Origin: Caballeronia sp. TF1N1
GTDB lineage: Bacteria > Pseudomonadota > Gammaproteobacteria > Burkholderiales > Burkholderiaceae
DNA: 64,000 nt
Direction of reading: 5' to 3'
NCBI RefSeq assembly: GCF_022878925.1
Contig: NZ_CP084628.1
Coordinates: 930,001 to 994,000 of the forward strand
The notes beneath the pieces are model-generated. The model did not search any database and was not told where the DNA came from. It worked only from the letters and a program-made list of their open reading frames with translations. Each line of letters starts with the position of its first letter. Position 1 is the first letter of the stretch. The position numbers and the translations under genes were made by a program. Below are positions 1 to 64,000 of the stretch, one piece after another.

Positions 1-1112
1 AACGCACCTATGCCCTTGCCGAAGAACGCGAGCGACATCAACGCCACGACGAGCCAGTCCGCATCCACGTAGTTGCAGCCGATAATGCACGACGACAGCA
101 ACATGCCGGCGACGATCGGCAGCTTGCGTGCGAACGTGACCGAACGCCCGTGGCGGATCAGCGAGTCGGACAGCACGCCGCCCAGCACGCCGCCGAGAAA
201 GCCGCAGATTGCAGGCAGCGAGGCGATCAGGCCCGCTTGCAGAATCGTCATGTGACGCGCCTGCACGAGATAGATGGGAAACCACGTCAGGAAGAAGTAC
301 GTCAGCACGTTGATGCAGAACTGCGCGAGATAAACGCCGAGCAGCATGCGGTTCGTGAGCAACTGGCGCACGGCGCTCCAGCCCAAAGCGTTGCCACCGT
401 TGCCGCCGACGCGCCCACGCCGATGCCCGCGCACGAGACCGCCGCCTTCCTCGATGTAATCGAGTTCCTGCTTGTTGATGCCCGGATGATCGGCGGGATT
501 CTTCATGACAGCGAGCCATGTCAGCGCAAGCAGCAAGCCGGCGATACCCATGACGATATACACGTGATGCCAGCCGAAAGCGTGCGTGAGCCAGGCCATC
601 AACGGCGTGAACACGACAGCGGCGAAATACTGCGCCGCATTGAAAATGGCCGATGCCGTGCCGCGTTCGCTCGTCGGAAACCAGCTTGCGACCACTTTGG
701 CGTTGGCGGGGAAGGCGGGCGCTTCGGCCGCGCCCATCATGAAGCGCAGCACGAACAATGCGGTCACGGCGGTGGCGGCGCTGCCGAGCAGGCCGATCGA
801 GCTTTGCAGCAGCGTAAACAGCGACCACAGAAAGATACTCGCCGCATACACGCGCCGCGCGCCGAATCGGTCGAGCAGCCAGCCTGCGGGAAGCTGGGAG
901 AGCACATACGCCCAACTGAAGGCCGAGAAGATATACCCCATGCGGATGGCGTCGAAACCGAACTCGGCGCGCATCGCGGAGCCGGTGACCGACAAGGTCG
1001 CGCGATCCGCATAGTTGAAGGTCGTGATCACGAAGATCAGCAACAGAATCACGTAACGCACTTTCGTGCGCTTCATGGCGTCGGCCGGAGCAGCAGCGCG
1101 GCTCATCGACAT
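1..1112 (-). CDS. gudP: MFS sugar-acid transporter, GudP/GarP type (C-terminus cut off by window edge)
   Basis: Probable inner-membrane symporter for glucarate or galactarate. The reading frame runs leftward from an ATG at 1112 and is still open at base 1, so about 370 residues are visible. A good ribosome site (AGGAG) lies just before the ATG; an in-frame ATG 12 codons later is an alternative start. The protein begins with a short charged leader, then TM1 and an N-Y-A-D-R motif typical of the anion:cation symporter family. A GWLLDRFGARRV-type loop between TM2 and TM3 is the standard MFS signature. The family usually has 12 membrane segments and 430-450 residues, so some 60-80 residues are missing here. 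It lies downstream of kdgD on the same strand and opposite garD, the classical hexarate arrangement, so uptake of D-glucarate/D-galactarate is inferred from context. The exact substrate is not shown by sequence. Confidence 0.85.
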   Translation of the reverse strand, partial: MSMSRAAAPADAMKRTKVRYVILLLIFVITTFNYADRATLSVTGSAMRAEFGFDAIRMGYIFSAFSWAYVLSQLPAGWLLDRFGARRVYAASIFLWSLFTLLQSSIGLLGSAATAVTALFVLRFMMGAAEAPAFPANAKVVASWFPTSERGTASAIFNAAQYFAAVVFTPLMAWLTHAFGWHHVYIVMGIAGLLLALTWLAVMKNPADHPGINKQELDYIEEGGGLVRGHRRGRVGGNGGNALGWSAVRQLLTNRMLLGVYLAQFCINVLTYFFLTWFPIYLVQARHMTILQAGLIASLPAICGFLGGVLGGVLSDSLIRHGRSVTFARKLPIVAGMLLSSCIIGCNYVDADWLVVALMSLAFFGKGIGA

Positions 1113-1137
1113 GGCAATCTCCTTTTGGTTACGGCAA

Positions 1138-1179
1138 AAAAACGCGCGGCGCTCGTTGATTACGGCGCCGCGCGTTTTT
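1138..1179 (-). terminator. Perfect 15-bp stem hairpin between kdgD and gudP
   Basis: Arms at 1138-1152 and 1165-1179 are perfect complements (AAAAACGCGCGGCGC) with a 12-base loop. Because the stem carries A on one side and T on the other, it can terminate in both directions. It lies after the kdgD stop and before the gudP ribosome site. It should therefore act as a partial terminator or attenuator that lowers transporter expression relative to the enzyme, or stabilise the kdgD mRNA end. Confidence 0.7.
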
Positions 1180-1201
1180 GTGTCTCCTGCCTGTCGTACT
1201 C

Positions 1202-2119
1202 TTACTGTGCGCCGAGCTTCTTGATCAGCACGTCGAGCTGGGCGACTTCTTCCTCGGTCAGGTCGGTGAGCGGTGCGCGCACCGGGCCCGCGTCGTGACC
1301 GACCAGCTTCGCGCCCGCCTTGACGATGCTCACCGCATAGCCCGCACGGCGATTGCGGATGGCAAGGTACGGCAGGAAGAAGTCGTCGATCAGCTTGCCG
1401 ACGGTTTCGTGGTCGTCCGCCGCGATGGCGCGATAGAAGTCCATCGCGGTCTTCGGAATGAAGTTGAACACGGCCGACGAATACACCGGCACGCCGAGCG
1501 CCTTGTAGGCGGCGGCGTAGACTTCCGCGGTCGGCAGGCCGCCGAGGTACGAGAAGCGGTCGCCCAGACGGCGGCGGATGGTGACCATGGGCTCGATCTC
1601 GCCCACGCCGTCCTTAAAGCCGATCAGGTTCGGGCAGCGGTCGGCCAGACGTTCGAGCATGTCGGCGTTGAGCTTGGAGTTGGCGCGGTTATAGATGATG
1701 ACGCCCATCTTCGGCACGGCCTTGCAGACTTCTTCGGCGTGAGCCGCGATACCTTCTTGCGACGCTTCGGTCAGATAATGCGGCATCAGCAAAATGCCCT
1801 GCGCGCCGTTCTTCTCGGCTTCCTGCGCAAACGCGATGGCCGTGCGCGTCGGGCCGCCCGCGCCGGCGAGAATGGGCACCTTGCCACGGCACACTTCGGT
1901 GGCCGTCTTCACGATCTGCGAATATTCGGGTTGCGTCAGCGAAAAGAACTCACCCGTGCCGCCCGCCACGAACAGCGCCGATGCGCCGTAGGGCGCGAGC
2001 CATTCGAGGCGTTCGGCGTAAGTATCCGCGCGGAAATTGCCTTGGCTGTCGAAGTCGGTCACGGGAAAAGAAAGCAGGCCTTCGGAAACGATTTGCTTGA
2101 GTTCTTGCGGTGTCGTCAT
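1202..2119 (-). CDS. kdgD: 5-dehydro-4-deoxyglucarate dehydratase
   Basis: 305-residue member of the DHDPS/NAL class I aldolase-fold family. It converts 5-dehydro-4-deoxy-D-glucarate to 2,5-dioxopentanoate with loss of water and CO2, in the cytoplasm, on the oxidative route of hexarate breakdown to 2-oxoglutarate. The family TIM barrel spans the whole length. The Schiff-base lysine is K169 in the G-F-K-D-G segment and the active-site tyrosine is Y143 in I-I-Y-N-R. The G-G-T-G-E-F loop near residues 53-58 is typical of the family. Length is usual (about 300-315). It shares a divergent control region with garD, whose product is its substrate, and is followed by the transporter gene. The 2,5-dioxovalerate dehydrogenase needed next is not obvious beside it, although several aldehyde dehydrogenases lie further right. 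Confidence 0.93.
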
Positions 2120-2167
2120 GGTGTTATCTCGGTGGGCAGCGTCCGGCGGTTGCAGCGCTTATAGGTC

Positions 2168-2266
2168 ATCGTACAACATGGGGTGACGTCGTACAACCAA
2201 AAGTGAATGGAATCGACGCTCTTCGGGGTAAACACCGACCAAAAGACAGCGGCTATGTTGTAGGAT
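2168..2266. promoter_or_regulatory. Three copies of a GntR-type box in the kdgD-garD divergent promoter region
   Basis: Three related 12-mers lie in the 194 bases between the divergent starts. On the minus strand they are ATGTTGTACGAT (2179-2168) and GGTTGTACGACG (2198-2187); on the plus strand ATGTTGTAGGAT (2255-2266). Copies one and three differ at one base, and all three contain TTGTA[C/G]GA. Two are 19 bases apart near kdgD and one lies 48 bases before garD, as expected for a repressor covering both promoters. FadR-subfamily GntR repressors of hexuronate and hexarate genes use TTGTA-type half-sites, so such a regulator is the best guess. Its gene is not in the window. Confidence 0.5.
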
Positions 2267-2313
2267 GACATAACTCTAGCCGGCAGAAGTTTTCGCGCCA
2301 AGGATCATCAAGA

Positions 2314-3906
2314 ATGAATCAGTCCCCGCTCTATATTCGCGTGCACCCGGACGATAACGTCGCGATCGTCGTCAACGACGGCGGTCTGGGCGAAGGCGCC
2401 ACGTTCGCCGACGGCCTCGTGCTGCGCGAGCGCGTGCCGCAAGGCCACAAGGTCGCGCTGGCCGATCTGCAGGAAGGCGACGCGGTCATCCGCTATAACG
2501 TCGTGATCGGCTATGCGAACAAGCCGCTGCCAAAGGGAAGCTGGATCAACGAGCACGTGCTGCGCATGCCCACGCCGCCCGAGTTGCACGATCTGCCGAT
2601 CGCGACCATCAAGGCGCCGGACAACTCGCCGCTCGAAGGCTTCACGTTCGAGGGGTATCGCAATGCGGACGGCTCGGTCGGCTCGCGCAACATCCTCGCC
2701 ATCACGACGACCGTGCAGTGCGTGGCCGACGTCGTGCAGCACGCGGTGACGCGCATCAAGACGGAACTGCTGCCGCAATACCCGAATGTCGACGACGTCG
2801 TGAGCCTCGGCCATACGTACGGCTGCGGCGTCGCCATCGACGCGCCCGACGCCATGGTGCCTATCCGCACGGTGCGCAATATCGCGCTGAATCCGAACTT
2901 CGGCGGCGAAGTCATGATGGTGAGTCTCGGCTGCGAAAAGCTGCAGCCCGAGCGCCTGATGCCGCCTGGCACCATTCCTATCGCGGCGGCATCGGTGGAA
3001 GTGGACGACGTTGCCGATATCGGCGATCTCACGGCGGACGAGAACGGCGGCGCGGTCGTGCTGCAGGACGAATCGCACGTCGGCTTCGAGTCGATGATCG
3101 ATTCCATCATGCGCATGGCCGACTCGCACCTGAAACGCCTCAACAATCGTCGCCGCGAGACGTGTCCGGCGGCGGACCTCGTGATCGGCGTGCAGTGCGG
3201 CGGCAGCGACGCCTTCTCCGGTCTGACGGCGAATCCGGCAGTCGGTTTCGCGACCGACCTGCTGGTGCGTGCAGGCGCGACCGTCATGTTCTCGGAAGTC
3301 ACCGAAGTGCGCGATGGCGTCGCCCAGTTGACGGCGCGCGCCGCGAACGGCGAAGTGGCGGCGGCAATCATCCGCGAGATGCAGTGGTACGACGATTATC
3401 TGAAGCGCGGCGGCGCGGATCGTAGCGCGAACACCACGCCGGGCAACAAGAAGGGCGGGCTGTCGAATATCGTCGAGAAGGCGATGGGGTCCATCGTCAA
3501 GTCGGGTAGCTCGACCATTTCGGGCGTGCTTTCGCCGGGCGAAAAGGTCAAGCAGAAGGGCTTGATATACGCGGCGACGCCCGCGAGCGACTTCATCTGC
3601 GGCACGCTGCAACTGGCTGCGGGTATCAACTTGCATGTGTTCACCACCGGACGCGGCACGCCGTACAGCCTGGCCGAAGTACCGGTCATCAAGGTCGCGA
3701 CGCGTTCGGATCTGGCGCGGCGCTGGCACGATCTGATGGATATCAACGCGGGCACCATCGCGACGGGCGAAGCGACGATTGCAGACGTGGGCTGGGAGTT
3801 GTTCCGTCTCATGCTCGATGTCGCGAGCGGAAAGAAGCAGACGCGCGCCGAGAAATTGAAGCTGCATAACGCGTTGGTTCTGTTCAATCCGGCGCCGGTG
3901 ACCTGA
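2314..3906 (+). CDS. garD: Galactarate dehydratase
   Basis: 530-residue enzyme of the UxaA/GarD family that dehydrates meso-galactarate to 5-dehydro-4-deoxyglucarate, the KdgD substrate. An N-terminal SAF-like domain (about 8-90) precedes the large dehydratase domain. Family hallmarks are present: the Y-G-C-G-V segment, [10 protein letters not shown] in the middle, a P-G-N-K-K-G-G-L stretch, and the end F-N-P-A-P-V-T, which matches my recollection of E. coli GarD. Length is as expected (E. coli 523). The start at 2314 has an AAGGA ribosome site 10 bases upstream. It diverges from kdgD and shares the repeated operator boxes. The enzyme is iron-dependent in characterised members. No glucarate dehydratase (gudD) gene is present in this window. 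Confidence 0.94.
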
Positions 3907-3933
3907 GTTTTTATCGCTGTTCGCTGGAACGAT

Positions 3934-3969
3934 GCGCCCCGTCACCGGCATGGCTGGTGAACGGGGCGC
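3934..3969 (+). terminator. Hairpin downstream of garD
   Basis: Arms GCGCCCCGTCACC (3934-3946) and GGTGAACGGGGCGC (3956-3969) pair with one bulged base and a 9-base loop, 28 bases after the garD stop. The following tail has only short T runs, so this is a GC-strong, T-weak terminator. It separates garD from the ABC genes. Confidence 0.55.
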
Positions 3970-4080
3970 AGTCGTTTGTGGTCGTGAGCGCGTCGAGGCG
4001 AGCGCTGCCGTCGCTGCTTGCCGCGATGGCTCCGGGTACACTACTTGCCCCTTGAAACGACCGTCCCACGCCTGGCCCTC

Positions 4081-4782
4081 ATGCCCTCCATCGCTCCCGC
4101 ACTCGAATGCCGCCGCCTCAGCAAGTCCTACGGCAACGGCCGCATCGTGCTCGCGGGCCTCGACTTCATCCTCGAATCGGGCGAGTTCGTCGCGATCATG
4201 GGTGACTCGGGCGTCGGCAAGTCCACCTTGCTGAATCTGATCGCCGGTCTCGATACCGCCGACAGCGGTGACGTACTGATCGATGGCGCGCCGATGTCCA
4301 CCCAAAGCGACGATGCCGCCACGCGCACGCGCCGCGAGAAGCTCGGCTTCGTCTTTCAGGCGTTTCACGTGCTGCCGCATCTCACGCTCGCGCAAAACGT
4401 CGCCGTGCCGCTGCTGCTCAACGCCATGCCGCCTGCGCCCGCGAACGCGATGCTCGCCGCTGTCGGTCTCGCGGGCCGCGACGATGATTTGCCGCGACAG
4501 TTGTCCGGCGGCGAGTTGCAGCGCGTGGCGATTGCGCGCGCGTTGGTGCATCGGCCGCGCCTCATTCTCGCCGATGAACCCACCGGCAATCTCGATCCGC
4601 AAACGGCGCACGAAATCCTCGCGCTCTTGCGCCACGAAACGAAATCGACGGGCGCCGCGACCATCATGGTCACGCATTCCGAAGCGGCCGCCGCGGTTGC
4701 CGATCGCGTGCTCGTGCTCGCGGACGGCACCTTGCACGAGGCGGAATCGCTCGCGGCGTTCAACGCAGCGCGCGTCCAATGA
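4081..4782 (+). CDS. ABC transporter ATPase, LolD/MacB-type
   Basis: 233-residue cytoplasmic ATPase of the LolD/FtsE/MacB family that powers the FtsX-type permease encoded next. Walker A G-D-S-G-V-G-K-S-T is at 41-49, the Q-loop F-Q-A-F-H at about 92-96, the signature L-S-G-G-E-L-Q-R-V at 141-149 and Walker B L-I-L-A-D-E-P-T at 161-168. The start at 4081 gives the normal family N-terminus; an upstream in-frame ATG at 4018 would add 21 residues unlike the family. The stop overlaps the permease start by four bases (ATGA), indicating translational coupling. With the permease and the secreted lipocalin-like protein it resembles the AttEFGH-type arrangement. Substrate unknown; a role at the cell envelope (lipid or lipoprotein movement) is inferred. 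Confidence 0.9.
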   Translation: MPSIAPALECRRLSKSYGNGRIVLAGLDFILESGEFVAIMGDSGVGKSTLLNLIAGLDTADSGDVLIDGAPMSTQSDDAATRTRREKLGFVFQAFHVLPHLTLAQNVAVPLLLNAMPPAPANAMLAAVGLAGRDDDLPRQLSGGELQRVAIARALVHRPRLILADEPTGNLDPQTAHEILALLRHETKSTGAATIMVTHSEAAAAVADRVLVLADGTLHEAESLAAFNAARVQ

Positions 4783-7346
4783 CGGCGCTCGCCGCCGCGC
4801 CCCGCACGCTCACGCGCTGGCTGCTCGGCGCGCAATGGCGCAGTCATCGCGGCCGCGCGCTGGTCGCCATACTCACTATCGCGCTTGGCGTCGGGCTCGG
4901 CTACGCGGTGCAACTCATCAACAGCGCCGCGTTCAACGAGTTTTCCGCCGCCGCGCGCAGTCTGTCCGGCCAGGCGGACTTGCAGGTACGCGGCGCACAG
5001 CCGTTCGTCGATGAAAACATCTATCCGCAACTCGCCGCGCACGAAGGCGTGGTCATGGCGAGTCCCGTGCTCGAAGTCGATGCCGCCGTGCCCGGCCGCG
5101 ATGCGCCGCTCAAGGTGCTTGGCATCGATGTGTTCCGCGCCAAGCGCGTCGCGCCGGACCTCACGGGCGTGCCGTCCGCCAACGCGCCGTTCGACGTGCT
5201 GTCGGGCGATGCCATCTTTCTGTCGACCGCCGCATTGCAATGGCTCGGCGCGCGCGCCGGTGGCAATGTTGCGTTGTTGAGCGGGACCGAGAAGGTGCCG
5301 TTGCGGGTGGCGGGCGGAATCGCGCGGGCATTGCCGGGACAGCGCATCGCGGTGATGGACATTGCGGCCGTGCAGACGCGCTTCCATATGACGGGCAAGC
5401 TGTCGCGCGTCGATCTGCAACTCGCGCGCGGTGTCGATCGCGACGCCTTCCAGCGCGAGCTGCAGCAGTCGCTCGGAGCGCGTTTTGTCGTCGGACAGAC
5501 GCGCGATGTCGAAAGCCGCACCGATCGGCTTTCGCGCGCGTATCGCATCAACATGAACGTGCTGGCGCTCGTCGCGCTTTTTACCGGCGCGTTTCTGGTG
5601 TTTTCGACGCAAGCGGCGGGCGTCGTGCGCCGCCGCGCGCAATTCGCGATGTTGCGCGTGCTCGGCATGACGCGCAGGCAACTCGTGCGGCAGATCATGC
5701 TCGAAGGCGCATTGCTGGGCGTGGTGGGCGCGATCATCGGCATTGCGCTGGGTTATGCGGTGGCGGCGGTGGCGCTGCGCTTTTTCGGCAGCGATCTAGG
5801 CGGCGGCTACTTTCCGGGCGTGCAGCCGCGGGTCGGTTTCGAACCGCTTGCGACGGCCATCTTTCTTGCACTCGGGATTGGCGTGGCGCTGGCGGGGACG
5901 CTCGTTCCCGCGCTCGAAGCGGCGCGCGCGCGGCCCGCGCCCGCGCTCAAGGCGGGCAGCGAGGAAGCCGCGCTCACGCCGCTGCGCAAGCCGTGGCCGG
6001 CGTTGATCTGTCTTGCGCTCGGCGTGGTGCTGACGCAAGTGCCGCCTGTCTTCGATGCCCCCATCGCCGGTTATCTCGCCGTCGCGTTCCTGCTCGTCGG
6101 TGGCATCGCGCTCATGCCGCGTCTGACGGCCATCGTGTTTCGCGCGGCGAGCGTCGGGTATGCATCGCGAAAGAATAAGGCGCCGCGCGCGCGCGGCACG
6201 ATCGCCACGCTCGCGCTCGCGCGGCTTGCGAATGCGCCCGGTCAAGCGTCGATTGCCATGGGCGGCGTGCTGTCGAGCTTCACGCTGATCGTCGCGATGG
6301 CGATCATGGTGGCGAGCTTTCGCGTGTCGGTGGAAGACTGGCTCATGCATCTGCTCTCCGCCGATCTCTACGTGCGCATGGCGTCGAGCGGCGATACGGG
6401 CGGCTTGCGTCCGGTCGAGCAGGCGCAACTCGCGGCGACGAAGGGCATCGAACACGCGGCGTTTTTGCGCACCTCGCAGGTGACGCTCGATTCGGCGAAG
6501 CCGCCTATCGTGCTGATTGCACGCGAAATCGATGCCGCCGATCCGGGCGCCACGTTGCAGATGACGGGTTCCGTGCTGCCGCCTTCGTCGTGGCAACCGA
6601 ACGAGACGCCGGTATGGGCGTCGGAGGCGACGGTCGATCTTTATGGCTATCGGGTCGGCGAGCGCATCGCGTTGCCGGTCGGCGCGGCGAAGGAGCGCTT
6701 CGTCATCGCGGGCATCTGGCGCGACTACGTGCGGCAGACGGGCGCGTTGCAGATCCGGCTCGCCGATTACCGCCGCATCACGGGCGACTCCACCGCGACC
6801 GACGCCGGCATCACGCTGTCGAAGGGCGTGCCGGCCGCACAGGTGATCGACGCGCTCAAGCACTTGCCGTTCGGCGCCGCGCTCGAATTTTCGCAACCGG
6901 GCGACATCCGCGCGCGCACGCTCACCATCTTCGACCGGAGTTTCGCGGTGACTTATTTGCTGGAAGGCGTGGCAATCGTGATCGGCCTGTTTGGCGTGGG
7001 CGCGACGTTTTCGGTGCAGACACTTGCGCGCGCTCGCGAGTTCGGCATGCTGCGGCATGTCGGCGTCACGCGCGGGCAGATCCTGGCGCTGCTTGCAAGC
7101 GAAGGCGGCTTGCTTACCTTGCTCGGTATTGCGATGGGTTGCGTGCTTGGGTTCGCGATCAGTTTGATCCTCGTGTTCATCGTCAATCCGCAGTCGTTTC
7201 ACTGGACGATGTCACTGCATGTGCCCTGGTCGATGATCGCGATCATCGGCTGCGTGATGCTCGCTTCTTCATGCGCGACGGCGGTGCTGGCGGGAAGACG
7301 CGCGGTGTCCATCGATGCCGTGCGCGCGGTGCGGGAGGATTGGTGA
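4779..7346 (+). CDS. FtsX-type ABC transporter permease, double-module
   Basis: 855-residue inner-membrane permease. An N-terminal helix (about 25-45) is followed by a periplasmic MacB_PCD-like domain and a three-helix FtsX domain at about 260-390. A second module follows (helices near 405-450 and 490-515, a periplasmic domain, FtsX helices near 725-850). The R-R-A-Q-F-A-M-L-R-V-L-G-M-T-R segment after one helix and its counterpart A-R-E-F-G-M-L-R-H-V-G-V-T near residue 755 are the coupling-helix signatures of both halves. This two-module form, about 800-850 residues, is known for LolCE-like and AttG-like permeases. It overlaps the ATPase by 4 bases and the next gene by one base. Substrate is not deducible. 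Confidence 0.9.
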   Translation: MTALAAAPRTLTRWLLGAQWRSHRGRALVAILTIALGVGLGYAVQLINSAAFNEFSAAARSLSGQADLQVRGAQPFVDENIYPQLAAHEGVVMASPVLEVDAAVPGRDAPLKVLGIDVFRAKRVAPDLTGVPSANAPFDVLSGDAIFLSTAALQWLGARAGGNVALLSGTEKVPLRVAGGIARALPGQRIAVMDIAAVQTRFHMTGKLSRVDLQLARGVDRDAFQRELQQSLGARFVVGQTRDVESRTDRLSRAYRINMNVLALVALFTGAFLVFSTQAAGVVRRRAQFAMLRVLGMTRRQLVRQIMLEGALLGVVGAIIGIALGYAVAAVALRFFGSDLGGGYFPGVQPRVGFEPLATAIFLALGIGVALAGTLVPALEAARARPAPALKAGSEEAALTPLRKPWPALICLALGVVLTQVPPVFDAPIAGYLAVAFLLVGGIALMPRLTAIVFRAASVGYASRKNKAPRARGTIATLALARLANAPGQASIAMGGVLSSFTLIVAMAIMVASFRVSVEDWLMHLLSADLYVRMASSGDTGGLRPVEQAQLAATKGIEHAAFLRTSQVTLDSAKPPIVLIAREIDAADPGATLQMTGSVLPPSSWQPNETPVWASEATVDLYGYRVGERIALPVGAAKERFVIAGIWRDYVRQTGALQIRLADYRRITGDSTATDAGITLSKGVPAAQVIDALKHLPFGAALEFSQPGDIRARTLTIFDRSFAVTYLLEGVAIVIGLFGVGATFSVQTLARAREFGMLRHVGVTRGQILALLASEGGLLTLLGIAMGCVLGFAISLILVFIVNPQSFHWTMSLHVPWSMIAIIGCVMLASSCATAVLAGRRAVSIDAVRAVREDW

Positions 7347-8509
7347 TGCGTGCGTCTTTGCTTTCGACGATGATGCTTTTGGCGACCGTCGCAGGCGCGG
7401 CAGATGCGGCAGATGCGGCGAATGCGGCAAGCACCACGGAGACGTCCGACACAGCCAGCGCCGTCGACCGGCAATTCGCATCCGTCAGCCCCGGCCACTC
7501 CATTCAATGGCCCCAAGACACCGGCTCCCACCCGGCTTACCGCACCGAATGGTGGTACGCAACCGGCTGGCTCGAAACACCCGATCACAAGCCGATGGGT
7601 TTCCAAATCACCTTCTTCCGTTCGAAGACAGGCAAGGGCGAGCCAGCGAGTGCTTTCGATCCATCGCAACTCATCATCGCGCATGCCGCCCTGAGCGATC
7701 CCGCGCACGGCCGCCTCGTGCACGATCAGAACGTCGCGCGACAAGGCTTCGATCTCGCCTACGCGAAAAACGGCAACACCGACGTCAAGCTCGATTCATG
7801 GCGCATGACGCGCGCAGCGGACGGCCGCTACACCGTCAGCGCCGATGCCGCCGGCTTCGCATTGCACCTCGTCTTCGCGCCGACGCAGCCGCCGATGCTG
7901 CAAGGCGATGCGGGCTACTCGCAGAAGGGCCCGCTTCCCGCGCAGGCGAGCTACTACTACAGCGAGCCGCAATTGAGCGTGAGCGGAAGCGTCACGCGGC
8001 CGTCGGCATCCGAGAAAAAAGGCGATACGGTCGCCGTCACCGGCAAGGCCTGGCTCGATCACGAATGGTCGAGCACGCTGCTTTCGTCGGATGCATCCGG
8101 CTGGGACTGGCTCGGCGCGAATCTCGACGACGGCTCCGCACTCATGGCCTTCAAGGTGCGCAGCCGCGACGGCCACGCGATCTGGGCGCATGCCGCATTA
8201 CGCGATGCCGCCGGACACGCGACGCAATACGGCCCCGCCGATGTCGACTTCACGCCGCAACGTCAATGGCGCTCGCCGCGCACGGGCACGACGTATCCGG
8301 TGGCGATGAAGGTGCACGTTGGCGCGCTGCAATGGCAGCTTGCGCCGCTCATCGACGATCAGGAACTCGACTCGCGCGATTCCACCGGCTCGCTTTACTG
8401 GGAGGGCGCGGTAACGCTGACAGGAACAGGCGCCGCGCCCGCTCAACGGGGGCGCGGCTATCTCGAACTGACGGGTTATGCAAAGGCCATCGAAGTCGAA
8501 AAGCGCTGA
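7346..8509 (+). CDS. Secreted lipocalin-like (CrtC/AttH) domain protein
   Basis: 387-residue periplasmic or envelope protein. An N-terminal signal sequence (about 1-21, ending A-G-A-A-D-A) is followed by an alanine/aspartate-rich linker. Then come the two beta-barrel lipocalin domains of the CrtC/AttH family: the T-E-W-W-Y-A-T-G-W-L motif near residues 66-75 and a W-L-D-H-E-W-S segment near residue 240 are characteristic. Members are often annotated carotenoid 1,2-hydratase, but no carotenoid genes are here. Co-occurrence with a LolD-like ATPase and FtsX permease points to a substrate-binding or hydrolase partner of that transporter. The ATG overlaps the permease stop by one base (TGATG), with GGGAGGA upstream. 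It converges with the next gene six bases away. Confidence 0.82.
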   Translation: MRASLLSTMMLLATVAGAADAADAANAASTTETSDTASAVDRQFASVSPGHSIQWPQDTGSHPAYRTEWWYATGWLETPDHKPMGFQITFFRSKTGKGEPASAFDPSQLIIAHAALSDPAHGRLVHDQNVARQGFDLAYAKNGNTDVKLDSWRMTRAADGRYTVSADAAGFALHLVFAPTQPPMLQGDAGYSQKGPLPAQASYYYSEPQLSVSGSVTRPSASEKKGDTVAVTGKAWLDHEWSSTLLSSDASGWDWLGANLDDGSALMAFKVRSRDGHAIWAHAALRDAAGHATQYGPADVDFTPQRQWRSPRTGTTYPVAMKVHVGALQWQLAPLIDDQELDSRDSTGSLYWEGAVTLTGTGAAPAQRGRGYLELTGYAKAIEVEKR

Positions 8510-8515
8510 CGCCGG

Positions 8516-9226
8516 TTAGGGCGCCGTCGCGCTCGGCGTGCCGCCGGGACCGTAAGGATCGGGATTGCCGAAGCGAGGCAAGTTGCCGTTCATGCGCGCC
8601 CGGCGCAACTCGTCCTGCACTTCGGCGCGCGTTTTCGGCGCCTGAGTCGATACGACGTAAGCCGGGGCCGCGTTAGCAACCGGGCTTGGTTTCGCGGCTA
8701 CTGGCATGGGCGCATCCGTGGCTGGAGCGCGCGCGGGTTTATCGAGCGTATTCGCGGCTGCGGATTCGAGCGGCGCGCGTTGCACGGGCGGCACAGGCGC
8801 GCGCACCGCCGCGGCCTCAAGCGGCGCCACGCGGGTTTGCGCGACGGCATGGTTACCGCGATGCTTTTCGCGCGCAGTCTTTCTGGTTTCCAATGTCCGC
8901 TTCTGTGCGCGATGCACGCGCGCCGGTTCTGCCTGTGCAACCGGCCTGGGCGCGGGTTCATCGCGTGTAATTTCGGCTGCGGTTGCGGTTGCGGTCGCGG
9001 TTTCGGTCTGGGGACGCGCATCGGCGACGGCTACGACAGGCGCCTTTGCAGGCTCCGGCGCTTCCTCGCGCACGCTGCCGCGCACGACTGCGCCGCGGTC
9101 GCGCGACATCATGTTCGTCCTGTCGTCGCTGCGTCGGTCCTGCTTGGGCAGCAGGTTGACGGCCAGCAAGGACAGCACGATGACACCCGCGCCAATAAAC
9201 GTAATGCGGTCTGCGTAGCGGAGCAT
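8516..9226 (-). CDS. Membrane-anchored protein with C-terminal DUF4148-like segment
   Basis: 236-residue protein of unknown function. One N-terminal transmembrane helix (about 9-27) is followed by a long low-complexity region rich in Ala, Pro and Arg (about 35-185). A short conserved end includes R-A-E-V-Q-D-E-L-R-R-A and G-N-P-D-P-Y-G-P-G-G, typical of the DUF4148 family of Burkholderiales. I chose the start at 9226 because GGAGG lies 11 bases before it; the upstream in-frame ATG at 9277 has a weaker site. The protein would be anchored in the inner membrane with the disordered part in the periplasm. It converges with the lipocalin-like gene. Confidence 0.7.
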   Translation of the reverse strand: MLRYADRITFIGAGVIVLSLLAVNLLPKQDRRSDDRTNMMSRDRGAVVRGSVREEAPEPAKAPVVAVADARPQTETATATATAAEITRDEPAPRPVAQAEPARVHRAQKRTLETRKTAREKHRGNHAVAQTRVAPLEAAAVRAPVPPVQRAPLESAAANTLDKPARAPATDAPMPVAAKPSPVANAAPAYVVSTQAPKTRAEVQDELRRARMNGNLPRFGNPDPYGPGGTPSATAP

Positions 9227-9423
9227 GAGAGCGTGATCCTCCTCGAATCGTCTGGCAAAATGGCGGACAACGTGCATCGGACCACCGCGTGTCAGATTGG
9301 TACGCGCGATGCCGTCCGACGGATGCGCCAATCGTTCGCCAATCGCCGCCAAACTCACTCGATTGATGTGAAGGATCACCGCGCCGCCGCGTCACTTGTA
9401 GTGCGCAACGCGCGGTCCAGGCA

Positions 9424-10080
9424 TCAGCTTTGATCCGATGCCGCCGGCCAGCGGTTCTCGAACACGCATTCCTCGCGGGTACGGCGCTTGGCCCAGCCTT
9501 CGGTTTCGAGCATGGGTTCGTCGTAAAAGCGCTCGACATGTCCCAAGCAGAGAATCGCGACCGGCTGCGCGCCTTCCGGCATGCCGAGCAGGTCGGCGAC
9601 GTCGTCGGGATCGAAGATAGAGACCCATCCCATGCCGATGCCTTCCACGCGCGCCGCAAGCCACATGTTCTGGATGGCGCACGCCACCGACGCGAGATCC
9701 ATTTGCGGCAAAGTGCGCCGGCCGAAGACGTGCGCCTCGCGTCCGTCCATGAGCGCCATCACGATGATTTCCGCGCACTCGCGCATGCCTTCCACCTTGA
9801 GCGCCATGAAAGCGTCGCGACGCTCGCCGAGGGCATCGGCGGTGGCGACACGTTCCCGTTCGACGATAGCGTGAAGCGCTTCGCGCGTTGCATCGCATGT
9901 GATGCGCAGCATGCGCCAAGGCTGCATGAAACCGACGCTCGGCGCACACAGCGCGGCATCGACGATACGCTTCAACGCGTCTTGCGCGACCGGTTCGCGC
10001 GTGAAGTGGCGCATGTCGCGCCGTTCGTGGATTGCGCGATAAACGGCATCGCGCGCGGCTTCGTCGAAAGGCTCGTTCAT
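9424..10080 (-). CDS. bluB: 5,6-dimethylbenzimidazole synthase
   Basis: 218-residue member of the nitroreductase fold, BluB subfamily. BluB consumes reduced FMN with oxygen to make 5,6-dimethylbenzimidazole, the lower ligand of cobalamin. R-R-D-M-R-H-F near residues 20-26 binds the FMN phosphate. A-P-S-V-G-F-M-Q-P-W-R (about 46-56) and G-W-V-S-I-F-D-P (about 153-160) are BluB-type signatures. Length (usually 200-230) fits. The start at 10080 has no clear ribosome site; an upstream ATG at 10194 would add 38 residues not typical of the family. No other cobalamin gene is adjacent and no cobalamin riboswitch is visible upstream. Confidence 0.88.
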   Translation of the reverse strand: MNEPFDEAARDAVYRAIHERRDMRHFTREPVAQDALKRIVDAALCAPSVGFMQPWRMLRITCDATREALHAIVERERVATADALGERRDAFMALKVEGMRECAEIIVMALMDGREAHVFGRRTLPQMDLASVACAIQNMWLAARVEGIGMGWVSIFDPDDVADLLGMPEGAQPVAILCLGHVERFYDEPMLETEGWAKRRTREECVFENRWPAASDQS

Positions 10081-10250
10081 TGAGAAATGCGCTGGAAAAG
10101 TGGGTTCGTGCTGCGCGGATTCTAGTTCATGCGGATGCGCTCGCGCTGTTCGTGCTGCGTAGCCGATGACCTCATCAAGTGCAAACAAGCCCATGCTGAA
10201 TGCAACAACAGCTTACAAAAACCTTGATCGATACCCTGCGCGACCCGTAG

Positions 10251-10272
10251 AATGCGAACCATTCTTATTTGA
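10251..10272 (+). promoter_or_regulatory. Fur-like box upstream of the PepSY gene
   Basis: AATGCGAACCATTCTTATTT, 35 bases before the start codon, resembles the Burkholderia form of the Fur box (AATGAGAATCATTCTCATTT) with a few mismatches and keeps the central CATTCT. PepSY-TM proteins of the downstream type are commonly iron-repressed, so Fur control is plausible. Confidence 0.4.
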
Positions 10273-10305
10273 CGAGCGTCGCTGGCATGTTGGCAATTGC
10301 GTTGA

Positions 10306-11553
10306 ATGATCTTCCGAAGGCGTGCTGACGTGCGGCCCGTTCTGGTTCGGCTCCATCGATGGCTCGGCGTCGCGACAGCGCTCTTCTTGTTCGTGTCCGG
10401 TCTCACGGGCGCGGTGATCGCGTGGGATCACGAAATCGACGCGTGGCTCAATCCGGCGTTGTTTCACGCGCGCACGGAAGGCGCCGCGTTGCCGGCGCTC
10501 GAACTCGCGCATAAGGTCGAAGCCGCCGATCCGCGCGTTCAGGTGACGTATCTGCAACTCGGCGCCGAACCCGGCCACACGCTGCAGATGCTCGTCACGC
10601 CGCGCACGAACCCGGCAACGGGTGCGCCATTCGATGTCGATTACAGTCAGGTCGCGGTCGATCCGGCAACGGGCGTCATTCAGGGCAAGCGGCTGTGGGG
10701 CACGGTGTCGCTGGCGCGTATCGATCTGATGCCGTTCCTCTACAAACTGCATTACACGCTGCATCTGCCGGTGCTCGGCGGCATCGATACGGGAACGTGG
10801 CTGCTCGGTATCGTCGGGATTTTGTGGTTTTTCGACAGCGGCATCGCGCTCGTGCTGTCGTTTCCGAGCGTCAAGGCATGGCGCAAGTCCTTCGCGTTTC
10901 GCTTCAGGCGCGGCGGTTATGCGCTCACGTTCGATCTGCATCGGTCGGGCGGCGTCTGGATCTGGGGATTGCTGCTGATGGTCGCTATCACTTCGATATC
11001 GATGAATCTCGGCGATCCGGTCGTGCGTCCGCTCGTCTCGCGCCTCTCGCCGCTCGCGCCGACCATGTTCGATAACCCGGAACTCACGCGCGCGGCGCCC
11101 AAGGGCAGCACGGCGTTGCCGGCCGAAAGCGTCCTCGCGACCGCCGTCGCGGATGCAAAGCGCCTCGATATCGCCGCACCGCCCGGCGCGCTGTATTACC
11201 TTCCGGCGATGCAAGCTTACGGCGTCGGCTTCTTCGCTCCGGGCAACGATCACGGCGACGGCGGTCTCGGCAACGCCTGGCTTTACTACAACGGCTACAC
11301 CGGCAAGCTCGCCGGATCGTCGATTCCCGGACGCGGGTCGGCCGGCGACATCTTCATGCAGGCGCAGTTTCCGTTGCATTCGGGACGCATCATTGGCGTG
11401 ACCGGACGCGTGCTCATCAGCTGCGTCGGCGTCATGGTGGCGATCCTCAGCGCGACTGGCCTGATGATCTGGCTGCGCAAACGCACGGCGCGCTCGCGTT
11501 CGGCGGCGTCGGCACGCGAACGCGTCGCACGCGGCCAGTCGGTTTCGTCCTGA
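10306..11553 (+). CDS. PepSY-associated transmembrane protein
   Basis: 415-residue inner-membrane protein of the PepSY_TM family (PiuB-like), whose members accompany siderophore or haem uptake and are thought to act in membrane ferric reduction. Four membrane segments are predicted: about 20-40, 165-190, 225-240 and 370-390. The motif V-R-L-H-R-W-L-G at about 14-21 and D-L-H-R-S-G-G-V-W-I-W-G near residues 210-221 provide the conserved histidines. A large periplasmic loop lies between the first two helices. No TonB receptor or siderophore gene is adjacent, so this is a stand-alone member. A Fur-like box precedes it. No strong ribosome site is seen at the chosen ATG. Confidence 0.83.
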   Translation: MIFRRRADVRPVLVRLHRWLGVATALFLFVSGLTGAVIAWDHEIDAWLNPALFHARTEGAALPALELAHKVEAADPRVQVTYLQLGAEPGHTLQMLVTPRTNPATGAPFDVDYSQVAVDPATGVIQGKRLWGTVSLARIDLMPFLYKLHYTLHLPVLGGIDTGTWLLGIVGILWFFDSGIALVLSFPSVKAWRKSFAFRFRRGGYALTFDLHRSGGVWIWGLLLMVAITSISMNLGDPVVRPLVSRLSPLAPTMFDNPELTRAAPKGSTALPAESVLATAVADAKRLDIAAPPGALYYLPAMQAYGVGFFAPGNDHGDGGLGNAWLYYNGYTGKLAGSSIPGRGSAGDIFMQAQFPLHSGRIIGVTGRVLISCVGVMVAILSATGLMIWLRKRTARSRSAASARERVARGQSVSS

Positions 11554-11603
11554 TTTGCTTGGCGGCATCGGCGGGTGCTTCGTGCATGACCTGAGAGTAG
11601 AAG

Positions 11604-11641
11604 ACGCCTCTGCGAGTCGAAAGACCGCCGAGGCGTTTTTT
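11604..11641 (+). terminator. Rho-independent terminator after the PepSY gene
   Basis: ACGCCTC (11604-11610) pairs with GAGGCGT (11630-11636) and is followed by six T residues. The loop is 19 bases and may contain a small inner stem. Confidence 0.65.
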
Positions 11642-11725
11642 CGTGGCGCTTGCGCGGATTCGCGGGACGGCGGGACCCTGTGCAGTACCATCACTCGGTG
11701 CATGAAAAGAAGACCCGGAGCGCTC

Positions 11726-12139
11726 ATGAATGCATCGGAACAAATCGACGAATTGATCGCGGGAATCACCGACTGGCGCGGCGAGACGTTCGCGGACATT
11801 CGCCGCGTGGTTCTCTCGGCGGACCCGCGCATCATCGAGGAATGGAAGTGGATGGGCAGCCCGGTCTGGTCGTGCGACGGCATGATCGCGGTGGCCAACG
11901 CACACAAGGGCAAGGTGAAGCTGACCTTCGCGCACGGCGCGGGTATTGCCGATCCGGACCAGCTCTTCAACGCGGGCCTCGAAGGAAACGCGCGACGCGC
12001 CATCGACTATCTCGAAGGCGACAAGGTCGATGCCCGCGCTTTGAAGGCGCTCGTGCGCGCGGCTATCGCTTATAACCAGACCAAGCTCAAGAAGAACGCG
12101 CCTGCGCGCAAGCGGGTGAAGGCGGGTAGCGAAGGCTGA
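11726..12139 (+). CDS. DUF1801 family protein
   Basis: 137-residue soluble protein of the DUF1801 (YdhG-like) family. The conserved W-K-W-M-G-S-P-V-W segment lies near residues 39-47 and K-V-K-L-T-F near 62-67. A basic lysine/arginine tail lies at 120-135. Members are small single-domain proteins of uncertain function; an iron-chaperone role is known only for distant relatives. I chose the start at 11726 because CGGAG lies five bases upstream; an ATG at 11702 is less likely. It stands alone between two terminator- or promoter-sized gaps. Confidence 0.75.
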   Translation: MNASEQIDELIAGITDWRGETFADIRRVVLSADPRIIEEWKWMGSPVWSCDGMIAVANAHKGKVKLTFAHGAGIADPDQLFNAGLEGNARRAIDYLEGDKVDARALKALVRAAIAYNQTKLKKNAPARKRVKAGSEG

Positions 12140-12252
12140 ACGGCGGATATAACGCGGCGTCATCAATCCAATAACCTCAAAGCCATTTTTCGCATCGAAT
12201 ACGCGCTCTACCATTCGACTCATCGTTTCATAACGAACACGGAGAGTCGATC

Positions 12253-13116
12253 ATGTACGTCATCACGGGAATCAGCGGAAAGGTAGGCGGCGCGCTCGCC
12301 AAGGCATTGCTCGACGCGGGTCAGACGGTCCGCGCGGTCGTGCGCGATGCGAAGAAGGGCGACGCGTGGAAGGCGCGCGGCTGCAAGGTGGCGCTCGCCG
12401 ACATGACGGATGCGCGAGCGCTTGCGCATGCGTTCGAAGGCGCGACGGGCGTGTTCATTCTTCCGCCCTCGGATTTCGATCCGGCGCCCGGTTTTGCGAG
12501 CGCGTGCGAAGTGATCGATGCGGTCGTCGCCGCTATCGCGCTTGCGAAGCCGAAGAAGATCGTTTGTCTGTCGACCATCGGTGCGCAGGCGAAAGAAAGC
12601 AATCTGCTCTCGCAACGCACGCTGATGGAAGAAGCGTTGAGCGAACAGGATATTCCCGTGACCTTTCTGCGTCCGGGCTGGTTCATGGAAAACAGCGAAT
12701 GGGACGTCGATACGGCGCGCAACGAGGGCATCGTCCATTCGTTCCTGCAGCCGCTCGATCGCGCCATCCCGATGATCGCCACGGAAGACGTCGGCCGCAC
12801 CGCCGCCGCCTTGCTCCAAGAGGAATGGAGTGGCGTGCGGTATGTCGAACTCGAAGGCCCGCAACGCGTCCGCCCAAACGATATCGCAGCGGCGTTCGCG
12901 CAGACGCTCGGTAAGCCGGTGCGCGCGCAAGCCGTGCCGCGCGAACAGTGGGAAGCGTTATTCGTGAGTCAGGGCATGCGGCATCCCACGCCGCGCATGC
13001 GCATGCTCGACGGCTTCAACGAAGGCTGGATCGACTTCGAAGGCCCGGTGGAGCGTGTCCGCAAGGGCTCGGTCTCGCTGCTGGCGGTGATCGGGAAACT
13101 CGTTTCCTCGCGCTGA
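12253..13116 (+). CDS. NmrA/atypical-SDR NAD(P)-binding protein
   Basis: 287-residue Rossmann-fold protein. The N-terminal G-I-S-G-K-V-G motif (6-12) is the cofactor loop of atypical SDRs of the NmrA / NAD(P)H-quinone-reductase-2-like group. It lacks a canonical Y-x-x-x-K catalytic pair, as is usual in this group, whose members either reduce quinones or sense NADP redox state. The L-R-P-G-W-F-M-E-N segment near residues 139-147 is typical. The start has an AGAG-type ribosome site (CACGGAGAGTCGATC before the ATG). It stands alone, convergent with the DUF1090 gene five bases away. Function is not deducible. Confidence 0.82.
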   Translation: MYVITGISGKVGGALAKALLDAGQTVRAVVRDAKKGDAWKARGCKVALADMTDARALAHAFEGATGVFILPPSDFDPAPGFASACEVIDAVVAAIALAKPKKIVCLSTIGAQAKESNLLSQRTLMEEALSEQDIPVTFLRPGWFMENSEWDVDTARNEGIVHSFLQPLDRAIPMIATEDVGRTAAALLQEEWSGVRYVELEGPQRVRPNDIAAAFAQTLGKPVRAQAVPREQWEALFVSQGMRHPTPRMRMLDGFNEGWIDFEGPVERVRKGSVSLLAVIGKLVSSR

Positions 13117-13120
13117 AGTT

Positions 13121-13498
13121 TCAAGGCGCCGCTTCGGTCTGCGCACGCGCGAGTTCCGCGTGCGCTTCGTCCACCTTGCGCTGGCGCTCCGCGATCTTCT
13201 TCGCGCTCTTGCCTTCGGTCTTCGCTTTCTGCAGATCGTGCTCGCGTTCGGCGAGCTTCTTTTGCGCGGATGCGACCTTGCGCTGGCTCTCGTTGCGTAA
13301 GGACGCTTCCGTGCAATTGGCGTTCAGTTTGCCAAGTGCGGTCTCCAGGCCATCGATACGACTCGCATTGCCATGCGCACGCGCATAGGTAATTTCCTCT
13401 TCGATCGAGGCGCGCTTCGAGTCGCAACTGGTCTGTGCGGAACAAACGAGCGGCATGGCCGCCATTGCCAGACATGCCGCCGTGAACGCCGTTTTCAT
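13121..13498 (-). CDS. Secreted DUF1090 protein
   Basis: 125-residue periplasmic protein. A signal peptide (about 1-21, ending C-S-A-Q) is followed by the DUF1090 (YqjC-like) helical region: an N-terminal Cys, S-I-E-E-E-I-T-Y-A-R-A-H-G-N near 31-44, a Cys after L-N-A-N, and a long charged coiled coil rich in Lys, Glu and Ala to the end. Function in this family is unknown. The start at 13498 has a GAGGAT ribosome site; a longer in-frame reading from 13630 lacks one and would bury the signal peptide. Confidence 0.82.
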   Translation of the reverse strand: MKTAFTAACLAMAAMPLVCSAQTSCDSKRASIEEEITYARAHGNASRIDGLETALGKLNANCTEASLRNESQRKVASAQKKLAEREHDLQKAKTEGKSAKKIAERQRKVDEAHAELARAQTEAAP

Positions 13499-13682
13499 AG
13501 TCGATCCTCGCGATGAATGGTCCGTCAGCATAGCGCAAAGCGCTTGACCTATTTGCCTGCTTGCACCAACTTGCCGGTTGCGGATCTTTCGATCGAAACG
13601 AAAGATGGCTTGGAATGACCGGCGCTTCATTCACGCACGCGCGAAAGCAGGGCGAGCGCGGCGAGCAAGCCCCAACGTCCGA

Positions 13683-14324
13683 TCACCAGCGCAGCAGGCG
13701 CGGCCCGAGCCATGCGCCGATAGCGGCAGGCATGAGCATGCCGATGGCATACCACACGCTCCAGAACGCGGGGCTCATCTCCGGGCAATGCAGGCAATAC
13801 GCCAGCGTGGCGAGCGAGCTTGCGAGTAAGCCCGCGACCGCCCCAGCGAGCCGCAAACGTGTGGGTGCAAGCCCCTTGACGGCCCAAAACACGGCCGGAA
13901 ACGTCGGCAACGATAGCAGCGTGATATTGAACGGACAACTGCGCCACGAATGCCCAAGAACGAGCGGCACGCGGTCCACGGGAAGCGCGGCCGCAAGGAC
14001 GAACGCCCCGGCAACCCAGACGACGACGAAAGGCAGCACCACGAGCGCCCACGCATGACCCGCGCGCGCACCCGGCCTGCCGAGCCGCGTCACGGCGAGC
14101 AACGCGCCGATGCCGACGCACGAGGGAAATGCGATCTTCGCCCAGAACATCGCGGTGCCCGCGACGCTGCGCAAGTCGGGCCGCATTCCATAGACCATCA
14201 GCATCAACACGACGGAGCCGAGCACACCGAGCGGCAACGCCTCGCCGAAGCGTCGTGCAATGGCCGCGCGATCGACGCGCGTCGCGCCATTCGAGAGGAG
14301 ATCGATCAGGTCATCGGTTTTCAT
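13683..14324 (-). CDS. nrsF: Anti-sigma factor of the NrsF (DUF1109) family
   Basis: 213-residue inner-membrane protein with about six helices (roughly 31-47, 59-78, 92-112, 133-150, 158-176, 188-205). Its N-terminal 25 residues (cytoplasmic) should hold the sigma factor. Family-defining cysteines are present: W-R-S-C-P at Cys130 and C-L-H-C-P-E at Cys177/Cys180, plus Cys69 in TM2. In the characterised Caulobacter system the conserved cysteines sense oxidants or metals and release SigF; that role is inferred here. Its start overlaps the sigma gene stop by four bases (ATGA), so the pair is translationally coupled, the usual order for sigma and its inhibitor. Confidence 0.88.
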
Positions 14325-15040
14325 CGGATACCCCGGATGCGCGCGGCAAGTGCCTTCAGGCCGCGATGCACGCCCACCTTCACCGCCGACTCGGACAGCC
14401 CCGTGATGCGCGCCGTTTCGGTGACGGAAAGGCCTTCGAGCTTGACATGAACGATAGGCAAGCGCTGTTTGTCAGGAAGATGTTCGAGCAACTTGCCGAT
14501 GTCGTGACGCGCGCGCGCGGGTTCGTCGTCGCTGAGCGCGAAGAGGTCGGTATGGTTGTCGAGCGGGTCGTTCAGCGATTCGTGACGCGAGCGCGAGCGG
14601 AAGAAGTCGGTCAGCTTGTAGCGGGCAATGGCATGCACCCACGCCGTGAGCGGTTCGTCCGGCCGATACGTATGCCGCGCATTGTGCACGGCGAGCAGGA
14701 TTTCCTGCACGAGGTCTTCGACATCTTCGCGATGCTGCGGAATACGTTTGCGCAGATAAGCCCGCAAATGCCGCGTCAGCGCCTGCAGGAATTCGCGGTA
14801 GGCAGTCTGCTCGCCGTCCAGGCCGAGCACGAACAGAGCCTTCAGGCGGTGTTCCGCGTCATGCAAGATGGGTCCTGTGTTGACGAGGCGACGAATGGGC
14901 GATTCCGCATTGCGCTGCGTGGCCGCGCGGTCACGTTCACGTTCTGGATCGGTCGATCCAGAATAGCCGAAGCCAAGATGCGTCGCAACATTGGCGCTGA
15001 TTGCGTGCAACGTGCCGTCGGTGTTCATCGTCATCATCAT
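14321..15040 (-). CDS. sigF: ECF RNA polymerase sigma factor, SigF type
   Basis: Extracytoplasmic-function sigma factor. Region 2 is [12 protein letters not shown] through [15 protein letters not shown], and region 4 is [22 protein letters not shown], a typical helix-turn-helix. The open frame from the ATG at 15040 gives 239 residues, about 60 more than the family norm, and that ATG lacks a ribosome site. A TTG at 14866 behind AGGA gives 181 residues and the usual family N-terminus, so the true start may be there. The gene is cotranscribed with nrsF and preceded by a promoter matching the SigF consensus, so it should control itself. Its other likely target is the divergent cytochrome/MsrP/peptide operon. 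Confidence 0.87.
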
Positions 15041-15065
15041 GTAGTGGAAGGGTCGACCTGGGTAG

Positions 15066-15091
15066 TTCGTTGCAACGCGTCCCGTGGTTAC
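15066..15091 (-). promoter_or_regulatory. SigF-type promoter of sigF-nrsF
   Basis: Read on the minus strand, GTAACC (15091-15086), a 16-base spacer and CGAA (15069-15066) match the SigF promoter form described for Caulobacter SigF (GTAACC-N16-CGAA). Transcription would begin near 15059. Confidence 0.75.
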
Positions 15092-15125
15092 AGTTTCTTT
15101 GCATCGATAAAAATCCTGTGTCGCT

Positions 15126-15151
15126 GTAACCGGCGGCGCGTTGGCGGCGAA
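15126..15151 (+). promoter_or_regulatory. SigF-type promoter of the cytochrome/oxidoreductase/peptide operon
   Basis: GTAACC (15126-15131), 16 bases, then CGAA (15148-15151): the same element as on the opposite strand, with identical spacing. It places the transcript start near 15158, about 30 bases before the cytochrome gene. This also rules out an upstream ATG at 15141 as the start of that gene. Confidence 0.78.
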
Positions 15152-15188
15152 TTACTCGGAACACAACCGCGTTACGCCTCGAACGATC

Positions 15189-15803
15189 ATGCAAACCACT
15201 CTTGTCGATCAGCCTTCTGAACTCGTGCATCCGCTCTGGCTGCGCGTCTCGCACTGGCTCAATGCCTTTGCCGCTTTCATCATGCTGTTCTCGGGATGGC
15301 GCATCTACGACGCATCGCCCGTCTTTCCCGGCTTCGTCATTCCGCCATCGATCACCCTTGGCGGCTGGCTCGGTGGCGCGTTGCAATGGCATTTCGCGGC
15401 CATGTGGCTGCTGTTCTTCAACGGCATCTTCTATCTGATACTCAATCTCGCGAGCGGCCGTTTCCTCGCCAGGTTCTTCCCAGTGTCGCCACGCGCCGTA
15501 TGGCGTGACCTGGTCGCGGCGCTCACCGGCAAGCTCTCGCATGGCGACTTGCGCCAGTACAACGCGGTGCAGAAGCTCGCGTATCTCGTCGTCGTGATCG
15601 ATCTGATGGTGCTCGTGCTCTCAGGGCTCGCGATCTGGAAGTCGGTGCAGTTTCCGCTGCTGCGCGAACTCATGGGCGGTTATGACCGGGCGCGCGTCGT
15701 CCATTTCTGCGCGATGGCGGTGATGGCGGCGTTCATCGTCGTCCATGTGGCGATGGTCGCACTCGTGCCGCGTTCGCTTCTGACCATGCTGCGCGGCCGT
15801 TGA
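15189..15803 (+). CDS. Cytochrome b561/HydC-type membrane haem protein
   Basis: 204-residue inner-membrane cytochrome b with four helices (about 22-42, 63-90, 132-152, 172-194). Likely haem-ligand histidines lie in H-P-L-W-L-R-V-S-H-W-L-N (about 14-25), W-H-F-A-A-M-W-L (near 72) and V-V-H-F-C-A-M-A-V (near 177). The next gene encodes a sulfite-oxidase-fold protein, so this cytochrome should deliver electrons from the quinone pool to it, as MsrQ does for MsrP, although it belongs to a different cytochrome family. It lies directly behind a SigF-type promoter; the start at 15189 is chosen because the transcript begins after the upstream ATG. Confidence 0.85.
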   Translation: MQTTLVDQPSELVHPLWLRVSHWLNAFAAFIMLFSGWRIYDASPVFPGFVIPPSITLGGWLGGALQWHFAAMWLLFFNGIFYLILNLASGRFLARFFPVSPRAVWRDLVAALTGKLSHGDLRQYNAVQKLAYLVVVIDLMVLVLSGLAIWKSVQFPLLRELMGGYDRARVVHFCAMAVMAAFIVVHVAMVALVPRSLLTMLRGR

Positions 15804-15822
15804 ACCGATACGAGACTCCACG

Positions 15823-16599
15823 ATGAAACCCAAGGACAGAAGCATCATGACGCTCGATCGCGCATCGATTCTCGCGGATGCGCGGCGCGAACTCGATATG
15901 CCGTCGCGGCGTCTTTTCGGCAAGCGCCTGTTGTCGCTCGGCGGACTGGCGATGCTCACCGGCTGCTCGATCACCGACGACGACTCGGTGAACACATTCC
16001 TGACTGCGGTATCGCGGCTCAACGACCGCGTGCAAGGCGCGCTATTCGATCCCGCGCGGCTCGCACCGACCTACACGGAAGCGCAAATCACGCGGCCGTT
16101 TCCATTCAACGCGTTCTACGGAATCGACGACGTACCGAGCGTGAATGGCAGCGACTATCGGCTGAAGGTGAGCGGGCTCGTGGCGGGGCAGCGCGTATGG
16201 ACTTTGCCGCAGCTTTACGCGCTGCCGCATGCCGAACAGATCACGCGTCATATCTGCGTGGAAGGCTGGAGCGCCGTAGGACGTTGGGGCGGCACGCCGT
16301 TCTCGGAGTTCCTGCGTCGCGCCGGCGCGGATACAACGGCGAAGTACGTCGGTTTTCGTTGCGCGGACGACTACTACGAGAGCATCGACATGCCGACGGC
16401 GCTGCATCCGCAGACACTGCTCACTTTCGATTACGACGGCGAACGCTTGCCGGCGAAATACGGTTATCCGATGAAGCTTCGCATGCCGACCAAGCTCGGC
16501 TACAAGAACCCGAAGCATATCGTCGAGATCTTCGTCACGAACACGTATCCCGGCGGCTATTGGGTCGACCAGGGCTACAACTGGTTCGGCGGTTCATGA
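15823..16599 (+). CDS. Molybdopterin-dependent oxidoreductase of the sulfite-oxidase/MsrP (YedY) fold
   Basis: 258-residue periplasmic enzyme. The N-terminus carries twin arginines (S-R-R-L-F-G-K-R near 27-34), a short hydrophobic stretch and a lipobox-like L-T-G-C at about 43-46, so export by Tat as a lipoprotein is possible. The catalytic domain has R-H-I-C-V-E-G-W, whose Cys ligates molybdenum in the SUOX fold. In MsrP this enzyme class repairs methionine sulfoxide in periplasmic proteins. Position between the cytochrome and a methionine-rich peptide makes peptide-Met-sulfoxide reductase the best guess. It is shorter than MsrP (about 300). An internal ATG at 15847 has a better ribosome site (AAGGA) and may be the true start. 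Confidence 0.83.
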   Translation: MKPKDRSIMTLDRASILADARRELDMPSRRLFGKRLLSLGGLAMLTGCSITDDDSVNTFLTAVSRLNDRVQGALFDPARLAPTYTEAQITRPFPFNAFYGIDDVPSVNGSDYRLKVSGLVAGQRVWTLPQLYALPHAEQITRHICVEGWSAVGRWGGTPFSEFLRRAGADTTAKYVGFRCADDYYESIDMPTALHPQTLLTFDYDGERLPAKYGYPMKLRMPTKLGYKNPKHIVEIFVTNTYPGGYWVDQGYNWFGGS

Positions 16600-16669
16600 T
16601 CGCCGCTCGTTGAAATCCGGCTTTGGCCGGAGCAAAAGACTCAACCTCACTCACTCAAGGAGAAGTAGC

Positions 16670-16903
16670 ATGAAGCAATTGATGACGGCAGTTTTCACCG
16701 CGGTCCTTGCAATCGGCACGACGGCCGCATACGCGCAGGCAAGCGATACGATGGCGCAGGGCTCGATGAGCAAGGACAGCATGTCTCACGATTCCATGAG
16801 CAAGGACGCGATGTCGCATGACTCGATGGGCAAGGGCGACAAGATGAAGAAGCACGACAAGATGAGCAAGGATCACGCGGCTTCGGGCGCGATGGCGCAG
16901 TAA
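16670..16903 (+). CDS. Secreted methionine-rich MXKDX-repeat peptide, MrpX-like
   Basis: 77-residue precursor: a signal peptide (about 1-23, ending A-Y-A-Q) then a 54-residue mature chain with nine Met and no Cys. The chain is built of pentapeptide units such as M-S-K-D-S, M-S-H-D-S and M-S-K-D-A, then M-K-K-H-D. The pattern is that of the MXKDX repeat family. In Azospira suillum a comparable peptide, MrpX, is the sacrificial scavenger of hypochlorite under SigF control, with its Met sulfoxides recycled by a YedY-type reductase. The same partners are here in one operon. A strong AAGGAGAA ribosome site suggests high expression. Start at 16670 is firm. Confidence 0.85.
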   Translation: MKQLMTAVFTAVLAIGTTAAYAQASDTMAQGSMSKDSMSHDSMSKDAMSHDSMGKGDKMKKHDKMSKDHAASGAMAQ

Positions 16904-16908
16904 GCGCA

Positions 16909-16934
16909 AAGGCCGGGAGTGATATCCTGGCCTT
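16909..16934 (+). terminator. Rho-independent terminator of the SigF-controlled operon
   Basis: AAGGCCGGGA pairs with TCCTGGCCTT (one G-U pair) around a 6-base loop, followed by ATTCCTTTT, six bases after the peptide gene stop. Confidence 0.75.
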
Positions 16935-16997
16935 ATTCCTTTTAGGACAGATGCGCTTCAAAGCCATGCGAAGCGACAACCGCTGCGGCAACAAGCA

Positions 16998-18122
16998 TTA
17001 CGAAGACTCGCGTCCCGCGCACCACCGCCATCCTGTCTTCACCGTCTCGACTTCCGGCACTTCGCGCCACCATTTCTCACCGCGATGCGGCTCGACCAGA
17101 TTCAGCCGCTCGCCCATGCGCGGCGTCGCCAGCGCGATACCCCGTGCAAGCGCGAGCCCAGTCACGCGCTCGAACGGTTCCTGCCAGCGATGCATCGCCA
17201 GATCGAACGTGCCGTTGTGAATGGGCACGAGCCAGCGGCCGCGCAAGTCCACGTGCGCCTGGACGGTCTCCTCGGGCTGCATGTGCACGTAGGGCCATTG
17301 CGCATCGTAGGCGCCGGTTTCGATGAACGCGACATCGAACGGTCCGAGCCGCTCGCCGATGGTCCGAAATCCTTCGAAATAGCCGGTATCGCCGCTGAAG
17401 AACACGCGCAAGGCGTCATCGACGATCACCCACGACGCCCACAACGTGCTGTTGCCATCGAAGAGACTGCGGCCGGAAAAGTGCTGAGCGGGCGTCGCGG
17501 TGAATGCGAGGCCGTCTAGCTCCACGCTTTGCCACCAGTCGAGCTGGCGCACCTTGCTCGCGTCGATGCCCCATTCGATCAGCCTGTCGCCCACGCCGAG
17601 CGGCGTCAGAAACACGTCCGTCGTCGCGGCGAGCGCAAGCACGGTCTCGCGGTCGAGATGGTCGTAGTGATCGTGTGAAAGGATCACGCCGCGCAACGGC
17701 GGCAGGTCGGCAAGCGCGATGGGCGGCGCATGAAAACGCTTCGGCCCGACATTGCGGAACGGCGATGCGCGCTCGCCGAACACCGGATCGGTCAACCAAA
17801 ACTCGCCGCGCAGTTTGAAGAGCAGCGTGGAGTGGCCGAGGCGAAAGAGGCTGCGGTCCGGCGCGGCATCGAGTTGCGCGCGCGTCAGTGTCAGCACGGC
17901 CGGCGGCTCTACGGGCGCGGTGCCGCGCGGCTTGTTGACGATCATGTTCCACATGATGCGCAAGGTCTTGCCCATGCCCTCGACCGGACGCGGCTTGACA
18001 TTGCGAAAGCGCTCGCCGTCGTGCTGCGGCGACGTATGCGACAGTTCGCGTCCGCGCCTGGCTGCGGTGAGTCCGAGCGCGCGGCTGATCGAGGCGGTAA
18101 TCGACGTCATGGCAAATGGCAT
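16998..18122 (-). CDS. Metallo-beta-lactamase-fold hydrolase (NAPE-PLD/UlaG-like)
   Basis: 374-residue protein. The metal motif H-D-H-Y-D-H is at 150-155, with further ligand histidines in P-A-Q-H-F-S-G-R (about 215-222) and an F-S-G-D-T-G-Y segment near 246-252 that supplies the bridging Asp. A final V-P-I-H-N-G-T motif gives the last His. The arrangement matches the NAPE-PLD / YtnP-like group that hydrolyses phosphodiester or similar bonds. The N-terminal 70 residues are basic and poorly conserved. Two in-frame ATGs (18122 and 18110) both lack a ribosome site. The gene diverges from a TetR regulator across two matching palindromes, so it is probably repressed by it. Substrate unknown. Confidence 0.83.
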   Translation of the reverse strand: MPFAMTSITASISRALGLTAARRGRELSHTSPQHDGERFRNVKPRPVEGMGKTLRIMWNMIVNKPRGTAPVEPPAVLTLTRAQLDAAPDRSLFRLGHSTLLFKLRGEFWLTDPVFGERASPFRNVGPKRFHAPPIALADLPPLRGVILSHDHYDHLDRETVLALAATTDVFLTPLGVGDRLIEWGIDASKVRQLDWWQSVELDGLAFTATPAQHFSGRSLFDGNSTLWASWVIVDDALRVFFSGDTGYFEGFRTIGERLGPFDVAFIETGAYDAQWPYVHMQPEETVQAHVDLRGRWLVPIHNGTFDLAMHRWQEPFERVTGLALARGIALATPRMGERLNLVEPHRGEKWWREVPEVETVKTGWRWCAGRESS

Positions 18123-18143
18123 CCGGTTGGTGCAGCAGGAAAG

Positions 18144-18195
18144 TAGACTGCCCAGTGTAGTTTATTTTCGAGATGAAAGTAAACCGCTCAGTGTA
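18144..18195. promoter_or_regulatory. Two TetR-type operators between the hydrolase and tetR genes
   Basis: TAGACTGCCCAGTGTA (18144-18159) is a near-perfect 16-base palindrome. A second copy, TAAACCGCTCAGTGTA (18180-18195), starts 36 bases further on and shares the CAGTGTA half. The second copy lies 11 bases before the tetR start and the first lies 22 bases before the hydrolase start. This is the expected layout for an autoregulated TetR repressor. Confidence 0.6.
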
Positions 18196-18205
18196 AAATT
18201 GCCTG

Positions 18206-18844
18206 ATGGAATCGAACGCTGACCAACCTCGTCTGACCGACCGCAAACGCGCCGCCATCGTGAGCGCGGCGGTGGAGGAATTCATCGCCTCGGGTTATGA
18301 CGCCACGAGCATGGACCGCATCGCGGCGCGCGCGGGGGTATCGAAGAGAACGGTGTACAACCATTTCGACGGCAAGGACGCGCTGTTCGCGGCGATCCTC
18401 CATCAGTTGTGGACCGCAAGCCAGTCCGACGACGCTCCTGCCTACGACCCTCGATCGCCGTTGCGTGCGCAGTTGCTCGACCTGCTTGCGCGCAAGTTGA
18501 ATCTGTTGAACGACGCCGCGTTTTTATCGCTTGCGCGAGTGGCGATTGCGGAGGGCATTCATTCGCCCGAGCGCGCGCGGGAGATGGTCGGCAAGCTTGG
18601 CGAGCGCGAAGAAGACTTGACGCGATGGATACGCGCCGCCGCCGCCGATGGCCGCCTGAATGTGGCGTCGGACCCGGCGTTCGCGGCGCAGCAGTTGCAT
18701 GGCATCGTCAAGGGATTCGCGTTCTGGCCGCAGGTCACGATGGGTCAATCGCCCTTGTCCAAGCGCGAGCAGAAGCGGGTAGCGGAAGCGGCGGTGGATC
18801 TCTTTCTGGCGGGGTATGGCGTGCCCGATTCACCGTCGAAATAA
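18206..18844 (+). CDS. TetR/AcrR family transcriptional regulator
   Basis: 212-residue one-component repressor. The N-terminal helix-turn-helix spans about 16-60 ([10 protein letters not shown] through [20 protein letters not shown]). The C-terminal ligand domain has the AefR-like / TetR_C type helices. Length is normal. It diverges from the metallo-hydrolase gene with two operator-like palindromes between, and is followed 34 bases later by an SDR gene on the same strand. The regulon probably covers both neighbours. The inducer is not deducible. Confidence 0.9.
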
Positions 18845-18878
18845 CTTCAATTTTTCCCTTAAAACAAGGTTCGAACGA

Positions 18879-19619
18879 ATGAGACTGAAAGGAAAAGTAG
18901 CGATCATCACGGGCGCGGCGCAGGGCATCGGCGCGGCCACGGCACTCAAGTTCGCGCAGGAAGGCGCGATCGTCGCGGCATGCGACCGCAACGCGGAAGC
19001 GCTGGGAGCGGTGGTCGAAGCATGTCGGCAAGCGGGCGCCGAAGCGAGCGCATTTTGCGTCGATATGTCGGATCGCGAGCGCGTCGACGAGATGGTGGCG
19101 ACGGTGCGCGACCGCTACAAGCGCATCGACGTGCTCGTGAACAATGCGGGCATCACGCGTGACGCACGCCTGCAGAAAATGACGCTCAAGCAATTCGACG
19201 ATGTCATCGACGTGAATCTGCGCGCCGTCTTTCACGCGAGCCAGGCCGTGGTCGATGGCATGATCGCGCAAGGTTCGGGCGTGATCCTGAATGCGAGTTC
19301 GGTGGTCGGCATCTACGGCAATTTCGGGCAGACCAATTACGCGGCGGCCAAGTTCGGCGTGATCGGTTTCACGAAAACGTGGAGCCGTGAACTCGGGCCG
19401 AAGGGCATCCGCGTGAATGCGGTTGCACCCGGTTTCGTCGATACCCCGATTCTCGCGACCATCCCCGCCGAAGTGCTAGAAAAGATGCGCGCCGATGTGC
19501 CGCTCGGCCGTCTCGGCAAGCCCGAGGAAGTCGCGAATGTCTATGCGTTCCTCGCAAGCGACGAAGCCAGTTACGTCAACGGCGCGGTGATCGAGGTAGC
19601 GGGCGGCATGACGCTTTGA
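18879..19619 (+). CDS. Short-chain dehydrogenase, FabG-like
   Basis: 246-residue classical SDR. Cofactor motif T-G-A-A-Q-G-I-G is at 11-18, N-N-A-G at 88-91, and the catalytic Ser140/141, Tyr154 and Lys158 (Y-A-A-A-K) are all present. The C-terminal substrate loop and the [10 protein letters not shown] end are like 3-oxoacyl-ACP reductases. The usual FabG operon is absent, so this is likely a paralogue acting on another ketone or hydroxyacyl compound. Start at 18879 has an AAGG ribosome site. It probably shares the tetR transcript. It converges with the next gene 10 bases away. Confidence 0.87.
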
Positions 19620-19629
19620 AGGTTGGCGT

Positions 19630-21039
19630 TCAGCCCGGTTCCTTCACTTGCCCGGCTTGCGCGGCGGCGTCTTGCGCCGCCTCTTCTTCCGCACGCCAGC
19701 GCTGACGCGATCGATACATCGTCGCCAGCGCAATGCGCGCCATCTTCACCCAGCCCGAACGGCGCGGATCGGCCAGCATGCTGAGCGCGCGCGCGTAGTC
19801 GAGCGTGAGGCCCGGCGTCCACGCCATGGTCGCCGCGCGCTTGCGCACTTGCGCCGCCACCCATAGCTCGGGCGTCGTCATGATGCGCACGAGCGGATTC
19901 CACCCGCCGCGCTTGCCCCACACACGCGCCGATGCGCCTTCGATGGCCGCTTCGAGCGCGCGCGCCACGGTGCTCGAACAGTTGCGATACGTGAGGTTGT
20001 AGGTCGTGTCGCGCTGATATTCCTGCCAGAAGCGCGCGAGCCTTTCGGGATCGTAATTGCGGATGCGTACCTGTTGCGTCGACGGGCACCATGCTTTCGA
20101 TTCGGTCGCGTAGTCGGGTTGAAACATGCCGGGCACATCGTTATCGCGGGTCGCACGCAAGAGGCGCGAGAACTCGTCCGGCGAGCGGTCTATCTCCACC
20201 GCCGGATACAGGCTGATATACACGCCCTCGGGCGTTTCGAGCGCGGCATGGCCGGTCGAGATGGTGCCGTTGCGGTCGACGGCGGCAATGTACCGGTCGA
20301 TGATCAACTGCCTGCGCGGCTGCATCTTCGCGGTGCCGACCGGCGTCCATACATGCACGGTCAAGGCGGCTTCGTCGGGTCCGGGAGGGCCGTCCCAGAC
20401 GACGCCCGCGACCGGCGTGCGTGCCGCCTGCACGGACGCCTGCGATGCAGCTGCGGCGGCCGCGGCGTCATCGGCTGCGGGGTTGCGCGCGAGACGCCGC
20501 ACGCGCGAGGCGAGCAGCAGCATGTTCCATCCACCGAAGAAAAGGCCAAACGCCACGCAATAAGCCACCGTGCCCGCGTAGTAATCCGGATACGGCTGGT
20601 AGAAGAAAATGGCGATGGCGATCTCGAACACGCCGCCTGCCATCGCGAGCTTCCAGCGGCGATAGCGGACCACGCGCGCGGAGACGATCTGCAACGCGCC
20701 ATCCACGAGAAAGAGCGTGCCGAAGATGAGCGACAGCACGAAGTTGCCGCGCTCGCCGCCGATCAGCACGAGCAGCGCCGACAAAGAGAACGCCGCGCTC
20801 TTAACGTAGCGCAGCGTGCGTTGCCCGCCCATGCCGGTCCACGCAACCGCAAGCGTGGCGAGTCCTTCGAGCAGCAAGGCGAGCGCGAACGGGATGATGG
20901 GAAAGTACAGCGAGCCGTCGAGGGCATCGACGAAAATGACTCCGCCCAGCGCGATGCTCAGAAAGCCGAGCACCATGACTTCGCGCCAGCGCGTGCGCAG
21001 ATAGTCCACGCCGAGAAGAATCATCACGAGACGAACCAT
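19630..21039 (-). CDS. HdeD-type membrane protein fused to a C-terminal DUF4105/Lnb-like domain
   Basis: 469-residue two-part protein. Residues 1-190 are a DUF308/HdeD acid-resistance-type membrane domain with six helices (about 20-37, 41-60, 75-93, 97-115, 128-145, 155-175). After an alanine-rich linker (about 190-215) comes a soluble domain to about 440. It has H-A-A-L-E-T-P-E-G-V-Y-I-S-L-Y-P (near 265-280) and Y-N-L-T-Y-R-N-C-S-S-T-V-A near residue 375, whose Cys and the earlier His resemble the Cys/His pair of Lnb/DUF4105-type thiol enzymes. Start at 21039 is set by GGAG eight bases upstream. Fusion of the two domains is unusual; function unknown, envelope lipid or peptide processing is a guess. 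Confidence 0.75.
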   Translation of the reverse strand: MVRLVMILLGVDYLRTRWREVMVLGFLSIALGGVIFVDALDGSLYFPIIPFALALLLEGLATLAVAWTGMGGQRTLRYVKSAAFSLSALLVLIGGERGNFVLSLIFGTLFLVDGALQIVSARVVRYRRWKLAMAGGVFEIAIAIFFYQPYPDYYAGTVAYCVAFGLFFGGWNMLLLASRVRRLARNPAADDAAAAAAASQASVQAARTPVAGVVWDGPPGPDEAALTVHVWTPVGTAKMQPRRQLIIDRYIAAVDRNGTISTGHAALETPEGVYISLYPAVEIDRSPDEFSRLLRATRDNDVPGMFQPDYATESKAWCPSTQQVRIRNYDPERLARFWQEYQRDTTYNLTYRNCSSTVARALEAAIEGASARVWGKRGGWNPLVRIMTTPELWVAAQVRKRAATMAWTPGLTLDYARALSMLADPRRSGWVKMARIALATMYRSRQRWRAEEEAAQDAAAQAGQVKEPG

Positions 21040-21105
21040 GTCGAAGCTCCGTCGAACTGTTCGGTGCGTGGAGTGCGTCCATTCGCAAACGACGCGGCCA
21101 CTCAC

Positions 21106-21135
21106 TATATAAAGCATCGGACGGGGAAGCGGCAA
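21106..21135 (-). promoter_or_regulatory. Probable sigma-70 promoter of the HdeD-fusion gene
   Basis: On the minus strand, TTGCCG (21135-21130), an 18-base spacer and TATATA (21111-21106) lie 67 bases before the start codon. Confidence 0.4.
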
Positions 21136-21152
21136 GCTCGCGATGACAAGCC

Positions 21153-22025
21153 CTAACCTAACGCCTGACTGGCGATGGCGTATTCGATCGATATGGCATC
21201 GACGGGCAAGGGACCATTGCGCACCACGCGCTCGATGCTGTCGACATGCGGCAAGCCGAGGCCTTCGAGCCATGTCGAAAGTCCGAGCCTCGCGGGGGTA
21301 TCGACACGTACGAACATACCTGCATGCAGCGCGAGCCAATAACTGATGAGCGCTTTCGCGCGGCTTTCATTCGGCGAGTCGGGCGCGACCACAGGGCCGA
21401 TCACATGACCGTCGCCGAAGCGCCGGAACAATGCGAAGCCGAGCAACTCGCCGTCGCGATCGAGCGCGATACCGCTTGCGACATCGAGCAATTGCGGCAG
21501 CACGGCGCTCCGATCCAGCCCGCTTGCACGCGAGGCGAGATCGACCAGACGCGGCGTGTCGTTCGCGCCGATGGGCCGCAGCCGCTCGCCCGGCGGCAGC
21601 GAAACGAGCGGCGGCTGAAACGCCGCGCCCTGATGCTGATGGATGGTGCCGGTCTTCTCGAAGCCGAGCGTTTCGCATAGCGCGAGCCCGGAACCGATCG
21701 CATGCATGACGACCGTGCGCGCGCCGAGTTCTCCTATGTGCCGCTCGATCAGCTCACGGCCGATGCCGAGTTGCTGATGCTCCGGCGATACGATGAACAT
21801 GCCGATGGACGCGGCCTCCACACCGAACTTCCACGCGAGCGCCGTACCGACCACCGCGCCGGAAGCGTCGACGGCGGCGATGCCGCTGCTGGTCTGCGCG
21901 GCAAATCGCCAGTCGTCCGGGCGATGCCGCCACCGGACGGCGCTCGACAACGCGTGTCCTGCCGCGATGTCGTCGGGCGTGAAAGCGCGATATCGAATCG
22001 CATCGTGCTGATTAGAGTCGGGCAC
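21153..22025 (-). CDS. Two-domain GNAT acetyltransferase (copy 1)
   Basis: 290-residue acyltransferase with a GTG start at 22025 placed five bases after a perfect AGGAGG. The N-terminal GNAT domain (about 1-135) has the acetyl-CoA loop Q-Q-L-G-I-G-R-E-L (about 94-102) and the P-D-D-W-R-F segment. The second half is the Acetyltransf_18-type C-terminal domain (about 145-285). It is clearly homologous along its whole length to the GNAT at 52248-53123: both share W-K-F-G, G-T-x-H-Q-H-Q and T-P-R-L-x-x-L-A-S-R-A. It diverges from the aldehyde dehydrogenase that opens catabolic cluster A. Its acceptor may be an amine from that pathway, which is inference only. Confidence 0.85.
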   Translation of the reverse strand: MPDSNQHDAIRYRAFTPDDIAAGHALSSAVRWRHRPDDWRFAAQTSSGIAAVDASGAVVGTALAWKFGVEAASIGMFIVSPEHQQLGIGRELIERHIGELGARTVVMHAIGSGLALCETLGFEKTGTIHQHQGAAFQPPLVSLPPGERLRPIGANDTPRLVDLASRASGLDRSAVLPQLLDVASGIALDRDGELLGFALFRRFGDGHVIGPVVAPDSPNESRAKALISYWLALHAGMFVRVDTPARLGLSTWLEGLGLPHVDSIERVVRNGPLPVDAISIEYAIASQALG

Positions 22026-22123
22026 GCCGGCCTCCTGGTTCTGAGCGTTCTGTAGACGGTTATCGCGACTGTGACATCGCACAACGCGCATGACTAGGAC
22101 GATCTTCCTATCAAGCGTTGCGC

Positions 22124-22189
22124 TTTTGATGCAATGCAAAACCACGGGTTAGGCGTGCAAGAACGCGCCCGATATGCCGATTGCGCAAT
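22124..22189. promoter_or_regulatory. Inverted repeats in the control region of cluster A
   Basis: In the 237 bases between the GNAT and aldehyde dehydrogenase starts there are two small dyads: TTTTG-N8-CAAAA (22124-22141) and the perfect palindrome ATTGCGCAAT (22180-22189). Either could be a regulator site, for example for the AraC-type protein at the end of cluster A. No clear sigma-70 pair is seen. Confidence 0.25.
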
Positions 22190-22262
22190 TTTGTCAGCGA
22201 ATTATGCCGGGCCTTCGGACCTAAGATTTCATACGACATCAACGCATACAAGGCCCAAGCAC

Positions 22263-23741
22263 ATGGACCGTTTCGATCCCGCCGTCATTGCCGTGCCGCG
22301 CGGCCACTTCATCGGCGGCGAGTTCGTCGATGCAGGCATCACGCGCATCGACGTCACGCGGCCTTCGGATGGCGTCGCGTACGCATCCATTCCAGTCGCC
22401 GATGCGGCCATGATCGACCACGCCGTGCAGAACGCCTACACCGCGTGGCGCACGAGCGGCTGGGCAAGCTGCGCGCCGCGCGAGCGGGCCCGCGTGCTGC
22501 GCCGTTTCGCGGATCTCGTTGCCGCCGACGCTGCCACGCTCGCGCCGCTCGAAGCGCTCGGCTCCACGCGTCCCGTGCGCGATGCATTCAACTGGGACGT
22601 GCCGTTCACCGCCGAAGGCATCCGCTTCTACGCGGAACTCGCCGACAAGATCGGCGGTGAGGTCGCGGCGACGGATCATCGGCATCTCGGCATGACCATG
22701 ACCGAGCCGTATGGCGTGATCGGCGCCATCGCACCGTGGAATTTTCCGCTGGTGATGGCGTCGTGGAAGATCGCGCCGGCGCTCGCGGCCGGTAACGCGG
22801 TGGTTCTCAAGCCTTCGGAGATGACGCCGTTCTCGGTGCTGCGTCTCGCCCGGCTCGCGCTCGAAGCAGGCGTGCCGCCAGGCATCTTCAATGTCGTTCA
22901 GGGCGATGGCCGCACGACCGGCGACGCGCTCGTGCGTCATCCGCGCATCGCCAAGGTGACGTTCACGGGTTCGACACGCACGGGCGCCGCGATCATGGCC
23001 GCCTGCGCCGAAACCGGCACCAAGCCCGTGACGCTGGAACTGGGCGGCAAGAGTCCGCAGATCGTCTTCGCGGATGCCCCGCGTATCGATGAAGTCGCGC
23101 GGCGTATCGCCGGTGCGATCGCCGGCAACGCGGGCCAGGTATGCGTCGCGGGATCGCGGCTCCTGGTCGAGCGTTCGATTGCGGATGAACTCGCCGAACG
23201 CATTGCACATGTATTCGGCGAACTGCATGCCGGACCGACCTGGGCCGCCGACACCACCTTGCCGCCGATCATCTCCGAGCCGCAAGCCGCGCGAATCGAA
23301 GCGATCGTACAACGCAGCGTCGCGAGCGGCGCCGCGCTGCGCTGCGGCGGAGAACGCCCGCGTGCCGCGACGCCCGGACCGTTCTATGCGCCGACGCTTC
23401 TGACCGGCGTGACACAGGAAACGGAAGCCGTGCGCCACGAAATCTTCGGCCCGGTGCTGACCTTGCAGACCTTCGACAGCGAAGAGGAAGCGCTCGCACT
23501 CGCCGCTCACCCCGACTATGGCCTCGCCGCCGGCGTGCACACGGCGGACCTCGGCCGCGCGCTGCGCATGGTGCGCGGCATCGAGGCGGGCACGGTGTGG
23601 GTCAACCGCTACGGCCGCACCAGCGACTTCGTGATTCCCACCGGCGGCTACAAGGGTTCGGGCATCGGCAAGGACCTCGGGCGGCAAGCCTTCGAAGCCA
23701 ATTTTCGCATCAAGAGCGTGCTGATCGACATCGGTCAATGA
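22263..23741 (+). CDS. NAD(P)-dependent aldehyde dehydrogenase
   Basis: 492-residue member of the ALDH superfamily, oxidising an aldehyde to the acid. The catalytic Cys294 is in G-Q-V-C-V-A-G and the general base Glu259 in E-L-G-G-K-S; the oxyanion Asn is in A-P-W-N-F-P. The N-terminus at 22263 is the natural family start; a reading from 22134 would add 43 unlikely residues. It is most like the betaine/gamma-aminobutyraldehyde and DhaS groups. It is the first gene of cluster A and should process an aldehyde made by the FAD oxidases encoded downstream. A 198-base gap separates it from the HAD gene, so it may have its own transcript. Confidence 0.88.
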   Translation: MDRFDPAVIAVPRGHFIGGEFVDAGITRIDVTRPSDGVAYASIPVADAAMIDHAVQNAYTAWRTSGWASCAPRERARVLRRFADLVAADAATLAPLEALGSTRPVRDAFNWDVPFTAEGIRFYAELADKIGGEVAATDHRHLGMTMTEPYGVIGAIAPWNFPLVMASWKIAPALAAGNAVVLKPSEMTPFSVLRLARLALEAGVPPGIFNVVQGDGRTTGDALVRHPRIAKVTFTGSTRTGAAIMAACAETGTKPVTLELGGKSPQIVFADAPRIDEVARRIAGAIAGNAGQVCVAGSRLLVERSIADELAERIAHVFGELHAGPTWAADTTLPPIISEPQAARIEAIVQRSVASGAALRCGGERPRAATPGPFYAPTLLTGVTQETEAVRHEIFGPVLTLQTFDSEEEALALAAHPDYGLAAGVHTADLGRALRMVRGIEAGTVWVNRYGRTSDFVIPTGGYKGSGIGKDLGRQAFEANFRIKSVLIDIGQ

Positions 23742-23869
23742 ACGATCGATCGTGCGTCGAAAGCGCGCCGCATAAGCTGCTGCGGACATGCCTCGAAACG
23801 AGTTGTTTTGCATGGTCGAAGCACCCGCATTCAACGACATCAGTATTTTTGCCCTGATTAAATTTTCTT

Positions 23870-23889
23870 CAGGAAATGCGTTTTTCCTG
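23870..23889 (+). promoter_or_regulatory. Inverted repeat before the HAD/FAD-oxidase/ABC operon
   Basis: CAGGAAA-TGCGTT-TTTCCTG lies 51 bases before the HAD start, within an otherwise AT-richer 198-base gap (23742-23939). It could be an operator of the operon or a weak terminator of the aldehyde dehydrogenase transcript. Nothing else recognisable lies in this gap. Confidence 0.3.
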
Positions 23890-23939
23890 GCCCTCGCCCC
23901 TGAACCCTGCGCGGTTCATTACCCGATAGGACTGACACC

Positions 23940-24608
23940 ATGATCGATTTCGAGCCTAAGTACATCACCTTCGACTGCTACGGCACGCTGACGAAGTTCC
24001 GCATGGCCGATATGGCCCGCGAGATGTACGGCGACCGTCTGAAGGGCGCCGAGCTTGAAAAGTTCGTCGCATTCTTTTCCGGATACCGCCGCGACGAAGT
24101 GCTCGGCGCGTGGAAGCCGTATCGCGATGTCATCGTCAATGCCGTGCGCCGTGCGTGCCAGCGCATGAACGTCGAGTTCAACGAAGCCGAAGCCGAAAAG
24201 TACTACCTCGCCGTGCCGAGCTGGGGCCCGCATCCGGACGTCCCGGAAGGTCTGTCGCGTCTCGCTTCGAAGTACAAGCTAGTGATTCTCTCGAACGCAT
24301 CGAACGACCAGATTCAAAGCAACGTCGACAAGCTCGGCGCGCCGTTCCATCGCGTGTTCACGGCACAGCAGGCGCAGTCGTACAAGCCGCGCATGCAAGG
24401 CTTCGAGTACATGTTCGAACAGCTCGACTGCAACCCCGAAGACGTGCTGCACGTGTCGTCGAGCCTGCGCTACGACCTGATGACCGCGCACGACATGGGC
24501 GTGAAGCACAAGGCGTTCGTCAAGCGCGGCCACGAGCCGAGCACGCCGTACTACGAGTACTACGAAGTCGACACCATCGGCGATCTCGCCACCGAGCTCG
24601 GCCTGTAA
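23940..24608 (+). CDS. HAD superfamily protein, haloacid-dehalogenase type II-like
   Basis: 222-residue cytoplasmic HAD hydrolase. Nucleophile Asp12 is in F-D-C-Y-G-T-L, the motif II Ser/Asn in L-S-N-A-S-N near residues 118-123, and the motif III Lys in Y-K-P-R near 151-154. The acidic motif is replaced by S-S-S-L-R-Y-D near 174-180. True L-2-haloacid dehalogenases have S-S-N-A-W-D there, so the active site is altered and dehalogenation is doubtful. It is followed 22 bases later by a FAD amine-oxidase-like gene; the same HAD + FAD-oxidase order recurs at 36907-38933. A role in cleaving or hydrolysing an intermediate of amine catabolism is inferred. Confidence 0.83.
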   Translation: MIDFEPKYITFDCYGTLTKFRMADMAREMYGDRLKGAELEKFVAFFSGYRRDEVLGAWKPYRDVIVNAVRRACQRMNVEFNEAEAEKYYLAVPSWGPHPDVPEGLSRLASKYKLVILSNASNDQIQSNVDKLGAPFHRVFTAQQAQSYKPRMQGFEYMFEQLDCNPEDVLHVSSSLRYDLMTAHDMGVKHKAFVKRGHEPSTPYYEYYEVDTIGDLATELGL

Positions 24609-24630
24609 TCGTCATCCACCGGACCCGCCG

Positions 24631-25905
24631 ATGAAACTCGACTCCTACTGGCTCGATACCGCACCCGCCTTCACGGCGGCGCAGGAAGGCCCGGCCGATG
24701 GCCGGGTCGATGTGGCGGTGATCGGCGGCGGCTTCACCGGTCTGTCGGCGGCGCTGGCGCTTGCCAAACGCGGCGCGAGCGTCGCCGTGTTCGATGCGGG
24801 GAAAATGGGCGGCGGCGCTTCCGGGCGCAACGGCGGCCAGTGCAACACCGGCGTGGCGCAGGACTATGCGGCGTTGCGCTCGCAACTGGGCGTCGAGCGT
24901 GCGCAGGGCTGTTATCGCGCGTATGCGGCCGCCGTCGATACCGTCGAGCGTTTGATTCGCGAGGAAGGTATCGATTGCGATTATGTTTCGACGGGCAAGC
25001 TCAAGCTCGCGTCGAAGCCGCATCATCTCGCGCATATCGAACGGACCGCCGAACTCATTCGCCGCGAAGTCGATCCCGATATCGACGTGCTGACTCGCGA
25101 ACAGGTTCGCGGCGAAGTGCAGTCGGACAGTTTTCATGGCGGCTTGCTGCAACGTCATGGTGGCCAGATGCATATGGGCAAGTTCGCGGCGGGTCTTGCG
25201 AACGCCGCCGTGCGGCAAGGCGCGAAGCTTTTCGAACATGCGGAAGTGCGCGGCATCACGAAGGAAGACGGCGGATTTCGAGTCGATACGGCGCGCGGCG
25301 CGGTGAGCGCAAAGCAAGTGTTGATCGCGACCGGTCCTTCCAAGCACGGTCCGTTCTCATGGTACAGACGCAGGCTCGCGCCGGTGGGCTCGTTCATCAT
25401 CGTGACCGCGCCGCTGCCGGCAGAAGAGCTCGCGCGCATCTTGCCCAAGCGCCGCTCCTACACCACGAGCCGCCTCATGCATAACTATTTTCGCGTGACG
25501 CCGGATGCGCGTTTGCTGTTCGGCGGACGCGCGCGCTTCACGGCATCCGAAAGACCTTCGGATGCGAAGAGCGGCCGCATCCTGCAGGACAACCTCGCGC
25601 AGATGTTCCCGAGTCTCGCGAGCGTAGGCATCGACTATTGCTGGGGCGGTCTCGTCGATATCACCGCGGACCGTCTGCCGCGCGCCGGGCAGCACGACGG
25701 CATCTACTTTTCGATGGGCTACAGCGGCCACGGCACGCAGATGTCCACGCACATGGGCCAGGTCATGGCCGACGTGATGAACGGCAAGGCCGACGCCAAT
25801 CCGTGGCGCGATTTCGACTGGCCCGCCATTCCGGGTCACACGGGCAAGCCGTGGTTCCTGCCGTTGGTCGGTGCGTACTACTCGATCAAAGACGTTTTCT
25901 ATTGA
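24631..25905 (+). CDS. FAD-dependent amine/amino-acid oxidoreductase (DAO family, PuuB/OrdL-like)
   Basis: 424-residue flavoprotein. The dinucleotide-binding motif I-G-G-G-F-T-G is at 31-37, with G-A-S-G-R-N-G-G-Q near 61-69, typical of gamma-glutamylputrescine oxidase (PuuB) and related OrdL proteins. These oxidise a C-N bond of amines, leaving an aldehyde plus ammonia or an amine. Near the C-terminus G-Y-S-G-H-G-T-Q is the second FAD contact. It is paired with the HAD gene upstream and the aldehyde dehydrogenase at 22263, and followed by the SBP gene 86 bases on. It differs from the cluster B enzyme at 37623 enough to suggest a different substrate. Confidence 0.87.
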   Translation: MKLDSYWLDTAPAFTAAQEGPADGRVDVAVIGGGFTGLSAALALAKRGASVAVFDAGKMGGGASGRNGGQCNTGVAQDYAALRSQLGVERAQGCYRAYAAAVDTVERLIREEGIDCDYVSTGKLKLASKPHHLAHIERTAELIRREVDPDIDVLTREQVRGEVQSDSFHGGLLQRHGGQMHMGKFAAGLANAAVRQGAKLFEHAEVRGITKEDGGFRVDTARGAVSAKQVLIATGPSKHGPFSWYRRRLAPVGSFIIVTAPLPAEELARILPKRRSYTTSRLMHNYFRVTPDARLLFGGRARFTASERPSDAKSGRILQDNLAQMFPSLASVGIDYCWGGLVDITADRLPRAGQHDGIYFSMGYSGHGTQMSTHMGQVMADVMNGKADANPWRDFDWPAIPGHTGKPWFLPLVGAYYSIKDVFY

Positions 25906-25991
25906 AGCATCGAAGCATCGAAGCAAATACAGCCAGCCGGAAACAACCGAGCCGGCGATTCATTCAGCCCCAATCTCACGCGGAGAAGTTC

Positions 25992-27608
25992 ATGAGCATC
26001 GATCAATCGCCTGATGCAGTCGACCATGCCGGTATCCGGCTCGACGAACTGACGAAAAAAGGCGCGTCGCGCCGTAGCGTGCTGCGCGCGCTGACCGCGG
26101 GCGGCTTGCTGTCCGTCACCGGCACGGGCCTGCTTTCCGTGAGCGGCGCCGCATTTGCGCAGGAAAAGCCGAAGCAGGGCGGACGGATTCGCGTGGCGAC
26201 GCAATCGTCTTCGTCCGCCGATACGCTCGACCCCGCCAAGGGCGCGCTCGGCACCGACTACGTGCGCGGCTTCATGATCTACAACGGCCTGACCGAACTG
26301 GATTCGCATCTCGGCGCGCAGATGTCGCTGGCTGAATCGCTCGAAACGAAAGACGCGACCGTGTGGGTCGTGAAGCTTAGAAGCGGCGTGCAGTTCCACG
26401 ACGGCAAGTCGCTCGCGCCGCAGGACGTGATCTATTCGCTGATGCGTCACAAGGATGCAGCGGTCGGCTCGAAGGCCAAGACCATTGCCGACCAGTTCAA
26501 GGACGTGAAGGCCACCGGCCCGAACGAAGTGACCATCACGCTCGCCGGCGCGAACGCCGACCTGCCCGTGATTCTCGCGGATTCGCACTTCCTCATCATC
26601 AAGGACGGCACCACCGACTTCAAGACGGCGATCGGCACGGGTCCGTTCAAGGTCAAGGAATTCACGCCGGGCGTGCGTACGGTCGGCGTGCGCAACGAGA
26701 AGTACTGGAAGCCGGGCCTGCCGCATCTGGACGAAGTGGAGCTGATCGGTATCGCCGATGAATCCGCGCGCGTCAACGCGCTTCTGTCCGGCGACGTGCA
26801 ACTGATCAACGCCGTGAGCGCGCGCTCGACGGACCGCATCAAGGGCACGCAAGGCTTCAACGTGCTGGAAACGAAGACGGGTCAATACACCGACCTGATC
26901 GTGCGCGACGACGGCGGCATCACGGGCACGAGCGATTTCCGGCGCGGCATGATGCACTTGATGGATCGCGACCAGATTCGCCAGACCGTGTTTCGCGGCT
27001 ATGGCGCAATCGGCAACGACCAGCCGATCGATCCGACCAACAAGTACTACATGGCCGGTCTGCCGCAACGCAAGTTCGATCCGGACAAGGCCAAGTTCTA
27101 CTTCCAGAAGGCGAAGCTCGGCAGCGCGCCGGTGCAACTGTACGCATCGCCGGCGGCTGAGGGTTCGGTCGAAATGGCCGTGCTCTTGCAACAGGTCGCG
27201 CCGCAAGCGGGCCTGAATCTGCAAGTGGTGCGCGTGCCCGCCGACGGCTATTGGTCGAATCACTGGATGAAGCATCCGCTCGGCTACGGCAACATCAACG
27301 CACGCCCGAGCGCGGATGTGCTCTTCACGCAGTTCTTCAAGTCCGATGCACCGTGGAACGAAGCCAACTGGAAAAACCCGCAGTTCGACCAGATGCTGGT
27401 GGCCGCGCGCGGCGAGCCGGACGACGCCAAGCGCAAGAAGATCTACGGCGACATGCAACAGCTCGTGCACGAGGACGGCGGCATTGGCATTCCGATGTTC
27501 CAAAGTTCCCTCGATGCCCACACCGCGAAGCTCAAGGGCCTCGGCTCGATTCCGCTCGCCGGTCTCGGCGGCTTCATGTTCGCGGAAAAGGTCTGGCTCA
27601 CGGCGTAA
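25992..27608 (+). CDS. Periplasmic solute-binding protein, peptide/nickel (SBP_bac_5) family
   Basis: 538-residue binding protein of a Dpp/Opp-type ABC importer. The N-terminus has a Tat-type signal: S-R-R-S-V-L-R-A near 26-33, a hydrophobic stretch, and cleavage near A-F-A-Q (about residue 55). The mature part begins K-P-K-Q-G-G-R-I-R-V-A, then D-T-L-D-P-A-K-G, normal for the family. S-Y-x-x-R-(H-K) is represented by Y-S-L-M-R-H-K. Though called dipeptide-binding, this family takes up opines, sugars, amines and peptides. The enzyme neighbours suggest an amino compound. Ribosome site is CGGAGAAG before the ATG at 25992. Confidence 0.9.
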   Translation: MSIDQSPDAVDHAGIRLDELTKKGASRRSVLRALTAGGLLSVTGTGLLSVSGAAFAQEKPKQGGRIRVATQSSSSADTLDPAKGALGTDYVRGFMIYNGLTELDSHLGAQMSLAESLETKDATVWVVKLRSGVQFHDGKSLAPQDVIYSLMRHKDAAVGSKAKTIADQFKDVKATGPNEVTITLAGANADLPVILADSHFLIIKDGTTDFKTAIGTGPFKVKEFTPGVRTVGVRNEKYWKPGLPHLDEVELIGIADESARVNALLSGDVQLINAVSARSTDRIKGTQGFNVLETKTGQYTDLIVRDDGGITGTSDFRRGMMHLMDRDQIRQTVFRGYGAIGNDQPIDPTNKYYMAGLPQRKFDPDKAKFYFQKAKLGSAPVQLYASPAAEGSVEMAVLLQQVAPQAGLNLQVVRVPADGYWSNHWMKHPLGYGNINARPSADVLFTQFFKSDAPWNEANWKNPQFDQMLVAARGEPDDAKRKKIYGDMQQLVHEDGGIGIPMFQSSLDAHTAKLKGLGSIPLAGLGGFMFAEKVWLTA

Positions 27609-27683
27609 AGCACGCTGCGTCTCAAGCGACATCGCGCGCCCTCAACGGACGGCGCGCGAACCTCAAACCGGAGGCGATTTCCG

Positions 27684-28640
27684 ATGAAAGTTCATGCGCA
27701 ACGACTCGTCGCCACGCGCATCGGCCTCGCGTTGCTGACCTTGCTGATCGTCTCGGCGGTGGTGTTCGGCATCACGGGTCTCTTGCCCGGCGATGCCGCA
27801 CAGCAGGCGCTCGGCCAGGCGGCCACGCCCGAGCAGGTCACGGCCCTGCGTCACGAGTACGGGCTCGATCAGCCCGCGCTGCAACGCTACGTGCAATGGC
27901 TCGTGCATGTGGTCTCGGGCAACTTCGGCACGTCGCTGTCGAACAATCTCCCGGTGAGTCAGCTGATCGCCTCGCGTCTGCCGAATTCGCTCGTGCTGGC
28001 CGGTTTGACCGCGCTGGTTTCGGTGCCGGTGGCGCTCTTCATCGGCATCGTATCGGCCATGTTTCGCGGCTCGCTGCTCGACCGCGCGCTCAACGTGCTG
28101 ACGCTTTCGACCGTGGCCGTGCCCGAGTTTCTCGTCGCGACCATCGCCGTCCTGATCTTCGCGGTGAAGCTGCGCTGGCTGCCAGCGCTCTCGTATCTCT
28201 CGGATGTGTCGTCGTTCGGCGCGCTCTTGCGGGTCTACGCGATGCCAGTGATGACGCTCTGCTGCGTGATCGTCGCGCAAATGGCACGCATGACGCGCGC
28301 GGCGGTGCTGGATCAGCTCAACGCGTCTTACGTGGAGATGGCGCGTCTAAAGGGCGCATCGCCGATGCGCGTGGTGTTGCGGCACGTCTTGCCCAACACC
28401 ATCGGCCCGATTGCGAACGCGGTGGCGCTGAGTCTCTCGTATCTCTTCGGCGGCGTGGTGATCGTCGAATCGATTTTTAACTATCCCGGTCTTGCAAGCC
28501 TCATGGTCGATGCCGTCACCAACCGCGACATGCCGCTCGTGCAGGGCTGCGTCATGGTGTTCTGCGCGGCGTATCTCGCGCTCGTGCTGATTGCCGACCT
28601 GGCCCAGATCGTATCCAACCCACGGCTGCGTCAACGATGA
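27684..28640 (+). CDS. ABC importer permease, DppB type
   Basis: 318-residue inner-membrane permease with six helices. An N-terminal helix (about 10-31) is followed by a large periplasmic loop and the BPD_transp_1 region. The EAA-like loop M-A-R-L-K-G-A-S-P-M-R-V-V-L-R-H-V-L-P-N near 220-239 contacts the ATPase. The end of the gene overlaps the next by four bases (ATGA). It forms the transmembrane channel with the DppC-type partner. Confidence 0.92.
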   Translation: MKVHAQRLVATRIGLALLTLLIVSAVVFGITGLLPGDAAQQALGQAATPEQVTALRHEYGLDQPALQRYVQWLVHVVSGNFGTSLSNNLPVSQLIASRLPNSLVLAGLTALVSVPVALFIGIVSAMFRGSLLDRALNVLTLSTVAVPEFLVATIAVLIFAVKLRWLPALSYLSDVSSFGALLRVYAMPVMTLCCVIVAQMARMTRAAVLDQLNASYVEMARLKGASPMRVVLRHVLPNTIGPIANAVALSLSYLFGGVVIVESIFNYPGLASLMVDAVTNRDMPLVQGCVMVFCAAYLALVLIADLAQIVSNPRLRQR

Positions 28641-29581
28641 ATCGTCCCTCGACACCTCACGTGCCACACGCCTCGCAGGTCATGTACGAGCCGGAGCCCG
28701 GAATACCGGACGTGGCCGAAGCGCCGGTCATCGTGCAGAAGCGCGGCCCGCTGCGGCGTCTCGCCGGACGCTTCTCGCTGCTCGGCTTGATCGGTCTTTT
28801 CATCGTCGTGTTCTGGCTCGCGGTCGCGTTCCTGGCTCCGCTCGTCGCGCCGTACAAAGGCGGCGCGATGACTTCCATCGACATCTTCGGCAGCTATAGC
28901 GCGGCGCACTGGCTCGGCACCGATTATCTCGGCCGCGACATGCTGTCCCGCGTGCTGTACGGCACGCAGTACACGGTGGGCCTCGCGCTCGCGGCGACGC
29001 TGCTCGCGAGTTTCATCGGCACGTTCTTCGGTCTGATCGCGGCTGTGTCTGGCCGCTGGGTCGATGAAATCCTGAGCCGCTTCTTCGATGCGCTCATCTC
29101 CATTCCGAGCAAGGTGCTCGCGCTGGTGGTGATCGCCGCGTTCGGCTCGTCGATTCCCATGCTGACGATGGTCGCCGCGCTCGCCTACATTCCCGGCGCG
29201 TTCCGCATTTCGCGCTCGCTCGCGGTCAACATCATGACGCTTGAATACGTGCAGGTGGCAAGAGCGCGCGGCGAGAAGCTGTTCTATATCGCTCGCGTCG
29301 AAGTGCTGCCGAACATGATCCACCCGATGCTCGCCGACTTCGGTCTGCGCTTCGTGTTCATCGTGTTGCTGCTGTCGGGCCTGAGCTTTCTCGGCCTCGG
29401 TGTCCAGCCGCCGAACGCGGACTGGGGTTCGCTCGTGCGCGAGAACATCGGCGGTCTGGCGGAAGGCGCGCCGGCCGTGCTCATGCCGGCGGTCGCCATC
29501 GCCACGCTGACGGTCGGCGTGAATCTGCTCATCGACAGCCTGCGCCGCCACGGTGCGCGCGGCAACGGAGGCGCGCAATGA
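28637..29581 (+). CDS. ABC importer permease, DppC type
   Basis: 314-residue permease. An N-terminal cytoplasmic leader of about 48 residues precedes helix 1 (about 50-72), the OppC_N region, and the BPD_transp_1 domain with the EAA loop Q-V-A-R-A-R-G-E-K-L-F-Y-I near 205-217. It overlaps the ATPase gene by four bases. Its long polar leader is typical of DppC-type subunits. Confidence 0.92.
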   Translation: MNRPSTPHVPHASQVMYEPEPGIPDVAEAPVIVQKRGPLRRLAGRFSLLGLIGLFIVVFWLAVAFLAPLVAPYKGGAMTSIDIFGSYSAAHWLGTDYLGRDMLSRVLYGTQYTVGLALAATLLASFIGTFFGLIAAVSGRWVDEILSRFFDALISIPSKVLALVVIAAFGSSIPMLTMVAALAYIPGAFRISRSLAVNIMTLEYVQVARARGEKLFYIARVEVLPNMIHPMLADFGLRFVFIVLLLSGLSFLGLGVQPPNADWGSLVRENIGGLAEGAPAVLMPAVAIATLTVGVNLLIDSLRRHGARGNGGAQ

Positions 29582-31425
29582 CCACCAACATGATCGAAGT
29601 GAAAGGCCTGCGCGTGGTCGCGGGCGCGGCGCCGGACCCGGTCGTCGAGATCGTGAAAGGCGTGGACTTCGTCGTGAAGAAGGGCGAAGTGCTCGCGCTG
29701 ATCGGCGAGTCGGGCTCGGGCAAGACGACGATTGCGCTGGCGCTGCTCGGCCATGCGCGCACCGGCTGCGCGATTGCGGGCGGTTCCGTCAAGATCGGCG
29801 ACACCGAAGTGCTCGAACTGAGTGAAAAGGGCCGTCGCGCGCTGCGCTCGCGCACGGTGGCTTATGTGGCCCAGAGCGCGTCGGCGGGGTTCAATCCGGC
29901 ACGCACGATCATGGATCAGGTGACCGAGCCCGCGTTGCTGCACAAACTCATGTCCGCCGCGGCGGCGCGCGAGAAGGCGGTCGCGTTGTTCCGCGCGCTC
30001 GCGTTGCCGAATCCGGAAAGCATTGGCGACCGGTATCCGCATCAGGTCTCGGGCGGGCAGTTGCAGCGGTTGATGGCCGCGATGGCGCTGATCACCGATC
30101 CCGCCGTCGTCGTGTTCGACGAACCGACCACCGCGCTCGATGTGACCACGCAGATCGAAGTCCTCGCCGCATTCAAGCGCGTGGTGCGCGAACTCGGCAC
30201 GACGGCGGTGTACGTATCGCACGACCTCGCCGTGGTGGCGCAGATGGCGGACCGCATCGTCGTGCTGAACGGCGGACGCGTGCGCGAGAACGGCGCGACC
30301 GCGCAAGTGCTCGACGCTCCCGCCGACGATTACACGCGCCAGTTGCTCGGCGCGGTGCGGCGCCCCGATGCGCTGCTCGCCGAACTCTCGCCGCTCACCA
30401 GTCAGGGCGAAAAGCCGTTGCTGGAAATTCGCCGCCTGAGCGCGGGTTATGGCCGTGTCGATGCGAACGGCGTGCCCGCCGTGCGCGTGCTCGACGACGT
30501 GAGCCTGAAGATCGCGCGTGGCAGCACGCTCGGTGTGATCGGCGAATCGGGATCGGGCAAGACGACGCTTGCACGCGTGGTCGCGGGTCTGGTGGACCGG
30601 GCGCGCGGCGACGTGCTGCTCGACGGCAAGCCGCTGCCGGCCAAGCTCTCCGAACGTACGCTCGAACAATACCGGCGCGTGCAGATCGTGTTCCAGAACG
30701 CCGATACCGCGCTCAACCCGAGCCGTACCATCGCCGATATTCTCGCGCGGCCGATGAACTTCTATCACGGCCTGCGCGGTGCGGCGGCACGGAAGCGCAT
30801 GCTGGAACTGCTCGATCTGGTGAAGCTGCCCGCAGCGATTGCGAAGCGCCAGCCGGGCGGTTTGTCGGGCGGACAGAAGCAGCGCGTGAATCTGGCGCGC
30901 GCGCTCGCCGCCGACCCCGCGCTCATTCTCTGCGACGAAGTCACGTCCGCGCTCGATACGGTGGTCGGCGCGGCCATTCTCGATTTGCTCGCGGAATTGC
31001 GCCGCGAACTCGGCGTCTCGCTCATGTTCATCAGCCACGACATCTCGACGGTGCGGGCCATCTGCGACGAAGTCATCGTGCTGTATGCGGGCCAGTGTGT
31101 CGAAGCGGGCCAGCGCGAGTCGCTTTCGCATCCGCCGTATCACCCGTACACGGGTCTGCTCGTCGATTCGGTGCCTGCGCTGCAACCGGGCTGGCTCGAC
31201 GAGCGGCGCGCATCGACGCTGACTGCCTTGCCCGTGCTCGGCTCGGATAGCGGCGTGGATGCGTTGTGCAGCTTCCGTGCGCGTTGCACGGTGCGCATCG
31301 ACGGCAAGTGCAACGTGACACCGCCATCGGTCAAGACCTTGCCTTCGGGCGCCGCCATTCTGTGCCACCGCTCGGCCGACGACCTCACGCGCATGCAGAC
31401 ACAAGACAACGCGGTGGCTGCATGA
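29578..31425 (+). CDS. Fused two-domain ABC ATPase (DppD-DppF type)
   Basis: 615-residue protein holding both ATPase domains of the importer in one chain. Domain 1: Walker A G-E-S-G-S-G-K-T-T at 43-51, signature V-S-G-G-Q-L-Q-R near 157-164, Walker B A-V-V-V-F-D-E-P. Domain 2: Walker A G-E-S-G-S-G-K-T-T near 322-330, signature L-S-G-G-Q-K-Q-R near 430-437, Walker B A-L-I-L-C-D-E-V. The usual Pro after the second Walker B Glu is Val, a small deviation. An oligopeptide-type C-terminal segment with C-x-F-R-A-R-C lies at about 562-568. Such fusions are common in Burkholderiales. It overlaps the ferredoxin-like gene by four bases. Confidence 0.92.
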   Translation: MTTNMIEVKGLRVVAGAAPDPVVEIVKGVDFVVKKGEVLALIGESGSGKTTIALALLGHARTGCAIAGGSVKIGDTEVLELSEKGRRALRSRTVAYVAQSASAGFNPARTIMDQVTEPALLHKLMSAAAAREKAVALFRALALPNPESIGDRYPHQVSGGQLQRLMAAMALITDPAVVVFDEPTTALDVTTQIEVLAAFKRVVRELGTTAVYVSHDLAVVAQMADRIVVLNGGRVRENGATAQVLDAPADDYTRQLLGAVRRPDALLAELSPLTSQGEKPLLEIRRLSAGYGRVDANGVPAVRVLDDVSLKIARGSTLGVIGESGSGKTTLARVVAGLVDRARGDVLLDGKPLPAKLSERTLEQYRRVQIVFQNADTALNPSRTIADILARPMNFYHGLRGAAARKRMLELLDLVKLPAAIAKRQPGGLSGGQKQRVNLARALAADPALILCDEVTSALDTVVGAAILDLLAELRRELGVSLMFISHDISTVRAICDEVIVLYAGQCVEAGQRESLSHPPYHPYTGLLVDSVPALQPGWLDERRASTLTALPVLGSDSGVDALCSFRARCTVRIDGKCNVTPPSVKTLPSGAAILCHRSADDLTRMQTQDNAVAA

Positions 31426-31742
31426 ACGCACGTTTCGTGAGAGTGGCGGAGACGGGGCGCAAAACGGTGACCATCGTTATCGACGGCAGCATCGCACAGG
31501 CCAAGGAAGGCGACACGCTGATGGTCGCGCTGCTGACGGCGCAAGACACCTTGCGCGATTCCGAGTTCGGCGATGGCCGCCGCGCCGGTTTCTGCCTGAT
31601 GGGCGCGTGCCAGGATTGCTGGGTTTGGACCGCGAGCGGCGAACGCCTGCGCGCCTGCACGACGCCGGTTGAAGAAGGCATGTCGATCGTCACACGCATC
31701 GGTCAGACGAAGGAGGGTGTATGGCCGCGCGCGAGCGTTTGA
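31422..31742 (+). CDS. (2Fe-2S) ferredoxin-like small subunit, HcnA/OoxA-type
   Basis: 106-residue protein with plant-type ferredoxin cysteines Cys58, Cys63, Cys66 (C-x4-C-x2-C) and Cys79. It is the small iron-sulfur subunit of the heterotrimeric flavin dehydrogenases represented by HcnABC (glycine dehydrogenase forming cyanide), opine oxidases and hydroxyproline dehydrogenases. Electrons would pass from the FAD subunits through this cluster to the quinone pool. It starts inside an ATGA overlap with the ATPase gene and overlaps the next gene by 22 bases, so translation is tightly coupled. Confidence 0.85.
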   Translation: MNARFVRVAETGRKTVTIVIDGSIAQAKEGDTLMVALLTAQDTLRDSEFGDGRRAGFCLMGACQDCWVWTASGERLRACTTPVEEGMSIVTRIGQTKEGVWPRASV

Positions 31743-33139
31743 AGGTCGTGGTCATCGGCGGCGGACCGGCGGGCGTGCGCGCAGCCGAAGCGCTCGTGCG
31801 CGCGGGCTTGCGTCCGACCGTGGTCGATGAAGGACGGCGCGACGGCGGGCAGATTTATCGGCGGCAGCCCGACGGGTTTTCGCGCTCGTATGAAACGCTT
31901 TATGGCAGCGAAGCCGTCCGCGCTCAGTCGCTGCATCGCACGTTCGACGGCTTGCGCGCGCAGATCGACTATCTGCCCGAGACGCTCGTGTGGAACATCG
32001 AACCGAACGTGGTGCACATCGTCAGCGGCACGCGTTATCGCAAGCTCGACTTCGACGCGCTCATCGTGTGCAGCGGCGCCACCGACCGCCTCATGCCGGT
32101 GCCGGGCTGGCATCACGCAGGCACGTATAGCCTCGGCGGCGCGCAGGTCGCGCTGAAGTCGCAAGGCTGTGCAATCGGCGCGCGCACGGTGCTGATGGGC
32201 ACGGGACCGCTGCTCTATCTCGTCGCCGCGCAATACGTCAAAGCAGGCGCGACGGTCGGTGCGGTGCTGGACACCTCGACGCTTGCACAACGCATTCGCG
32301 CATTGCCGCAACTGCTCGCCATGCCATCGACGCTCGTCAAGGGGATCGGCTTGATGCGCGTATTGCGTCGCGCGGGTATGGCGGTGCATCGCGGCATCAC
32401 GCCGGTTGGCATCGGCGGGACGGCCGAACATGGCGTCACCGGCGTGCGCGTTGAAACGGCGAACGGCGCGCAACTCGATATTGCCTGCGATGCCGTCGCG
32501 CTCGGCTATCACCTCCGTCCCGAAACGCAGCTCGCCGATCTCGCGGGCTGCGAATTCGTCTTCGATCAGGCCGCGCGGCAATGGCTTGCTCGCATCGACG
32601 GCGATGGCCGCAGCAGCGTGCCCGGCGTCTATCTCGCGGGTGACGGCGCACGCGTGCGCGGCGCGGACGCCGCCGAGCGCTCCGGACAACTCGCGGCGCT
32701 CGCCGCCTTGCACGATGCGGGGCTCGCGCCCGACAACGCGCGCGTCACGCAATTACGCGCCGAACTTGCGCGCTTCACGCGATTCGCCGCCGGCCTGCGG
32801 GCCGCTTTCCCGTGGCCCGCGCGCTTCGCTGCCGCGCTTCCGGACGAGGCGATCGTCTGCCGCTGTGAAGCCATCACCGCGGGCGAATTGCGTCGCGTGG
32901 TACGCGAAATGGGCGCGCGGGAAGCGAATCGCGCGAAGGCGTTTTCCCGCGTCGGCATGGGCCGCTGTCAGGGCCGATATTGCGCGCACGCGGGCGCGGA
33001 AGTCATCGCCGCCGAGGCGCGCGTGCCGCTCGAAGCGGTCGGACGTCTGCGCGGACAAGCGCCTGTCAAGCCGCTGCCGATGGCCGTGACGCCGCAGGAC
33101 GAAGTGCATCGAGGAATCGAAAAGGAGTTGAGCGAATGA
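31721..33139 (+). CDS. FAD/NAD(P)-binding dehydrogenase subunit with BFD-like Fe-S domain, HcnB/OoxA-type
   Basis: 472-residue flavoprotein. A GR2-type FAD/NAD fold begins with V-V-I-G-G-G-P-A-G at 10-18; a second dinucleotide-binding region lies near 150-290, and G-V-Y-L-A-G-D-G-A near 305-313 is the FAD ribityl contact. The C-terminus is a BFD-like (2Fe-2S) domain with Cys380, Cys382, Cys416 and Cys421 (C-R-C ... C-x4-C). This architecture is that of the large alpha subunit of opine, hydroxyproline and HcnB-type dehydrogenases. It sits between the ferredoxin-like and the DAO-type subunits with overlaps of 22 and 4 bases. Confidence 0.87.
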   Translation: MAARERLKVVVIGGGPAGVRAAEALVRAGLRPTVVDEGRRDGGQIYRRQPDGFSRSYETLYGSEAVRAQSLHRTFDGLRAQIDYLPETLVWNIEPNVVHIVSGTRYRKLDFDALIVCSGATDRLMPVPGWHHAGTYSLGGAQVALKSQGCAIGARTVLMGTGPLLYLVAAQYVKAGATVGAVLDTSTLAQRIRALPQLLAMPSTLVKGIGLMRVLRRAGMAVHRGITPVGIGGTAEHGVTGVRVETANGAQLDIACDAVALGYHLRPETQLADLAGCEFVFDQAARQWLARIDGDGRSSVPGVYLAGDGARVRGADAAERSGQLAALAALHDAGLAPDNARVTQLRAELARFTRFAAGLRAAFPWPARFAAALPDEAIVCRCEAITAGELRRVVREMGAREANRAKAFSRVGMGRCQGRYCAHAGAEVIAAEARVPLEAVGRLRGQAPVKPLPMAVTPQDEVHRGIEKELSE

Positions 33140-34305
33140 ACGAGCGCGCCGATGTGATCGTGATCGGCGGCGGTATCGTCGGCACGACGACCGCATTCTT
33201 TTTGCGCCGCCGTAAGCGTTCCGTGATCGTGCTCGAACGCGGTCTCACCGGGCAGCAGGCAAGCGGCGTGAACTTCGGCGGCGTGCGTCGCCAGGGCCGC
33301 GCGCTTTCGCAACTGGCCATGTCCAATCGCGCCTTGCAGACCTGGAAACGCTCGCGGGAACTGCTCGGCGAAGATGTCGAATTCCTGCCTTCGGGCCATA
33401 CGCGCGTCTGCTATCACGCGCATGACGCCGAGTATTTTCAGCGCTATGCCGATGAAGCGCGCGCCCACGGCCTCGATCTCGAAGTGCTAGAAGGCCGGGC
33501 GATGTTCGAGCGCTTCCCCTTCCTCGGCCGCGAAGTCCTTGCCGCATCCGTTTCGCCGCTCGATGGCCACGCCAATCCGCGACTCGCCGCGCCTGCGTTC
33601 GGGCGTGCGGCGGCGCGGCTTGGAGCGCGCATCGTCGAGAACACGGAAGTGGTGCGTATCGAGAAAGAAGCGGGCGGCTTTCGCGTGGAAAGCGCGGCGG
33701 GCGACATCTATCGCGCCGAACAAGTGCTGGTATGCGCGGGCGCGTGGGCCAATACCTTGTCGACGCAACTCGGCGAGCCTGTGCCGCTCGTCGCGCGCGG
33801 CCCGCAAATGGCCGTGACCGAACCCGTGCCGTATGTCTTCCAGCATTCGATGGGCGTCTACACGACAGTCAAGGCCGAGAGCGTGTACTTCCGCCAGATT
33901 CCGCGCGGCAATCTCGTGCTCGGCGGCGGCCCGCCCGGTCCCGCCGATATCGCCACGCGCCGCGCGGGCGTGCTGCCGGAAAACACCGTCGCGCAGATGG
34001 CGCAGTTTCGCCGCATGGTGCCGGCGCTCGGACCCTTGCATGTGATACGCGTCTGGAGCGGCGTCGAAAGCTATCTGCCGGATTCGGAACCGGTGATCGG
34101 CCCGAGCACGAAAGCCGATGGCCTCTTCTATGCGTTCGGTTTCAGCGGCTCGGGGTTTCAGATCGGGCCGGGCGTGGGCGAAACGCTCGCGGAACTGCTC
34201 GATACCGGCGCCACACCCATTCCTCTCGATTCGTTCTCCATTCAACGATTCCAGCGCGGCGCATCGGCACACGCGGAATCGGCCACGTCAGAGACTTCTT
34301 CATGA
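33136..34305 (+). CDS. FAD-dependent catalytic subunit, HcnC/OoxB-type
   Basis: 389-residue DAO-family flavoprotein with V-I-G-G-G-I-V-G at 9-16. It also has the G-V-N-F-G-G-V-R-R-Q-G-R segment near 45-56 and a C-terminal G-F-S-G-S-G-F-Q-I-G-P motif. It should be the substrate-oxidising beta subunit of the three-part complex with the two genes before it, acting on a secondary amine or D-amino acid. Start at 33136 overlaps the previous stop by four bases; the end overlaps the AraC-type gene by four. Cyanide formation is not claimed: the enzyme neighbours point to catabolism. Confidence 0.86.
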   Translation: MNERADVIVIGGGIVGTTTAFFLRRRKRSVIVLERGLTGQQASGVNFGGVRRQGRALSQLAMSNRALQTWKRSRELLGEDVEFLPSGHTRVCYHAHDAEYFQRYADEARAHGLDLEVLEGRAMFERFPFLGREVLAASVSPLDGHANPRLAAPAFGRAAARLGARIVENTEVVRIEKEAGGFRVESAAGDIYRAEQVLVCAGAWANTLSTQLGEPVPLVARGPQMAVTEPVPYVFQHSMGVYTTVKAESVYFRQIPRGNLVLGGGPPGPADIATRRAGVLPENTVAQMAQFRRMVPALGPLHVIRVWSGVESYLPDSEPVIGPSTKADGLFYAFGFSGSGFQIGPGVGETLAELLDTGATPIPLDSFSIQRFQRGASAHAESATSETSS

Positions 34306-34760
34306 ACCACGAGAGCCACGCGAACATCAAGCCCGCCGTGCTCGGCAACGCGCTCGACTATATCGAAGCGAATTTCGACAAGACCGTGAGTCTTGCGCAG
34401 CTCGCCGATGTCTCGGCGTTGTCGGTGTCGCGCTTTGCGACCGTGTTTCGCGAGCAGATCGGGCTTTCGCCCTACAAGTATCTGTGCCGCGTGCGGGTGC
34501 GGCGTGCGCAGAGTCTGTTGCTCGCGGGCATGCCGGGATCGGTGGTGGCGACGGAAGTCGGCTTTTTCGATCAAAGCCATCTCGCGCGGCATTTCAAGCG
34601 CTTGTGCGGCATGACGCCGAGTACGTTCATCGAGCACGCACGCGAGCACGCACGCGACCATGCGGACACGCGTTCAGCCAAGCTCGATGCCGGTTGCCTT
34701 AAGGGCGTCGCGAAGACCCAGCCGCGGATACTTGCTCTCGACGACGCGCATGTCGCCTAG
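34302..34760 (+). CDS. AraC-family helix-turn-helix regulator (DNA-binding domain only)
   Basis: 152-residue protein with the double helix-turn-helix of AraC/XylS proteins: V-S-L-A-Q-L-A-D-V-S-A-L-S-V-S-R-F near 30-46 and G-S-V-V-A-T-E-V-G-F-F-D-Q-S-H-L near 79-94, then the F-K-R-L-C-G-M-T-P-S end motif. No ligand-sensing domain is present, so it resembles the small SoxS/MarA-type or HTH-only regulators. It is the last gene of cluster A and coupled to it by a 4-base overlap. Its last 29 codons overlap the tail of the convergent LysR gene by 87 bases, and the conserved domain ends near residue 112, so the tail may be non-essential. Confidence 0.83.
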   Translation: MNHESHANIKPAVLGNALDYIEANFDKTVSLAQLADVSALSVSRFATVFREQIGLSPYKYLCRVRVRRAQSLLLAGMPGSVVATEVGFFDQSHLARHFKRLCGMTPSTFIEHAREHARDHADTRSAKLDAGCLKGVAKTQPRILALDDAHVA

Positions 34761-35645
34761 CGTCTCCGCGATGAGCCAGTCGCGCACGTCGGCGACGATA
34801 GGCCGCAACGGCCGGTTCGGCGGCGTGACGAGGCAGCAGCGCCGGCTCGTCACGATGAGTTCCAGTTCCGCCGGCACGAGCGCGCCTTGCGCGAGCCAGT
34901 GAGACGCCACGTTGAGCCAGCCGAGCGCCATGCCTTGCCCGAGCAACGCGGCCTGCACGACGATGGCGTAGTCGTTGAAACTGAGCATGCCGGCGACATG
35001 CCGCTCTTGGTCGGCGAACGCATGAAAGCGCTCATGCCAGCCGCGTTCGCCGTCGTCCATGACGATCACCGTATCGCCATGCGCGCGGCCCGCTTCGGTA
35101 CACGCGGTTTCGTGGTATCGCTCGTTCGATACCGGCAGCAGCGCTTCGGGCATGACCAGCACGGCGTTCTCGTCGATCTCTTCATCGTGAAGGAAGCGCA
35201 TGCCGAGATCGACATCGACGAGCGGCCCGCCAATGCGCCCCGAGATCAGTTGAAAACGCAGGTCCACCGAAGGAAACGCCTGATTGAGCCGGCTCATGCG
35301 CGGCATCAGCCAGTGCGTGGTGAAGGCGGTGGAAACCGACAGCGTGACCGACTCCACGCCGGTGGCGCGTGCCTCGATTTCGCGGATGGCGCTTTCTATG
35401 CCATTGAAGCCTTCCGATATCTTGCGATACAGAATGCGCCCGCTTTCCGTCAGTTCGATGCCGCCGCGCACGCGCTCGAAAAGCCGCACGCCGATATGGT
35501 CTTCCATGCGCGCGAGCATGCGGCTGACCGCCGGCTGACTCACGTAAAGTTCTTGCGCGGCACGCGTGAAATTACCGCAGCGCGCGGCCGCTTCGAAGAC
35601 GAAGAGCGCGTTGGCGCTGGGCAGTTTCTTGCGAAGGTTGGGCAT
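34674..35645 (-). CDS. LysR-type regulator, GcvA-like, divergent from cluster B
   Basis: 323-residue LTTR. The N-terminal winged helix (about 6-65) contains F-E-A-A-A-R-C-G-N-F-T-R-A-A-Q-E-L and S-Q-P-A-V-S-R. The effector domain (about 95-300) is of the GcvA/choline-sulfate-utilisation type, opening with V-T-L-S-V-S-T-A-F-T-T-H-W-L. Such regulators control glycine, betaine and amine pathways. It is transcribed divergently from the polyamine-type ABC operon, and a dyad CAATT-N4-AATTG with the T-N11-A character of LysR sites lies between. The same box occurs before the binding-protein gene at 43906, so this LysR is the likely regulator of both. Confidence 0.9.
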   Translation of the reverse strand: MPNLRKKLPSANALFVFEAAARCGNFTRAAQELYVSQPAVSRMLARMEDHIGVRLFERVRGGIELTESGRILYRKISEGFNGIESAIREIEARATGVESVTLSVSTAFTTHWLMPRMSRLNQAFPSVDLRFQLISGRIGGPLVDVDLGMRFLHDEEIDENAVLVMPEALLPVSNERYHETACTEAGRAHGDTVIVMDDGERGWHERFHAFADQERHVAGMLSFNDYAIVVQAALLGQGMALGWLNVASHWLAQGALVPAELELIVTSRRCCLVTPPNRPLRPIVADVRDWLIAETLGDMRVVESKYPRLGLRDALKATGIELG

Positions 35646-35664
35646 GACCTGATGTTATGCCCGA

Positions 35665-35712
35665 TCCAACAATTTTGGAATTGCCGTCAAAAACATCGCG
35701 CCGTATATTTTT
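35665..35712 (+). promoter_or_regulatory. LysR-type box and promoter of cluster B
   Basis: TCCAACAATT at 35665-35674 continues into a dyad with CAA-N8-TTG half-sites and AATTGC. Thirty-nine bases after its first base comes TATATTTTT (35704-35712), a -10-like element 37 bases before the ATPase start. The identical 10-mer, the same CAA-N8-TTG spacing and the same 39-base distance to the same TATATTTTT occur on the minus strand at 45122-45075. Confidence 0.7.
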
Positions 35713-35748
35713 CTTAATCCTCAAGCCCGAAGACACGAGACGACACTC

Positions 35749-36825
35749 ATGGATGCACGAGCGAAAACCGGCGTATCGATCAGGTCGGCAACCAAGCGCT
35801 ACGGCGCGCTGGCCGCACTCGACGATGTTTCTCTCGACATCGCGCCGGGCGAATTCGTCTCGTTGCTCGGCCCGTCGGGTTCGGGCAAGACCACGCTACT
35901 AGGCATTCTCGGCGGCTTCGTGCAGCCAACGTCCGGAAGCGTCTGGGTCGGCGAGCGCGACATTACATTTGCGCCGCCGCACAAGCGCGATATCGGCATC
36001 GTGTTCCAGAACTACGCGCTCTTTCCGCATATGACGGTGGGCGAGAACGTCGCGTTCTCGCTGCGTGCGCGACGCGAGCCGAAATCCACCTGGCCGAAGA
36101 AGGTCGCCGATGCCCTGGCGATGGTCGAACTCGCGGGCTACGAGAATCGCGGCATCGACCAGTTGTCGGGCGGGCAGAAGCAACGCGTGGCGCTCGCCCG
36201 CGCGATGGTCTTCGAGCCGCAACTGATCCTGATGGACGAGCCGCTCTCCGCGCTCGACAAGCAATTGCGCGAGACCATGCAGATCGAGCTGCGGCGGCTG
36301 CATCGGCGGCTTGGCGCGACCATTGTCAACGTGACGCACGATCAGCGCGAGGCGCTCACCATGAGCGACCGCGTGGCCGTGCTCAAAGACGGCAAGCTCG
36401 TGCAGATCGACACGCCCGAGCGTCTCTACGACCGTCCTTGCGATGCGTTCGTCGCGAGCTTCATCGGCGAGGCGACCTTGCTCGACGTGAGCCGCGCGGG
36501 CGACGACACCGTGCGTCTCGGCAACACGGTCTTGCGCACGGCGCACCCGTTGCCACGCGGCGAGAAGCTCTTGCTCGCGGTGCAGACGGAGAAGCTTTTC
36601 ATCGCGCATGGCGACGCGCAAGCAAACGCCAACCGCTTTTCCTGTCGCGTGACCGAAGTGCTTTATCAGGGCGAAAGTCTGCGCGTGTTCGCGGTGCTCG
36701 CAGACGGCACGGCCATCAGCCTGAGACAGCCCGGCAGCTTCGAGGCGCGCCGCCGCATTCCCCAGCCGGGCGCCGAGATGATCGTGGCGCTCGATCCCGC
36801 GGACACCATCGTCGTGCCCGCATGA
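35749..36825 (+). CDS. ABC importer ATPase, polyamine/Fe3+ (PotA) type
   Basis: 358-residue ATPase. Walker A G-P-S-G-S-G-K-T-T at about 41-49, signature L-S-G-G-Q-K-Q-R-V near 142-150, Walker B L-I-L-M-D-E-P-L-S near 162-170, and the H-loop V-T-H-D-Q near 197. The last 90 residues form a TOBE regulatory domain. It energises the two permeases encoded at 38930-40632; the matching periplasmic binding protein is not in this operon but at 43906-44976 on the other strand. Two enzyme genes separate it from the permeases, an unusual gene order. It is the first gene behind the LysR-type promoter. Confidence 0.91.
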   Translation: MDARAKTGVSIRSATKRYGALAALDDVSLDIAPGEFVSLLGPSGSGKTTLLGILGGFVQPTSGSVWVGERDITFAPPHKRDIGIVFQNYALFPHMTVGENVAFSLRARREPKSTWPKKVADALAMVELAGYENRGIDQLSGGQKQRVALARAMVFEPQLILMDEPLSALDKQLRETMQIELRRLHRRLGATIVNVTHDQREALTMSDRVAVLKDGKLVQIDTPERLYDRPCDAFVASFIGEATLLDVSRAGDDTVRLGNTVLRTAHPLPRGEKLLLAVQTEKLFIAHGDAQANANRFSCRVTEVLYQGESLRVFAVLADGTAISLRQPGSFEARRRIPQPGAEMIVALDPADTIVVPA

Positions 36826-36906
36826 ACGGTTTTTCATCGCCTGTGCACGGGCGATTCGACTGGCACATGTTGCCAACTCATACGCAACCCGCAAAAGGAT
36901 GATGCA

Positions 36907-37620
36907 ATGAATCTCACCGATTTCAAGGTCCTGACGTTCGATGTCGTCGGCACGCTGATCAACTTCGAAAAAGGCGTGCTCGATTCCGTGCGGCGTCTGG
37001 GCGGCCCGAAGGCGAAGGACCTGACCGATGACCAGATCTTCACGCCGTACATGGATGGCCGCGCGAAGTATCCGGGGCGTTCGAGCCATGAGATGGCCAA
37101 CGTCTATCTGCATCTGGCGAAGGAACTCGGTTTGCCCGACGACGCGCAATCGGCTGCCGCGTTCCAGCGCGACGTGCTCGAATGGCCCGCCTTCGAAGAT
37201 TCGGTTGCCGCATTGAAGCGCCTGCGCAAGCACTTCCGGCTCGTCGCGATGACCAACGCGGACCGCGTCGCGCTGTCGGCGTATGCGCATACGCTCGGCA
37301 ATCCGTTCGACGATACCGTCTGCTGCGACGAAACCGGTGTCGCCAAGCCCGACCCGCAATTCTTCGCTTACAACCGTGGACGTCAGGCTGCGTTCGGCTA
37401 CAAGTTCGACGAGATTCTGCATACGGCGCAGAGCCAGTATCACGACATCGGCGTCGCGACGAAGCTCGGTTATGCGACGTGCTGGATCGAACGCCGTCAA
37501 GGTCAGAAAGGCTTCGGCGCCACGCCCGTGCCGGAGAACGTGACGACGCCGACGTTCAAGTTCGCGACCCTCGCCGCGCTCGCCGATGCGGTCGAGGCCG
37601 AACTGCGCGCCGCCGCCTGA
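36907..37620 (+). CDS. HAD superfamily protein, haloacid-dehalogenase type II-like (second copy)
   Basis: 237-residue HAD protein. Nucleophile Asp12 is in F-D-V-V-G-T-L, a departure from the D-x-Y-G-T of haloacid dehalogenases since Tyr is replaced by Val. Motif II is A-M-T-N-A-D near residues 113-118, motif III Lys is in V-A-K-P-D near 146-150, and motif IV is A-Q-S-Q-Y-H-D near 175-181. It parallels the HAD at 23940 in position (before a FAD oxidase) but is only distantly similar, so the two clusters were not made by a recent duplication. Its stop is two bases before the FAD-oxidase start. Halide removal is unlikely; the chemistry is unknown. Confidence 0.82.
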   Translation: MNLTDFKVLTFDVVGTLINFEKGVLDSVRRLGGPKAKDLTDDQIFTPYMDGRAKYPGRSSHEMANVYLHLAKELGLPDDAQSAAAFQRDVLEWPAFEDSVAALKRLRKHFRLVAMTNADRVALSAYAHTLGNPFDDTVCCDETGVAKPDPQFFAYNRGRQAAFGYKFDEILHTAQSQYHDIGVATKLGYATCWIERRQGQKGFGATPVPENVTTPTFKFATLAALADAVEAELRAAA

Positions 37621-37622
37621 TC

Positions 37623-38933
37623 ATGCGCGCCCCGACGACGCCGCGTCCCGTACCCGACTCGCTCTGGCGGGCGATGGCCGGCCCCGCTGCCGCCACGGCG
37701 CCCTTGGCTCGCGACCTCGATGTGGAAGTCGCGATCATCGGTGCGGGCTATTCGGGGCTGACGGCCGCCCATGCCTTGCAAAAGCGCGGCGTGGCGTGCG
37801 CCGTGCTCGATGCGAATCCGGTCGGATGGGGCGCAAGCGGTCGCAACGGCGGCGTGGTGTCGTCGAAATTCAGGCTGTCGTTTCCGTCGATTGCGAGCGC
37901 GCATGGCGTCGCTATGGCCAAGCGCATGCATCGGCTCGCGCACGAGGGCGTGCGCGCGGTGGAAGCGCTCATCGACGAATTCGGTTTGCAGGCCGCGCAA
38001 TTCGAGCACACGGGCAGTCTGCGTTGCGCTCATACCGAGCGCGCTTTCGCCTCGATACGGGCGGAAGCCGAGTGGGTTCGCACGACACTCGGCGACACGA
38101 CCATGAGCGTGCAGTCGCGCGCCGAAGTGGAACACGAGACGGGTTCGCGTGGTTTCGTGGGCGGCGTGTTGAGCGCGGACGCGGGCACCATCTTGCCGCT
38201 GGAATACGTGCGCGGGCTTGCCGACGGTCTGACTGCGCGCGGCGTGCCGATCTTCGAATCGACACCGGTGATCGACATGACGCGCGCGGACGATCGTCGC
38301 GTGATCTTGCGTGCCCCTGGCGGCACGGTGCGCGCGAAACAGGTGATCGTCGCAACCAACGCTTATTCGAATCTTTCCGATGCCACTGCCGCCTATCATC
38401 GCGAACTCGTGCCGTTTCGCAGCGCGATGATCGCGACCGCGAAGCTTCCCGCCGACCTCGACGCGCAGATGATGATCAATCGCCGCAGCTACGCCGAAAC
38501 GCGCCGCATGATGAAGTGGTTTCGCAAGGTGGATGGCCGCATGCTCTTCGGCGGACGCGATGCCTTCGGCAAGGAAGGCGAGCCAACCGGCTTCGATGCG
38601 TTGCAACGCGCGATGATCGCGCTGTTCCCGCAACTCAACGGCGTGCCGGTCGCGTACCGCTGGTCGGGCTATGTCGGCATGACCTTCAACGCGCTGCCGC
38701 ATGTCGGCCGTAGCGACGACGCCACCACGTTCTGCCTCGGCTACAACGGCGCGGGGATTTCCATGGCGAGCCTCGTCGGGCAACATGCAGCGGCGCTCGC
38801 CCTCGGCGACAAGCCCGATCTCGCGCTGCTCGCGCAAGACGGCTTGCGGCCGGTGCCTTTTCATGCGCTGCGCGCGCCGGGCGTGAGGCTCGTCGCCGCG
38901 TGGTATCAGTTTCTCGACGCCGTGGGTGCATGA
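37623..38933 (+). CDS. FAD-dependent amine oxidoreductase (DAO family), cluster B
   Basis: 436-residue flavoprotein with I-I-G-A-G-Y-S-G at 38-45 and G-W-G-A-S-G-R-N-G-G near 66-75, the PuuB/OrdL-like signature. The C-terminal part has G-Y-N-G-A-G-I-S-M near residue 375. It should oxidise an imported amine. It is coupled to the HAD gene before it (two-base gap) and to the permease after it (the stop overlaps ATGs at 38930 and 38933). The shared F-R-S-A-M-I-A-T region suggests a substrate pocket like gamma-glutamylamine oxidases, but the natural substrate is not shown. Confidence 0.87.
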   Translation: MRAPTTPRPVPDSLWRAMAGPAAATAPLARDLDVEVAIIGAGYSGLTAAHALQKRGVACAVLDANPVGWGASGRNGGVVSSKFRLSFPSIASAHGVAMAKRMHRLAHEGVRAVEALIDEFGLQAAQFEHTGSLRCAHTERAFASIRAEAEWVRTTLGDTTMSVQSRAEVEHETGSRGFVGGVLSADAGTILPLEYVRGLADGLTARGVPIFESTPVIDMTRADDRRVILRAPGGTVRAKQVIVATNAYSNLSDATAAYHRELVPFRSAMIATAKLPADLDAQMMINRRSYAETRRMMKWFRKVDGRMLFGGRDAFGKEGEPTGFDALQRAMIALFPQLNGVPVAYRWSGYVGMTFNALPHVGRSDDATTFCLGYNGAGISMASLVGQHAAALALGDKPDLALLAQDGLRPVPFHALRAPGVRLVAAWYQFLDAVGA

Positions 38934-39841
38934 TGACGATAGCCAAACGGATACTAGAGGATGCAACGCCGATGCATGCCGCCGCAACCGACCCCTCGGT
39001 GCGCCATCAAAGACGCGAAGACCGCGCCATGCTGCTGCTCATGGCGCCCGCGTTGTTCGTGGTGATCGTGCTGCTGGTGGTGCCGCTCGCGTGGCTGTCG
39101 TGGCAGTCCATTTATCACGAAGGCGCGTTCACGCTCGTGAACTATCGGCGCGTTTTCACGGGCGCTTATCTCGACACCTTTCTGCTGACGTTCAAGCTGT
39201 CCATTATCGTGACGGGCGTGACGCTTTTGCTGGGATATCCGGTCGCATATTTCGCGGCATCGGTTTCGCCGCGATGGAGCGCGTTGATACTCGGCATGGT
39301 CATTCTGCCGTTCTGGACCAGCGTGCTCGTGCGCACTTACGCATGGCTCGTGCTGTTGCAGCGCACGGGCCTCATCAACAAGGCGCTGCTCGGCATGGGG
39401 CTGATCGAGCGGCCCTTGCAGCTTTCGTATAACCAGTTCGGCACGATCATCGCGATGGTGCATATCCTCTTGCCTTTCATGGTGCTGCCGCTCTATTCGG
39501 CGATGCAGAAGATTCCGCCGAACCTGTCGCAAGCGGGCGCGAGTCTCGGCGGTTCGCCCTTGCATGTGTTCATGCGCGTGTTCTTGCCGCTCTCGATGGG
39601 CGGCGTCGTCGCGGGCGTGACACTCGTCTTCGTGTTGTGCCTGGGCTTCTACATCACGCCGGAACTCATGGGCGGCGGCAAGTCGATGATGGTCTCCATG
39701 ATCGTCAGCCGTAATGTGGAGATCTACAACAGTTGGGGCGCGGCGAGTTCGGTGAGCGTGGTGCTGCTGCTGTGTGTCTTTGCGATCTTCTGGCTCGCGA
39801 GCCGCGTCATTCCGCTCGAAAAAACGCTGGGGGCGAAATGA
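38930..39841 (+). CDS. ABC importer permease, PotB type
   Basis: About 303-residue inner-membrane permease with six helices (first near 35-57). It has the BPD_transp_1 domain with a coupling loop A-G-A-S-L-G-G-S-P-L-H-V-F near 203-215. ATGs at 38930 and 38933 overlap the FAD-oxidase stop; a further in-frame ATG at 38972 is possible, giving a more usual short leader. The end overlaps the PotC-type gene by four bases. It should work with the ATPase at 35749 and the binding protein at 43906. Confidence 0.9.
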   Translation: MMTIAKRILEDATPMHAAATDPSVRHQRREDRAMLLLMAPALFVVIVLLVVPLAWLSWQSIYHEGAFTLVNYRRVFTGAYLDTFLLTFKLSIIVTGVTLLLGYPVAYFAASVSPRWSALILGMVILPFWTSVLVRTYAWLVLLQRTGLINKALLGMGLIERPLQLSYNQFGTIIAMVHILLPFMVLPLYSAMQKIPPNLSQAGASLGGSPLHVFMRVFLPLSMGGVVAGVTLVFVLCLGFYITPELMGGGKSMMVSMIVSRNVEIYNSWGAASSVSVVLLLCVFAIFWLASRVIPLEKTLGAK

Positions 39842-40632
39842 AGAGACTGTCGCTCGGCCGGATCATACTCGGCGCATCGGTGCTGCTGATCCTCGTGTTC
39901 CTGATGGTGCCGGTGGTGATCGTCGTGCCGCTGTCGTTTTCGGATGCGCGCTTTCTGACCTTTCCGCCGCCCGCGTATTCGTTGCGCTGGTATCACGCGT
40001 TCTTCGACAACCCCGCGTGGATCGACGCAGCCAAGACGACCTTCGCCGCATCGACATGCGCGTCATTGATAGCGACGCCGCTCGGTATTGCGGCGGCTTA
40101 TGGCATTCAGTACGGCTCGCACTGGTCGATGCGCTATCTGCGCACGCTCCTCATGTTGCCGATGATGGTACCGATCATCATCGTCGCGGTGGGCGTGTTC
40201 TTCGTGTTCACGCAAGCGGGATACGTGAATACGCTGGGCGGGCTCATCATCGCGGACACCATGCTGGGTCTGCCTTATGTGCTCATCTCGGTCGGCGCGG
40301 ATCTGCGCAGCTTCGACCGCACGCAGGAAATGGTCGCGCGCAGTCTCGGCATGAACCGCTTTCGCAGTTTCATGGCGGTGACGCTGCCGCAGATTCGCGC
40401 GAGCGTGATCTCGGGCGCGGTGTTCGTCTTCATTCAGGCGCTCGATGAAACCGTCGTCGCGCTGTTCATTTCGGGCGGCAGCAACCAGACGCTCACGCGT
40501 CGCATGTTCGTCACCTTGCGCGACGAGATCGATCCGACCATCGCGGCCATCAGCACCATGCTCACGGCGATTACGTTGTGCCTCGTGATGATCGTGGTCG
40601 TGAGCCGGCGCTCGGCGGTGGCGCGCACTTAA
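39838..40632 (+). CDS. ABC importer permease, PotC type
   Basis: 264-residue permease. First helix is about 9-31, and the coupling loop A-R-S-L-G-M-N-R-F-R-S-F near 165-176 contacts the ATPase. It pairs with the PotB-type subunit by an ATGA overlap. It ends 23 bases before the aldehyde dehydrogenase gene, so that gene is in the same operon. Confidence 0.91.
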   Translation: MKRLSLGRIILGASVLLILVFLMVPVVIVVPLSFSDARFLTFPPPAYSLRWYHAFFDNPAWIDAAKTTFAASTCASLIATPLGIAAAYGIQYGSHWSMRYLRTLLMLPMMVPIIIVAVGVFFVFTQAGYVNTLGGLIIADTMLGLPYVLISVGADLRSFDRTQEMVARSLGMNRFRSFMAVTLPQIRASVISGAVFVFIQALDETVVALFISGGSNQTLTRRMFVTLRDEIDPTIAAISTMLTAITLCLVMIVVVSRRSAVART

Positions 40633-40655
40633 CGCTTATAGAAACGGATCAACGC

Positions 40656-42083
40656 ATGTCACACTCATTGCAGTTCTACATCGATGGCGCGTGGGTCGAA
40701 CCGGCCGGCACGCGACGTCTGCCCGTGATCGATCCCTGCACGGAAGAAGCGTTTGCAGAGATCGCACTCGGCGATGCGCGCGATGTCGATCGCGCGGTTG
40801 CAGCCGCGCGGCGTGCATTCGAAACGTACTCGCGGACATCGGTGCCAGAGCGCGTCGCGTTGCTCGAACGCATACTCGAAGCGTACCTTGCGCGTTACGA
40901 CGAGATGGCCGAAGTCATCACGCGTGAAATCGGCGCGCCTTCCAAGTTATCGCATGCGTGGCAGGCGTCGCTCGGCAAGCGGCATATCGAAGAGACCTTG
41001 CGCACGGTCGCGCGCTTTCAGTGGCAACGCAGGAAGGGCACGACGCTCATCAACCACGAACCGGTCGGCGTCGCTGCGCTCATCACGCCGTGGAACTGGC
41101 CGATCAACCAGATCGTCTGCAAGGTCGCGCCCGCGCTCGCTGCGGGTTGCACGGTGGTGCTCAAGCCAAGCGAAGTATCGCCGCTGAATGCGCTCTTGTT
41201 TGCCGAGATTCTCGATGCAGCAGGCGTGCCGCCGGGCGTGTTCAATCTCATCAATGGCGACGGTCCGACCGTGGGCGCGGCGCTGTCTTCGCATCCGGAT
41301 GTGGACATGGTGTCGTTCACTGGCTCGACGCGCGCGGGAGTCGAGATTGCGAAGCTGGCCGCGCCGACCGTGAAGCGCGTGCATCAGGAGCTGGGCGGCA
41401 AGTCGGCGAACATCCTGCTTGACGATGTCGATCTGGAAGCGGCCGTGACGGCGGGCGTGAACTCGTGCTTCGGCAATAGCGGTCAGTCGTGCAATGCGCC
41501 CACGCGCATGCTCGTGCCTGCATCGCGTCATGCAGAGGCCGTGGAGATCGCGCGGCGTGCGGCTTCGAAGCAGCGCGTCGGCCCCGCCGATGCGGACGGC
41601 ACGACGATGGGCCCGGTCGTCAGCGACGTGCAGTTCACGCGCGTGCAGCGGTTGATTGGCATCGGCATCGAAGAAGGCGCCGAGTTGGTGGCGGGCGGTT
41701 TGGGGCGTCCGGACGGGTTGGAACGTGGTTACTACGTGAAGCCGACGGTGTTCGCTGGTGTCGATCCGTCGATGACAATTGCGCGCGAGGAAATCTTCGG
41801 GCCGGTGCTTGCGATCATGCCGTATCGCGATGACGAAGAAGCAATTGCGATTGCCAACGATACGCCGTTCGGGCTTGCGGCTTACGTGCAGTCTGGGGAT
41901 AAGGAGCGGGCGCGGAAGGTGGCGCTACGCATGCGCGCGGGTAGCGTTTATGTGAACTATCCGGCATGGGATGCGGGGTCGCCATTTGGCGGATATAAGC
42001 AGTCGGGGAATGGGCGCGAGTATGGGGAGTGGGGGTTGGAGGCGTTTTTGGAGGTCAAGGGGATCGTGGGGTTTGGGGAGTAG
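40656..42083 (+). CDS. NAD(P)-dependent aldehyde dehydrogenase, cluster B
   Basis: 475-residue ALDH with catalytic Cys279 in G-Q-S-C-N-A-P and the base Glu in H-Q-E-L-G-G-K-S. N-termini of this type (F-Y-I-D-G-A-W-V-E-P) are found in the betaine-aldehyde / aminobutyraldehyde group. It closes cluster B and should oxidise the aldehyde produced by the FAD amine oxidase or the GMC dehydrogenase. It converges with the GMC gene across 56 bases. The last 150 bases are unusually rich in G with fewer C than the neighbourhood. Confidence 0.88.
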   Translation: MSHSLQFYIDGAWVEPAGTRRLPVIDPCTEEAFAEIALGDARDVDRAVAAARRAFETYSRTSVPERVALLERILEAYLARYDEMAEVITREIGAPSKLSHAWQASLGKRHIEETLRTVARFQWQRRKGTTLINHEPVGVAALITPWNWPINQIVCKVAPALAAGCTVVLKPSEVSPLNALLFAEILDAAGVPPGVFNLINGDGPTVGAALSSHPDVDMVSFTGSTRAGVEIAKLAAPTVKRVHQELGGKSANILLDDVDLEAAVTAGVNSCFGNSGQSCNAPTRMLVPASRHAEAVEIARRAASKQRVGPADADGTTMGPVVSDVQFTRVQRLIGIGIEEGAELVAGGLGRPDGLERGYYVKPTVFAGVDPSMTIAREEIFGPVLAIMPYRDDEEAIAIANDTPFGLAAYVQSGDKERARKVALRMRAGSVYVNYPAWDAGSPFGGYKQSGNGREYGEWGLEAFLEVKGIVGFGE

Positions 42084-42139
42084 TCAAGCGCACGCGCCTC
42101 GATTCTTAGCGCGCGTGACGCGAACGCCAATCTCACGCC

Positions 42140-43882
42140 CTACGATATCCGCTTCGACCCATACCCATCCACCACCCCGACCTCGCTCGCAAAGCGATTG
42201 GCGCTCGACTCCGCCCGCAGCATATCCGCCACGCGCTCGGCCATCATGATCGTCGGCACATTTGTATTGGCACAGGGTATCGAAGGCATCAGCGAGGCGT
42301 CGCATACATAAAGACCATCAACGCCATACACCGCGCCGCGCGCGTCAGTCACGGCGAGCGGATCGTTTTCAGCGCCCATGCGGCATGTGCCCGACGGATG
42401 CCACGTTCCGCCAACCGATCGTGTCACGAACCGCGTGAGCGCTTCGTCATCGTTCATCAAGTCGGCGATGCTCACGCCCTGCGTCACCACGCGTCGGATC
42501 AGCCATCCACGCAACGGTCCGGCAACATCCAGCAGCGCACTCAACGCGCCGCGCTGCAACGCGTTCCACATTCCCGGCACGGCGACCGCTGCGACGCGCG
42601 GCGAATAGCTCGACGGAAACACGATGTCGCGATGCGCATCCATCGACGCCGCGTTAAGTGTTTGCGCGCCGAAGCGCAAGGCAAGCTTGAGCCGTTCGAG
42701 GTCGCGTGTATCGGAAAGCATGGCGAAATCGACCTTCGGTTCATCGAGTGGATTCGCCGATGCCAACGTCACCCGCCCGCGCGAATACGACTTGTTGACC
42801 CAAAAGAAGATCGTGCCGAGCCGATAACCCACCGAATGCCAGCCGGAACGCGAAAGAATCGCGCCGTGCATGTCGCCGGGCACGGTGTCATCGAGATGTG
42901 ATGAGAAGCGCACGATCGCCTGCTCGTGATGCTCATCGGGATAAGGCGTGCGCGCCGAACGCGGCAAAAACGCGGACACCGCAATCGACGGATGCTCCAT
43001 CAGATTGCCGCCCACGCCCGGCCGGTCCGCGCATACTTCGATGCCGAGCGCAGCCAACGCTTGCGCCGGCCCGATGCCGCTGCGCATGAGCAACGCAGGA
43101 CTGTGTATCGCACCCGCCGAGACGATCACGCGCCGCGCGTGCACATCTTCGTGGGTGCCATCCGGCCGCAGGATGCGCGCACCGATCGCGCGTTTGCCAT
43201 CGAACAAAATGCGATCGACGACGAGACCCGTGCGGATCGATAGATTCACGCGCTTGCGAGTGGCATCGTCGAGATAACAGATGGACGTCGGAATACGTTC
43301 GCCCGCCGCGCTCACCGAGAGCGAGCCGATAAACGCGCCGTCTTGCCAGGGCCCGTTCTGATCGTCATGTAATGGATGGCCGCTCTTGCTAAGCGTATCC
43401 AGCACGGCGCGCACGAACGGCGAGATGCGCGCCCACTTCGGACGCTGAATGCGCAGCGGTCCGTCCGAGCCGTGATAGGGGCCGGCGAAGTCGCAATCGG
43501 CTTCGAGCTTGCGGAAGTAGGGCAGGCAGCTCTGCCAGTTCCAGCCATCGGCCCCGAGCGTGTCCCACTCGTCGTAATCGGCGGGCGCGCCGCGATTGGC
43601 CATCAGCGCGTTGATCGCGGAACCGCCGCCGAGAATGCGCGCTTGCTCATAACGTCGAACGGGCGCGAGCGCGCTCATGCGGGCCTTCAACTGCCGCCAG
43701 ATGTTGTTCGTATCGAGATAAGCGCGCCCCGGATAGCGGCTGCGAACCGCGTCCGGCATGGTGCTCGCGGAGATGTCGCGGCCCGCCTCGACGAGGCATA
43801 TGTGCTTGCCTGCATCCTCCGACAGGCGCGCGGCCAGCACGCAGCCCGCCGAGCCGCCGCCGAGAATCAGATAATCGATCAT
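42140..43882 (-). CDS. GMC-family FAD alcohol dehydrogenase (choline-dehydrogenase-like)
   Basis: 580-residue GMC oxidoreductase. The FAD motif L-G-G-G-S-A-G is at 7-13, GMC signature 1 is G-G-G-S-A-I-N-A-L-M near 85-94, and the catalytic H-P-S-G-T-C-R-M lies near residue 495, followed by a second His/Asn region (N-T-N-V-P-T). It oxidises a primary alcohol to the aldehyde with electrons going to the respiratory chain, as BetA does for choline. It follows the binding-protein gene by 23 bases and so is under the same LysR-type promoter. Start at 43882 gives the natural family N-terminus. A much longer open frame continues upstream inside the binding-protein gene and is not real. Confidence 0.89.
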   Translation of the reverse strand: MIDYLILGGGSAGCVLAARLSEDAGKHICLVEAGRDISASTMPDAVRSRYPGRAYLDTNNIWRQLKARMSALAPVRRYEQARILGGGSAINALMANRGAPADYDEWDTLGADGWNWQSCLPYFRKLEADCDFAGPYHGSDGPLRIQRPKWARISPFVRAVLDTLSKSGHPLHDDQNGPWQDGAFIGSLSVSAAGERIPTSICYLDDATRKRVNLSIRTGLVVDRILFDGKRAIGARILRPDGTHEDVHARRVIVSAGAIHSPALLMRSGIGPAQALAALGIEVCADRPGVGGNLMEHPSIAVSAFLPRSARTPYPDEHHEQAIVRFSSHLDDTVPGDMHGAILSRSGWHSVGYRLGTIFFWVNKSYSRGRVTLASANPLDEPKVDFAMLSDTRDLERLKLALRFGAQTLNAASMDAHRDIVFPSSYSPRVAAVAVPGMWNALQRGALSALLDVAGPLRGWLIRRVVTQGVSIADLMNDDEALTRFVTRSVGGTWHPSGTCRMGAENDPLAVTDARGAVYGVDGLYVCDASLMPSIPCANTNVPTIMMAERVADMLRAESSANRFASEVGVVDGYGSKRIS

Positions 43883-43905
43883 GCCGAAACGCGCGCGCTG
43901 CACGC

Positions 43906-44976
43906 TCACTGCATGAACTTGAGCCACCGCGCCTTGGCCTGAATGCCCGGGTCCGATGCCCACCATTCTTCCTGCATCAGCGCTTGTTTCGCGGCATTGG
44001 CGGGTGAACTCGGCAGCTCGGACGCGCGCTTCTCGCTGATCTTGCCGGTCTTGAACGCGGCCGGATTGCCCGGACCGTAATCGATATACGTCGGCAGGTT
44101 CGCCTGCAATTCCGGCGAAAGCGCGGTATTGAGGAAGCGCACCGCATCGTTGAGGTTCGGCGCGTTCTTCAGGATGCACAACTGCGTGTTCTGCAGGATG
44201 CCGTCGTTGAAAGTGAAGTCCACGTCCGGATCGTCCTTGCGCACGGCGCTCGCGCGGCCGTTCCAGATCATCGTCATGTCGACTTCGCCGTCGTGCAGCA
44301 ACTGCGCCGACTGGCCGCCCGAGGTCCACCATACCGTGATGTTCGGCTTGATCTCTTCGAGCTTCCTGAACGCGCGATCGACATCGAGCGGATAGAGCTT
44401 GTCGCGCGCCACGCCGTCCGCGAGCAAGGCGGCTTCGAGCACGGTCTGCGGGTCGTTGCGCAAGGCGCGCGTGCCGGGGAAACCTTTCACGTCCCAGAAG
44501 TCCTTCCAGCTTTGCGGCACCTTCTTGAGCGTTTTCTTGTTGTAGCCGATGACGGTCGAATAAAACTCGTACGCCGCCGAATAGGGCGTGCGGTATTGCT
44601 CGGGCATCGCGGCCGCGTTGGGGATCTTCGAGAAGTCGAGCTTTTCCAGCAAGCCTTCGCGCCCGCCGCGCAGACAGTTCGACGTTGGGGTATCGATCAC
44701 GTCCCAGATCGGCTTGCCGGTAGCGGCTTGCGCTTTGACTTGCGGCCATGCATCCGGAATGCTGTCCTGCTTGATCGTGATGCCGAGTTCTTTTGCAGCG
44801 GGATCGAGAATCGCCTTGGTCTGCGCTTCCTGATAAGCGCCGCCTTGCGACACGAAAGTGATGCTGCCCGCGGCAAAAGCCGGTGCCGCGCCGCCCAGGG
44901 CCATGCCAAGCGCGAAAGTCATGGCAAGCGGGCGAAGCGTGAGACGGGAACAACTGAACCTTGCAATATTGATCAC
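43906..44976 (-). CDS. Periplasmic binding protein, spermidine/putrescine (PotD/PotF) type
   Basis: 356-residue extracytoplasmic solute-binding protein. It starts at a GTG (44976) five bases after GAGGAA, and has a Sec-type signal peptide (about 1-35) cleaved near A-F-A-A-G. The mature part begins S-I-T-F-V-S-Q-G-G-A-Y and has the polyamine-type hinge region and a W-W-T-S-G-G-Q-S-A-Q-L segment. It is an orphan: no permease or ATPase is next to it. The matching importer parts lie at 35749 and 38930-40632, and the shared promoter box shows they belong together. It is cotranscribed with the GMC dehydrogenase. Confidence 0.9.
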   Translation of the reverse strand: MINIARFSCSRLTLRPLAMTFALGMALGGAAPAFAAGSITFVSQGGAYQEAQTKAILDPAAKELGITIKQDSIPDAWPQVKAQAATGKPIWDVIDTPTSNCLRGGREGLLEKLDFSKIPNAAAMPEQYRTPYSAAYEFYSTVIGYNKKTLKKVPQSWKDFWDVKGFPGTRALRNDPQTVLEAALLADGVARDKLYPLDVDRAFRKLEEIKPNITVWWTSGGQSAQLLHDGEVDMTMIWNGRASAVRKDDPDVDFTFNDGILQNTQLCILKNAPNLNDAVRFLNTALSPELQANLPTYIDYGPGNPAAFKTGKISEKRASELPSSPANAAKQALMQEEWWASDPGIQAKARWLKFMQ

Positions 44977-45074
44977 GGCGTTTCCTCGACAAGGTTGAAG
45001 CGAAGGACGTCTTGCAGGTCGCGCCGTCACTGCGGATGAGCATGTCATCGCGCAAGAACGACGCGGGTCTGAGC

Positions 45075-45122
45075 AAAAATATATTGGGTCAAATTCGCTG
45101 GAGCAACGCCGCAATTGTTGGA
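45075..45122 (-). promoter_or_regulatory. LysR-type box and promoter of the binding-protein/GMC operon
   Basis: On the minus strand TCCAACAATT (45122-45113) is followed by GCGGCGTTGC and, 39 bases from its first base, by TATATTTTT (45083-45075). Compared with the cluster B promoter at 35665, 16 of the first 20 bases and all nine bases of the -10-like element agree, with identical spacing. It lies about 100 bases before the GTG start at 44976. Confidence 0.7.
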
Positions 45123-45165
45123 GGCTCCATGACCCTAGGTTATGCCCTGCAATTCAAGAAACGCT

Positions 45166-45513
45166 TCACTGGAAAATCACGTAGACCTTGCGCATGGTCT
45201 CCTCGACTTCCCATGTTCCTTCGGTGTTCGCCGCGAAAAACAGCGTGTCGCCGCCCGTGAAGTGCACGGTGTCTTCGCCATCGGGCGTGAAGCGTCCGCT
45301 TCCGGCAAGAAAGTGCATGACTTCCGCTTCCTTGACCGAGCGACGATACGTGCCCGGCGTGCATTCGAACACGCCGGTGTCGATGTTCTCGCTGCCCGGA
45401 ATCACGCGCTGTACGCCCGAAACCCTGATTTGCGGTGTGCCCGGAAGGCCTGCCGTGCCCCAGTCTTCCAGGCCTTGTAGCCCGATGCTCTGCTTGATCT
45501 GCTGAACTTTCAT
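45166..45513 (-). CDS. Small cupin protein (DUF861-like)
   Basis: 115-residue single-domain cupin. The barrel core includes R-S-V-K-E-A-E-V-M-H-F-L-A-G-S-G near 58-73 and a second strand pair with G-G-D-T-L-F-F near 87-93. Only some of the usual metal ligands (Glu and His) are visible, as in the EutQ/DUF861 group. These small cupins often accompany amine, glycine and ureide catabolism, as isomerases or binding proteins. It lies 25 bases after the deacylase gene and is the last gene before the LysR-type promoter of the binding-protein operon. Function not deducible. Confidence 0.75.
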   Translation of the reverse strand: MKVQQIKQSIGLQGLEDWGTAGLPGTPQIRVSGVQRVIPGSENIDTGVFECTPGTYRRSVKEAEVMHFLAGSGRFTPDGEDTVHFTGGDTLFFAANTEGTWEVEETMRKVYVIFQ

Positions 45514-45538
45514 ATGGTCGTGTCTTGTCGATCGAGTG

Positions 45539-46516
45539 TTATTGCGATGCAGCGATACGCTGTTCTATCTTCCCAAGCCTCACCACCGTCACGCCCGCGC
45601 GCAATTGGCGCAGCGAAGGCATGACGAGCATGCAATCGGCATAGGGCGTGCGGACCGCTTCGCCTTCGGACCAACCGATCACGCTACCGGCTTCCGGAAA
45701 GACTTCGAGGCCGGTGTAGGCATCGGCGAAACGGAAGTCGAGGCTCTTTGCCACGACCGGTTCCGTTACGCGCACGATCAGCATTTCCGGCGGTGACGGC
45801 TTGATCCATCCAATGGGGAGATCGGCCTCATCGAGCACGTCGGCAAGGCGGAGAAAGCGCGCCGTGACGTCGCGTGCCACGTCCACCGCGCTTGCTTCCC
45901 AATGCTGTCCGCATTCGATCAGAAGCGCGTTCTTCTCGCTGGCCGGATCGCCAAAGCCTTTGTAATCGCGCATGCGGCGGCCTTCCGGATGGCCTTCGTC
46001 GCAGATCACGGTCGCGGGCGTGCCGAGTTGCGCCGACAGCGCAATGCCTTTATCGAGCGGTCCCGCGACGATCAGCGGCGCGCTCTTCTCGTGCATCGAA
46101 TGCAGGTCGAGCAGCAGATCCACCGTGTCGATGACCGGACGCATCGCGCGGGCGCGGCGCAGTTCGCTCGAATCGCGCGAGGTGTCGTCGAGCGTCTGCG
46201 CGGTCCACACGCGGTTGAAGTCCTGATCGACGAAGCGCGAGGCATCCGGCTTCGCGGCATCGAAGCGTCGATAGGCATCGACATTCGCAAACGCGAGCGT
46301 GAGCTTGCCGCGCCGCGGGCGCACTTTCGCGCGCAGGAGTTCATCGACTGCAATCGCGCCGCACACTTCGTTGCCGTGCGTGAGCGCGTTGATCATCACG
46401 TGAGGACCGGCCACGCCCGAATCGAAGGTATGCACATAAGGGATGCCGGTGTTGCCGGCCTCATGCGCGCCGATGTCCGGAAACGTGACCTGAATGGGAT
46501 AAGCCGTCGCGTTCAT
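45539..46516 (-). CDS. Zinc deacylase of the AspA/AstE (M14-like) family
   Basis: 325-residue metallo-amidohydrolase. Zinc ligands are His47 and Glu50 (T-H-G-N-E) and His139 (D-L-H-S-M-H); a substrate Arg lies in D-F-N-R-V-W near 99-104, and the catalytic Glu in L-L-I-E-C-G-Q near 208-214. The family removes N-acetyl or N-succinyl groups from amino acids (aspartoacylase, AstE, and DoeB/EutE in ectoine breakdown). Its start overlaps the semialdehyde dehydrogenase stop by four bases. An N-acyl amino compound as pathway intermediate is a reasonable inference; which one is not shown. Confidence 0.85.
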   Translation of the reverse strand: MNATAYPIQVTFPDIGAHEAGNTGIPYVHTFDSGVAGPHVMINALTHGNEVCGAIAVDELLRAKVRPRRGKLTLAFANVDAYRRFDAAKPDASRFVDQDFNRVWTAQTLDDTSRDSSELRRARAMRPVIDTVDLLLDLHSMHEKSAPLIVAGPLDKGIALSAQLGTPATVICDEGHPEGRRMRDYKGFGDPASEKNALLIECGQHWEASAVDVARDVTARFLRLADVLDEADLPIGWIKPSPPEMLIVRVTEPVVAKSLDFRFADAYTGLEVFPEAGSVIGWSEGEAVRTPYADCMLVMPSLRQLRAGVTVVRLGKIEQRIAASQ

Positions 46517-47979
46517 TCGAGACCGCCCTGACAGAGATATTTGATCGACAGATAGTCGTCCAGGCCGTACTTCGAGCCTTCGCGGCCGTAGCCCGATTCC
46601 TTCACGCCGCCGAAAGGCGCGGCTTCGCTCGCGAGCGCGCCTTCGTTGATGCCGACGATGCCCGCTTCGAGCGCACGCGCCACGCGGTCGATGCGCTTCA
46701 CGTCCTGGCTGTAGAAGTACGATGCGAGGCCGAAGGGCGTGTCGTTGGCGGCGCGAATGCCCTCGGCTTCGTCGTCGAAACGAAAGAGCGGCACGACAGG
46801 ACCGAAGGTTTCCTCGCAGCTCAGTTGCATGTCGGGCGTGGCATCGGCGAGCACGGTCGGCGCGTAGTAGTTCGCCCCGAGTTCCGTGAGCCGCTTGCCG
46901 CCCGCGAGCACGCGTGCGCCGCGCGCGACGGCGTCATCGACATGGCGGGCGATCTTGTCGACCGCGCGCGAGTTGATCATCGGGCCGATCTGCGCTTTCG
47001 GGTCGGTCGCGGGCGCAACCTTCAATGCAGCGACGCGGTTACTGAGCAAGTCCGCGAAGCGCTCGTACACGCCGGACTGCACGAACACGCGATTCGGGCA
47101 CACGCAGGTCTGTCCGCCGTTGCGGAATTTCGAGGCCATCAGGCCGGTCACCGCCGCGTCGAGATCGGCGTCATCGAACACGATGAAAGGCGCATTGCCG
47201 CCGAGTTCGAGCGAGAGCTTTTTCAGCGTATCCGCCGACTCGCGCGCGAGATACTTGCCGACAGGAGTCGAACCCGTGAAGGTGATTTTGCGTACGCGGC
47301 TGTCCTGAAGCCAGTCGGCGACCGCGGGCACCGCGCTCTCCCGCGACGAACTGATGAGATTCAACGCGCCCGCCGGCACGCCCGCCTCGTGCGCGAGCAT
47401 GACGAGCGCAAGCGCGGTCAGCGGCGTGTCTTCGGCTGGCTTACCGACGACCGTGCAGCCCGCCGCGAGCGCGGGCGCGATCTTGCGCGCAATCATCGCG
47501 AGCGGAAAGTTCCACGGCGTGATGGCCGCGACGATTCCCACCGGTTCTTTCACCGCGCTCATGCGCTTGCCGCGCTGCTGTTGCGGAATGATGTCGCCGT
47601 AAATGCGCGTAGCTTCGTCGGCAAACCACGCCACATAAGACGCGCCGTACAGCACTTCGCCGCGACCTTCGGCAAGCGGCTTGCCTTGTTCGAGCGAGAT
47701 GAGTTCGCCGAGCGCGTCGGCATTCTCGACGATCAGCGTGTGCCAGCGGTGCAGCACCGCCGCGCGATCCTTCGGCAGCGTGTCACGCCAAGCGGGAAAC
47801 GCGCGCGCGGCGGCATCGGTGGCGGCGCGGGCATCGGCGGCGCCGCTGTCGGCTACTTCGACGATGACTTCGCCCGTCGCCGGGTTCGTCACGGCAAAGC
47901 GCTTGCCGTCGGCGGCCGCCACCCATTTGCCATCGATGAAATTATCGGCGCGGATCAGATCGCTCAATGTATGGCTCAT
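46513..47979 (-). CDS. gabD: NAD(P)-dependent succinate-semialdehyde-type dehydrogenase
   Basis: 488-residue ALDH of the GabD group. E-L-G-G-N-A-P-F-I-V holds the general base and G-G-Q-T-C-V-C-P-N-R the catalytic Cys; the second Cys two residues on is typical of GabD. The N-terminus (F-I-D-G-K-W-V-A) is normal. It oxidises a short carboxy-aldehyde; both succinate semialdehyde and aspartate semialdehyde (DoeC-like) are possible given the aminotransferase upstream. It overlaps the deacylase gene by four bases and follows the tartrate-dehydrogenase-like gene by 10 bases. Confidence 0.85.
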   Translation of the reverse strand: MSHTLSDLIRADNFIDGKWVAAADGKRFAVTNPATGEVIVEVADSGAADARAATDAAARAFPAWRDTLPKDRAAVLHRWHTLIVENADALGELISLEQGKPLAEGRGEVLYGASYVAWFADEATRIYGDIIPQQQRGKRMSAVKEPVGIVAAITPWNFPLAMIARKIAPALAAGCTVVGKPAEDTPLTALALVMLAHEAGVPAGALNLISSSRESAVPAVADWLQDSRVRKITFTGSTPVGKYLARESADTLKKLSLELGGNAPFIVFDDADLDAAVTGLMASKFRNGGQTCVCPNRVFVQSGVYERFADLLSNRVAALKVAPATDPKAQIGPMINSRAVDKIARHVDDAVARGARVLAGGKRLTELGANYYAPTVLADATPDMQLSCEETFGPVVPLFRFDDEAEGIRAANDTPFGLASYFYSQDVKRIDRVARALEAGIVGINEGALASEAAPFGGVKESGYGREGSKYGLDDYLSIKYLCQGGLE

Positions 47980-47989
47980 GGCAGCTCCT

Positions 47990-49069
47990 TTAAAGCAGAC
48001 GTTGCGCGACGGCTTGCCCGACTTGCGTCGTGTTCGCCTTCCCGCCCAGGTCGCCGGTATGCGGGCCTTCCTTGAGCGTTGCCTCGATGGCGGCGAGGAT
48101 CGCGTCGTGGGCCTCGCGCTCCTTGCCCGTGCCGTTGCCGAGGAAGTCGAGCATCATCGCGGCCGACCAGATCATGGCGATCGGGTTCGCAACGCCCTTG
48201 CCCGCGATATCGGGCGCCGATCCATGCACCGGCTCGAACAGCGACGGGAAGTTGCGCTCCGGATTCATGTTGGCCGAAGGCGCGATGCCGATGGTTCCGG
48301 TGCACGCCGGCCCGAGGTCCGAAAGAATGTCGCCGAAGAGATTGGTGGCGACGACCACATCGAAGCGATCCGGGCTCAAGACGAAGCGCGCGCACAGAAT
48401 GTCGATATGCTGCTTGTCCCACTTGACGTCCGGATACTGCTCCGCGATCTCCGCGGCACGCGCATCCCACCACGGCATGCTGATCGAGATACCGTTGCTC
48501 TTGGTCGCCACCGTGATGGTCTTTTCGCGGCGTTGCGCGAGATCGAACGCGAACTTCAGCACGCGCTCCGCGCCCTTGCGCGTGAAGATGGAGGTCTGCG
48601 AGACGAACTCGCGTTCCGTGCCCTCGAACATCGCGCCGCCGACAGACGAATACTCGCCTTCGGTGTTTTCACGCACGATCATGAAGTCGATATCGCCCGC
48701 CTTGCGATTCGCGAGCGGCGAGGGCACGCCTTCGAAAAGACGCGCGGGACGCAGGTTGATGTACTGGTCGAACTCGCGGCGAAACTTGAGCAGCGAACCC
48801 CACAGCGAAATATGATCGGGCACGGTCTGCGGCCAGCCCACCGCGCCGAACAGAATGGCGTCCGTGTCCTGCAGTTGCGCCTTCCAGTCGTCGGGCATCA
48901 TCTGGCCGTGCGCCGCGTAGTAATCGCAGCTCGCCCATTCGATATGTTTGTATTCGAGCGCAATGTCAAAGCGCTTGCTCACGGCATCGAGCACGCGAAT
49001 GGCTTCGGGCATCACTTCCTTGCCGATGCCATCGCCGGGAATAACCGCAATACGATATTTGCTGGACAT
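47990..49069 (-). CDS. ttuC: Tartrate dehydrogenase/decarboxylase-type beta-decarboxylating dehydrogenase
   Basis: 359-residue member of the isocitrate/isopropylmalate dehydrogenase family, TtuC/DmlA group. It has the N-terminal I-P-G-D-G-I-G-K-E loop near 9-17, and the metal/substrate segment N-L-F-G-D-I-L-S-D near 226-234. F-E-P-V-H-G-S-A-P-D-I near 262-272 binds the cofactor. Such enzymes act on tartrate, D-malate or 3-alkylmalates with Mn2+ and NAD. Position 10 bases before gabD in a catabolic operon suggests it handles a hydroxy-dicarboxylic acid made later in the pathway. Ribosome site GAGGAT-like precedes the start. Confidence 0.85.
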   Translation of the reverse strand: MSSKYRIAVIPGDGIGKEVMPEAIRVLDAVSKRFDIALEYKHIEWASCDYYAAHGQMMPDDWKAQLQDTDAILFGAVGWPQTVPDHISLWGSLLKFRREFDQYINLRPARLFEGVPSPLANRKAGDIDFMIVRENTEGEYSSVGGAMFEGTEREFVSQTSIFTRKGAERVLKFAFDLAQRREKTITVATKSNGISISMPWWDARAAEIAEQYPDVKWDKQHIDILCARFVLSPDRFDVVVATNLFGDILSDLGPACTGTIGIAPSANMNPERNFPSLFEPVHGSAPDIAGKGVANPIAMIWSAAMMLDFLGNGTGKEREAHDAILAAIEATLKEGPHTGDLGGKANTTQVGQAVAQRLL

Positions 49070-49175
49070 GAGGATCTCCGCTTTCGTTTAGTCAGGAACC
49101 ACGCGCGCGAGGGTCGTGCGCCGACCCGCCCGCGGCGCGAGCGTTCGAAGCTTCAATACAGGAAACAAGGATAAC

Positions 49176-49195
49176 AACGCGCGTGAATGCGCGTT
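49176..49195 (-). terminator. Weak hairpin after the Lrp gene
   Basis: AACGCGC and GCGCGTT form a 7-base stem around a 6-base loop, seven bases after the Lrp stop; downstream on the minus strand follows GTTATCCTTGTTT. It probably separates the Lrp transcript from ttuC only partly. Confidence 0.35.
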
Positions 49196-49202
49196 GCGGT
49201 GG

Positions 49203-49700
49203 TCAGTGCTGGCTTGGCGAGAAGAGCGTTTCGAGCGGGTAATGCGTTTTCGCGAACGCCGTCTTGATGATGACGTAGCTGAAGTACTTCTCGATGCCGA
49301 TATCCCGCTCCAGCAGCCCTTCGACGATGTTTTGATAATGGCTCACGCTGCGCGTGACGAACTTCAGCAGATAGTCGTAGCCGCCGCTCGCCAGATGACA
49401 TTCGACGATCTCGTCCACGTCTTTCACCGCATTCACGAACTTGATGAAGTCTTCGCGCCGGTGATCCGCCAGGGTGACTTCGGTGAAGACCACCTGAATG
49501 TCGCCGAGCTTCTCCAATTGAATCTGCGCGCCGTAGCCCACGATATAGCCCGCCTTTTCCAGACGCTTCACGCGAATCAGGCAAGGGCTTGGCGATAAGC
49601 CGACTGCATCGGCGAGTTCGACATTGGTGATGCGTCCGCGCTTTTGCAATTGCGAGAGGATGCGCAGGTCGATTCGGTCCAGCTTGCAGTCGGTGCTCAT
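49203..49700 (-). CDS. Lrp/AsnC-family regulator
   Basis: 165-residue feast/famine regulator. The N-terminal helix-turn-helix (about 8-58) contains R-I-T-N-V-E-L-A-D-A-V-G-L-S-P-S-P-C-L-I-R-V, and the RAM effector domain (about 75-150) follows. The V-G-L-S-P-S-P-C recognition helix is usual for amino-acid-responsive members. It lies between the aminotransferase gene (46 bases away) and ttuC in the same direction. Control of the cluster C enzymes by an amino acid is likely. A comparable Lrp gene (asnC/doeX) occurs in ectoine-degradation clusters. Confidence 0.9.
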   Translation of the reverse strand: MSTDCKLDRIDLRILSQLQKRGRITNVELADAVGLSPSPCLIRVKRLEKAGYIVGYGAQIQLEKLGDIQVVFTEVTLADHRREDFIKFVNAVKDVDEIVECHLASGGYDYLLKFVTRSVSHYQNIVEGLLERDIGIEKYFSYVIIKTAFAKTHYPLETLFSPSQH

Positions 49701-49745
49701 CGTGGGAGGCGGGGCGGGACATGTCGGAGAAGTCGGTCGATGTTA

Positions 49746-51176
49746 TCACGCAGCCACGCGACGATTAAATCCCGTTGCACCGCCTGCCGCGCCGCCCAGC
49801 GCCGCGCGCACTTCCGCTTGTGCGAGGACGTCGTCGAGTGTCTTCGTGAGACGCTCGAACATCATGTCGAAATTGGCTTCCGTGTAGCACAACGCCGGTG
49901 CAAAGCCGAGGATGTTGTCGCCGAACGCGCGGAACACGAGGCCGTTGGCGTAGGCGGCAGCGGCGATGCGGTCCGGCAGCTTGAGCGAGGCGTCGAAGCC
50001 GCGCTTGGTCTCTTTGTCGGCGACGAGTTCGAGCGCGCCGAGCAGACCGCGATGCCGCGAATGTCCGACGAGCGGATGCGCAAGCAGCGAATCGAGCCCT
50101 TCGGCAAAGCGCGGCGCCCGCGCCTGGCCGTTTGCGAGCAGTCCGCCTTCGTGATAAAGCCGCATGACTTCGAGACCGATCGCCGCGCTCACCGGATGCG
50201 CCGAATAAGTGTGACCGTGACCCACGGCCACGCCATTGTTCGTACCCGACGCGATGCCTTGATAGACGGCATCGGACATGAGGACGGCGCCCATCGGCGC
50301 GTAGCCTGCCGTCAGGCCCTTGGCGACCGTCATCAAGTCCGGTTCCACGCCTTCGCCTTCGCACGCGAAGAGCGGGCCGGTGCGCCCGAAGCCGGTGATG
50401 ACTTCATCGGCGACGAAGAGGATGTCCAGTTGGCGGCATGCTTCGCGCATGGCCTTGAGCCAGCCGACAGGCGGCACGATCACGCCGCCCGAACCTTGAA
50501 TGGGCTCGCAGAAGAATGCGGCGACGTTCTCCGCGCCGAGCGCTTCCACCTTGGCCCGCAGCGCCGCCACCGACGCGGTGATGAGCGCGTTGTCGTCCGC
50601 GTAGTCGTTGCGATACGCATACGGCGAGGGGATGTGATGCTGCGTCGCGAGCGGCAGATCGAAGTTGCGATGGAACGCGGGCAGCGCGGTCAGCCCCGCA
50701 CCGACCGACGACGAGCCGTGATAGCCGCGTTCCAGCGCGATGAAGTGCTTCTTCGCCGGACGGCCGGTCGCGTTGTAGTAGTGCGTGATGAAGCGCAGCG
50801 CGGAATCGACCGCATCCGAGCCGCCGAGCGTGAAGTACACATGCGTAAGCGATGCCGGCGCGAGATCGACCAGCTTTTCGGCCAGTTCGATAGCCGGTTC
50901 GGAGCCGAAGTGGAAGTAGCCGGTCGCGTAAGGCAGACGCGCCATCTGTTTCGAGGCCGCCTCGACGATGCTCGCATGACCATAGCCCGTGTTCACGCAC
51001 CAGAGGCCGGAGAACGCGTCGAGCAGTTCCTTGCCTTCGATATCGCGCAAGAAGACGCCGTCCGCCGAATCGAGCACGGTGACGCCGCGCGCTTCATGGG
51101 CGCGGTAGCTTGCGACTGGGTGAATCAGATGTTTGCGGTCGGATTCGACCAGGGCTTGCTTGGATTGATTCGACAT
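49746..51176 (-). CDS. Class III PLP-dependent aminotransferase (DoeD-like)
   Basis: 476-residue omega-amino transaminase. Features in order are F-S-G-L-W-C-V-N-T-G-Y-G near 53-64, G-G-S-D-A-V-D-S near 118-125, Y-H-G-S-S near 151-155, the PLP Asp/Glu motif F-V-A-D-E-V-I-T-G-F-G-R-T-G near 254-267, and the PLP Lys in V-A-K-G-L-T-A-G-Y near 286-294. It transfers an amino group, usually to pyruvate or 2-oxoglutarate, leaving a semialdehyde for the gabD-type enzyme. It resembles the diaminobutyrate transaminases DoeD/Atf as I recall them. Its N-terminus at 51176 is normal; a 139-base gap upstream likely holds its own promoter. Confidence 0.88.
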   Translation of the reverse strand: MSNQSKQALVESDRKHLIHPVASYRAHEARGVTVLDSADGVFLRDIEGKELLDAFSGLWCVNTGYGHASIVEAASKQMARLPYATGYFHFGSEPAIELAEKLVDLAPASLTHVYFTLGGSDAVDSALRFITHYYNATGRPAKKHFIALERGYHGSSSVGAGLTALPAFHRNFDLPLATQHHIPSPYAYRNDYADDNALITASVAALRAKVEALGAENVAAFFCEPIQGSGGVIVPPVGWLKAMREACRQLDILFVADEVITGFGRTGPLFACEGEGVEPDLMTVAKGLTAGYAPMGAVLMSDAVYQGIASGTNNGVAVGHGHTYSAHPVSAAIGLEVMRLYHEGGLLANGQARAPRFAEGLDSLLAHPLVGHSRHRGLLGALELVADKETKRGFDASLKLPDRIAAAAYANGLVFRAFGDNILGFAPALCYTEANFDMMFERLTKTLDDVLAQAEVRAALGGAAGGATGFNRRVAA

Positions 51177-51305
51177 GAGCGGGCTCTTCTCGGAAGTAAG
51201 CTGGACCGTTCCATACTATCGGGGGAGCGCCGTCGGGCGCATCGCCAAATAAATCGCGGAAAAGCAAATATGCGGCGTTTTGCGGGGCGTGCGCAGCATT
51301 TTGTG

Positions 51306-51319
51306 CTGAGGCGCCTCAG
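51306..51319. repeat. 14-base perfect palindrome at the end of the hydroxyacid dehydrogenase gene
   Basis: CTGAGGCGCCTCAG overlaps the stop codon of the gene at 51316 and lies in the gap before the aminotransferase. It could be a regulator site or a processing hairpin without a loop; no second copy was noticed. Confidence 0.3.
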
Positions 51320-52242
51320 TAGCCCCGGCTGCGGTCTATCTGACCGATCATCGGCTGGCCTTCGCGATGCCGGCGCAAATTGTCGAGCACCACGTCCACC
51401 GCCGTTTCCGGCCGCGTCGCGCTCGCGATATGCGGCGTCAGACGCACGCGCGGATGCGTCCAGAACGGATGCGTGTCGGGCAAAGGCTCGGGATCGGTGA
51501 CATCGAGAATGGCGGCGTGCAGATGGCCGCTATCGAGCGCATCGAGCAAATCGTCCTGATTTACTTGCGGACCGCGCCCGACGTTGATGAACGACGCGCC
51601 TGGCGGCAGCGCGGCGAACACGCGCTTGTTCAGCAGGCCGCGCGTGGAATCGGTGAGCGGCAAGAGGCACACCAGCACATCGGTGCGGGCGAGGAAGGCA
51701 TCGAGCGACTCGACACCCGCATGACATTCGATGCCTTCCAGTTCATGCGCCGAGCGGCTCCAGCCCGCGCACGCAAAGCCGAAACGGTGCAACTGTTTCA
51801 GCACGGCCGTGCCGAGCATGCCGAGGCCCAGCACGCCGACACGCCGCGTGGATGCCGCGCGCACCGGCCTTGCACGCCATACGCGTTCGCGTTGCTGCGC
51901 CGCGTAGTCGAAGAGATCGCGATGCACGGTGAGCACCGCCTGCGTCACGTATTCGACCATGCCCTCGACGATGCCCGGCTCGACCATCCGCACCACGGCG
52001 ATGCCGGACGGCACGGCGGACAGATCGAACTGGTCGATGCCCGCGCCCACCGAGAAGATCACTTCGAGATTCGGCAGCGCGCGCGTGAGGTCGGCGGGCG
52101 GTTGCCATGCGGCCAGATAGCGGATGGACGCGGCATCGCCGATATCCGGCCACAGGCGAAACGGTGTCTCGGGCGCCTTGCTGGCGAAAAGCTGCGCCCA
52201 CTGTCTGCCGCGCTCGGGGTCGGCCTTATAGAGAAGAGCCAT
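51316..52242 (-). CDS. ghrA: D-2-hydroxyacid dehydrogenase, GhrA (glyoxylate/hydroxypyruvate reductase) type
   Basis: 308-residue NAD(P)-binding enzyme. G-V-L-G-L-G-M-L-G-T is the cofactor loop near 139-148. The catalytic Arg lies in N-V-G-R-G-P-Q-V near 225-232, Glu in D-P-E-P-L near 255-259, and His in L-T-P-H-I-A-S near 272-278. The Q-V-N-Q segment after the catalytic Arg is typical of GhrA. It reduces glyoxylate or hydroxypyruvate. The chosen start at 52242 gives the family N-terminus; a reading from 52434 would run into the GNAT gene. It lies six bases after the GNAT gene on the same strand. Confidence 0.87.
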   Translation of the reverse strand: MALLYKADPERGRQWAQLFASKAPETPFRLWPDIGDAASIRYLAAWQPPADLTRALPNLEVIFSVGAGIDQFDLSAVPSGIAVVRMVEPGIVEGMVEYVTQAVLTVHRDLFDYAAQQRERVWRARPVRAASTRRVGVLGLGMLGTAVLKQLHRFGFACAGWSRSAHELEGIECHAGVESLDAFLARTDVLVCLLPLTDSTRGLLNKRVFAALPPGASFINVGRGPQVNQDDLLDALDSGHLHAAILDVTDPEPLPDTHPFWTHPRVRLTPHIASATRPETAVDVVLDNLRRHREGQPMIGQIDRSRGY

Positions 52243-52247
52243 CGTAT

Positions 52248-53123
52248 TCAACCCACTGCCTGATTGACGATGCCGAACTGGCCCACAGACGCGTCCGGCC
52301 GCGGCGCACCATTGCGCGCCATCTTGACGACCGCATCGACCTGCCTGAGTCCCAGTTCTTCGAGCCACGGCGTGAGGCCGCTGTCGCCTGGTGTATCCAT
52401 GCGGGTAAAGGCGCCTTCGTTGGCGGCAAGCCAATGCGCAACCAGCGCCTGCGCGCGCTGCAACCGCTCCTGACCTTCGCCCGTGGCGATGACCGGACCG
52501 ATGGCGTGGCCGCGCCCGAATGGCCGCATCAGCGCGAAGCCGACGATCTCGCCGGCGGATTCCAGCGCGACGCCTTGCGCCACGCCGAGCAGTTGCTGCA
52601 GAATCGCGCCGCGATCCACACCGGCCGCGCGCGATGCCAGTTCGGCGAGGCGCGGCGTATCGGCGGATTCGAGCGGACGCAGGCTTTCACCGGCCTGCAG
52701 CAAAATGGCGGGTGCGCGAAAATCGGCCGATTGATGTTGATGCAAGGTGCCGATTGGCTCGAAACCGAGTTTGGCGTAGAGCGGCTGTCCGGCGGGCGTT
52801 GCGTGCAGGAGGGTGACGCGGGAGCCGAGCGCATCGAGGAGCAGTTCCATCAGCTTTCGCCCGATGCCGTGCCCTTGCCGGTCGGGCGCGACGATGACCA
52901 TGCCGAGCGAGCCGGCATCCTCGCCGAACTTCCAGTAGAGGGCGGTGCCGACCACGCGCTCGCCTTCCTGCGCGATGAAGCCGGCGCCAGCGTCGAGAAC
53001 GAAGCGCCAGTCGTCGGCGCGGTGCGGCCATTTCACTTCGACCGACAGCGCATGCGCGGCGTCGATGTCGCGGGCTTCGAAGGGTCGGTACAGAATGGTT
53101 GAGCGTATTTCGGCAACGGACAC
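52248..53123 (-). CDS. Two-domain GNAT acetyltransferase (copy 2)
   Basis: 291-residue acyltransferase starting at a GTG (53123) after TGGAG. It is homologous along its whole length to the GNAT at 21153, with the same Acetyltransf_18-type second domain. The acetyl-CoA loop is R-Q-G-H-G-I-G-R-K-L near 93-102. It heads the leftward cluster C, six bases before ghrA. Its presence next to a deacylase-containing cluster suggests acetylation of an amine or amino acid in the same pathway, but the partner is not known. Confidence 0.85.
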   Translation of the reverse strand: MSVAEIRSTILYRPFEARDIDAAHALSVEVKWPHRADDWRFVLDAGAGFIAQEGERVVGTALYWKFGEDAGSLGMVIVAPDRQGHGIGRKLMELLLDALGSRVTLLHATPAGQPLYAKLGFEPIGTLHQHQSADFRAPAILLQAGESLRPLESADTPRLAELASRAAGVDRGAILQQLLGVAQGVALESAGEIVGFALMRPFGRGHAIGPVIATGEGQERLQRAQALVAHWLAANEGAFTRMDTPGDSGLTPWLEELGLRQVDAVVKMARNGAPRPDASVGQFGIVNQAVG

Positions 53124-53323
53124 GGCGCACTCCAGGGACGGGGACGCATGCTACTTTGACAGCCGCGAACGACCCGGGCTAGGACGATCCTGCTGCGCCG
53201 CGAGCGCGGCTTCGCGCGATGGCAGGCACCGCGCCGTGCACGGAAAATGACGGATCTCGCGGCGAACGTAGTAACGTTACGCCAGTCGATGTTTTATCAG
53301 GCAAATACAGTGTTGAGGGGCAC

Positions 53324-55138
53324 ATGTCAGAGTCAAGCACCATTACGGATCAACAGGTCGCATCGATCGCGCAACGGTTGAGCGGAGAAGGCCGCGAGTT
53401 GTCGCCATTGACCGTCTGGAACGAAATCCGCAGCGGCTCCATCATCGAGGTGGCAAACGCGTTGCAGCGCTGGAAAGCGGCACAGGAGCCGCAAGCCGCG
53501 CCCACACCCGTCGACGACGAAGCGAGCTTGCCGCAAGGCGTCGCCGAGACGCTTCTGAACGCGGCGCATCAGCTTTGGGCGGGCGCGCATCAACAGGCCG
53601 GGCAACGCTTCCAACCGCAATTACGCACGCTGGATCAGCGGCTTACGGCCACGCTCGCGGAACGCGACGAAGCGCTCGCCGGTTTCCAGCAGGCCGACGA
53701 GGAAGCCGGCCGCGAGCGCCAGCAGCGCAACAATCTGGCGCAGGCGTTACAGGCTTCGGAACAGACAGTCGAACATCTGCGCAGTGCGCTTGCCGACGTG
53801 AGCGCCCGCGCCGAGACCGCCGAACGGCGCGTCGAGGAACTGACGCAGCGGGAATCGATGGAGCAGGGCAGGCTTGCAGCGGCGATCGCCTCCTTCGAGG
53901 AAGCGCAGCGTTCGCAGGAAGCGTTGGCCGCGTCGATCTCGGATAAGGATGACGAGCTCGCCCGAATTGCGCGGGAGCGGGACGAAGCGCGCCATGCGCA
54001 TGAGGCGCTCACGGCATCCGTCGCGGCGAAGGACGACGAGATTGCGCGAATCGTCCGCGAACGCGACGACGCGTTGAACGCGGCGACAGTCGGCAAGCAC
54101 GAGGAGATCGCGCGCATCGTCCAGGAGCACAACGATGCCTTGCACGCGGCCGTCTCGCAAAAGGACGAGGAGATCGCGCGCTTCGTGAGCGAGCGCGACG
54201 ACGTGCGGCAGGCGCATGAAGCGCTAAGCGCGCATGTCGCGAGCAAGGACGACGAGATTGGCAGCCTCGTTCGACAACGCGACGAGGCGCGTCAAAGAGC
54301 CGAGGCGCTGCAGCATGAAAGTCAGGCGAAATCCGATGAAGCGCAACGCTACGCGCATGAAGCGGGCGTTACCGCCGAACGCGTGGCGGCGGTCGAGCAG
54401 CAAGCGAACGAGCGTTTTGCGCGTATCGCGGAACTCGAAGTCGAACTCGACGCGGCACGCGGTGCGCTAAACGAGTTGCAACAGGCTCACGCGGCCAAGC
54501 ACGATGAAGCCACGGCGCAGTCCGGCGAGCTTCAGCGTGTCGCACGAGAACTCGAAGCGGCGCGTTCGCAGATCAGCGCGTTGAACGAGCAAAAGGACGC
54601 GGCAAGCGCCGACGCCGCCCAGCGCGCGCAAGATGCCGCCGCTGCCCGCGAGCGCGCGGAGAATGCCGAACAGCAGGCGGCATTGCTGCAGGAGCGTTTG
54701 GCCGAACAGGAACAACGCGAAGCCGATGCAAGAAGCACTCACGCCTCGCAGCGCATGGAACTCGAGGCACGCGGCGTCGCGGTGGAAGGCGAGATCGCCG
54801 CTTTGCAACGGCAGATCACGACACAAGCCAAGGATCATACGAAGGCCTACGACAAGCTGCGCACGCAGGCCGAAGAATGGGTCAGTTATGCCAAGGACCT
54901 GAAGCAGCGGCTCGACGGCGCGAACGAGAAACTGCTCTTCATCGATGCACGCAGCACCGGCGAAGTCGCGCTCATGCGCCGGCTTGCGCTGGAACTCGAA
55001 CGGCTCAAGCCGGACCATGAACTCGTGTTGCGTGAAGCGCAGCAAAGGGTGATCGGCGACAAGATGGTCCAGCAGCTTGCGCAGAAGGGTTATCGTTATG
55101 ACCCGGCTACTTCGGCGATTTCGAAGATCGAAGAGTAG
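53324..55138 (+). CDS. KfrA-like DNA-binding coiled-coil protein
   Basis: 604-residue protein. Residues about 1-55 form a KfrA_N-type DNA-binding domain (Q-Q-V-A-S-I-A-Q-R-L and L-T-V-W-N-E-I-R near 29-36). Nearly all the rest (about 100-560) is alpha-helical coiled coil rich in Ala, Glu, Arg and Gln. Five internal units with K-D-D-E-I-A-R-I-type starts lie at 208, 236, 258, 280 and 308. The last 90 residues (Y-A-K-D-L-K-Q-R-L through the end) are non-repetitive and conserved-looking. Plasmid KfrA proteins autoregulate and help segregate plasmids; a chromosomal or megaplasmid role in nucleoid organisation is inferred. Ribosome site GGGG precedes the start at 53324. Confidence 0.8.
   Translation: MSESSTITDQQVASIAQRLSGEGRELSPLTVWNEIRSGSIIEVANALQRWKAAQEPQAAPTPVDDEASLPQGVAETLLNAAHQLWAGAHQQAGQRFQPQLRTLDQRLTATLAERDEALAGFQQADEEAGRERQQRNNLAQALQASEQTVEHLRSALADVSARAETAERRVEELTQRESMEQGRLAAAIASFEEAQRSQEALAASISDKDDELARIARERDEARHAHEALTASVAAKDDEIARIVRERDDALNAATVGKHEEIARIVQEHNDALHAAVSQKDEEIARFVSERDDVRQAHEALSAHVASKDDEIGSLVRQRDEARQRAEALQHESQAKSDEAQRYAHEAGVTAERVAAVEQQANERFARIAELEVELDAARGALNELQQAHAAKHDEATAQSGELQRVARELEAARSQISALNEQKDAASADAAQRAQDAAAARERAENAEQQAALLQERLAEQEQREADARSTHASQRMELEARGVAVEGEIAALQRQITTQAKDHTKAYDKLRTQAEEWVSYAKDLKQRLDGANEKLLFIDARSTGEVALMRRLALELERLKPDHELVLREAQQRVIGDKMVQQLAQKGYRYDPATSAISKIEE
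53933..54313 (+). repeat. Five coiled-coil repeats within the KfrA-like gene
   Basis: The coding sequence repeats a unit of 22 or 28 codons (starts at residues 208, 236, 258, 280 and 308, spacing 28, 22, 22, 28). Each unit begins with Lys-Asp/His-Asp/Glu-Glu followed by a V/A-R-E-R-D-D-A-type stretch. Likely arisen by internal duplication; length may vary between strains. Confidence 0.75.
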
Positions 55139-55170
55139 GCGTTAATCAAGCGGGACTCGGTGAGAACGTC

Positions 55171-55197
55171 AAGCGGGCCATCGTCGATGGCCCGCTT
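55171..55197 (+). terminator. Hairpin after the KfrA-like gene
   Basis: AAGCGGGCCAT and ATGGCCCGCTT form a perfect 11-base stem with a 5-base loop, 32 bases after the stop; the tail CGTCT is poor in T. Confidence 0.6.
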
Positions 55198-55306
55198 CGT
55201 CTAAGTGCGGTAGCCCACCATCGTCGGCGGGGAAATCAGCGAACATGCGCATGCATCAAGCATCGTTCGCCTGATCCATTTCTCTTCCACGACGAAAAGC
55301 CGCTTC

Positions 55307-56329
55307 ATGACCTTCGACCATGGGGTGTTCACGGTCTCGCTTGACTTCGAATTGCTCTGGGGCGTGCGCGAGACGCGTACCATCGAGAGCTATGGCGCGA
55401 ACCTGCGCGGCGTGCGCGAGGCCATTCCGCGCATGCTCGATGTCTTTGCCGCAAACGGCATTCACGCGACATGGGCCACGGTAGGCTTTCTTTTTCATCG
55501 CAATGCGGATGAACTTCGCGCGGCTTTACCGCCGCCTTCCCTGCGGCCGAATTACGTGCGCGCAGACATTTCCCCTTATGAATATATCGATGCAGGCCAG
55601 GCGCTCGATCCGCTTTATCACTTCGCGCCCGAACTCGTCGAACGCATTGCGGAGCAGCCTGGTCAGGCTATCGGCACGCACACCTATTCGCATTACTACT
55701 GTCTAGAACAAGGTCAGGGCTTGCGCGAATTCGAAGCGGATATCGAATGCGCCACGGAGGTTGCCAGGCGCGCAGGCTTGCGGTTGAAGAGCATCGTATT
55801 TCCGCGCAACCAGTGCAATGAAGACTACCTTGCGGCGCTCGCGCGGCATGGCATCGTGTGTTATCGCGGAACACAAGGCGGTCACGCTTATGCGGCCTCC
55901 GACAAGGCAGGGCAAGGCTATCTGCGCCGCGCAACGCGTTTGCTCGATGCTTATATGAACGTGTCCGGACACAATACCCATGCGCTCGATTCATGCTTCG
56001 AAAGCGCGCCTTTCAATTTTCCGGCAAGCAGTTTTCTTAGGCCTTATTCAAGCAAATGGGCAATGCTCGATGGCTTGCGCCTTGGACGAATAAAAAATGC
56101 CATGACCGATGCGGCGCTCAACAAGCGCCTTTATCACCTCTGGTGGCATCCGCATAACTTCGGCCGCAATACCGCGCAGAACATCGCGTTTCTTGAGCGC
56201 ATTGCCGAGCACTATGTTCTGCTGCGCGAACGCCACGGCTTCGCTTCGCTCAACATGGAGGAGCTTAGCGAGCTGGCGGCCACGCGATTGGTCGATCAAA
56301 CAAGCTTGCCTGCCGCCGAGCCTGCGTGA
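55307..56329 (+). CDS. Polysaccharide deacetylase (NodB/CE4-like)
   Basis: 340-residue protein. The catalytic Asp is in S-L-D-F-E (13-15), and the metal histidines H125 and H129 in T-H-T-Y-S-H-Y (H-x3-H). A later W-W-H-P-H-N-F near residue 276 supplies the C-terminal His. CE4 enzymes remove N- or O-acetyl groups from polysaccharides. No signal peptide is visible, so it may act on lipid-linked precursors in the cytoplasm or be exported otherwise. It opens the polysaccharide region and meets the WecA-type gene tail to tail with no base between the stop codons. Confidence 0.85.
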   Translation: MTFDHGVFTVSLDFELLWGVRETRTIESYGANLRGVREAIPRMLDVFAANGIHATWATVGFLFHRNADELRAALPPPSLRPNYVRADISPYEYIDAGQALDPLYHFAPELVERIAEQPGQAIGTHTYSHYYCLEQGQGLREFEADIECATEVARRAGLRLKSIVFPRNQCNEDYLAALARHGIVCYRGTQGGHAYAASDKAGQGYLRRATRLLDAYMNVSGHNTHALDSCFESAPFNFPASSFLRPYSSKWAMLDGLRLGRIKNAMTDAALNKRLYHLWWHPHNFGRNTAQNIAFLERIAEHYVLLRERHGFASLNMEELSELAATRLVDQTSLPAAEPA

Positions 56330-57454
56330 TCAACGGCGGGTTTCGGATGCGGTCGGAGCAATCGCCGAATGCGCGGTGAGAAAACGCGGCGTCCTGAAAC
56401 GCACGATGCTTGCATAGAACCATACGTAGACCGCGATGAACATCGCGCCGGTGACGAAAAGCGCAAGCGGCCGGTCCCAGAACACCGTTGCGGGCGCGAC
56501 GCCCACAGCGCACAACACCCACAGATAAGGCGATGTGCGGCCATTGCGGCGCGCACGCTGACGCACATCGGTATAGTCCGATCCTTTGAGTGCAATACGC
56601 TTGTAAATGAGCGTGTGAAGGTGCACGCCATCTGGTTCGCTCACGGGGCGGCCTCGCACGAACTTGCGGCGATAGATCGAGAACACGGTTTCGAAGAGCG
56701 GATAGATAGCGACGACAGCCGCATACCACGCCGACACGGAAGGATGTCGCGCGATCAGCAGCACGAGCAATTCGGCCATGACAAAGCCGATAAAGTATGC
56801 ACCGCCATCGCCCAGGAAAATGTGGGCGCCTGGATAATTCCATACGACGAAGCCAAGGATGGTGCCGATCATGGTCAACGCGACGCTCATGACCAGCCAG
56901 TCGCCGACTTGATGCGCGACGAACCCTATCGAAGCGAAGATCAGGATGGACGAGACAGATGCGAGGCCATTCATGCCGTCGATGAGATTGATTGCGTTCG
57001 TGAGCCCCGACACGGTCAGCACGGTGAGGCCGACCGCAAGCGGCATGAGTTGAAGCCCGTGATCGACCACCGGCAGATCCACGCGAACCAATACCGCATG
57101 CAACGCATAGACGCCACCGATCGACCCTGCCATGGCCGCGAGCAGACGCGCACGCGGGCTTACATGCTTGGTCAGGTCTTCGAGACAGCCGGCCAGGAAC
57201 GGTAAAGCGGCGCACGCCAATAACAGCATCGACTCGCCGCGTGGATTCGCACCGAATAGGCCGCCCATCATGAACGTAATTGCCGTTCCGCCGACGATGG
57301 CCGCACCGCCCACGCGTGGCACGGGGACCGCATGATTCTTCTGCACTCCATTGAGGTCGGTGTCGAGTAAATGCGATCCCGCATGACTCGCATAACGCAC
57401 GATCCAAAGAGTCAGACAAAACGAAGTCAGGCAACCGAGAGCGAGGTTTAGCAT
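56330..57454 (-). CDS. Undecaprenyl-phosphate sugar-1-phosphate transferase (WecA/MraY family)
   Basis: 374-residue polytopic enzyme with about 10 helices that starts lipid-linked glycan synthesis by moving a sugar phosphate (often GlcNAc-1-P) to undecaprenyl phosphate. Motifs in order: V-P-V-P-R-V-G-G-A near 44-52, the Asp pair region L-E-D-L near 91-94, N-L-I-D-G-M-N-G-L near 156-164, F-L-G-D-G-G-A near 212-218, and H-L-H-T-L-I near 278-283. The length exceeds WecA slightly because of extra C-terminal helices. The 644 bases upstream are AT-rich and have no gene. Confidence 0.87.
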   Translation of the reverse strand: MLNLALGCLTSFCLTLWIVRYASHAGSHLLDTDLNGVQKNHAVPVPRVGGAAIVGGTAITFMMGGLFGANPRGESMLLLACAALPFLAGCLEDLTKHVSPRARLLAAMAGSIGGVYALHAVLVRVDLPVVDHGLQLMPLAVGLTVLTVSGLTNAINLIDGMNGLASVSSILIFASIGFVAHQVGDWLVMSVALTMIGTILGFVVWNYPGAHIFLGDGGAYFIGFVMAELLVLLIARHPSVSAWYAAVVAIYPLFETVFSIYRRKFVRGRPVSEPDGVHLHTLIYKRIALKGSDYTDVRQRARRNGRTSPYLWVLCAVGVAPATVFWDRPLALFVTGAMFIAVYVWFYASIVRFRTPRFLTAHSAIAPTASETRR

Positions 57455-58098
57455 TGTCTTATGCTCGTCTTAAACGCGGACGGTCGTTAATTTCAGTGAG
57501 GACGAACTATCGTTCGGCGAGACCGAAGCATGCAGATAGTCCAGGAAGTAAGCGGCGCAACATCGACGAAACTGAAAAACGAACAGCAACGGAATGAGAT
57601 GACAAGGCGGTACATCGCGCTTACGGCTAACGGCTGTTTCATCAAGCCATTTGCTTTTTGCCGTATTTACTGATTAATTAGGGAAACCCCCATCATTAAA
57701 TGCCTTTCGGAGTCCAAATATCATCTCGCGGAGTGCAGCGAAGTGAGCATCTTTTTTTGAAGATGAAATGTGGGCTAGACCGCGTATCGATTCAAATTTG
57801 CTAGCGCTTCGACGACGACTTTTGTGCTCTAAGCATTGTTGAACATTATCGAGTCAAGCCTGTGGCAAAGCGTTAGCGAAATGCTGACACTGATCGTTGA
57901 TACGAGCGAAGCAGCTTGGCTTTCAATTGGACTAACAACGAATGAAATAGCGGTGGGCGTGACCCGCGTGCAAGGTCGTCGAAGATCTCTCGTCCGATGA
58001 AAACCTTTGGATCGGAGCGCTTCATTGGCCACCGCTAAGACGCGCGTCAGGCGTGACAATAGACCTAAAGGTCTTCAGAGTCGAAGATGTGAGTCGCG
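57455..58098. other. AT-rich intergenic region without recognisable gene
   Basis: These 644 bases separate the divergent WecA-type and beta-helix genes and are clearly lower in GC than the window. No open frame with protein-like composition was found. Seen: a small CATCTT-N6-AAGATG hairpin (57749-57766); ATTAAATGCCTT (57695-57706), which recurs with one change at 63444-63455 upstream of the second beta-helix gene; and the palindrome AGACCTAAAGGTCT (58061-58074), 25 bases before the beta-helix start. Probably a long regulatory region. Confidence 0.55.
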
Positions 58099-59169
58099 AT
58101 GCGGGTCCATCCCGTGAATGCTTTATTCAACGCGTTGAACCATTACGATATGCTCGATAGAAGAACTGCATTAAAGGTTTTTGCATCGTGTGCATTGGTG
58201 CAAACCCTTGCGCCGCATCGCGCGCATGCGCAAACAAATGATTCGACTGAGCTTATACGGGCAAGCACGTTCGGTGTGAAAGGCGACGGTAAGAGCAATG
58301 ACCGCGCGCGTCTTCAAGCCGCGATAGACAGTACCGTCGGCAAGACCTTGTTGATAGAAGGTCGGTGTCGAATGGATACGCGAGGTCTGGATCTGCACAG
58401 CAGTACGCATCTGCGTTTTGCGGATGGCGCATCGATCAAGCTGTTGCCTCACGACACGCCTTCTTATCAGATGATCCGTATCTGGGATGCGGATAACGTG
58501 CTGCTGGAAAATGCGACGCTGGATGGCAGCAAGGAGCTCAACGCAGCGCCGCCCGAAACACACGACGGTGGCTACGGTATGGGCATTTCCATCGCGGGGA
58601 GCACGAATGTCACGATAAACTCGGCCACGACGATCGGCTGTTGGGGCGATGGCCTTTATATCGCCAATAGTTATGAACGGGCGACGCGACGATCCCGCAA
58701 TATTGTCGTCCGCGATCATCATGCGCGTGCGTGCAGGCGTCAGGGTGTGTCGCTCATCAGTGGAATGAACGTGCTGATCGAACGTGGTGTGTGGGAAGAC
58801 ATCGGTGGAACAGCGCCTTCGGCAGGCATCGATATCGAACCGAACTCCAATCGCGACGTGCTCGAAGACATTCGCATTGTCGATCCGCTTACGCGCCGAT
58901 GCAGTATCGGCATTCTCGTTTATCTCGCGGAATTGCCCGGCCCCAAGCCTAAGACCGTAAGCATAGAAATAAGCGGACAGCGCGATGAATCTTCTTCCGA
59001 CAATGCCTTTAGCGTATCCGGTCTCGACACTAAAGGATGGACGGTGAAAGGTAGCGTGACGAATGTCTCGCCGGTATGGGTGAATTCGCGGCTAGCCTCA
59101 GTCGAAAGCGTCGACTACGATAAGCGCGGGCCGGCTATCGTCGTGTCCGGGTTACGCCTCATCCGTTAA
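58099..59169 (+). CDS. Secreted right-handed parallel beta-helix protein (Pectate_lyase_3-like)
   Basis: 356-residue protein. A twin-arginine region (L-D-R-R-T-A-L-K-V-F near 19-28) and hydrophobic stretch (about 26-42) indicate Tat export. The beta-helix starts with F-G-V-K-G-D-G-K-S-N-D-R near 58-69, the N-terminal signature of the Pectate_lyase_3 family of glycan-binding or cleaving proteins. The parallel-helix coils run to about 330. I used the ATG at 58099 because the homologue at 63615 has an N-terminal extension of similar length before its arginines; 58150 is an alternative. Likely a polysaccharide lyase, epimerase or binding protein of the exopolysaccharide. Confidence 0.78.
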   Translation: MRVHPVNALFNALNHYDMLDRRTALKVFASCALVQTLAPHRAHAQTNDSTELIRASTFGVKGDGKSNDRARLQAAIDSTVGKTLLIEGRCRMDTRGLDLHSSTHLRFADGASIKLLPHDTPSYQMIRIWDADNVLLENATLDGSKELNAAPPETHDGGYGMGISIAGSTNVTINSATTIGCWGDGLYIANSYERATRRSRNIVVRDHHARACRRQGVSLISGMNVLIERGVWEDIGGTAPSAGIDIEPNSNRDVLEDIRIVDPLTRRCSIGILVYLAELPGPKPKTVSIEISGQRDESSSDNAFSVSGLDTKGWTVKGSVTNVSPVWVNSRLASVESVDYDKRGPAIVVSGLRLIR

Positions 59170-59274
59170 GCCACATGTCGTGCGACAACGTACAGACGGG
59201 TCGCATGTACTCACGACACCCTCAGCGGGTTGTCGCTAATATCATCAGAATCGCGCTAGCAAGGGAATTCCTAG

Positions 59275-60357
59275 ATGAGAGCAAGAGCAATGGAAGCGCG
59301 AAGCGTTTCTCCTTCCCGTCCTCGTGCGCGTGCTCATTCCTATCTAGCGACGCCGAATGGCTTGCTGTTCATCATTCTCGCGCTCGTCGTCCTGTATGTG
59401 ATGGCGACGGGCGTACGCAATGTGCCGACGTTGCTCGATCAGGACAATTACCTCGAATACTTTCGTAAGACCACGTGGGACTGGTTCCTCAATACTTACG
59501 AGGAACGCAAATCCACGGTTAGTTTCGTCATCAGCACGATCACCGAGGAATTCGGTTGGCGCGCTTGGGTCGTCGGTTTGAACGCATTGGGCTTTACACC
59601 CGATGCCGGTGTGCGACTTACGGTGGTGCTGCTCAACGCGCTGATCTTCATTGCGCTTCTGGAAGTACGCCGGCCATTGCTGGGTCTCGTGCTCTGGTGT
59701 GTCGTGCCGATGGCGCTCGCCACTGTCGGACTATTTCAGATTCGCCAGGGGATGGCGTTCTCTATCGCCATGCTCGTGTCCTTGCGCTATCAAAGACCCG
59801 TAACGGGATGGCTGCTCGCAAGTTTTATTCACACCACGTTCGCGGTGCCCGCGCTCCTGCTTATCGCAATGCGTCCATGGGGCAATCGCAGATGGCTCGC
59901 GTTGGGAAGCGCTTCGGCGGTGGCGGTCGTGCTGGTTTCGTCGGCGGGCTTTCTCTTCAAGAACTTTGGCGGCCGTCGTATCGACGAATATGCGGGCTAC
60001 CAGAACGATTTCACGATCAAACTGGTGATTCTCCTCGTGGTTTATATGACGGCGGCACTTGTCATGCTTTATACGGAATGGAAAACGAAGCAGGCGGGCA
60101 AGGCTCAGGCATGGCGCGACCTCTGTTTCATGGACGTCGCCCTCGTGCTTTATCTGGTGCTGGCCTTCTTGCTGTTTCCCTTCGGCAAAGGGCGCGTATG
60201 GTATTGCGTGCCCTTGCTGCTGCCGTTTCTCGTCGGGCAGACGCGCTTCAAGAATCGCTTCGTATGCTGGTGGACCGTGGGAATATTGCTGGTGCTGACT
60301 GCGGAAATCATCAAGAGCTATTACGAGGGCGTGTACGCGTATTTCCTCGGCTTATGA
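59275..60357 (+). CDS. EpsG-family membrane protein (polysaccharide polymerase-like)
   Basis: 360-residue protein with about 10 helices (first about 26-46). It includes a periplasmic loop with Y-L-E-Y-F-R-K-T-T-W-D-W near 65-76 and R-Q-G-M-A-F-S-I-A near 157-165, features of the EpsG / Wzy-like polymerase family. It should join repeat units of the exopolysaccharide at the outer face of the inner membrane. Start at 59275 has AAGGGA eight bases upstream; an ATG at 59290 is possible. It lies 105 bases after the beta-helix gene, likely in one operon. Confidence 0.82.
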   Translation: MRARAMEARSVSPSRPRARAHSYLATPNGLLFIILALVVLYVMATGVRNVPTLLDQDNYLEYFRKTTWDWFLNTYEERKSTVSFVISTITEEFGWRAWVVGLNALGFTPDAGVRLTVVLLNALIFIALLEVRRPLLGLVLWCVVPMALATVGLFQIRQGMAFSIAMLVSLRYQRPVTGWLLASFIHTTFAVPALLLIAMRPWGNRRWLALGSASAVAVVLVSSAGFLFKNFGGRRIDEYAGYQNDFTIKLVILLVVYMTAALVMLYTEWKTKQAGKAQAWRDLCFMDVALVLYLVLAFLLFPFGKGRVWYCVPLLLPFLVGQTRFKNRFVCWWTVGILLVLTAEIIKSYYEGVYAYFLGL

Positions 60358-60399
60358 CCGCGCATGGCAAGCAATGGCGCGGTCATTCGCCTGCATGAT

Positions 60400-61482
60400 T
60401 CACGTTTTATCGAGCGTTGCCTTGCGCAAGCGTCGCGCGCCAGTGCGGATTGCCATCTTCTCGCCTCTTAGTACGGTGCGCAGGGCGCCGTAATCCGCGC
60501 GCATGCGTTCAATTTCATAGCGCGTTACAAGGCGTCCTCCGAAGCCCGATAGAAAGTCGAGAATGGTAGCGGTGGAAATGCCGTCGAAATCGAAAATGAG
60601 TTTGCGTTCTCGCGCCACGCGCGCGCCTTCCCAAATCAGAAGACTTATTGCGCCGCCGTGTGCATCCGCCGCGCGCGATGACAGCAGGTAGTACACGGCA
60701 CGCGTATCCCACACGAGCGCGGTCTCGGCGACGAGTTGGCCGTTCTCGTCGAATGCACCAAGCATGACACCTGCATTGCGCTTGATGACTTCGCCGAGCA
60801 CGCGGCGCATGATCTGCGAGCCGTACACGTTATTGCGTTTGCGCACGGCGAGGTTGGCGTCGTAGAAATCCGTGAAGGCGTCGGGGCTGTTTATTTCGCG
60901 CACGGTAAGCCGTTCGGTGGCGCGACGCAGCCAATTGCGTGTATTGCGCCGCAGCGCCGACCATGCCTCGGCTTCGCTTCGATCAGCCGGCAACTCGAGC
61001 GTATAGCCTATGGAGACATCGAAGCCATGCAGCGAAAATGCAATAGCTTCGGCTTGCGACATACGCGTGTCCATCAATTGATGAAAATGCGCACACGCCG
61101 GAATCTTCGAGACGAGCTGATTCGTGATGTCCATTCGATAACACCATTCGCGCTCGCCACTACCTAAACGTTGCGGTTTGATGACAGGGCCAAGCGTGCG
61201 CGTCAAAGGCGGCAGCACGGATATGCGCCAGATGCCTTTACGCTCGAACATATAAGGCATTTCCCCAATGACGACATCGCCCTGCTTTACTTCAGCAATG
61301 CCCCATTTACCGTCGGTCGCCGCTTCAAGCCACCAGGGCTCATGAAAGATGGAGCGCTCCACGATGCCTTCTGCTTTAGTGGTGCTCGAATCGTTCTTGA
61401 CGTTTTCCCTGATTTTCTTTTTAACCGGTTTTGAGCTTGGCTCGATAGGTGAAGAGCTTACTGAATAGCATTCGTTATCCAT
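60400..61482 (-). CDS. GNAT/FemAB-like acyltransferase (Acetyltransf_6)
   Basis: 360-residue protein. Apart from a polar N-terminus rich in Ser and Lys (1-40), it is built as a FemAB-type double GNAT fold. The second half holds R-K-R-N-N-V-Y-G near 222-229 and D-F-D-G-I-S near 306-311, similar to the CelD/BcsL-type domain. Such proteins occur in cellulose and exopolysaccharide clusters and may attach acyl groups to sugars or amino acids. It converges with the EpsG-type gene 42 bases away. The real target is unknown. Confidence 0.75.
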   Translation of the reverse strand: MDNECYSVSSSPIEPSSKPVKKKIRENVKNDSSTTKAEGIVERSIFHEPWWLEAATDGKWGIAEVKQGDVVIGEMPYMFERKGIWRISVLPPLTRTLGPVIKPQRLGSGEREWCYRMDITNQLVSKIPACAHFHQLMDTRMSQAEAIAFSLHGFDVSIGYTLELPADRSEAEAWSALRRNTRNWLRRATERLTVREINSPDAFTDFYDANLAVRKRNNVYGSQIMRRVLGEVIKRNAGVMLGAFDENGQLVAETALVWDTRAVYYLLSSRAADAHGGAISLLIWEGARVARERKLIFDFDGISTATILDFLSGFGGRLVTRYEIERMRADYGALRTVLRGEKMAIRTGARRLRKATLDKT

Positions 61483-61886
61483 TGTCCCTCACAACTCGGT
61501 TCATGAAAGCCGTTCGCTTTGTGTGTATGCCGCTTTGATCATCCCGTTCGCCGCCAAAGATGGACGATTGCACCGGGCCGCCTCGCAGATGAAGCGCCGT
61601 GTTGCAGGCCGCTTGTCGCGGACCGGTGACAGCATGAGGATGTGCGTTCTATCGAGACGAAGTCGCGCCGTCTCCTGCGCGACCCTGTATAGGAACTTAC
61701 TGGAGCGTAAAGACCAATCGCATGCACCACTGTACGCCATCGCACGTTGGGCAGTTTGCTATTCGATGCAAGATCTTGACTCGAAGGAGAGCCAAGCTTG
61801 TGCTTAAGTGCGCGCTATGAGGGCACGCTTGTGCGGTTGCAGATCCATGATCAAGCGGACCTCGAATAACGACGCCGGAGCTGCCT
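61483..61886. other. Intergenic region between the two divergent acyltransferase genes
   Basis: 404 bases with no convincing gene. A short open frame (about 94 codons) on the plus strand has no ribosome site and no family-like features. No clear promoter pair was seen; the divergent arrangement implies two promoters here. Confidence 0.4.
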
Positions 61887-63032
61887 ATGAATACGGCCAA
61901 ATATGTGATCGATCTGATTAAAAGTCCTGACGAATTCGAAGCGCTGCATAAAGAATGGGATGAACTTTGGACGCTCGCTGACGGGCGGCATCATGAATCG
62001 TTTGCGGTCTGCTCATTGGTTTGGCGTCATGTCGCCAAACCTGCGGGACGGTCACTTTGCATCATTACTGCGCGGCGCGAGGAACGTATCGTCGCCATTT
62101 GGCCGCTCGTGCATTCGCGCAATCGTCTCTGGAACGTGCTTCGGCCACTTAGCTCTGAATCGGCAGACTATACGACCGTGCTGACCGATCCCGCGTATGC
62201 ATCGCCGGATCTGTCGCAATCGATCTGGCAGGCGGCGCGTGACCTAGGGAAGGGCGATATTGTTTTGCTTCCGTATGTCGATTGCAAAAGCGAGTTGTAT
62301 CGGCTCGCTGCGGAGCATCCGGGGATCATGCTCGCCAAGGAACATCCCTATGCCGTGGCTAAACTTTCGGAAGTGAATTGTTGGGATGAATTGGTCATTG
62401 GCTTGGGCAAGCTTTCGGGCAAGCGACCCGGCCAGTTGCGTGAACGACTCGACCGCGAAGGCAAGTTCGAGGTGTGTATTCTCGGCCCGCACGACCGTGA
62501 AGAGAACGCGCGCATGGTCGACTGGATGCTGGCGAGAAAGCGCGAGTGGGGCGAACGCGTCGACAAGAAGGGCAGTTGGCTGTGGGAGGAAACCTTCCGC
62601 AATTATCTAATCGAGCTGCTGAATCATTGTCATCCCCTCGCATGTGCAAAGCTCATGGTCCTGAAACTCGATGGCGAGATTCTCGCCGTGAACATGATCG
62701 GTCTCGGCGCAAAGAGCATGATCGGTCTGATTGCGAGTTTCGATAAGCGCTTTGGGAAATTCGCACCCGGCGCGGTTTCAACCGAGGCATGGGTTCGGTG
62801 GGCAATCGAGCAGCGTCTGGATTTCGACCTCGGCATCGGCGCAGAAACGTTCAAGCCGTACTGGAGCCGGGGCAATACCGCAATGGTTTGCAGTCTGCAA
62901 CTTGCGCAAACGAACTGGGGACGCGTGGCATTCGCCATTTCTGGCGCACAACGAATGCTTAAGAAAGCGAGCGTTAATGTCTGGCGTTCGAACGTTCGGC
63001 CAGAAAAATCCTTGGGCAAAGAACAGGCGTAG
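61887..63032 (+). CDS. GNAT/CelD-like acyltransferase (Acetyltransf_6)
   Basis: 381-residue protein of the BcsL/CelD-like GNAT family. The conserved middle has R-P-G-Q-L-R-E-R-L near 190-198 and M-V-D-W-M-L-A-R-K near 210-218. The family end D-F-D-L-G-I-G-A-E-T-F-K-P-Y-W is near 312-326, where the Asp and the Lys-x-x-Trp are typical. It lacks a signal peptide and should act in the cytoplasm on sugar-nucleotide or lipid-linked intermediates. It is divergent from the other acyltransferase at 60400; both belong to the exopolysaccharide region. Confidence 0.8.
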   Translation: MNTAKYVIDLIKSPDEFEALHKEWDELWTLADGRHHESFAVCSLVWRHVAKPAGRSLCIITARREERIVAIWPLVHSRNRLWNVLRPLSSESADYTTVLTDPAYASPDLSQSIWQAARDLGKGDIVLLPYVDCKSELYRLAAEHPGIMLAKEHPYAVAKLSEVNCWDELVIGLGKLSGKRPGQLRERLDREGKFEVCILGPHDREENARMVDWMLARKREWGERVDKKGSWLWEETFRNYLIELLNHCHPLACAKLMVLKLDGEILAVNMIGLGAKSMIGLIASFDKRFGKFAPGAVSTEAWVRWAIEQRLDFDLGIGAETFKPYWSRGNTAMVCSLQLAQTNWGRVAFAISGAQRMLKKASVNVWRSNVRPEKSLGKEQA

Positions 63033-63614
63033 AAAGGCCTAGAAGCGAATCTGTTCACAACTCAGAGCGGTTTGAAAATGACCGATTAAGCTTGTTTAAT
63101 TCCGTGCGCTCAGCGTTGCGGGAAACAAGCTAAACACGAAAATCAAAGATTTTGCTGAAAGATCTACAATCAGCTGACTAGAAGAATTAACGGAAAATTT
63201 CCTTCATTAATCTGATGAATAGCCGTTGTTTCACTGCGACAAAATTACTTTTCGCAAAATATTCGAGAATGGCTGATTCATCCGATTATATGCGCAATAG
63301 AGAAGCGCTTTTCCCGCCTGACGTGCGATCGCGCGTTGCATGAGCCAGAAAATTCGGCCCTGTCCCCGTTATTCAGTTACAGATAGTTACGATTCCTCTC
63401 TATTCGTCATACAACGATCTGTATCATACGATCCGTAGTCGGTATTTAATGCCTTATTAGATGCGAAATTAATTTCGCTAAAGGTAATTAATGCCGTTCA
63501 AACGAGTGCGCGAGTTTGCTGGTCCTTCCGAGGGTCATCCGAGTCGTGAAAATCCAATCCGAAAGCTGACACGGCGAATCTGTTCGTCAGACGCCCATTG
63601 ATAACTTCGAGCTC
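63033..63614. other. AT-rich control region before the second beta-helix gene
   Basis: 582 bases without a gene. It is low in GC and holds a perfect 16-base palindrome (63463-63478). The octamer TTAATGCC occurs twice, within 63444-63455 and again about 40 bases later; the first copy is part of an ATTTAATGCCTT also seen near 57695. No terminator with a strong stem was found after the acyltransferase gene. Confidence 0.45.
63463..63478. promoter_or_regulatory. Perfect 16-base palindrome GCGAAATTAATTTCGC
   Basis: The sequence reads the same on both strands with no mismatch and lies 137 bases before the start of the second beta-helix gene, in an AT-rich control region. It has the size of an operator for a dimeric regulator. 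Confidence 0.5.
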
Positions 63615-64000
63615 ATGTCCTTGACCAAAAAAACTCCTGTTACTCCAATGCAATTTGCTGATCAGATCGATCGAATCTTCACGCGTCGCAAGTTTCTCAC
63701 TGCGGTGATGGCCAGCACCGGATCGCTCGCACTTTCCGCATGCGGTGGCGGCGGTGAAGGAGATGTTGCTGATTCCGTCTCCAAGCGCCGCCGCCGTGCG
63801 TCCGGCACCAGTTCCGCCTCAAGCACCCAAGCTGCTTCGACACCGGCGGTCGCTTCGTCGACGCAGGCCGCGACGACATCCGGCACGGTCACCGACACGT
63901 CCTTCGGCGTGAAGGGCGATGGCACTACCAACGACCGCGTCGCGCTTCAGAAAGCGATCGACGGTTCAGTCGGCAAGATTCTGCTGATCACCGGCAAGAG
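63615..64000 (+). CDS. Secreted beta-helix protein, second copy (C-terminus cut off by window edge)
   Basis: 128 residues are visible; the frame is open at the window end. The N-terminus has twin arginines (F-T-R-R-K-F-L-T-A near 23-31) and a lipobox-like L-S-A-C near 40-43, so it may be a Tat-exported lipoprotein. A basic then Ser/Thr/Ala-rich linker (about 55-95) follows. From about residue 98 the F-G-V-K-G-D-G-T-T-N-D-R segment and A-I-D-G-S-V-G-K-I-L-L-I-T-G match the beta-helix protein at 58099. An ATG at 63648 is an alternative start. Probably a glycan-acting enzyme or binding protein of the same exopolysaccharide. Confidence 0.75.
   Translation, partial: MSLTKKTPVTPMQFADQIDRIFTRRKFLTAVMASTGSLALSACGGGGEGDVADSVSKRRRRASGTSSASSTQAASTPAVASSTQAATTSGTVTDTSFGVKGDGTTNDRVALQKAIDGSVGKILLITGK

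Follow-up and report, generated by a model that had tools for sequence, protein, structure and literature searches.

For most LysR regulators, the introduction of PMC4834489 gives -65 as the position of the primary site and places a second one near the -35 element, where the contacts are described as being made with non-conserved sequence. The locus analysed here lies in a stretch of 64,000 nucleotides from Caballeronia sp. TF1N1 (hereafter the window). As in the typical systems of that account, a T-N11-A palindrome near -65 overlaps the divergent regulator gene, and a second site lies by the -35 element. The locus differs from them, however, in that sequence conservation is about equal at the two sites, and in that the regulator would have two targets, placed in convergent operons with 9.4 kb between them. 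The host is a soil bacterium.

The LysR protein carries Pfam PF00126 (HTH) and PF03466 (effector domain) above cut-off and resembles the branch of GcvA and the choline-sulfate regulator. Its top NCBIfam matches, the choline-sulfate regulator TIGR03418 (198 bits) and GcvA NF008352 (182 bits), were both below the curated cut-offs (324.8 and 288, respectively); the score for a GcvA ortholog was therefore not reached. The nearest solved structure by sequence is that of GcvA, 8y6u.

The other described system close to this locus is the PotABCD polyamine importer. The full family set of such an importer was detected, with the ATPase, two permeases and the binding protein belonging to the same families (Table 1). 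Unlike in the PotABCD importers, the binding-protein gene is placed in a separate convergent operon. Among the best 25 matches per protein, no listed NCBIfam family reached its curated cut-off for the ATPase, the permeases or the binding protein. The solved structures related to the binding protein refer, in their molecule names only, to opines, GABA or polyamines, and unnamed, opine-, GABA- and polyamine-named chains outscored the spermidine/putrescine-binding chains 1pot and 1poy. A text search for literature on 4I1D, the nearest solved relative, yielded nothing relevant. The unit is probably an amine-uptake machine, the parts of which are encoded in two facing operons. The cupin, aspartoacylase and SSADH-like genes beside site 2 were set aside as members of the unit because a cupin match was found at only 16/52 Burkholderiaceae loci (some loci end early), while both sites were kept regardless. 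Among the matches listed from the open-access literature, none appeared to describe this gene set or promoter copying in a split operon.

Table 1. Genes and control elements of the two operons (positions in the window).
Feature	Position	Strand	Basis or remark
LysR-type regulator, GcvA-like branch	34674..35645	-	Divergent from importer operon; Pfam HTH_1 and LysR_substrate
Operator 1, upstream half (RBS-like)	35640..35662	+	GGGCAT-N11-ATGCCC; centre about -65 of predicted start
Operator 1 core, CATGAC-N5-GTTATG	35643-35659	+	Overlaps LysR start codon
Operator 1, downstream half (ABS-like), TCCAACAATTTTGGAATTGC	35665..35684	+	Overlaps -35
Predicted sigma-70 promoter 1, TTGCCG - 17 - TATATT	35681..35709	+	Sequence
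PotA-type ABC ATPase	35749..36825	+	NCBIfam/Pfam profiles
HAD-family hydrolase (resembles haloacid dehalogenase type II, under its cut-off)	36907..37620	+	Profiles
FAD-dependent oxidoreductase, DAO family	37623..38933	+	Profile/sequence matches
PotB-type permease (start codon uncertain)	38909..39841	+	Profiles
PotC-type permease	39838..40632	+	Profiles
Aldehyde dehydrogenase	40656..42083	+	Profiles
GMC-family oxidoreductase	42140..43882	-	Profiles
Periplasmic binding protein (GTG start uncertain)	43906..44976	-	Pfam SBP_bac_8
Predicted sigma-70 promoter 2, TTGCTC - 17 - TATATT	45078..45106	-	Sequence
Operator 2, downstream half, TCCAACAATTGCGGCGTTGC	45103..45122	-	Overlaps -35
Operator 2, upstream half, CATAAC-N5-GTCATG	45128..45144	-	Centre about -65 of predicted start

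The first-pass annotation had reported that the promoters of the two operons (35665-35712, + strand; 45122-45075, - strand) have in common TCCAACAATT, TTGC and 16 of their first 20 bases, as well as TATATTTTT placed 39 bases from the start of the box. All of these details were reproduced. When the window was compared with itself on both strands, the two 48-base stretches were identical at 30/48 bases, which was the top non-self match (runner-up, 27). The 39-base offset is correct but equals the sigma-70 geometry (TTGCCG or TTGCTC, 17 bases, TATATT); the TTG half-site and the -10 element thus partly reflect promoter constraint. The upstream half of the operator had been overlooked at both promoters (GGGCAT-N11-ATGCCC and CATAAC-N5-GTCATG). 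The likeness of the promoters is confirmed and is stronger than had been stated.

Each control module comprises 67 bases, and there are two copies. In both promoters, a T-N11-A palindrome (CATNAC-N5-GTNATG), a 5-base gap, a second site over a weak -35 element and the -10 element TATATT follow one another in the same register. The palindrome is located about 65 bases before the predicted start at both modules, with the second site near -35, as in a LysR regulon. Transcription is predicted to begin near 35716 on the + strand and near 45071 on the - strand. Between site 1 and site 2, the mean identity was 0.74 for the palindrome, 0.77 for the second site and 0.86 for the -10 element, and fell to 0.22 for the gap and 0.36 for the spacer (50 pairs); the flanks showed 0.25 and 0.28 (49 pairs). 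Only the operator halves and the -10 elements are alike between the two promoters.

It is highly probable, in our judgement, that the locus is a split catabolic unit with two LysR-bound modules that jointly activate both operons. The PotABCD-type importer, the FAD oxidase, the HAD hydrolase, the aldehyde dehydrogenase and the GMC oxidoreductase would form one catabolic unit, the core of which was probably a single LysR-divergent operon before it came to lie in two convergent operons. The operon would have split once, with the LysR-controlled promoter present twice thereafter. The neighbouring LysR would most likely bind both modules as a tetramer and, together with a pathway metabolite, activate the two operons jointly, so that the membrane parts of the importer and the binding protein would be made in step. 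On module 1, the bound LysR would also cover its own start codon and probably repress itself.

An unsplit form of the unit exists in other bacteria. Beyond Burkholderiaceae and Pseudomonas, the importer operon includes the binding-protein gene, between the oxidase and first permease genes, at 23/23 loci, and 21/23 of these loci carry one operator, at the LysR start. No operator was seen in L099, where LysR has the same direction as the operon, or in L105, where the LysR match is missing the first 41 residues. The unsplit form in Alphaproteobacteria and Salinicola (LysR / ATPase-HAD-oxidase-SBP-permease-permease(-GMC)) has the same genes and a similar operator at LysR, and differs in that the binding protein is within the operon and only one operator is present. 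A model of site 2 gave only 5 weak matches (E 0.011-0.034) in 28 non-Burkholderiaceae loci; the likeness of operators between classes therefore rests on alignment and register. In the tree, the binding proteins of split loci group in a single clade (100/98), the nesting of which hinges on the midpoint root. The split dates far back and has been retained well, and the binding protein, first taken for an orphan, is most likely a displaced member of the importer's operon.

It had also been argued from the dissimilar downstream genes that the match is unlikely to be leftover duplication. The flanks are indeed unlike, but duplication of the promoter is still the likelier origin, because unlike flanks show merely that any duplication is old. 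The second module might instead have been assembled on its own in front of the binding-protein gene, or borrowed from a different LysR target, rather than copied from the first. This origin is possible but doubtful. The absence of likeness beyond the functional parts is in line with it; neutral flanks, however, erode in old duplications anyway, and the point is not decisive. Against it, the palindrome, the 5-base gap, the second site and the -10 element keep one register with no indel over about 67 bases. We infer copying of the module as the better account, and we would give roughly even chances to its fullest version, in which the complete LysR module, with palindrome, sequence-conserved activation site and promoter in fixed register, is a portable unit, copied once when the binding-protein/GMC pair left the operon in an ancestor of the forms seen in Pseudomonas and Burkholderiaceae, and the two copies have ever since been the sole sites of a two-target regulon, the importer subunits being co-made from two convergent transcripts.

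The regulation is of a familiar kind, and the locus is a good example of operon fission. It would offer a clean natural case in which co-regulation was kept through a second operator copy, with forms for comparison at hand: the unsplit operon, the alternative split in Pseudomonas and decaying relics. A binding protein that looked like an orphan is thereby given an importer, and a regulon of two sites is predicted.

Joint activation has to be weighed against repression of both operons by LysR, relieved by a metabolite. The overlap of the second site with the -35 element would agree with a repressor. The -35 hexamers are imperfect, however, with 4/6 (promoter 1) and 3/6 (promoter 2) matches to TTGACA, and a palindrome at about -65 is the arrangement that PMC4834489 gives for activators. 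Repression is therefore improbable.

The divergent LysR, which had been named as the obvious regulator, is backed by several observations. The arm CATGAC of operator 1 includes the LysR start codon, and in Burkholderiaceae, Pseudomonas, Salinicola and the majority of the Alphaproteobacteria seen, the palindrome lies over the start codon of LysR itself. The operator remains with LysR in Pseudomonas and in genus g27, although the divergent genes differ; the gene opposite the retained operator is an aldehyde dehydrogenase in Pseudomonas and an FAD oxidase in L143 and L144. The type of recognition helix agrees with the arms of the LysR-start operator in 74/75 cases, in classes that were defined after the rows were seen and are confounded by descent; a looser first sorting misplaced 5 P-type cases. 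A LysR ortholog (E 1e-120 or better) was found in 30/58 genus genomes, all 30 of which have two operators. These facts suggest that this LysR would bind both modules. Another regulator, such as a paralog, could in principle act on both, since the genomes hold many LysR candidates by first-look counts, and G018 and G074 keep both sites with no LysR ortholog detected. These two exceptions are, however, 3.9 Mb genomes in which the binding protein has an internal stop or is partial. Given the start-codon palindrome, its persistence beside LysR, the 30 two-operator genomes and the helix agreement, we regard control by another regulator as quite improbable.

The two sites are exclusive in the genome. 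The proposed pattern search gave exactly two occurrences of TCCAACAATTNNGGNNTTGC in the whole genome; the sole further match at up to 2 mismatches sits within a 194-codon open frame, lacks a correctly spaced TATATT, and was dropped as an extra regulon site. With the bipartite pattern at up to 3 mismatches, these two sites only, and no third, were found in the 7.07 Mb genome (control, 0). A site-2 model built from 17 relatives of other species found site 1 genome-wide at E 5e-8, and its other matches up to E 10 were site 2 itself and the site-1 palindrome on the opposite strand, with no third place. The corresponding site-1 model (17 relatives) found site 2 weakly in the window (E 0.012) and did not report it genome-wide, in a search that scored 150 of its 2080 candidates. 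Match strength is thus unequal between the two directions.

Retention of the sites follows that of the genes. Among 58 genus genomes, exactly two sites are present in 30/30 with a full-length binding-protein match, and no site is present in 22/26 without even a partial match. Two sites were found in 37 and one site in 7 of 299 family genomes. More than two sites were found in none of the genus genomes (up to 3 mismatches) and in none of the family genomes (up to 2). A one-mismatch match to the simple pattern in G009 (L019), and a similar one in G017, fail the bipartite pattern. Site 1 is kept in 49/49 Burkholderiaceae loci holding the ATPase ortholog and site 2 in 52/52 Burkholderiaceae loci (up to 3 mismatches). 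Paraburkholderia xenovorans LB400 is among the strains with the locus (L065). The prediction of one two-operon regulon is supported by this retention, by the uniqueness and limit of two sites per genome, and by the single-operon form elsewhere. That generic sigma-70 signals and chance alone produced the likeness, with no common regulator, has a negligible probability and was rejected: TTG and TATATT do lie in normal -35/-10 spacing, but the sites are unique genome-wide and co-occur with the genes, and both the palindrome and CAACAATT precede the -35 element and are conserved nearly like the -10 element. In G020, most of the ATPase gene is lost and the binding protein is lost too. Both sites are kept in L078 too, where the two operons run in tandem rather than towards each other.

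The modules at site 1, before the importer operon that begins with the ABC ATPase gene and diverges from the LysR gene, and at site 2, before the operon of the binding protein and the GMC alcohol dehydrogenase, were compared. The first-pass annotation had described two boxes with common letters, and this was borne out at 35665 (+ strand) and 45122 (- strand). For a 48-base stretch of site 1, site 2 was the top match in the window (30/48), and the runner-up agreed at 27 bases. Both promoters showed a sigma-70 layout (TTGCCG or TTGCTC, 17 bases, TATATT). The distance of 39 bases reported earlier is indeed constant, but it is explained by sigma-70 promoter geometry. An upstream palindrome, absent from that annotation, was found at both promoters, centred at about -65 as counted from the predicted start about 7 bases past the -10 element.

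Across 50 pairs, one from the window and 49 from relatives, agreement between the two sites was 0.74 in the palindrome, 0.77 in the box and 0.86 in the -10 element, versus 0.22 in the 5-base gap and 0.36 in the spacer; in the flanks it was 0.25 and 0.28 (49 pairs). The common parts are therefore those that the regulator and polymerase would touch. Since these parts alone are alike, the absence of wider likeness is no argument against an old duplication, and the earlier view that the match is unlikely to be leftover duplication does not follow from the dissimilar surroundings.

Locations of the upstream elements, the adjoining cluster and the relic locus
Feature	Position	Strand	Remarks
Upstream element, site 1 (GGGCAT-N11-ATGCCC)	35640-35662		over LysR start codon
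Upstream element, site 2 (CATAAC-N5-GTCATG)	45144-45128	-	
Adjoining cluster	45166-51176	-	cupin, aspartoacylase-like protein, SSADH-like dehydrogenase
Relic in genome G020 (locus L137, G020:C7)	2221-4664		both operators 1.4 kb apart

In the whole 7.07 Mb genome (the window is C3:930001-994000), the bipartite pattern of palindrome and box, CATNAC-N5-GTNATG-N6-CNAACAATT-N3-G-N2-TTG with up to 3 mismatches, matched the two sites only, without any unrelated match, and the reversed pattern used as control matched nowhere. A sequence-only model built from site 2 in 17 other species found site 2 (E 2e-16) and site 1 (E 5e-8) genome-wide, followed by the site-1 palindrome on the opposite strand (E 0.2); the E-values of all model searches here are rough, per the tool's own statement. 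The reverse test was weaker. The site-1 model reported site 1 alone genome-wide (150 of 2080 candidates scored), and within the window it placed site 2 second of 7 matches (E 0.012).

Both boxes are also kept in relatives that hold the genes. Among the best 80 of 195 matched stretches, 52 loci were from Burkholderiaceae. The box, with up to 3 mismatches, preceded the binding-protein gene in 52/52 of these and the ATPase gene in all 49 with an ATPase ortholog, which was not found in L049, L053 and L069. LysR was matched in 48 of the 52. In L078, the two operons are in tandem, not convergent, and both sites are present.

Among 58 genomes of the genus, counting that of the window itself, exactly two bipartite sites were found in 32, one in four (G016, G023, G028 and G036) and more than two in none; controls gave 0. 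A full-length binding-protein match (at least 79% identity) occurred in 30 of the 58, all with two sites, although the one counted in G018 has an internal stop. Partial matches occurred in G074 (two sites) and G036. Among the 26 genomes without a match, 22 had no site, G020 had two, and G016, G023 and G028 had one each. A search for the LysR ortholog (E 1e-120 or better), in which no more than 38 candidates were scored in any genome, likewise found it in 30 of the 58, all with two sites; none was found in G018 and G074, both with two sites. Beside the closely spaced sites of G020 are LysR, a HAD gene and a truncated ATPase gene, and no match to the remaining genes of the cluster, the binding-protein gene among them, was found in the surrounding 10 kb. 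This locus is a relic. In G028, a LysR fragment adjoins a decayed site.

Across 299 genomes of the family, 44 matched with up to 2 mismatches (37 with two sites, 7 with one; controls 0), and six of these were inspected. In G096, G132 and G278, one site goes with the importer genes and another with the binding-protein gene; an aldehyde dehydrogenase match was absent from these three regions, and a GMC match from that of G132. The single site of G116 precedes a cut-down binding-protein gene. In G279 and G313, from another genus, the single site lies between a LysR relative (57-59%) and a set of FAD oxidase, HAD and cupin genes. Like operators were seen in two loci of that genus (L143 5785-5825, L144 6768-6808), where the LysR relative diverges from such a set; with up to 2 mismatches allowed, each of the two genomes has just one site.

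A different arrangement was found in the 23 loci from Alphaproteobacteria, Salinicola and one MAG named only Proteobacteria. In all 23, the binding-protein gene is flanked by the oxidase gene and the first permease gene; LysR diverges from the operon in 22 and runs in its direction in L099. One operator of the same two-part plan was located at the LysR start in 21 of the 23 (readable on both strands in L102; not found in L099 and L105), with patterns loosened after the rows had been viewed. The Burkholderiaceae site-2 model gave 5 weak matches (E 0.011-0.034) in 28 non-Burkholderiaceae loci.

In five Pseudomonas loci, LysR diverges from the aldehyde dehydrogenase gene, and the binding-protein and GMC genes are separate. 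The three of their genomes that were searched have two operators about 4.6 kb apart at this locus (0-1 mismatch), with one additional 3-mismatch match in G084 and one control match in G083. In the single region read further, the importer genes lie about 11 kb away with their own second binding protein (58%). In Pseudomonas sp. NFR16, two related binding proteins are encoded (L136 8024-9106, L081 10043-11095), 58% and 79% identical to that of the window, one within the importer operon and the other in a LysR-linked pair with GMC. The two may share one importer.

The palindrome stays on the LysR start codon while the divergent neighbour varies (ATPase, aldehyde dehydrogenase or FAD oxidase). By a sorting rule set after the rows had been viewed (an earlier, looser rule misplaced five), the recognition helix is SQPAV or TQPAV (Q-type) where the right arm of this operator is TTAT (57 of 75), and TPAAV, TPAAI or TPPAV where it is GTAAC or GTAAT (17 of 75); the remaining one, L099, has a Q-type helix without an operator. 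Since Tistlia (L100) and Inquilinus (L112), both Alphaproteobacteria, have the Q-type helix and arm, taxonomic class alone does not account for the agreement.

For the trees, 36 of the 80 loci were picked, 35 rows were usable in each, and midpoint rooting was applied. Binding proteins encoded outside the importer operon form one clade (100/98; 37-row tree), whose neighbours are the in-operon proteins of Aureimonas (99/97), Tistlia and Salinicola. In a 36-row tree, a single clade (100/99) likewise unites the LysR proteins from these split loci. We infer that one split, followed by differing later arrangements, is the simplest account.

The main claim of the first-pass annotation, one regulon with two promoters, is upheld and now has more support than the sequence alone gave. 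The pair most likely forms a local LysR regulon with two targets, of a kind already known, and its history is instructive. Most LysR activators, as described in PMC4834489, bind as a tetramer to a -65 palindrome and a site by -35, and the inducer alters the contacts to activate. Here, a LysR tetramer would similarly hold the palindrome and the site near -35, with the inducer shifting the contacts. That the -35 hexamers are imperfect fits a promoter in need of an activator. LysR bound over the start region of its own gene would hold down its own synthesis, and the two transcripts together would provide a single importer and the oxidising enzymes that go with it. Family names point to an amine or amino compound as the probable substrate: the oxidase is of the DAO type, and solved relatives of the binding protein bear the names of opines, GABA and polyamines.

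The adjoining cluster also reads as encoding an aminotransferase, an Lrp regulator and an isocitrate/tartrate dehydrogenase-like protein, and it may resemble ectoine degradation gene sets. At 29578-34305 (+ strand), what reads as a double ABC ATPase gene is followed by two apparent FAD oxidoreductase genes, presumably resembling opine oxidase sets; in some relatives (L037, L065), homologs of these genes are found next to the related locus.
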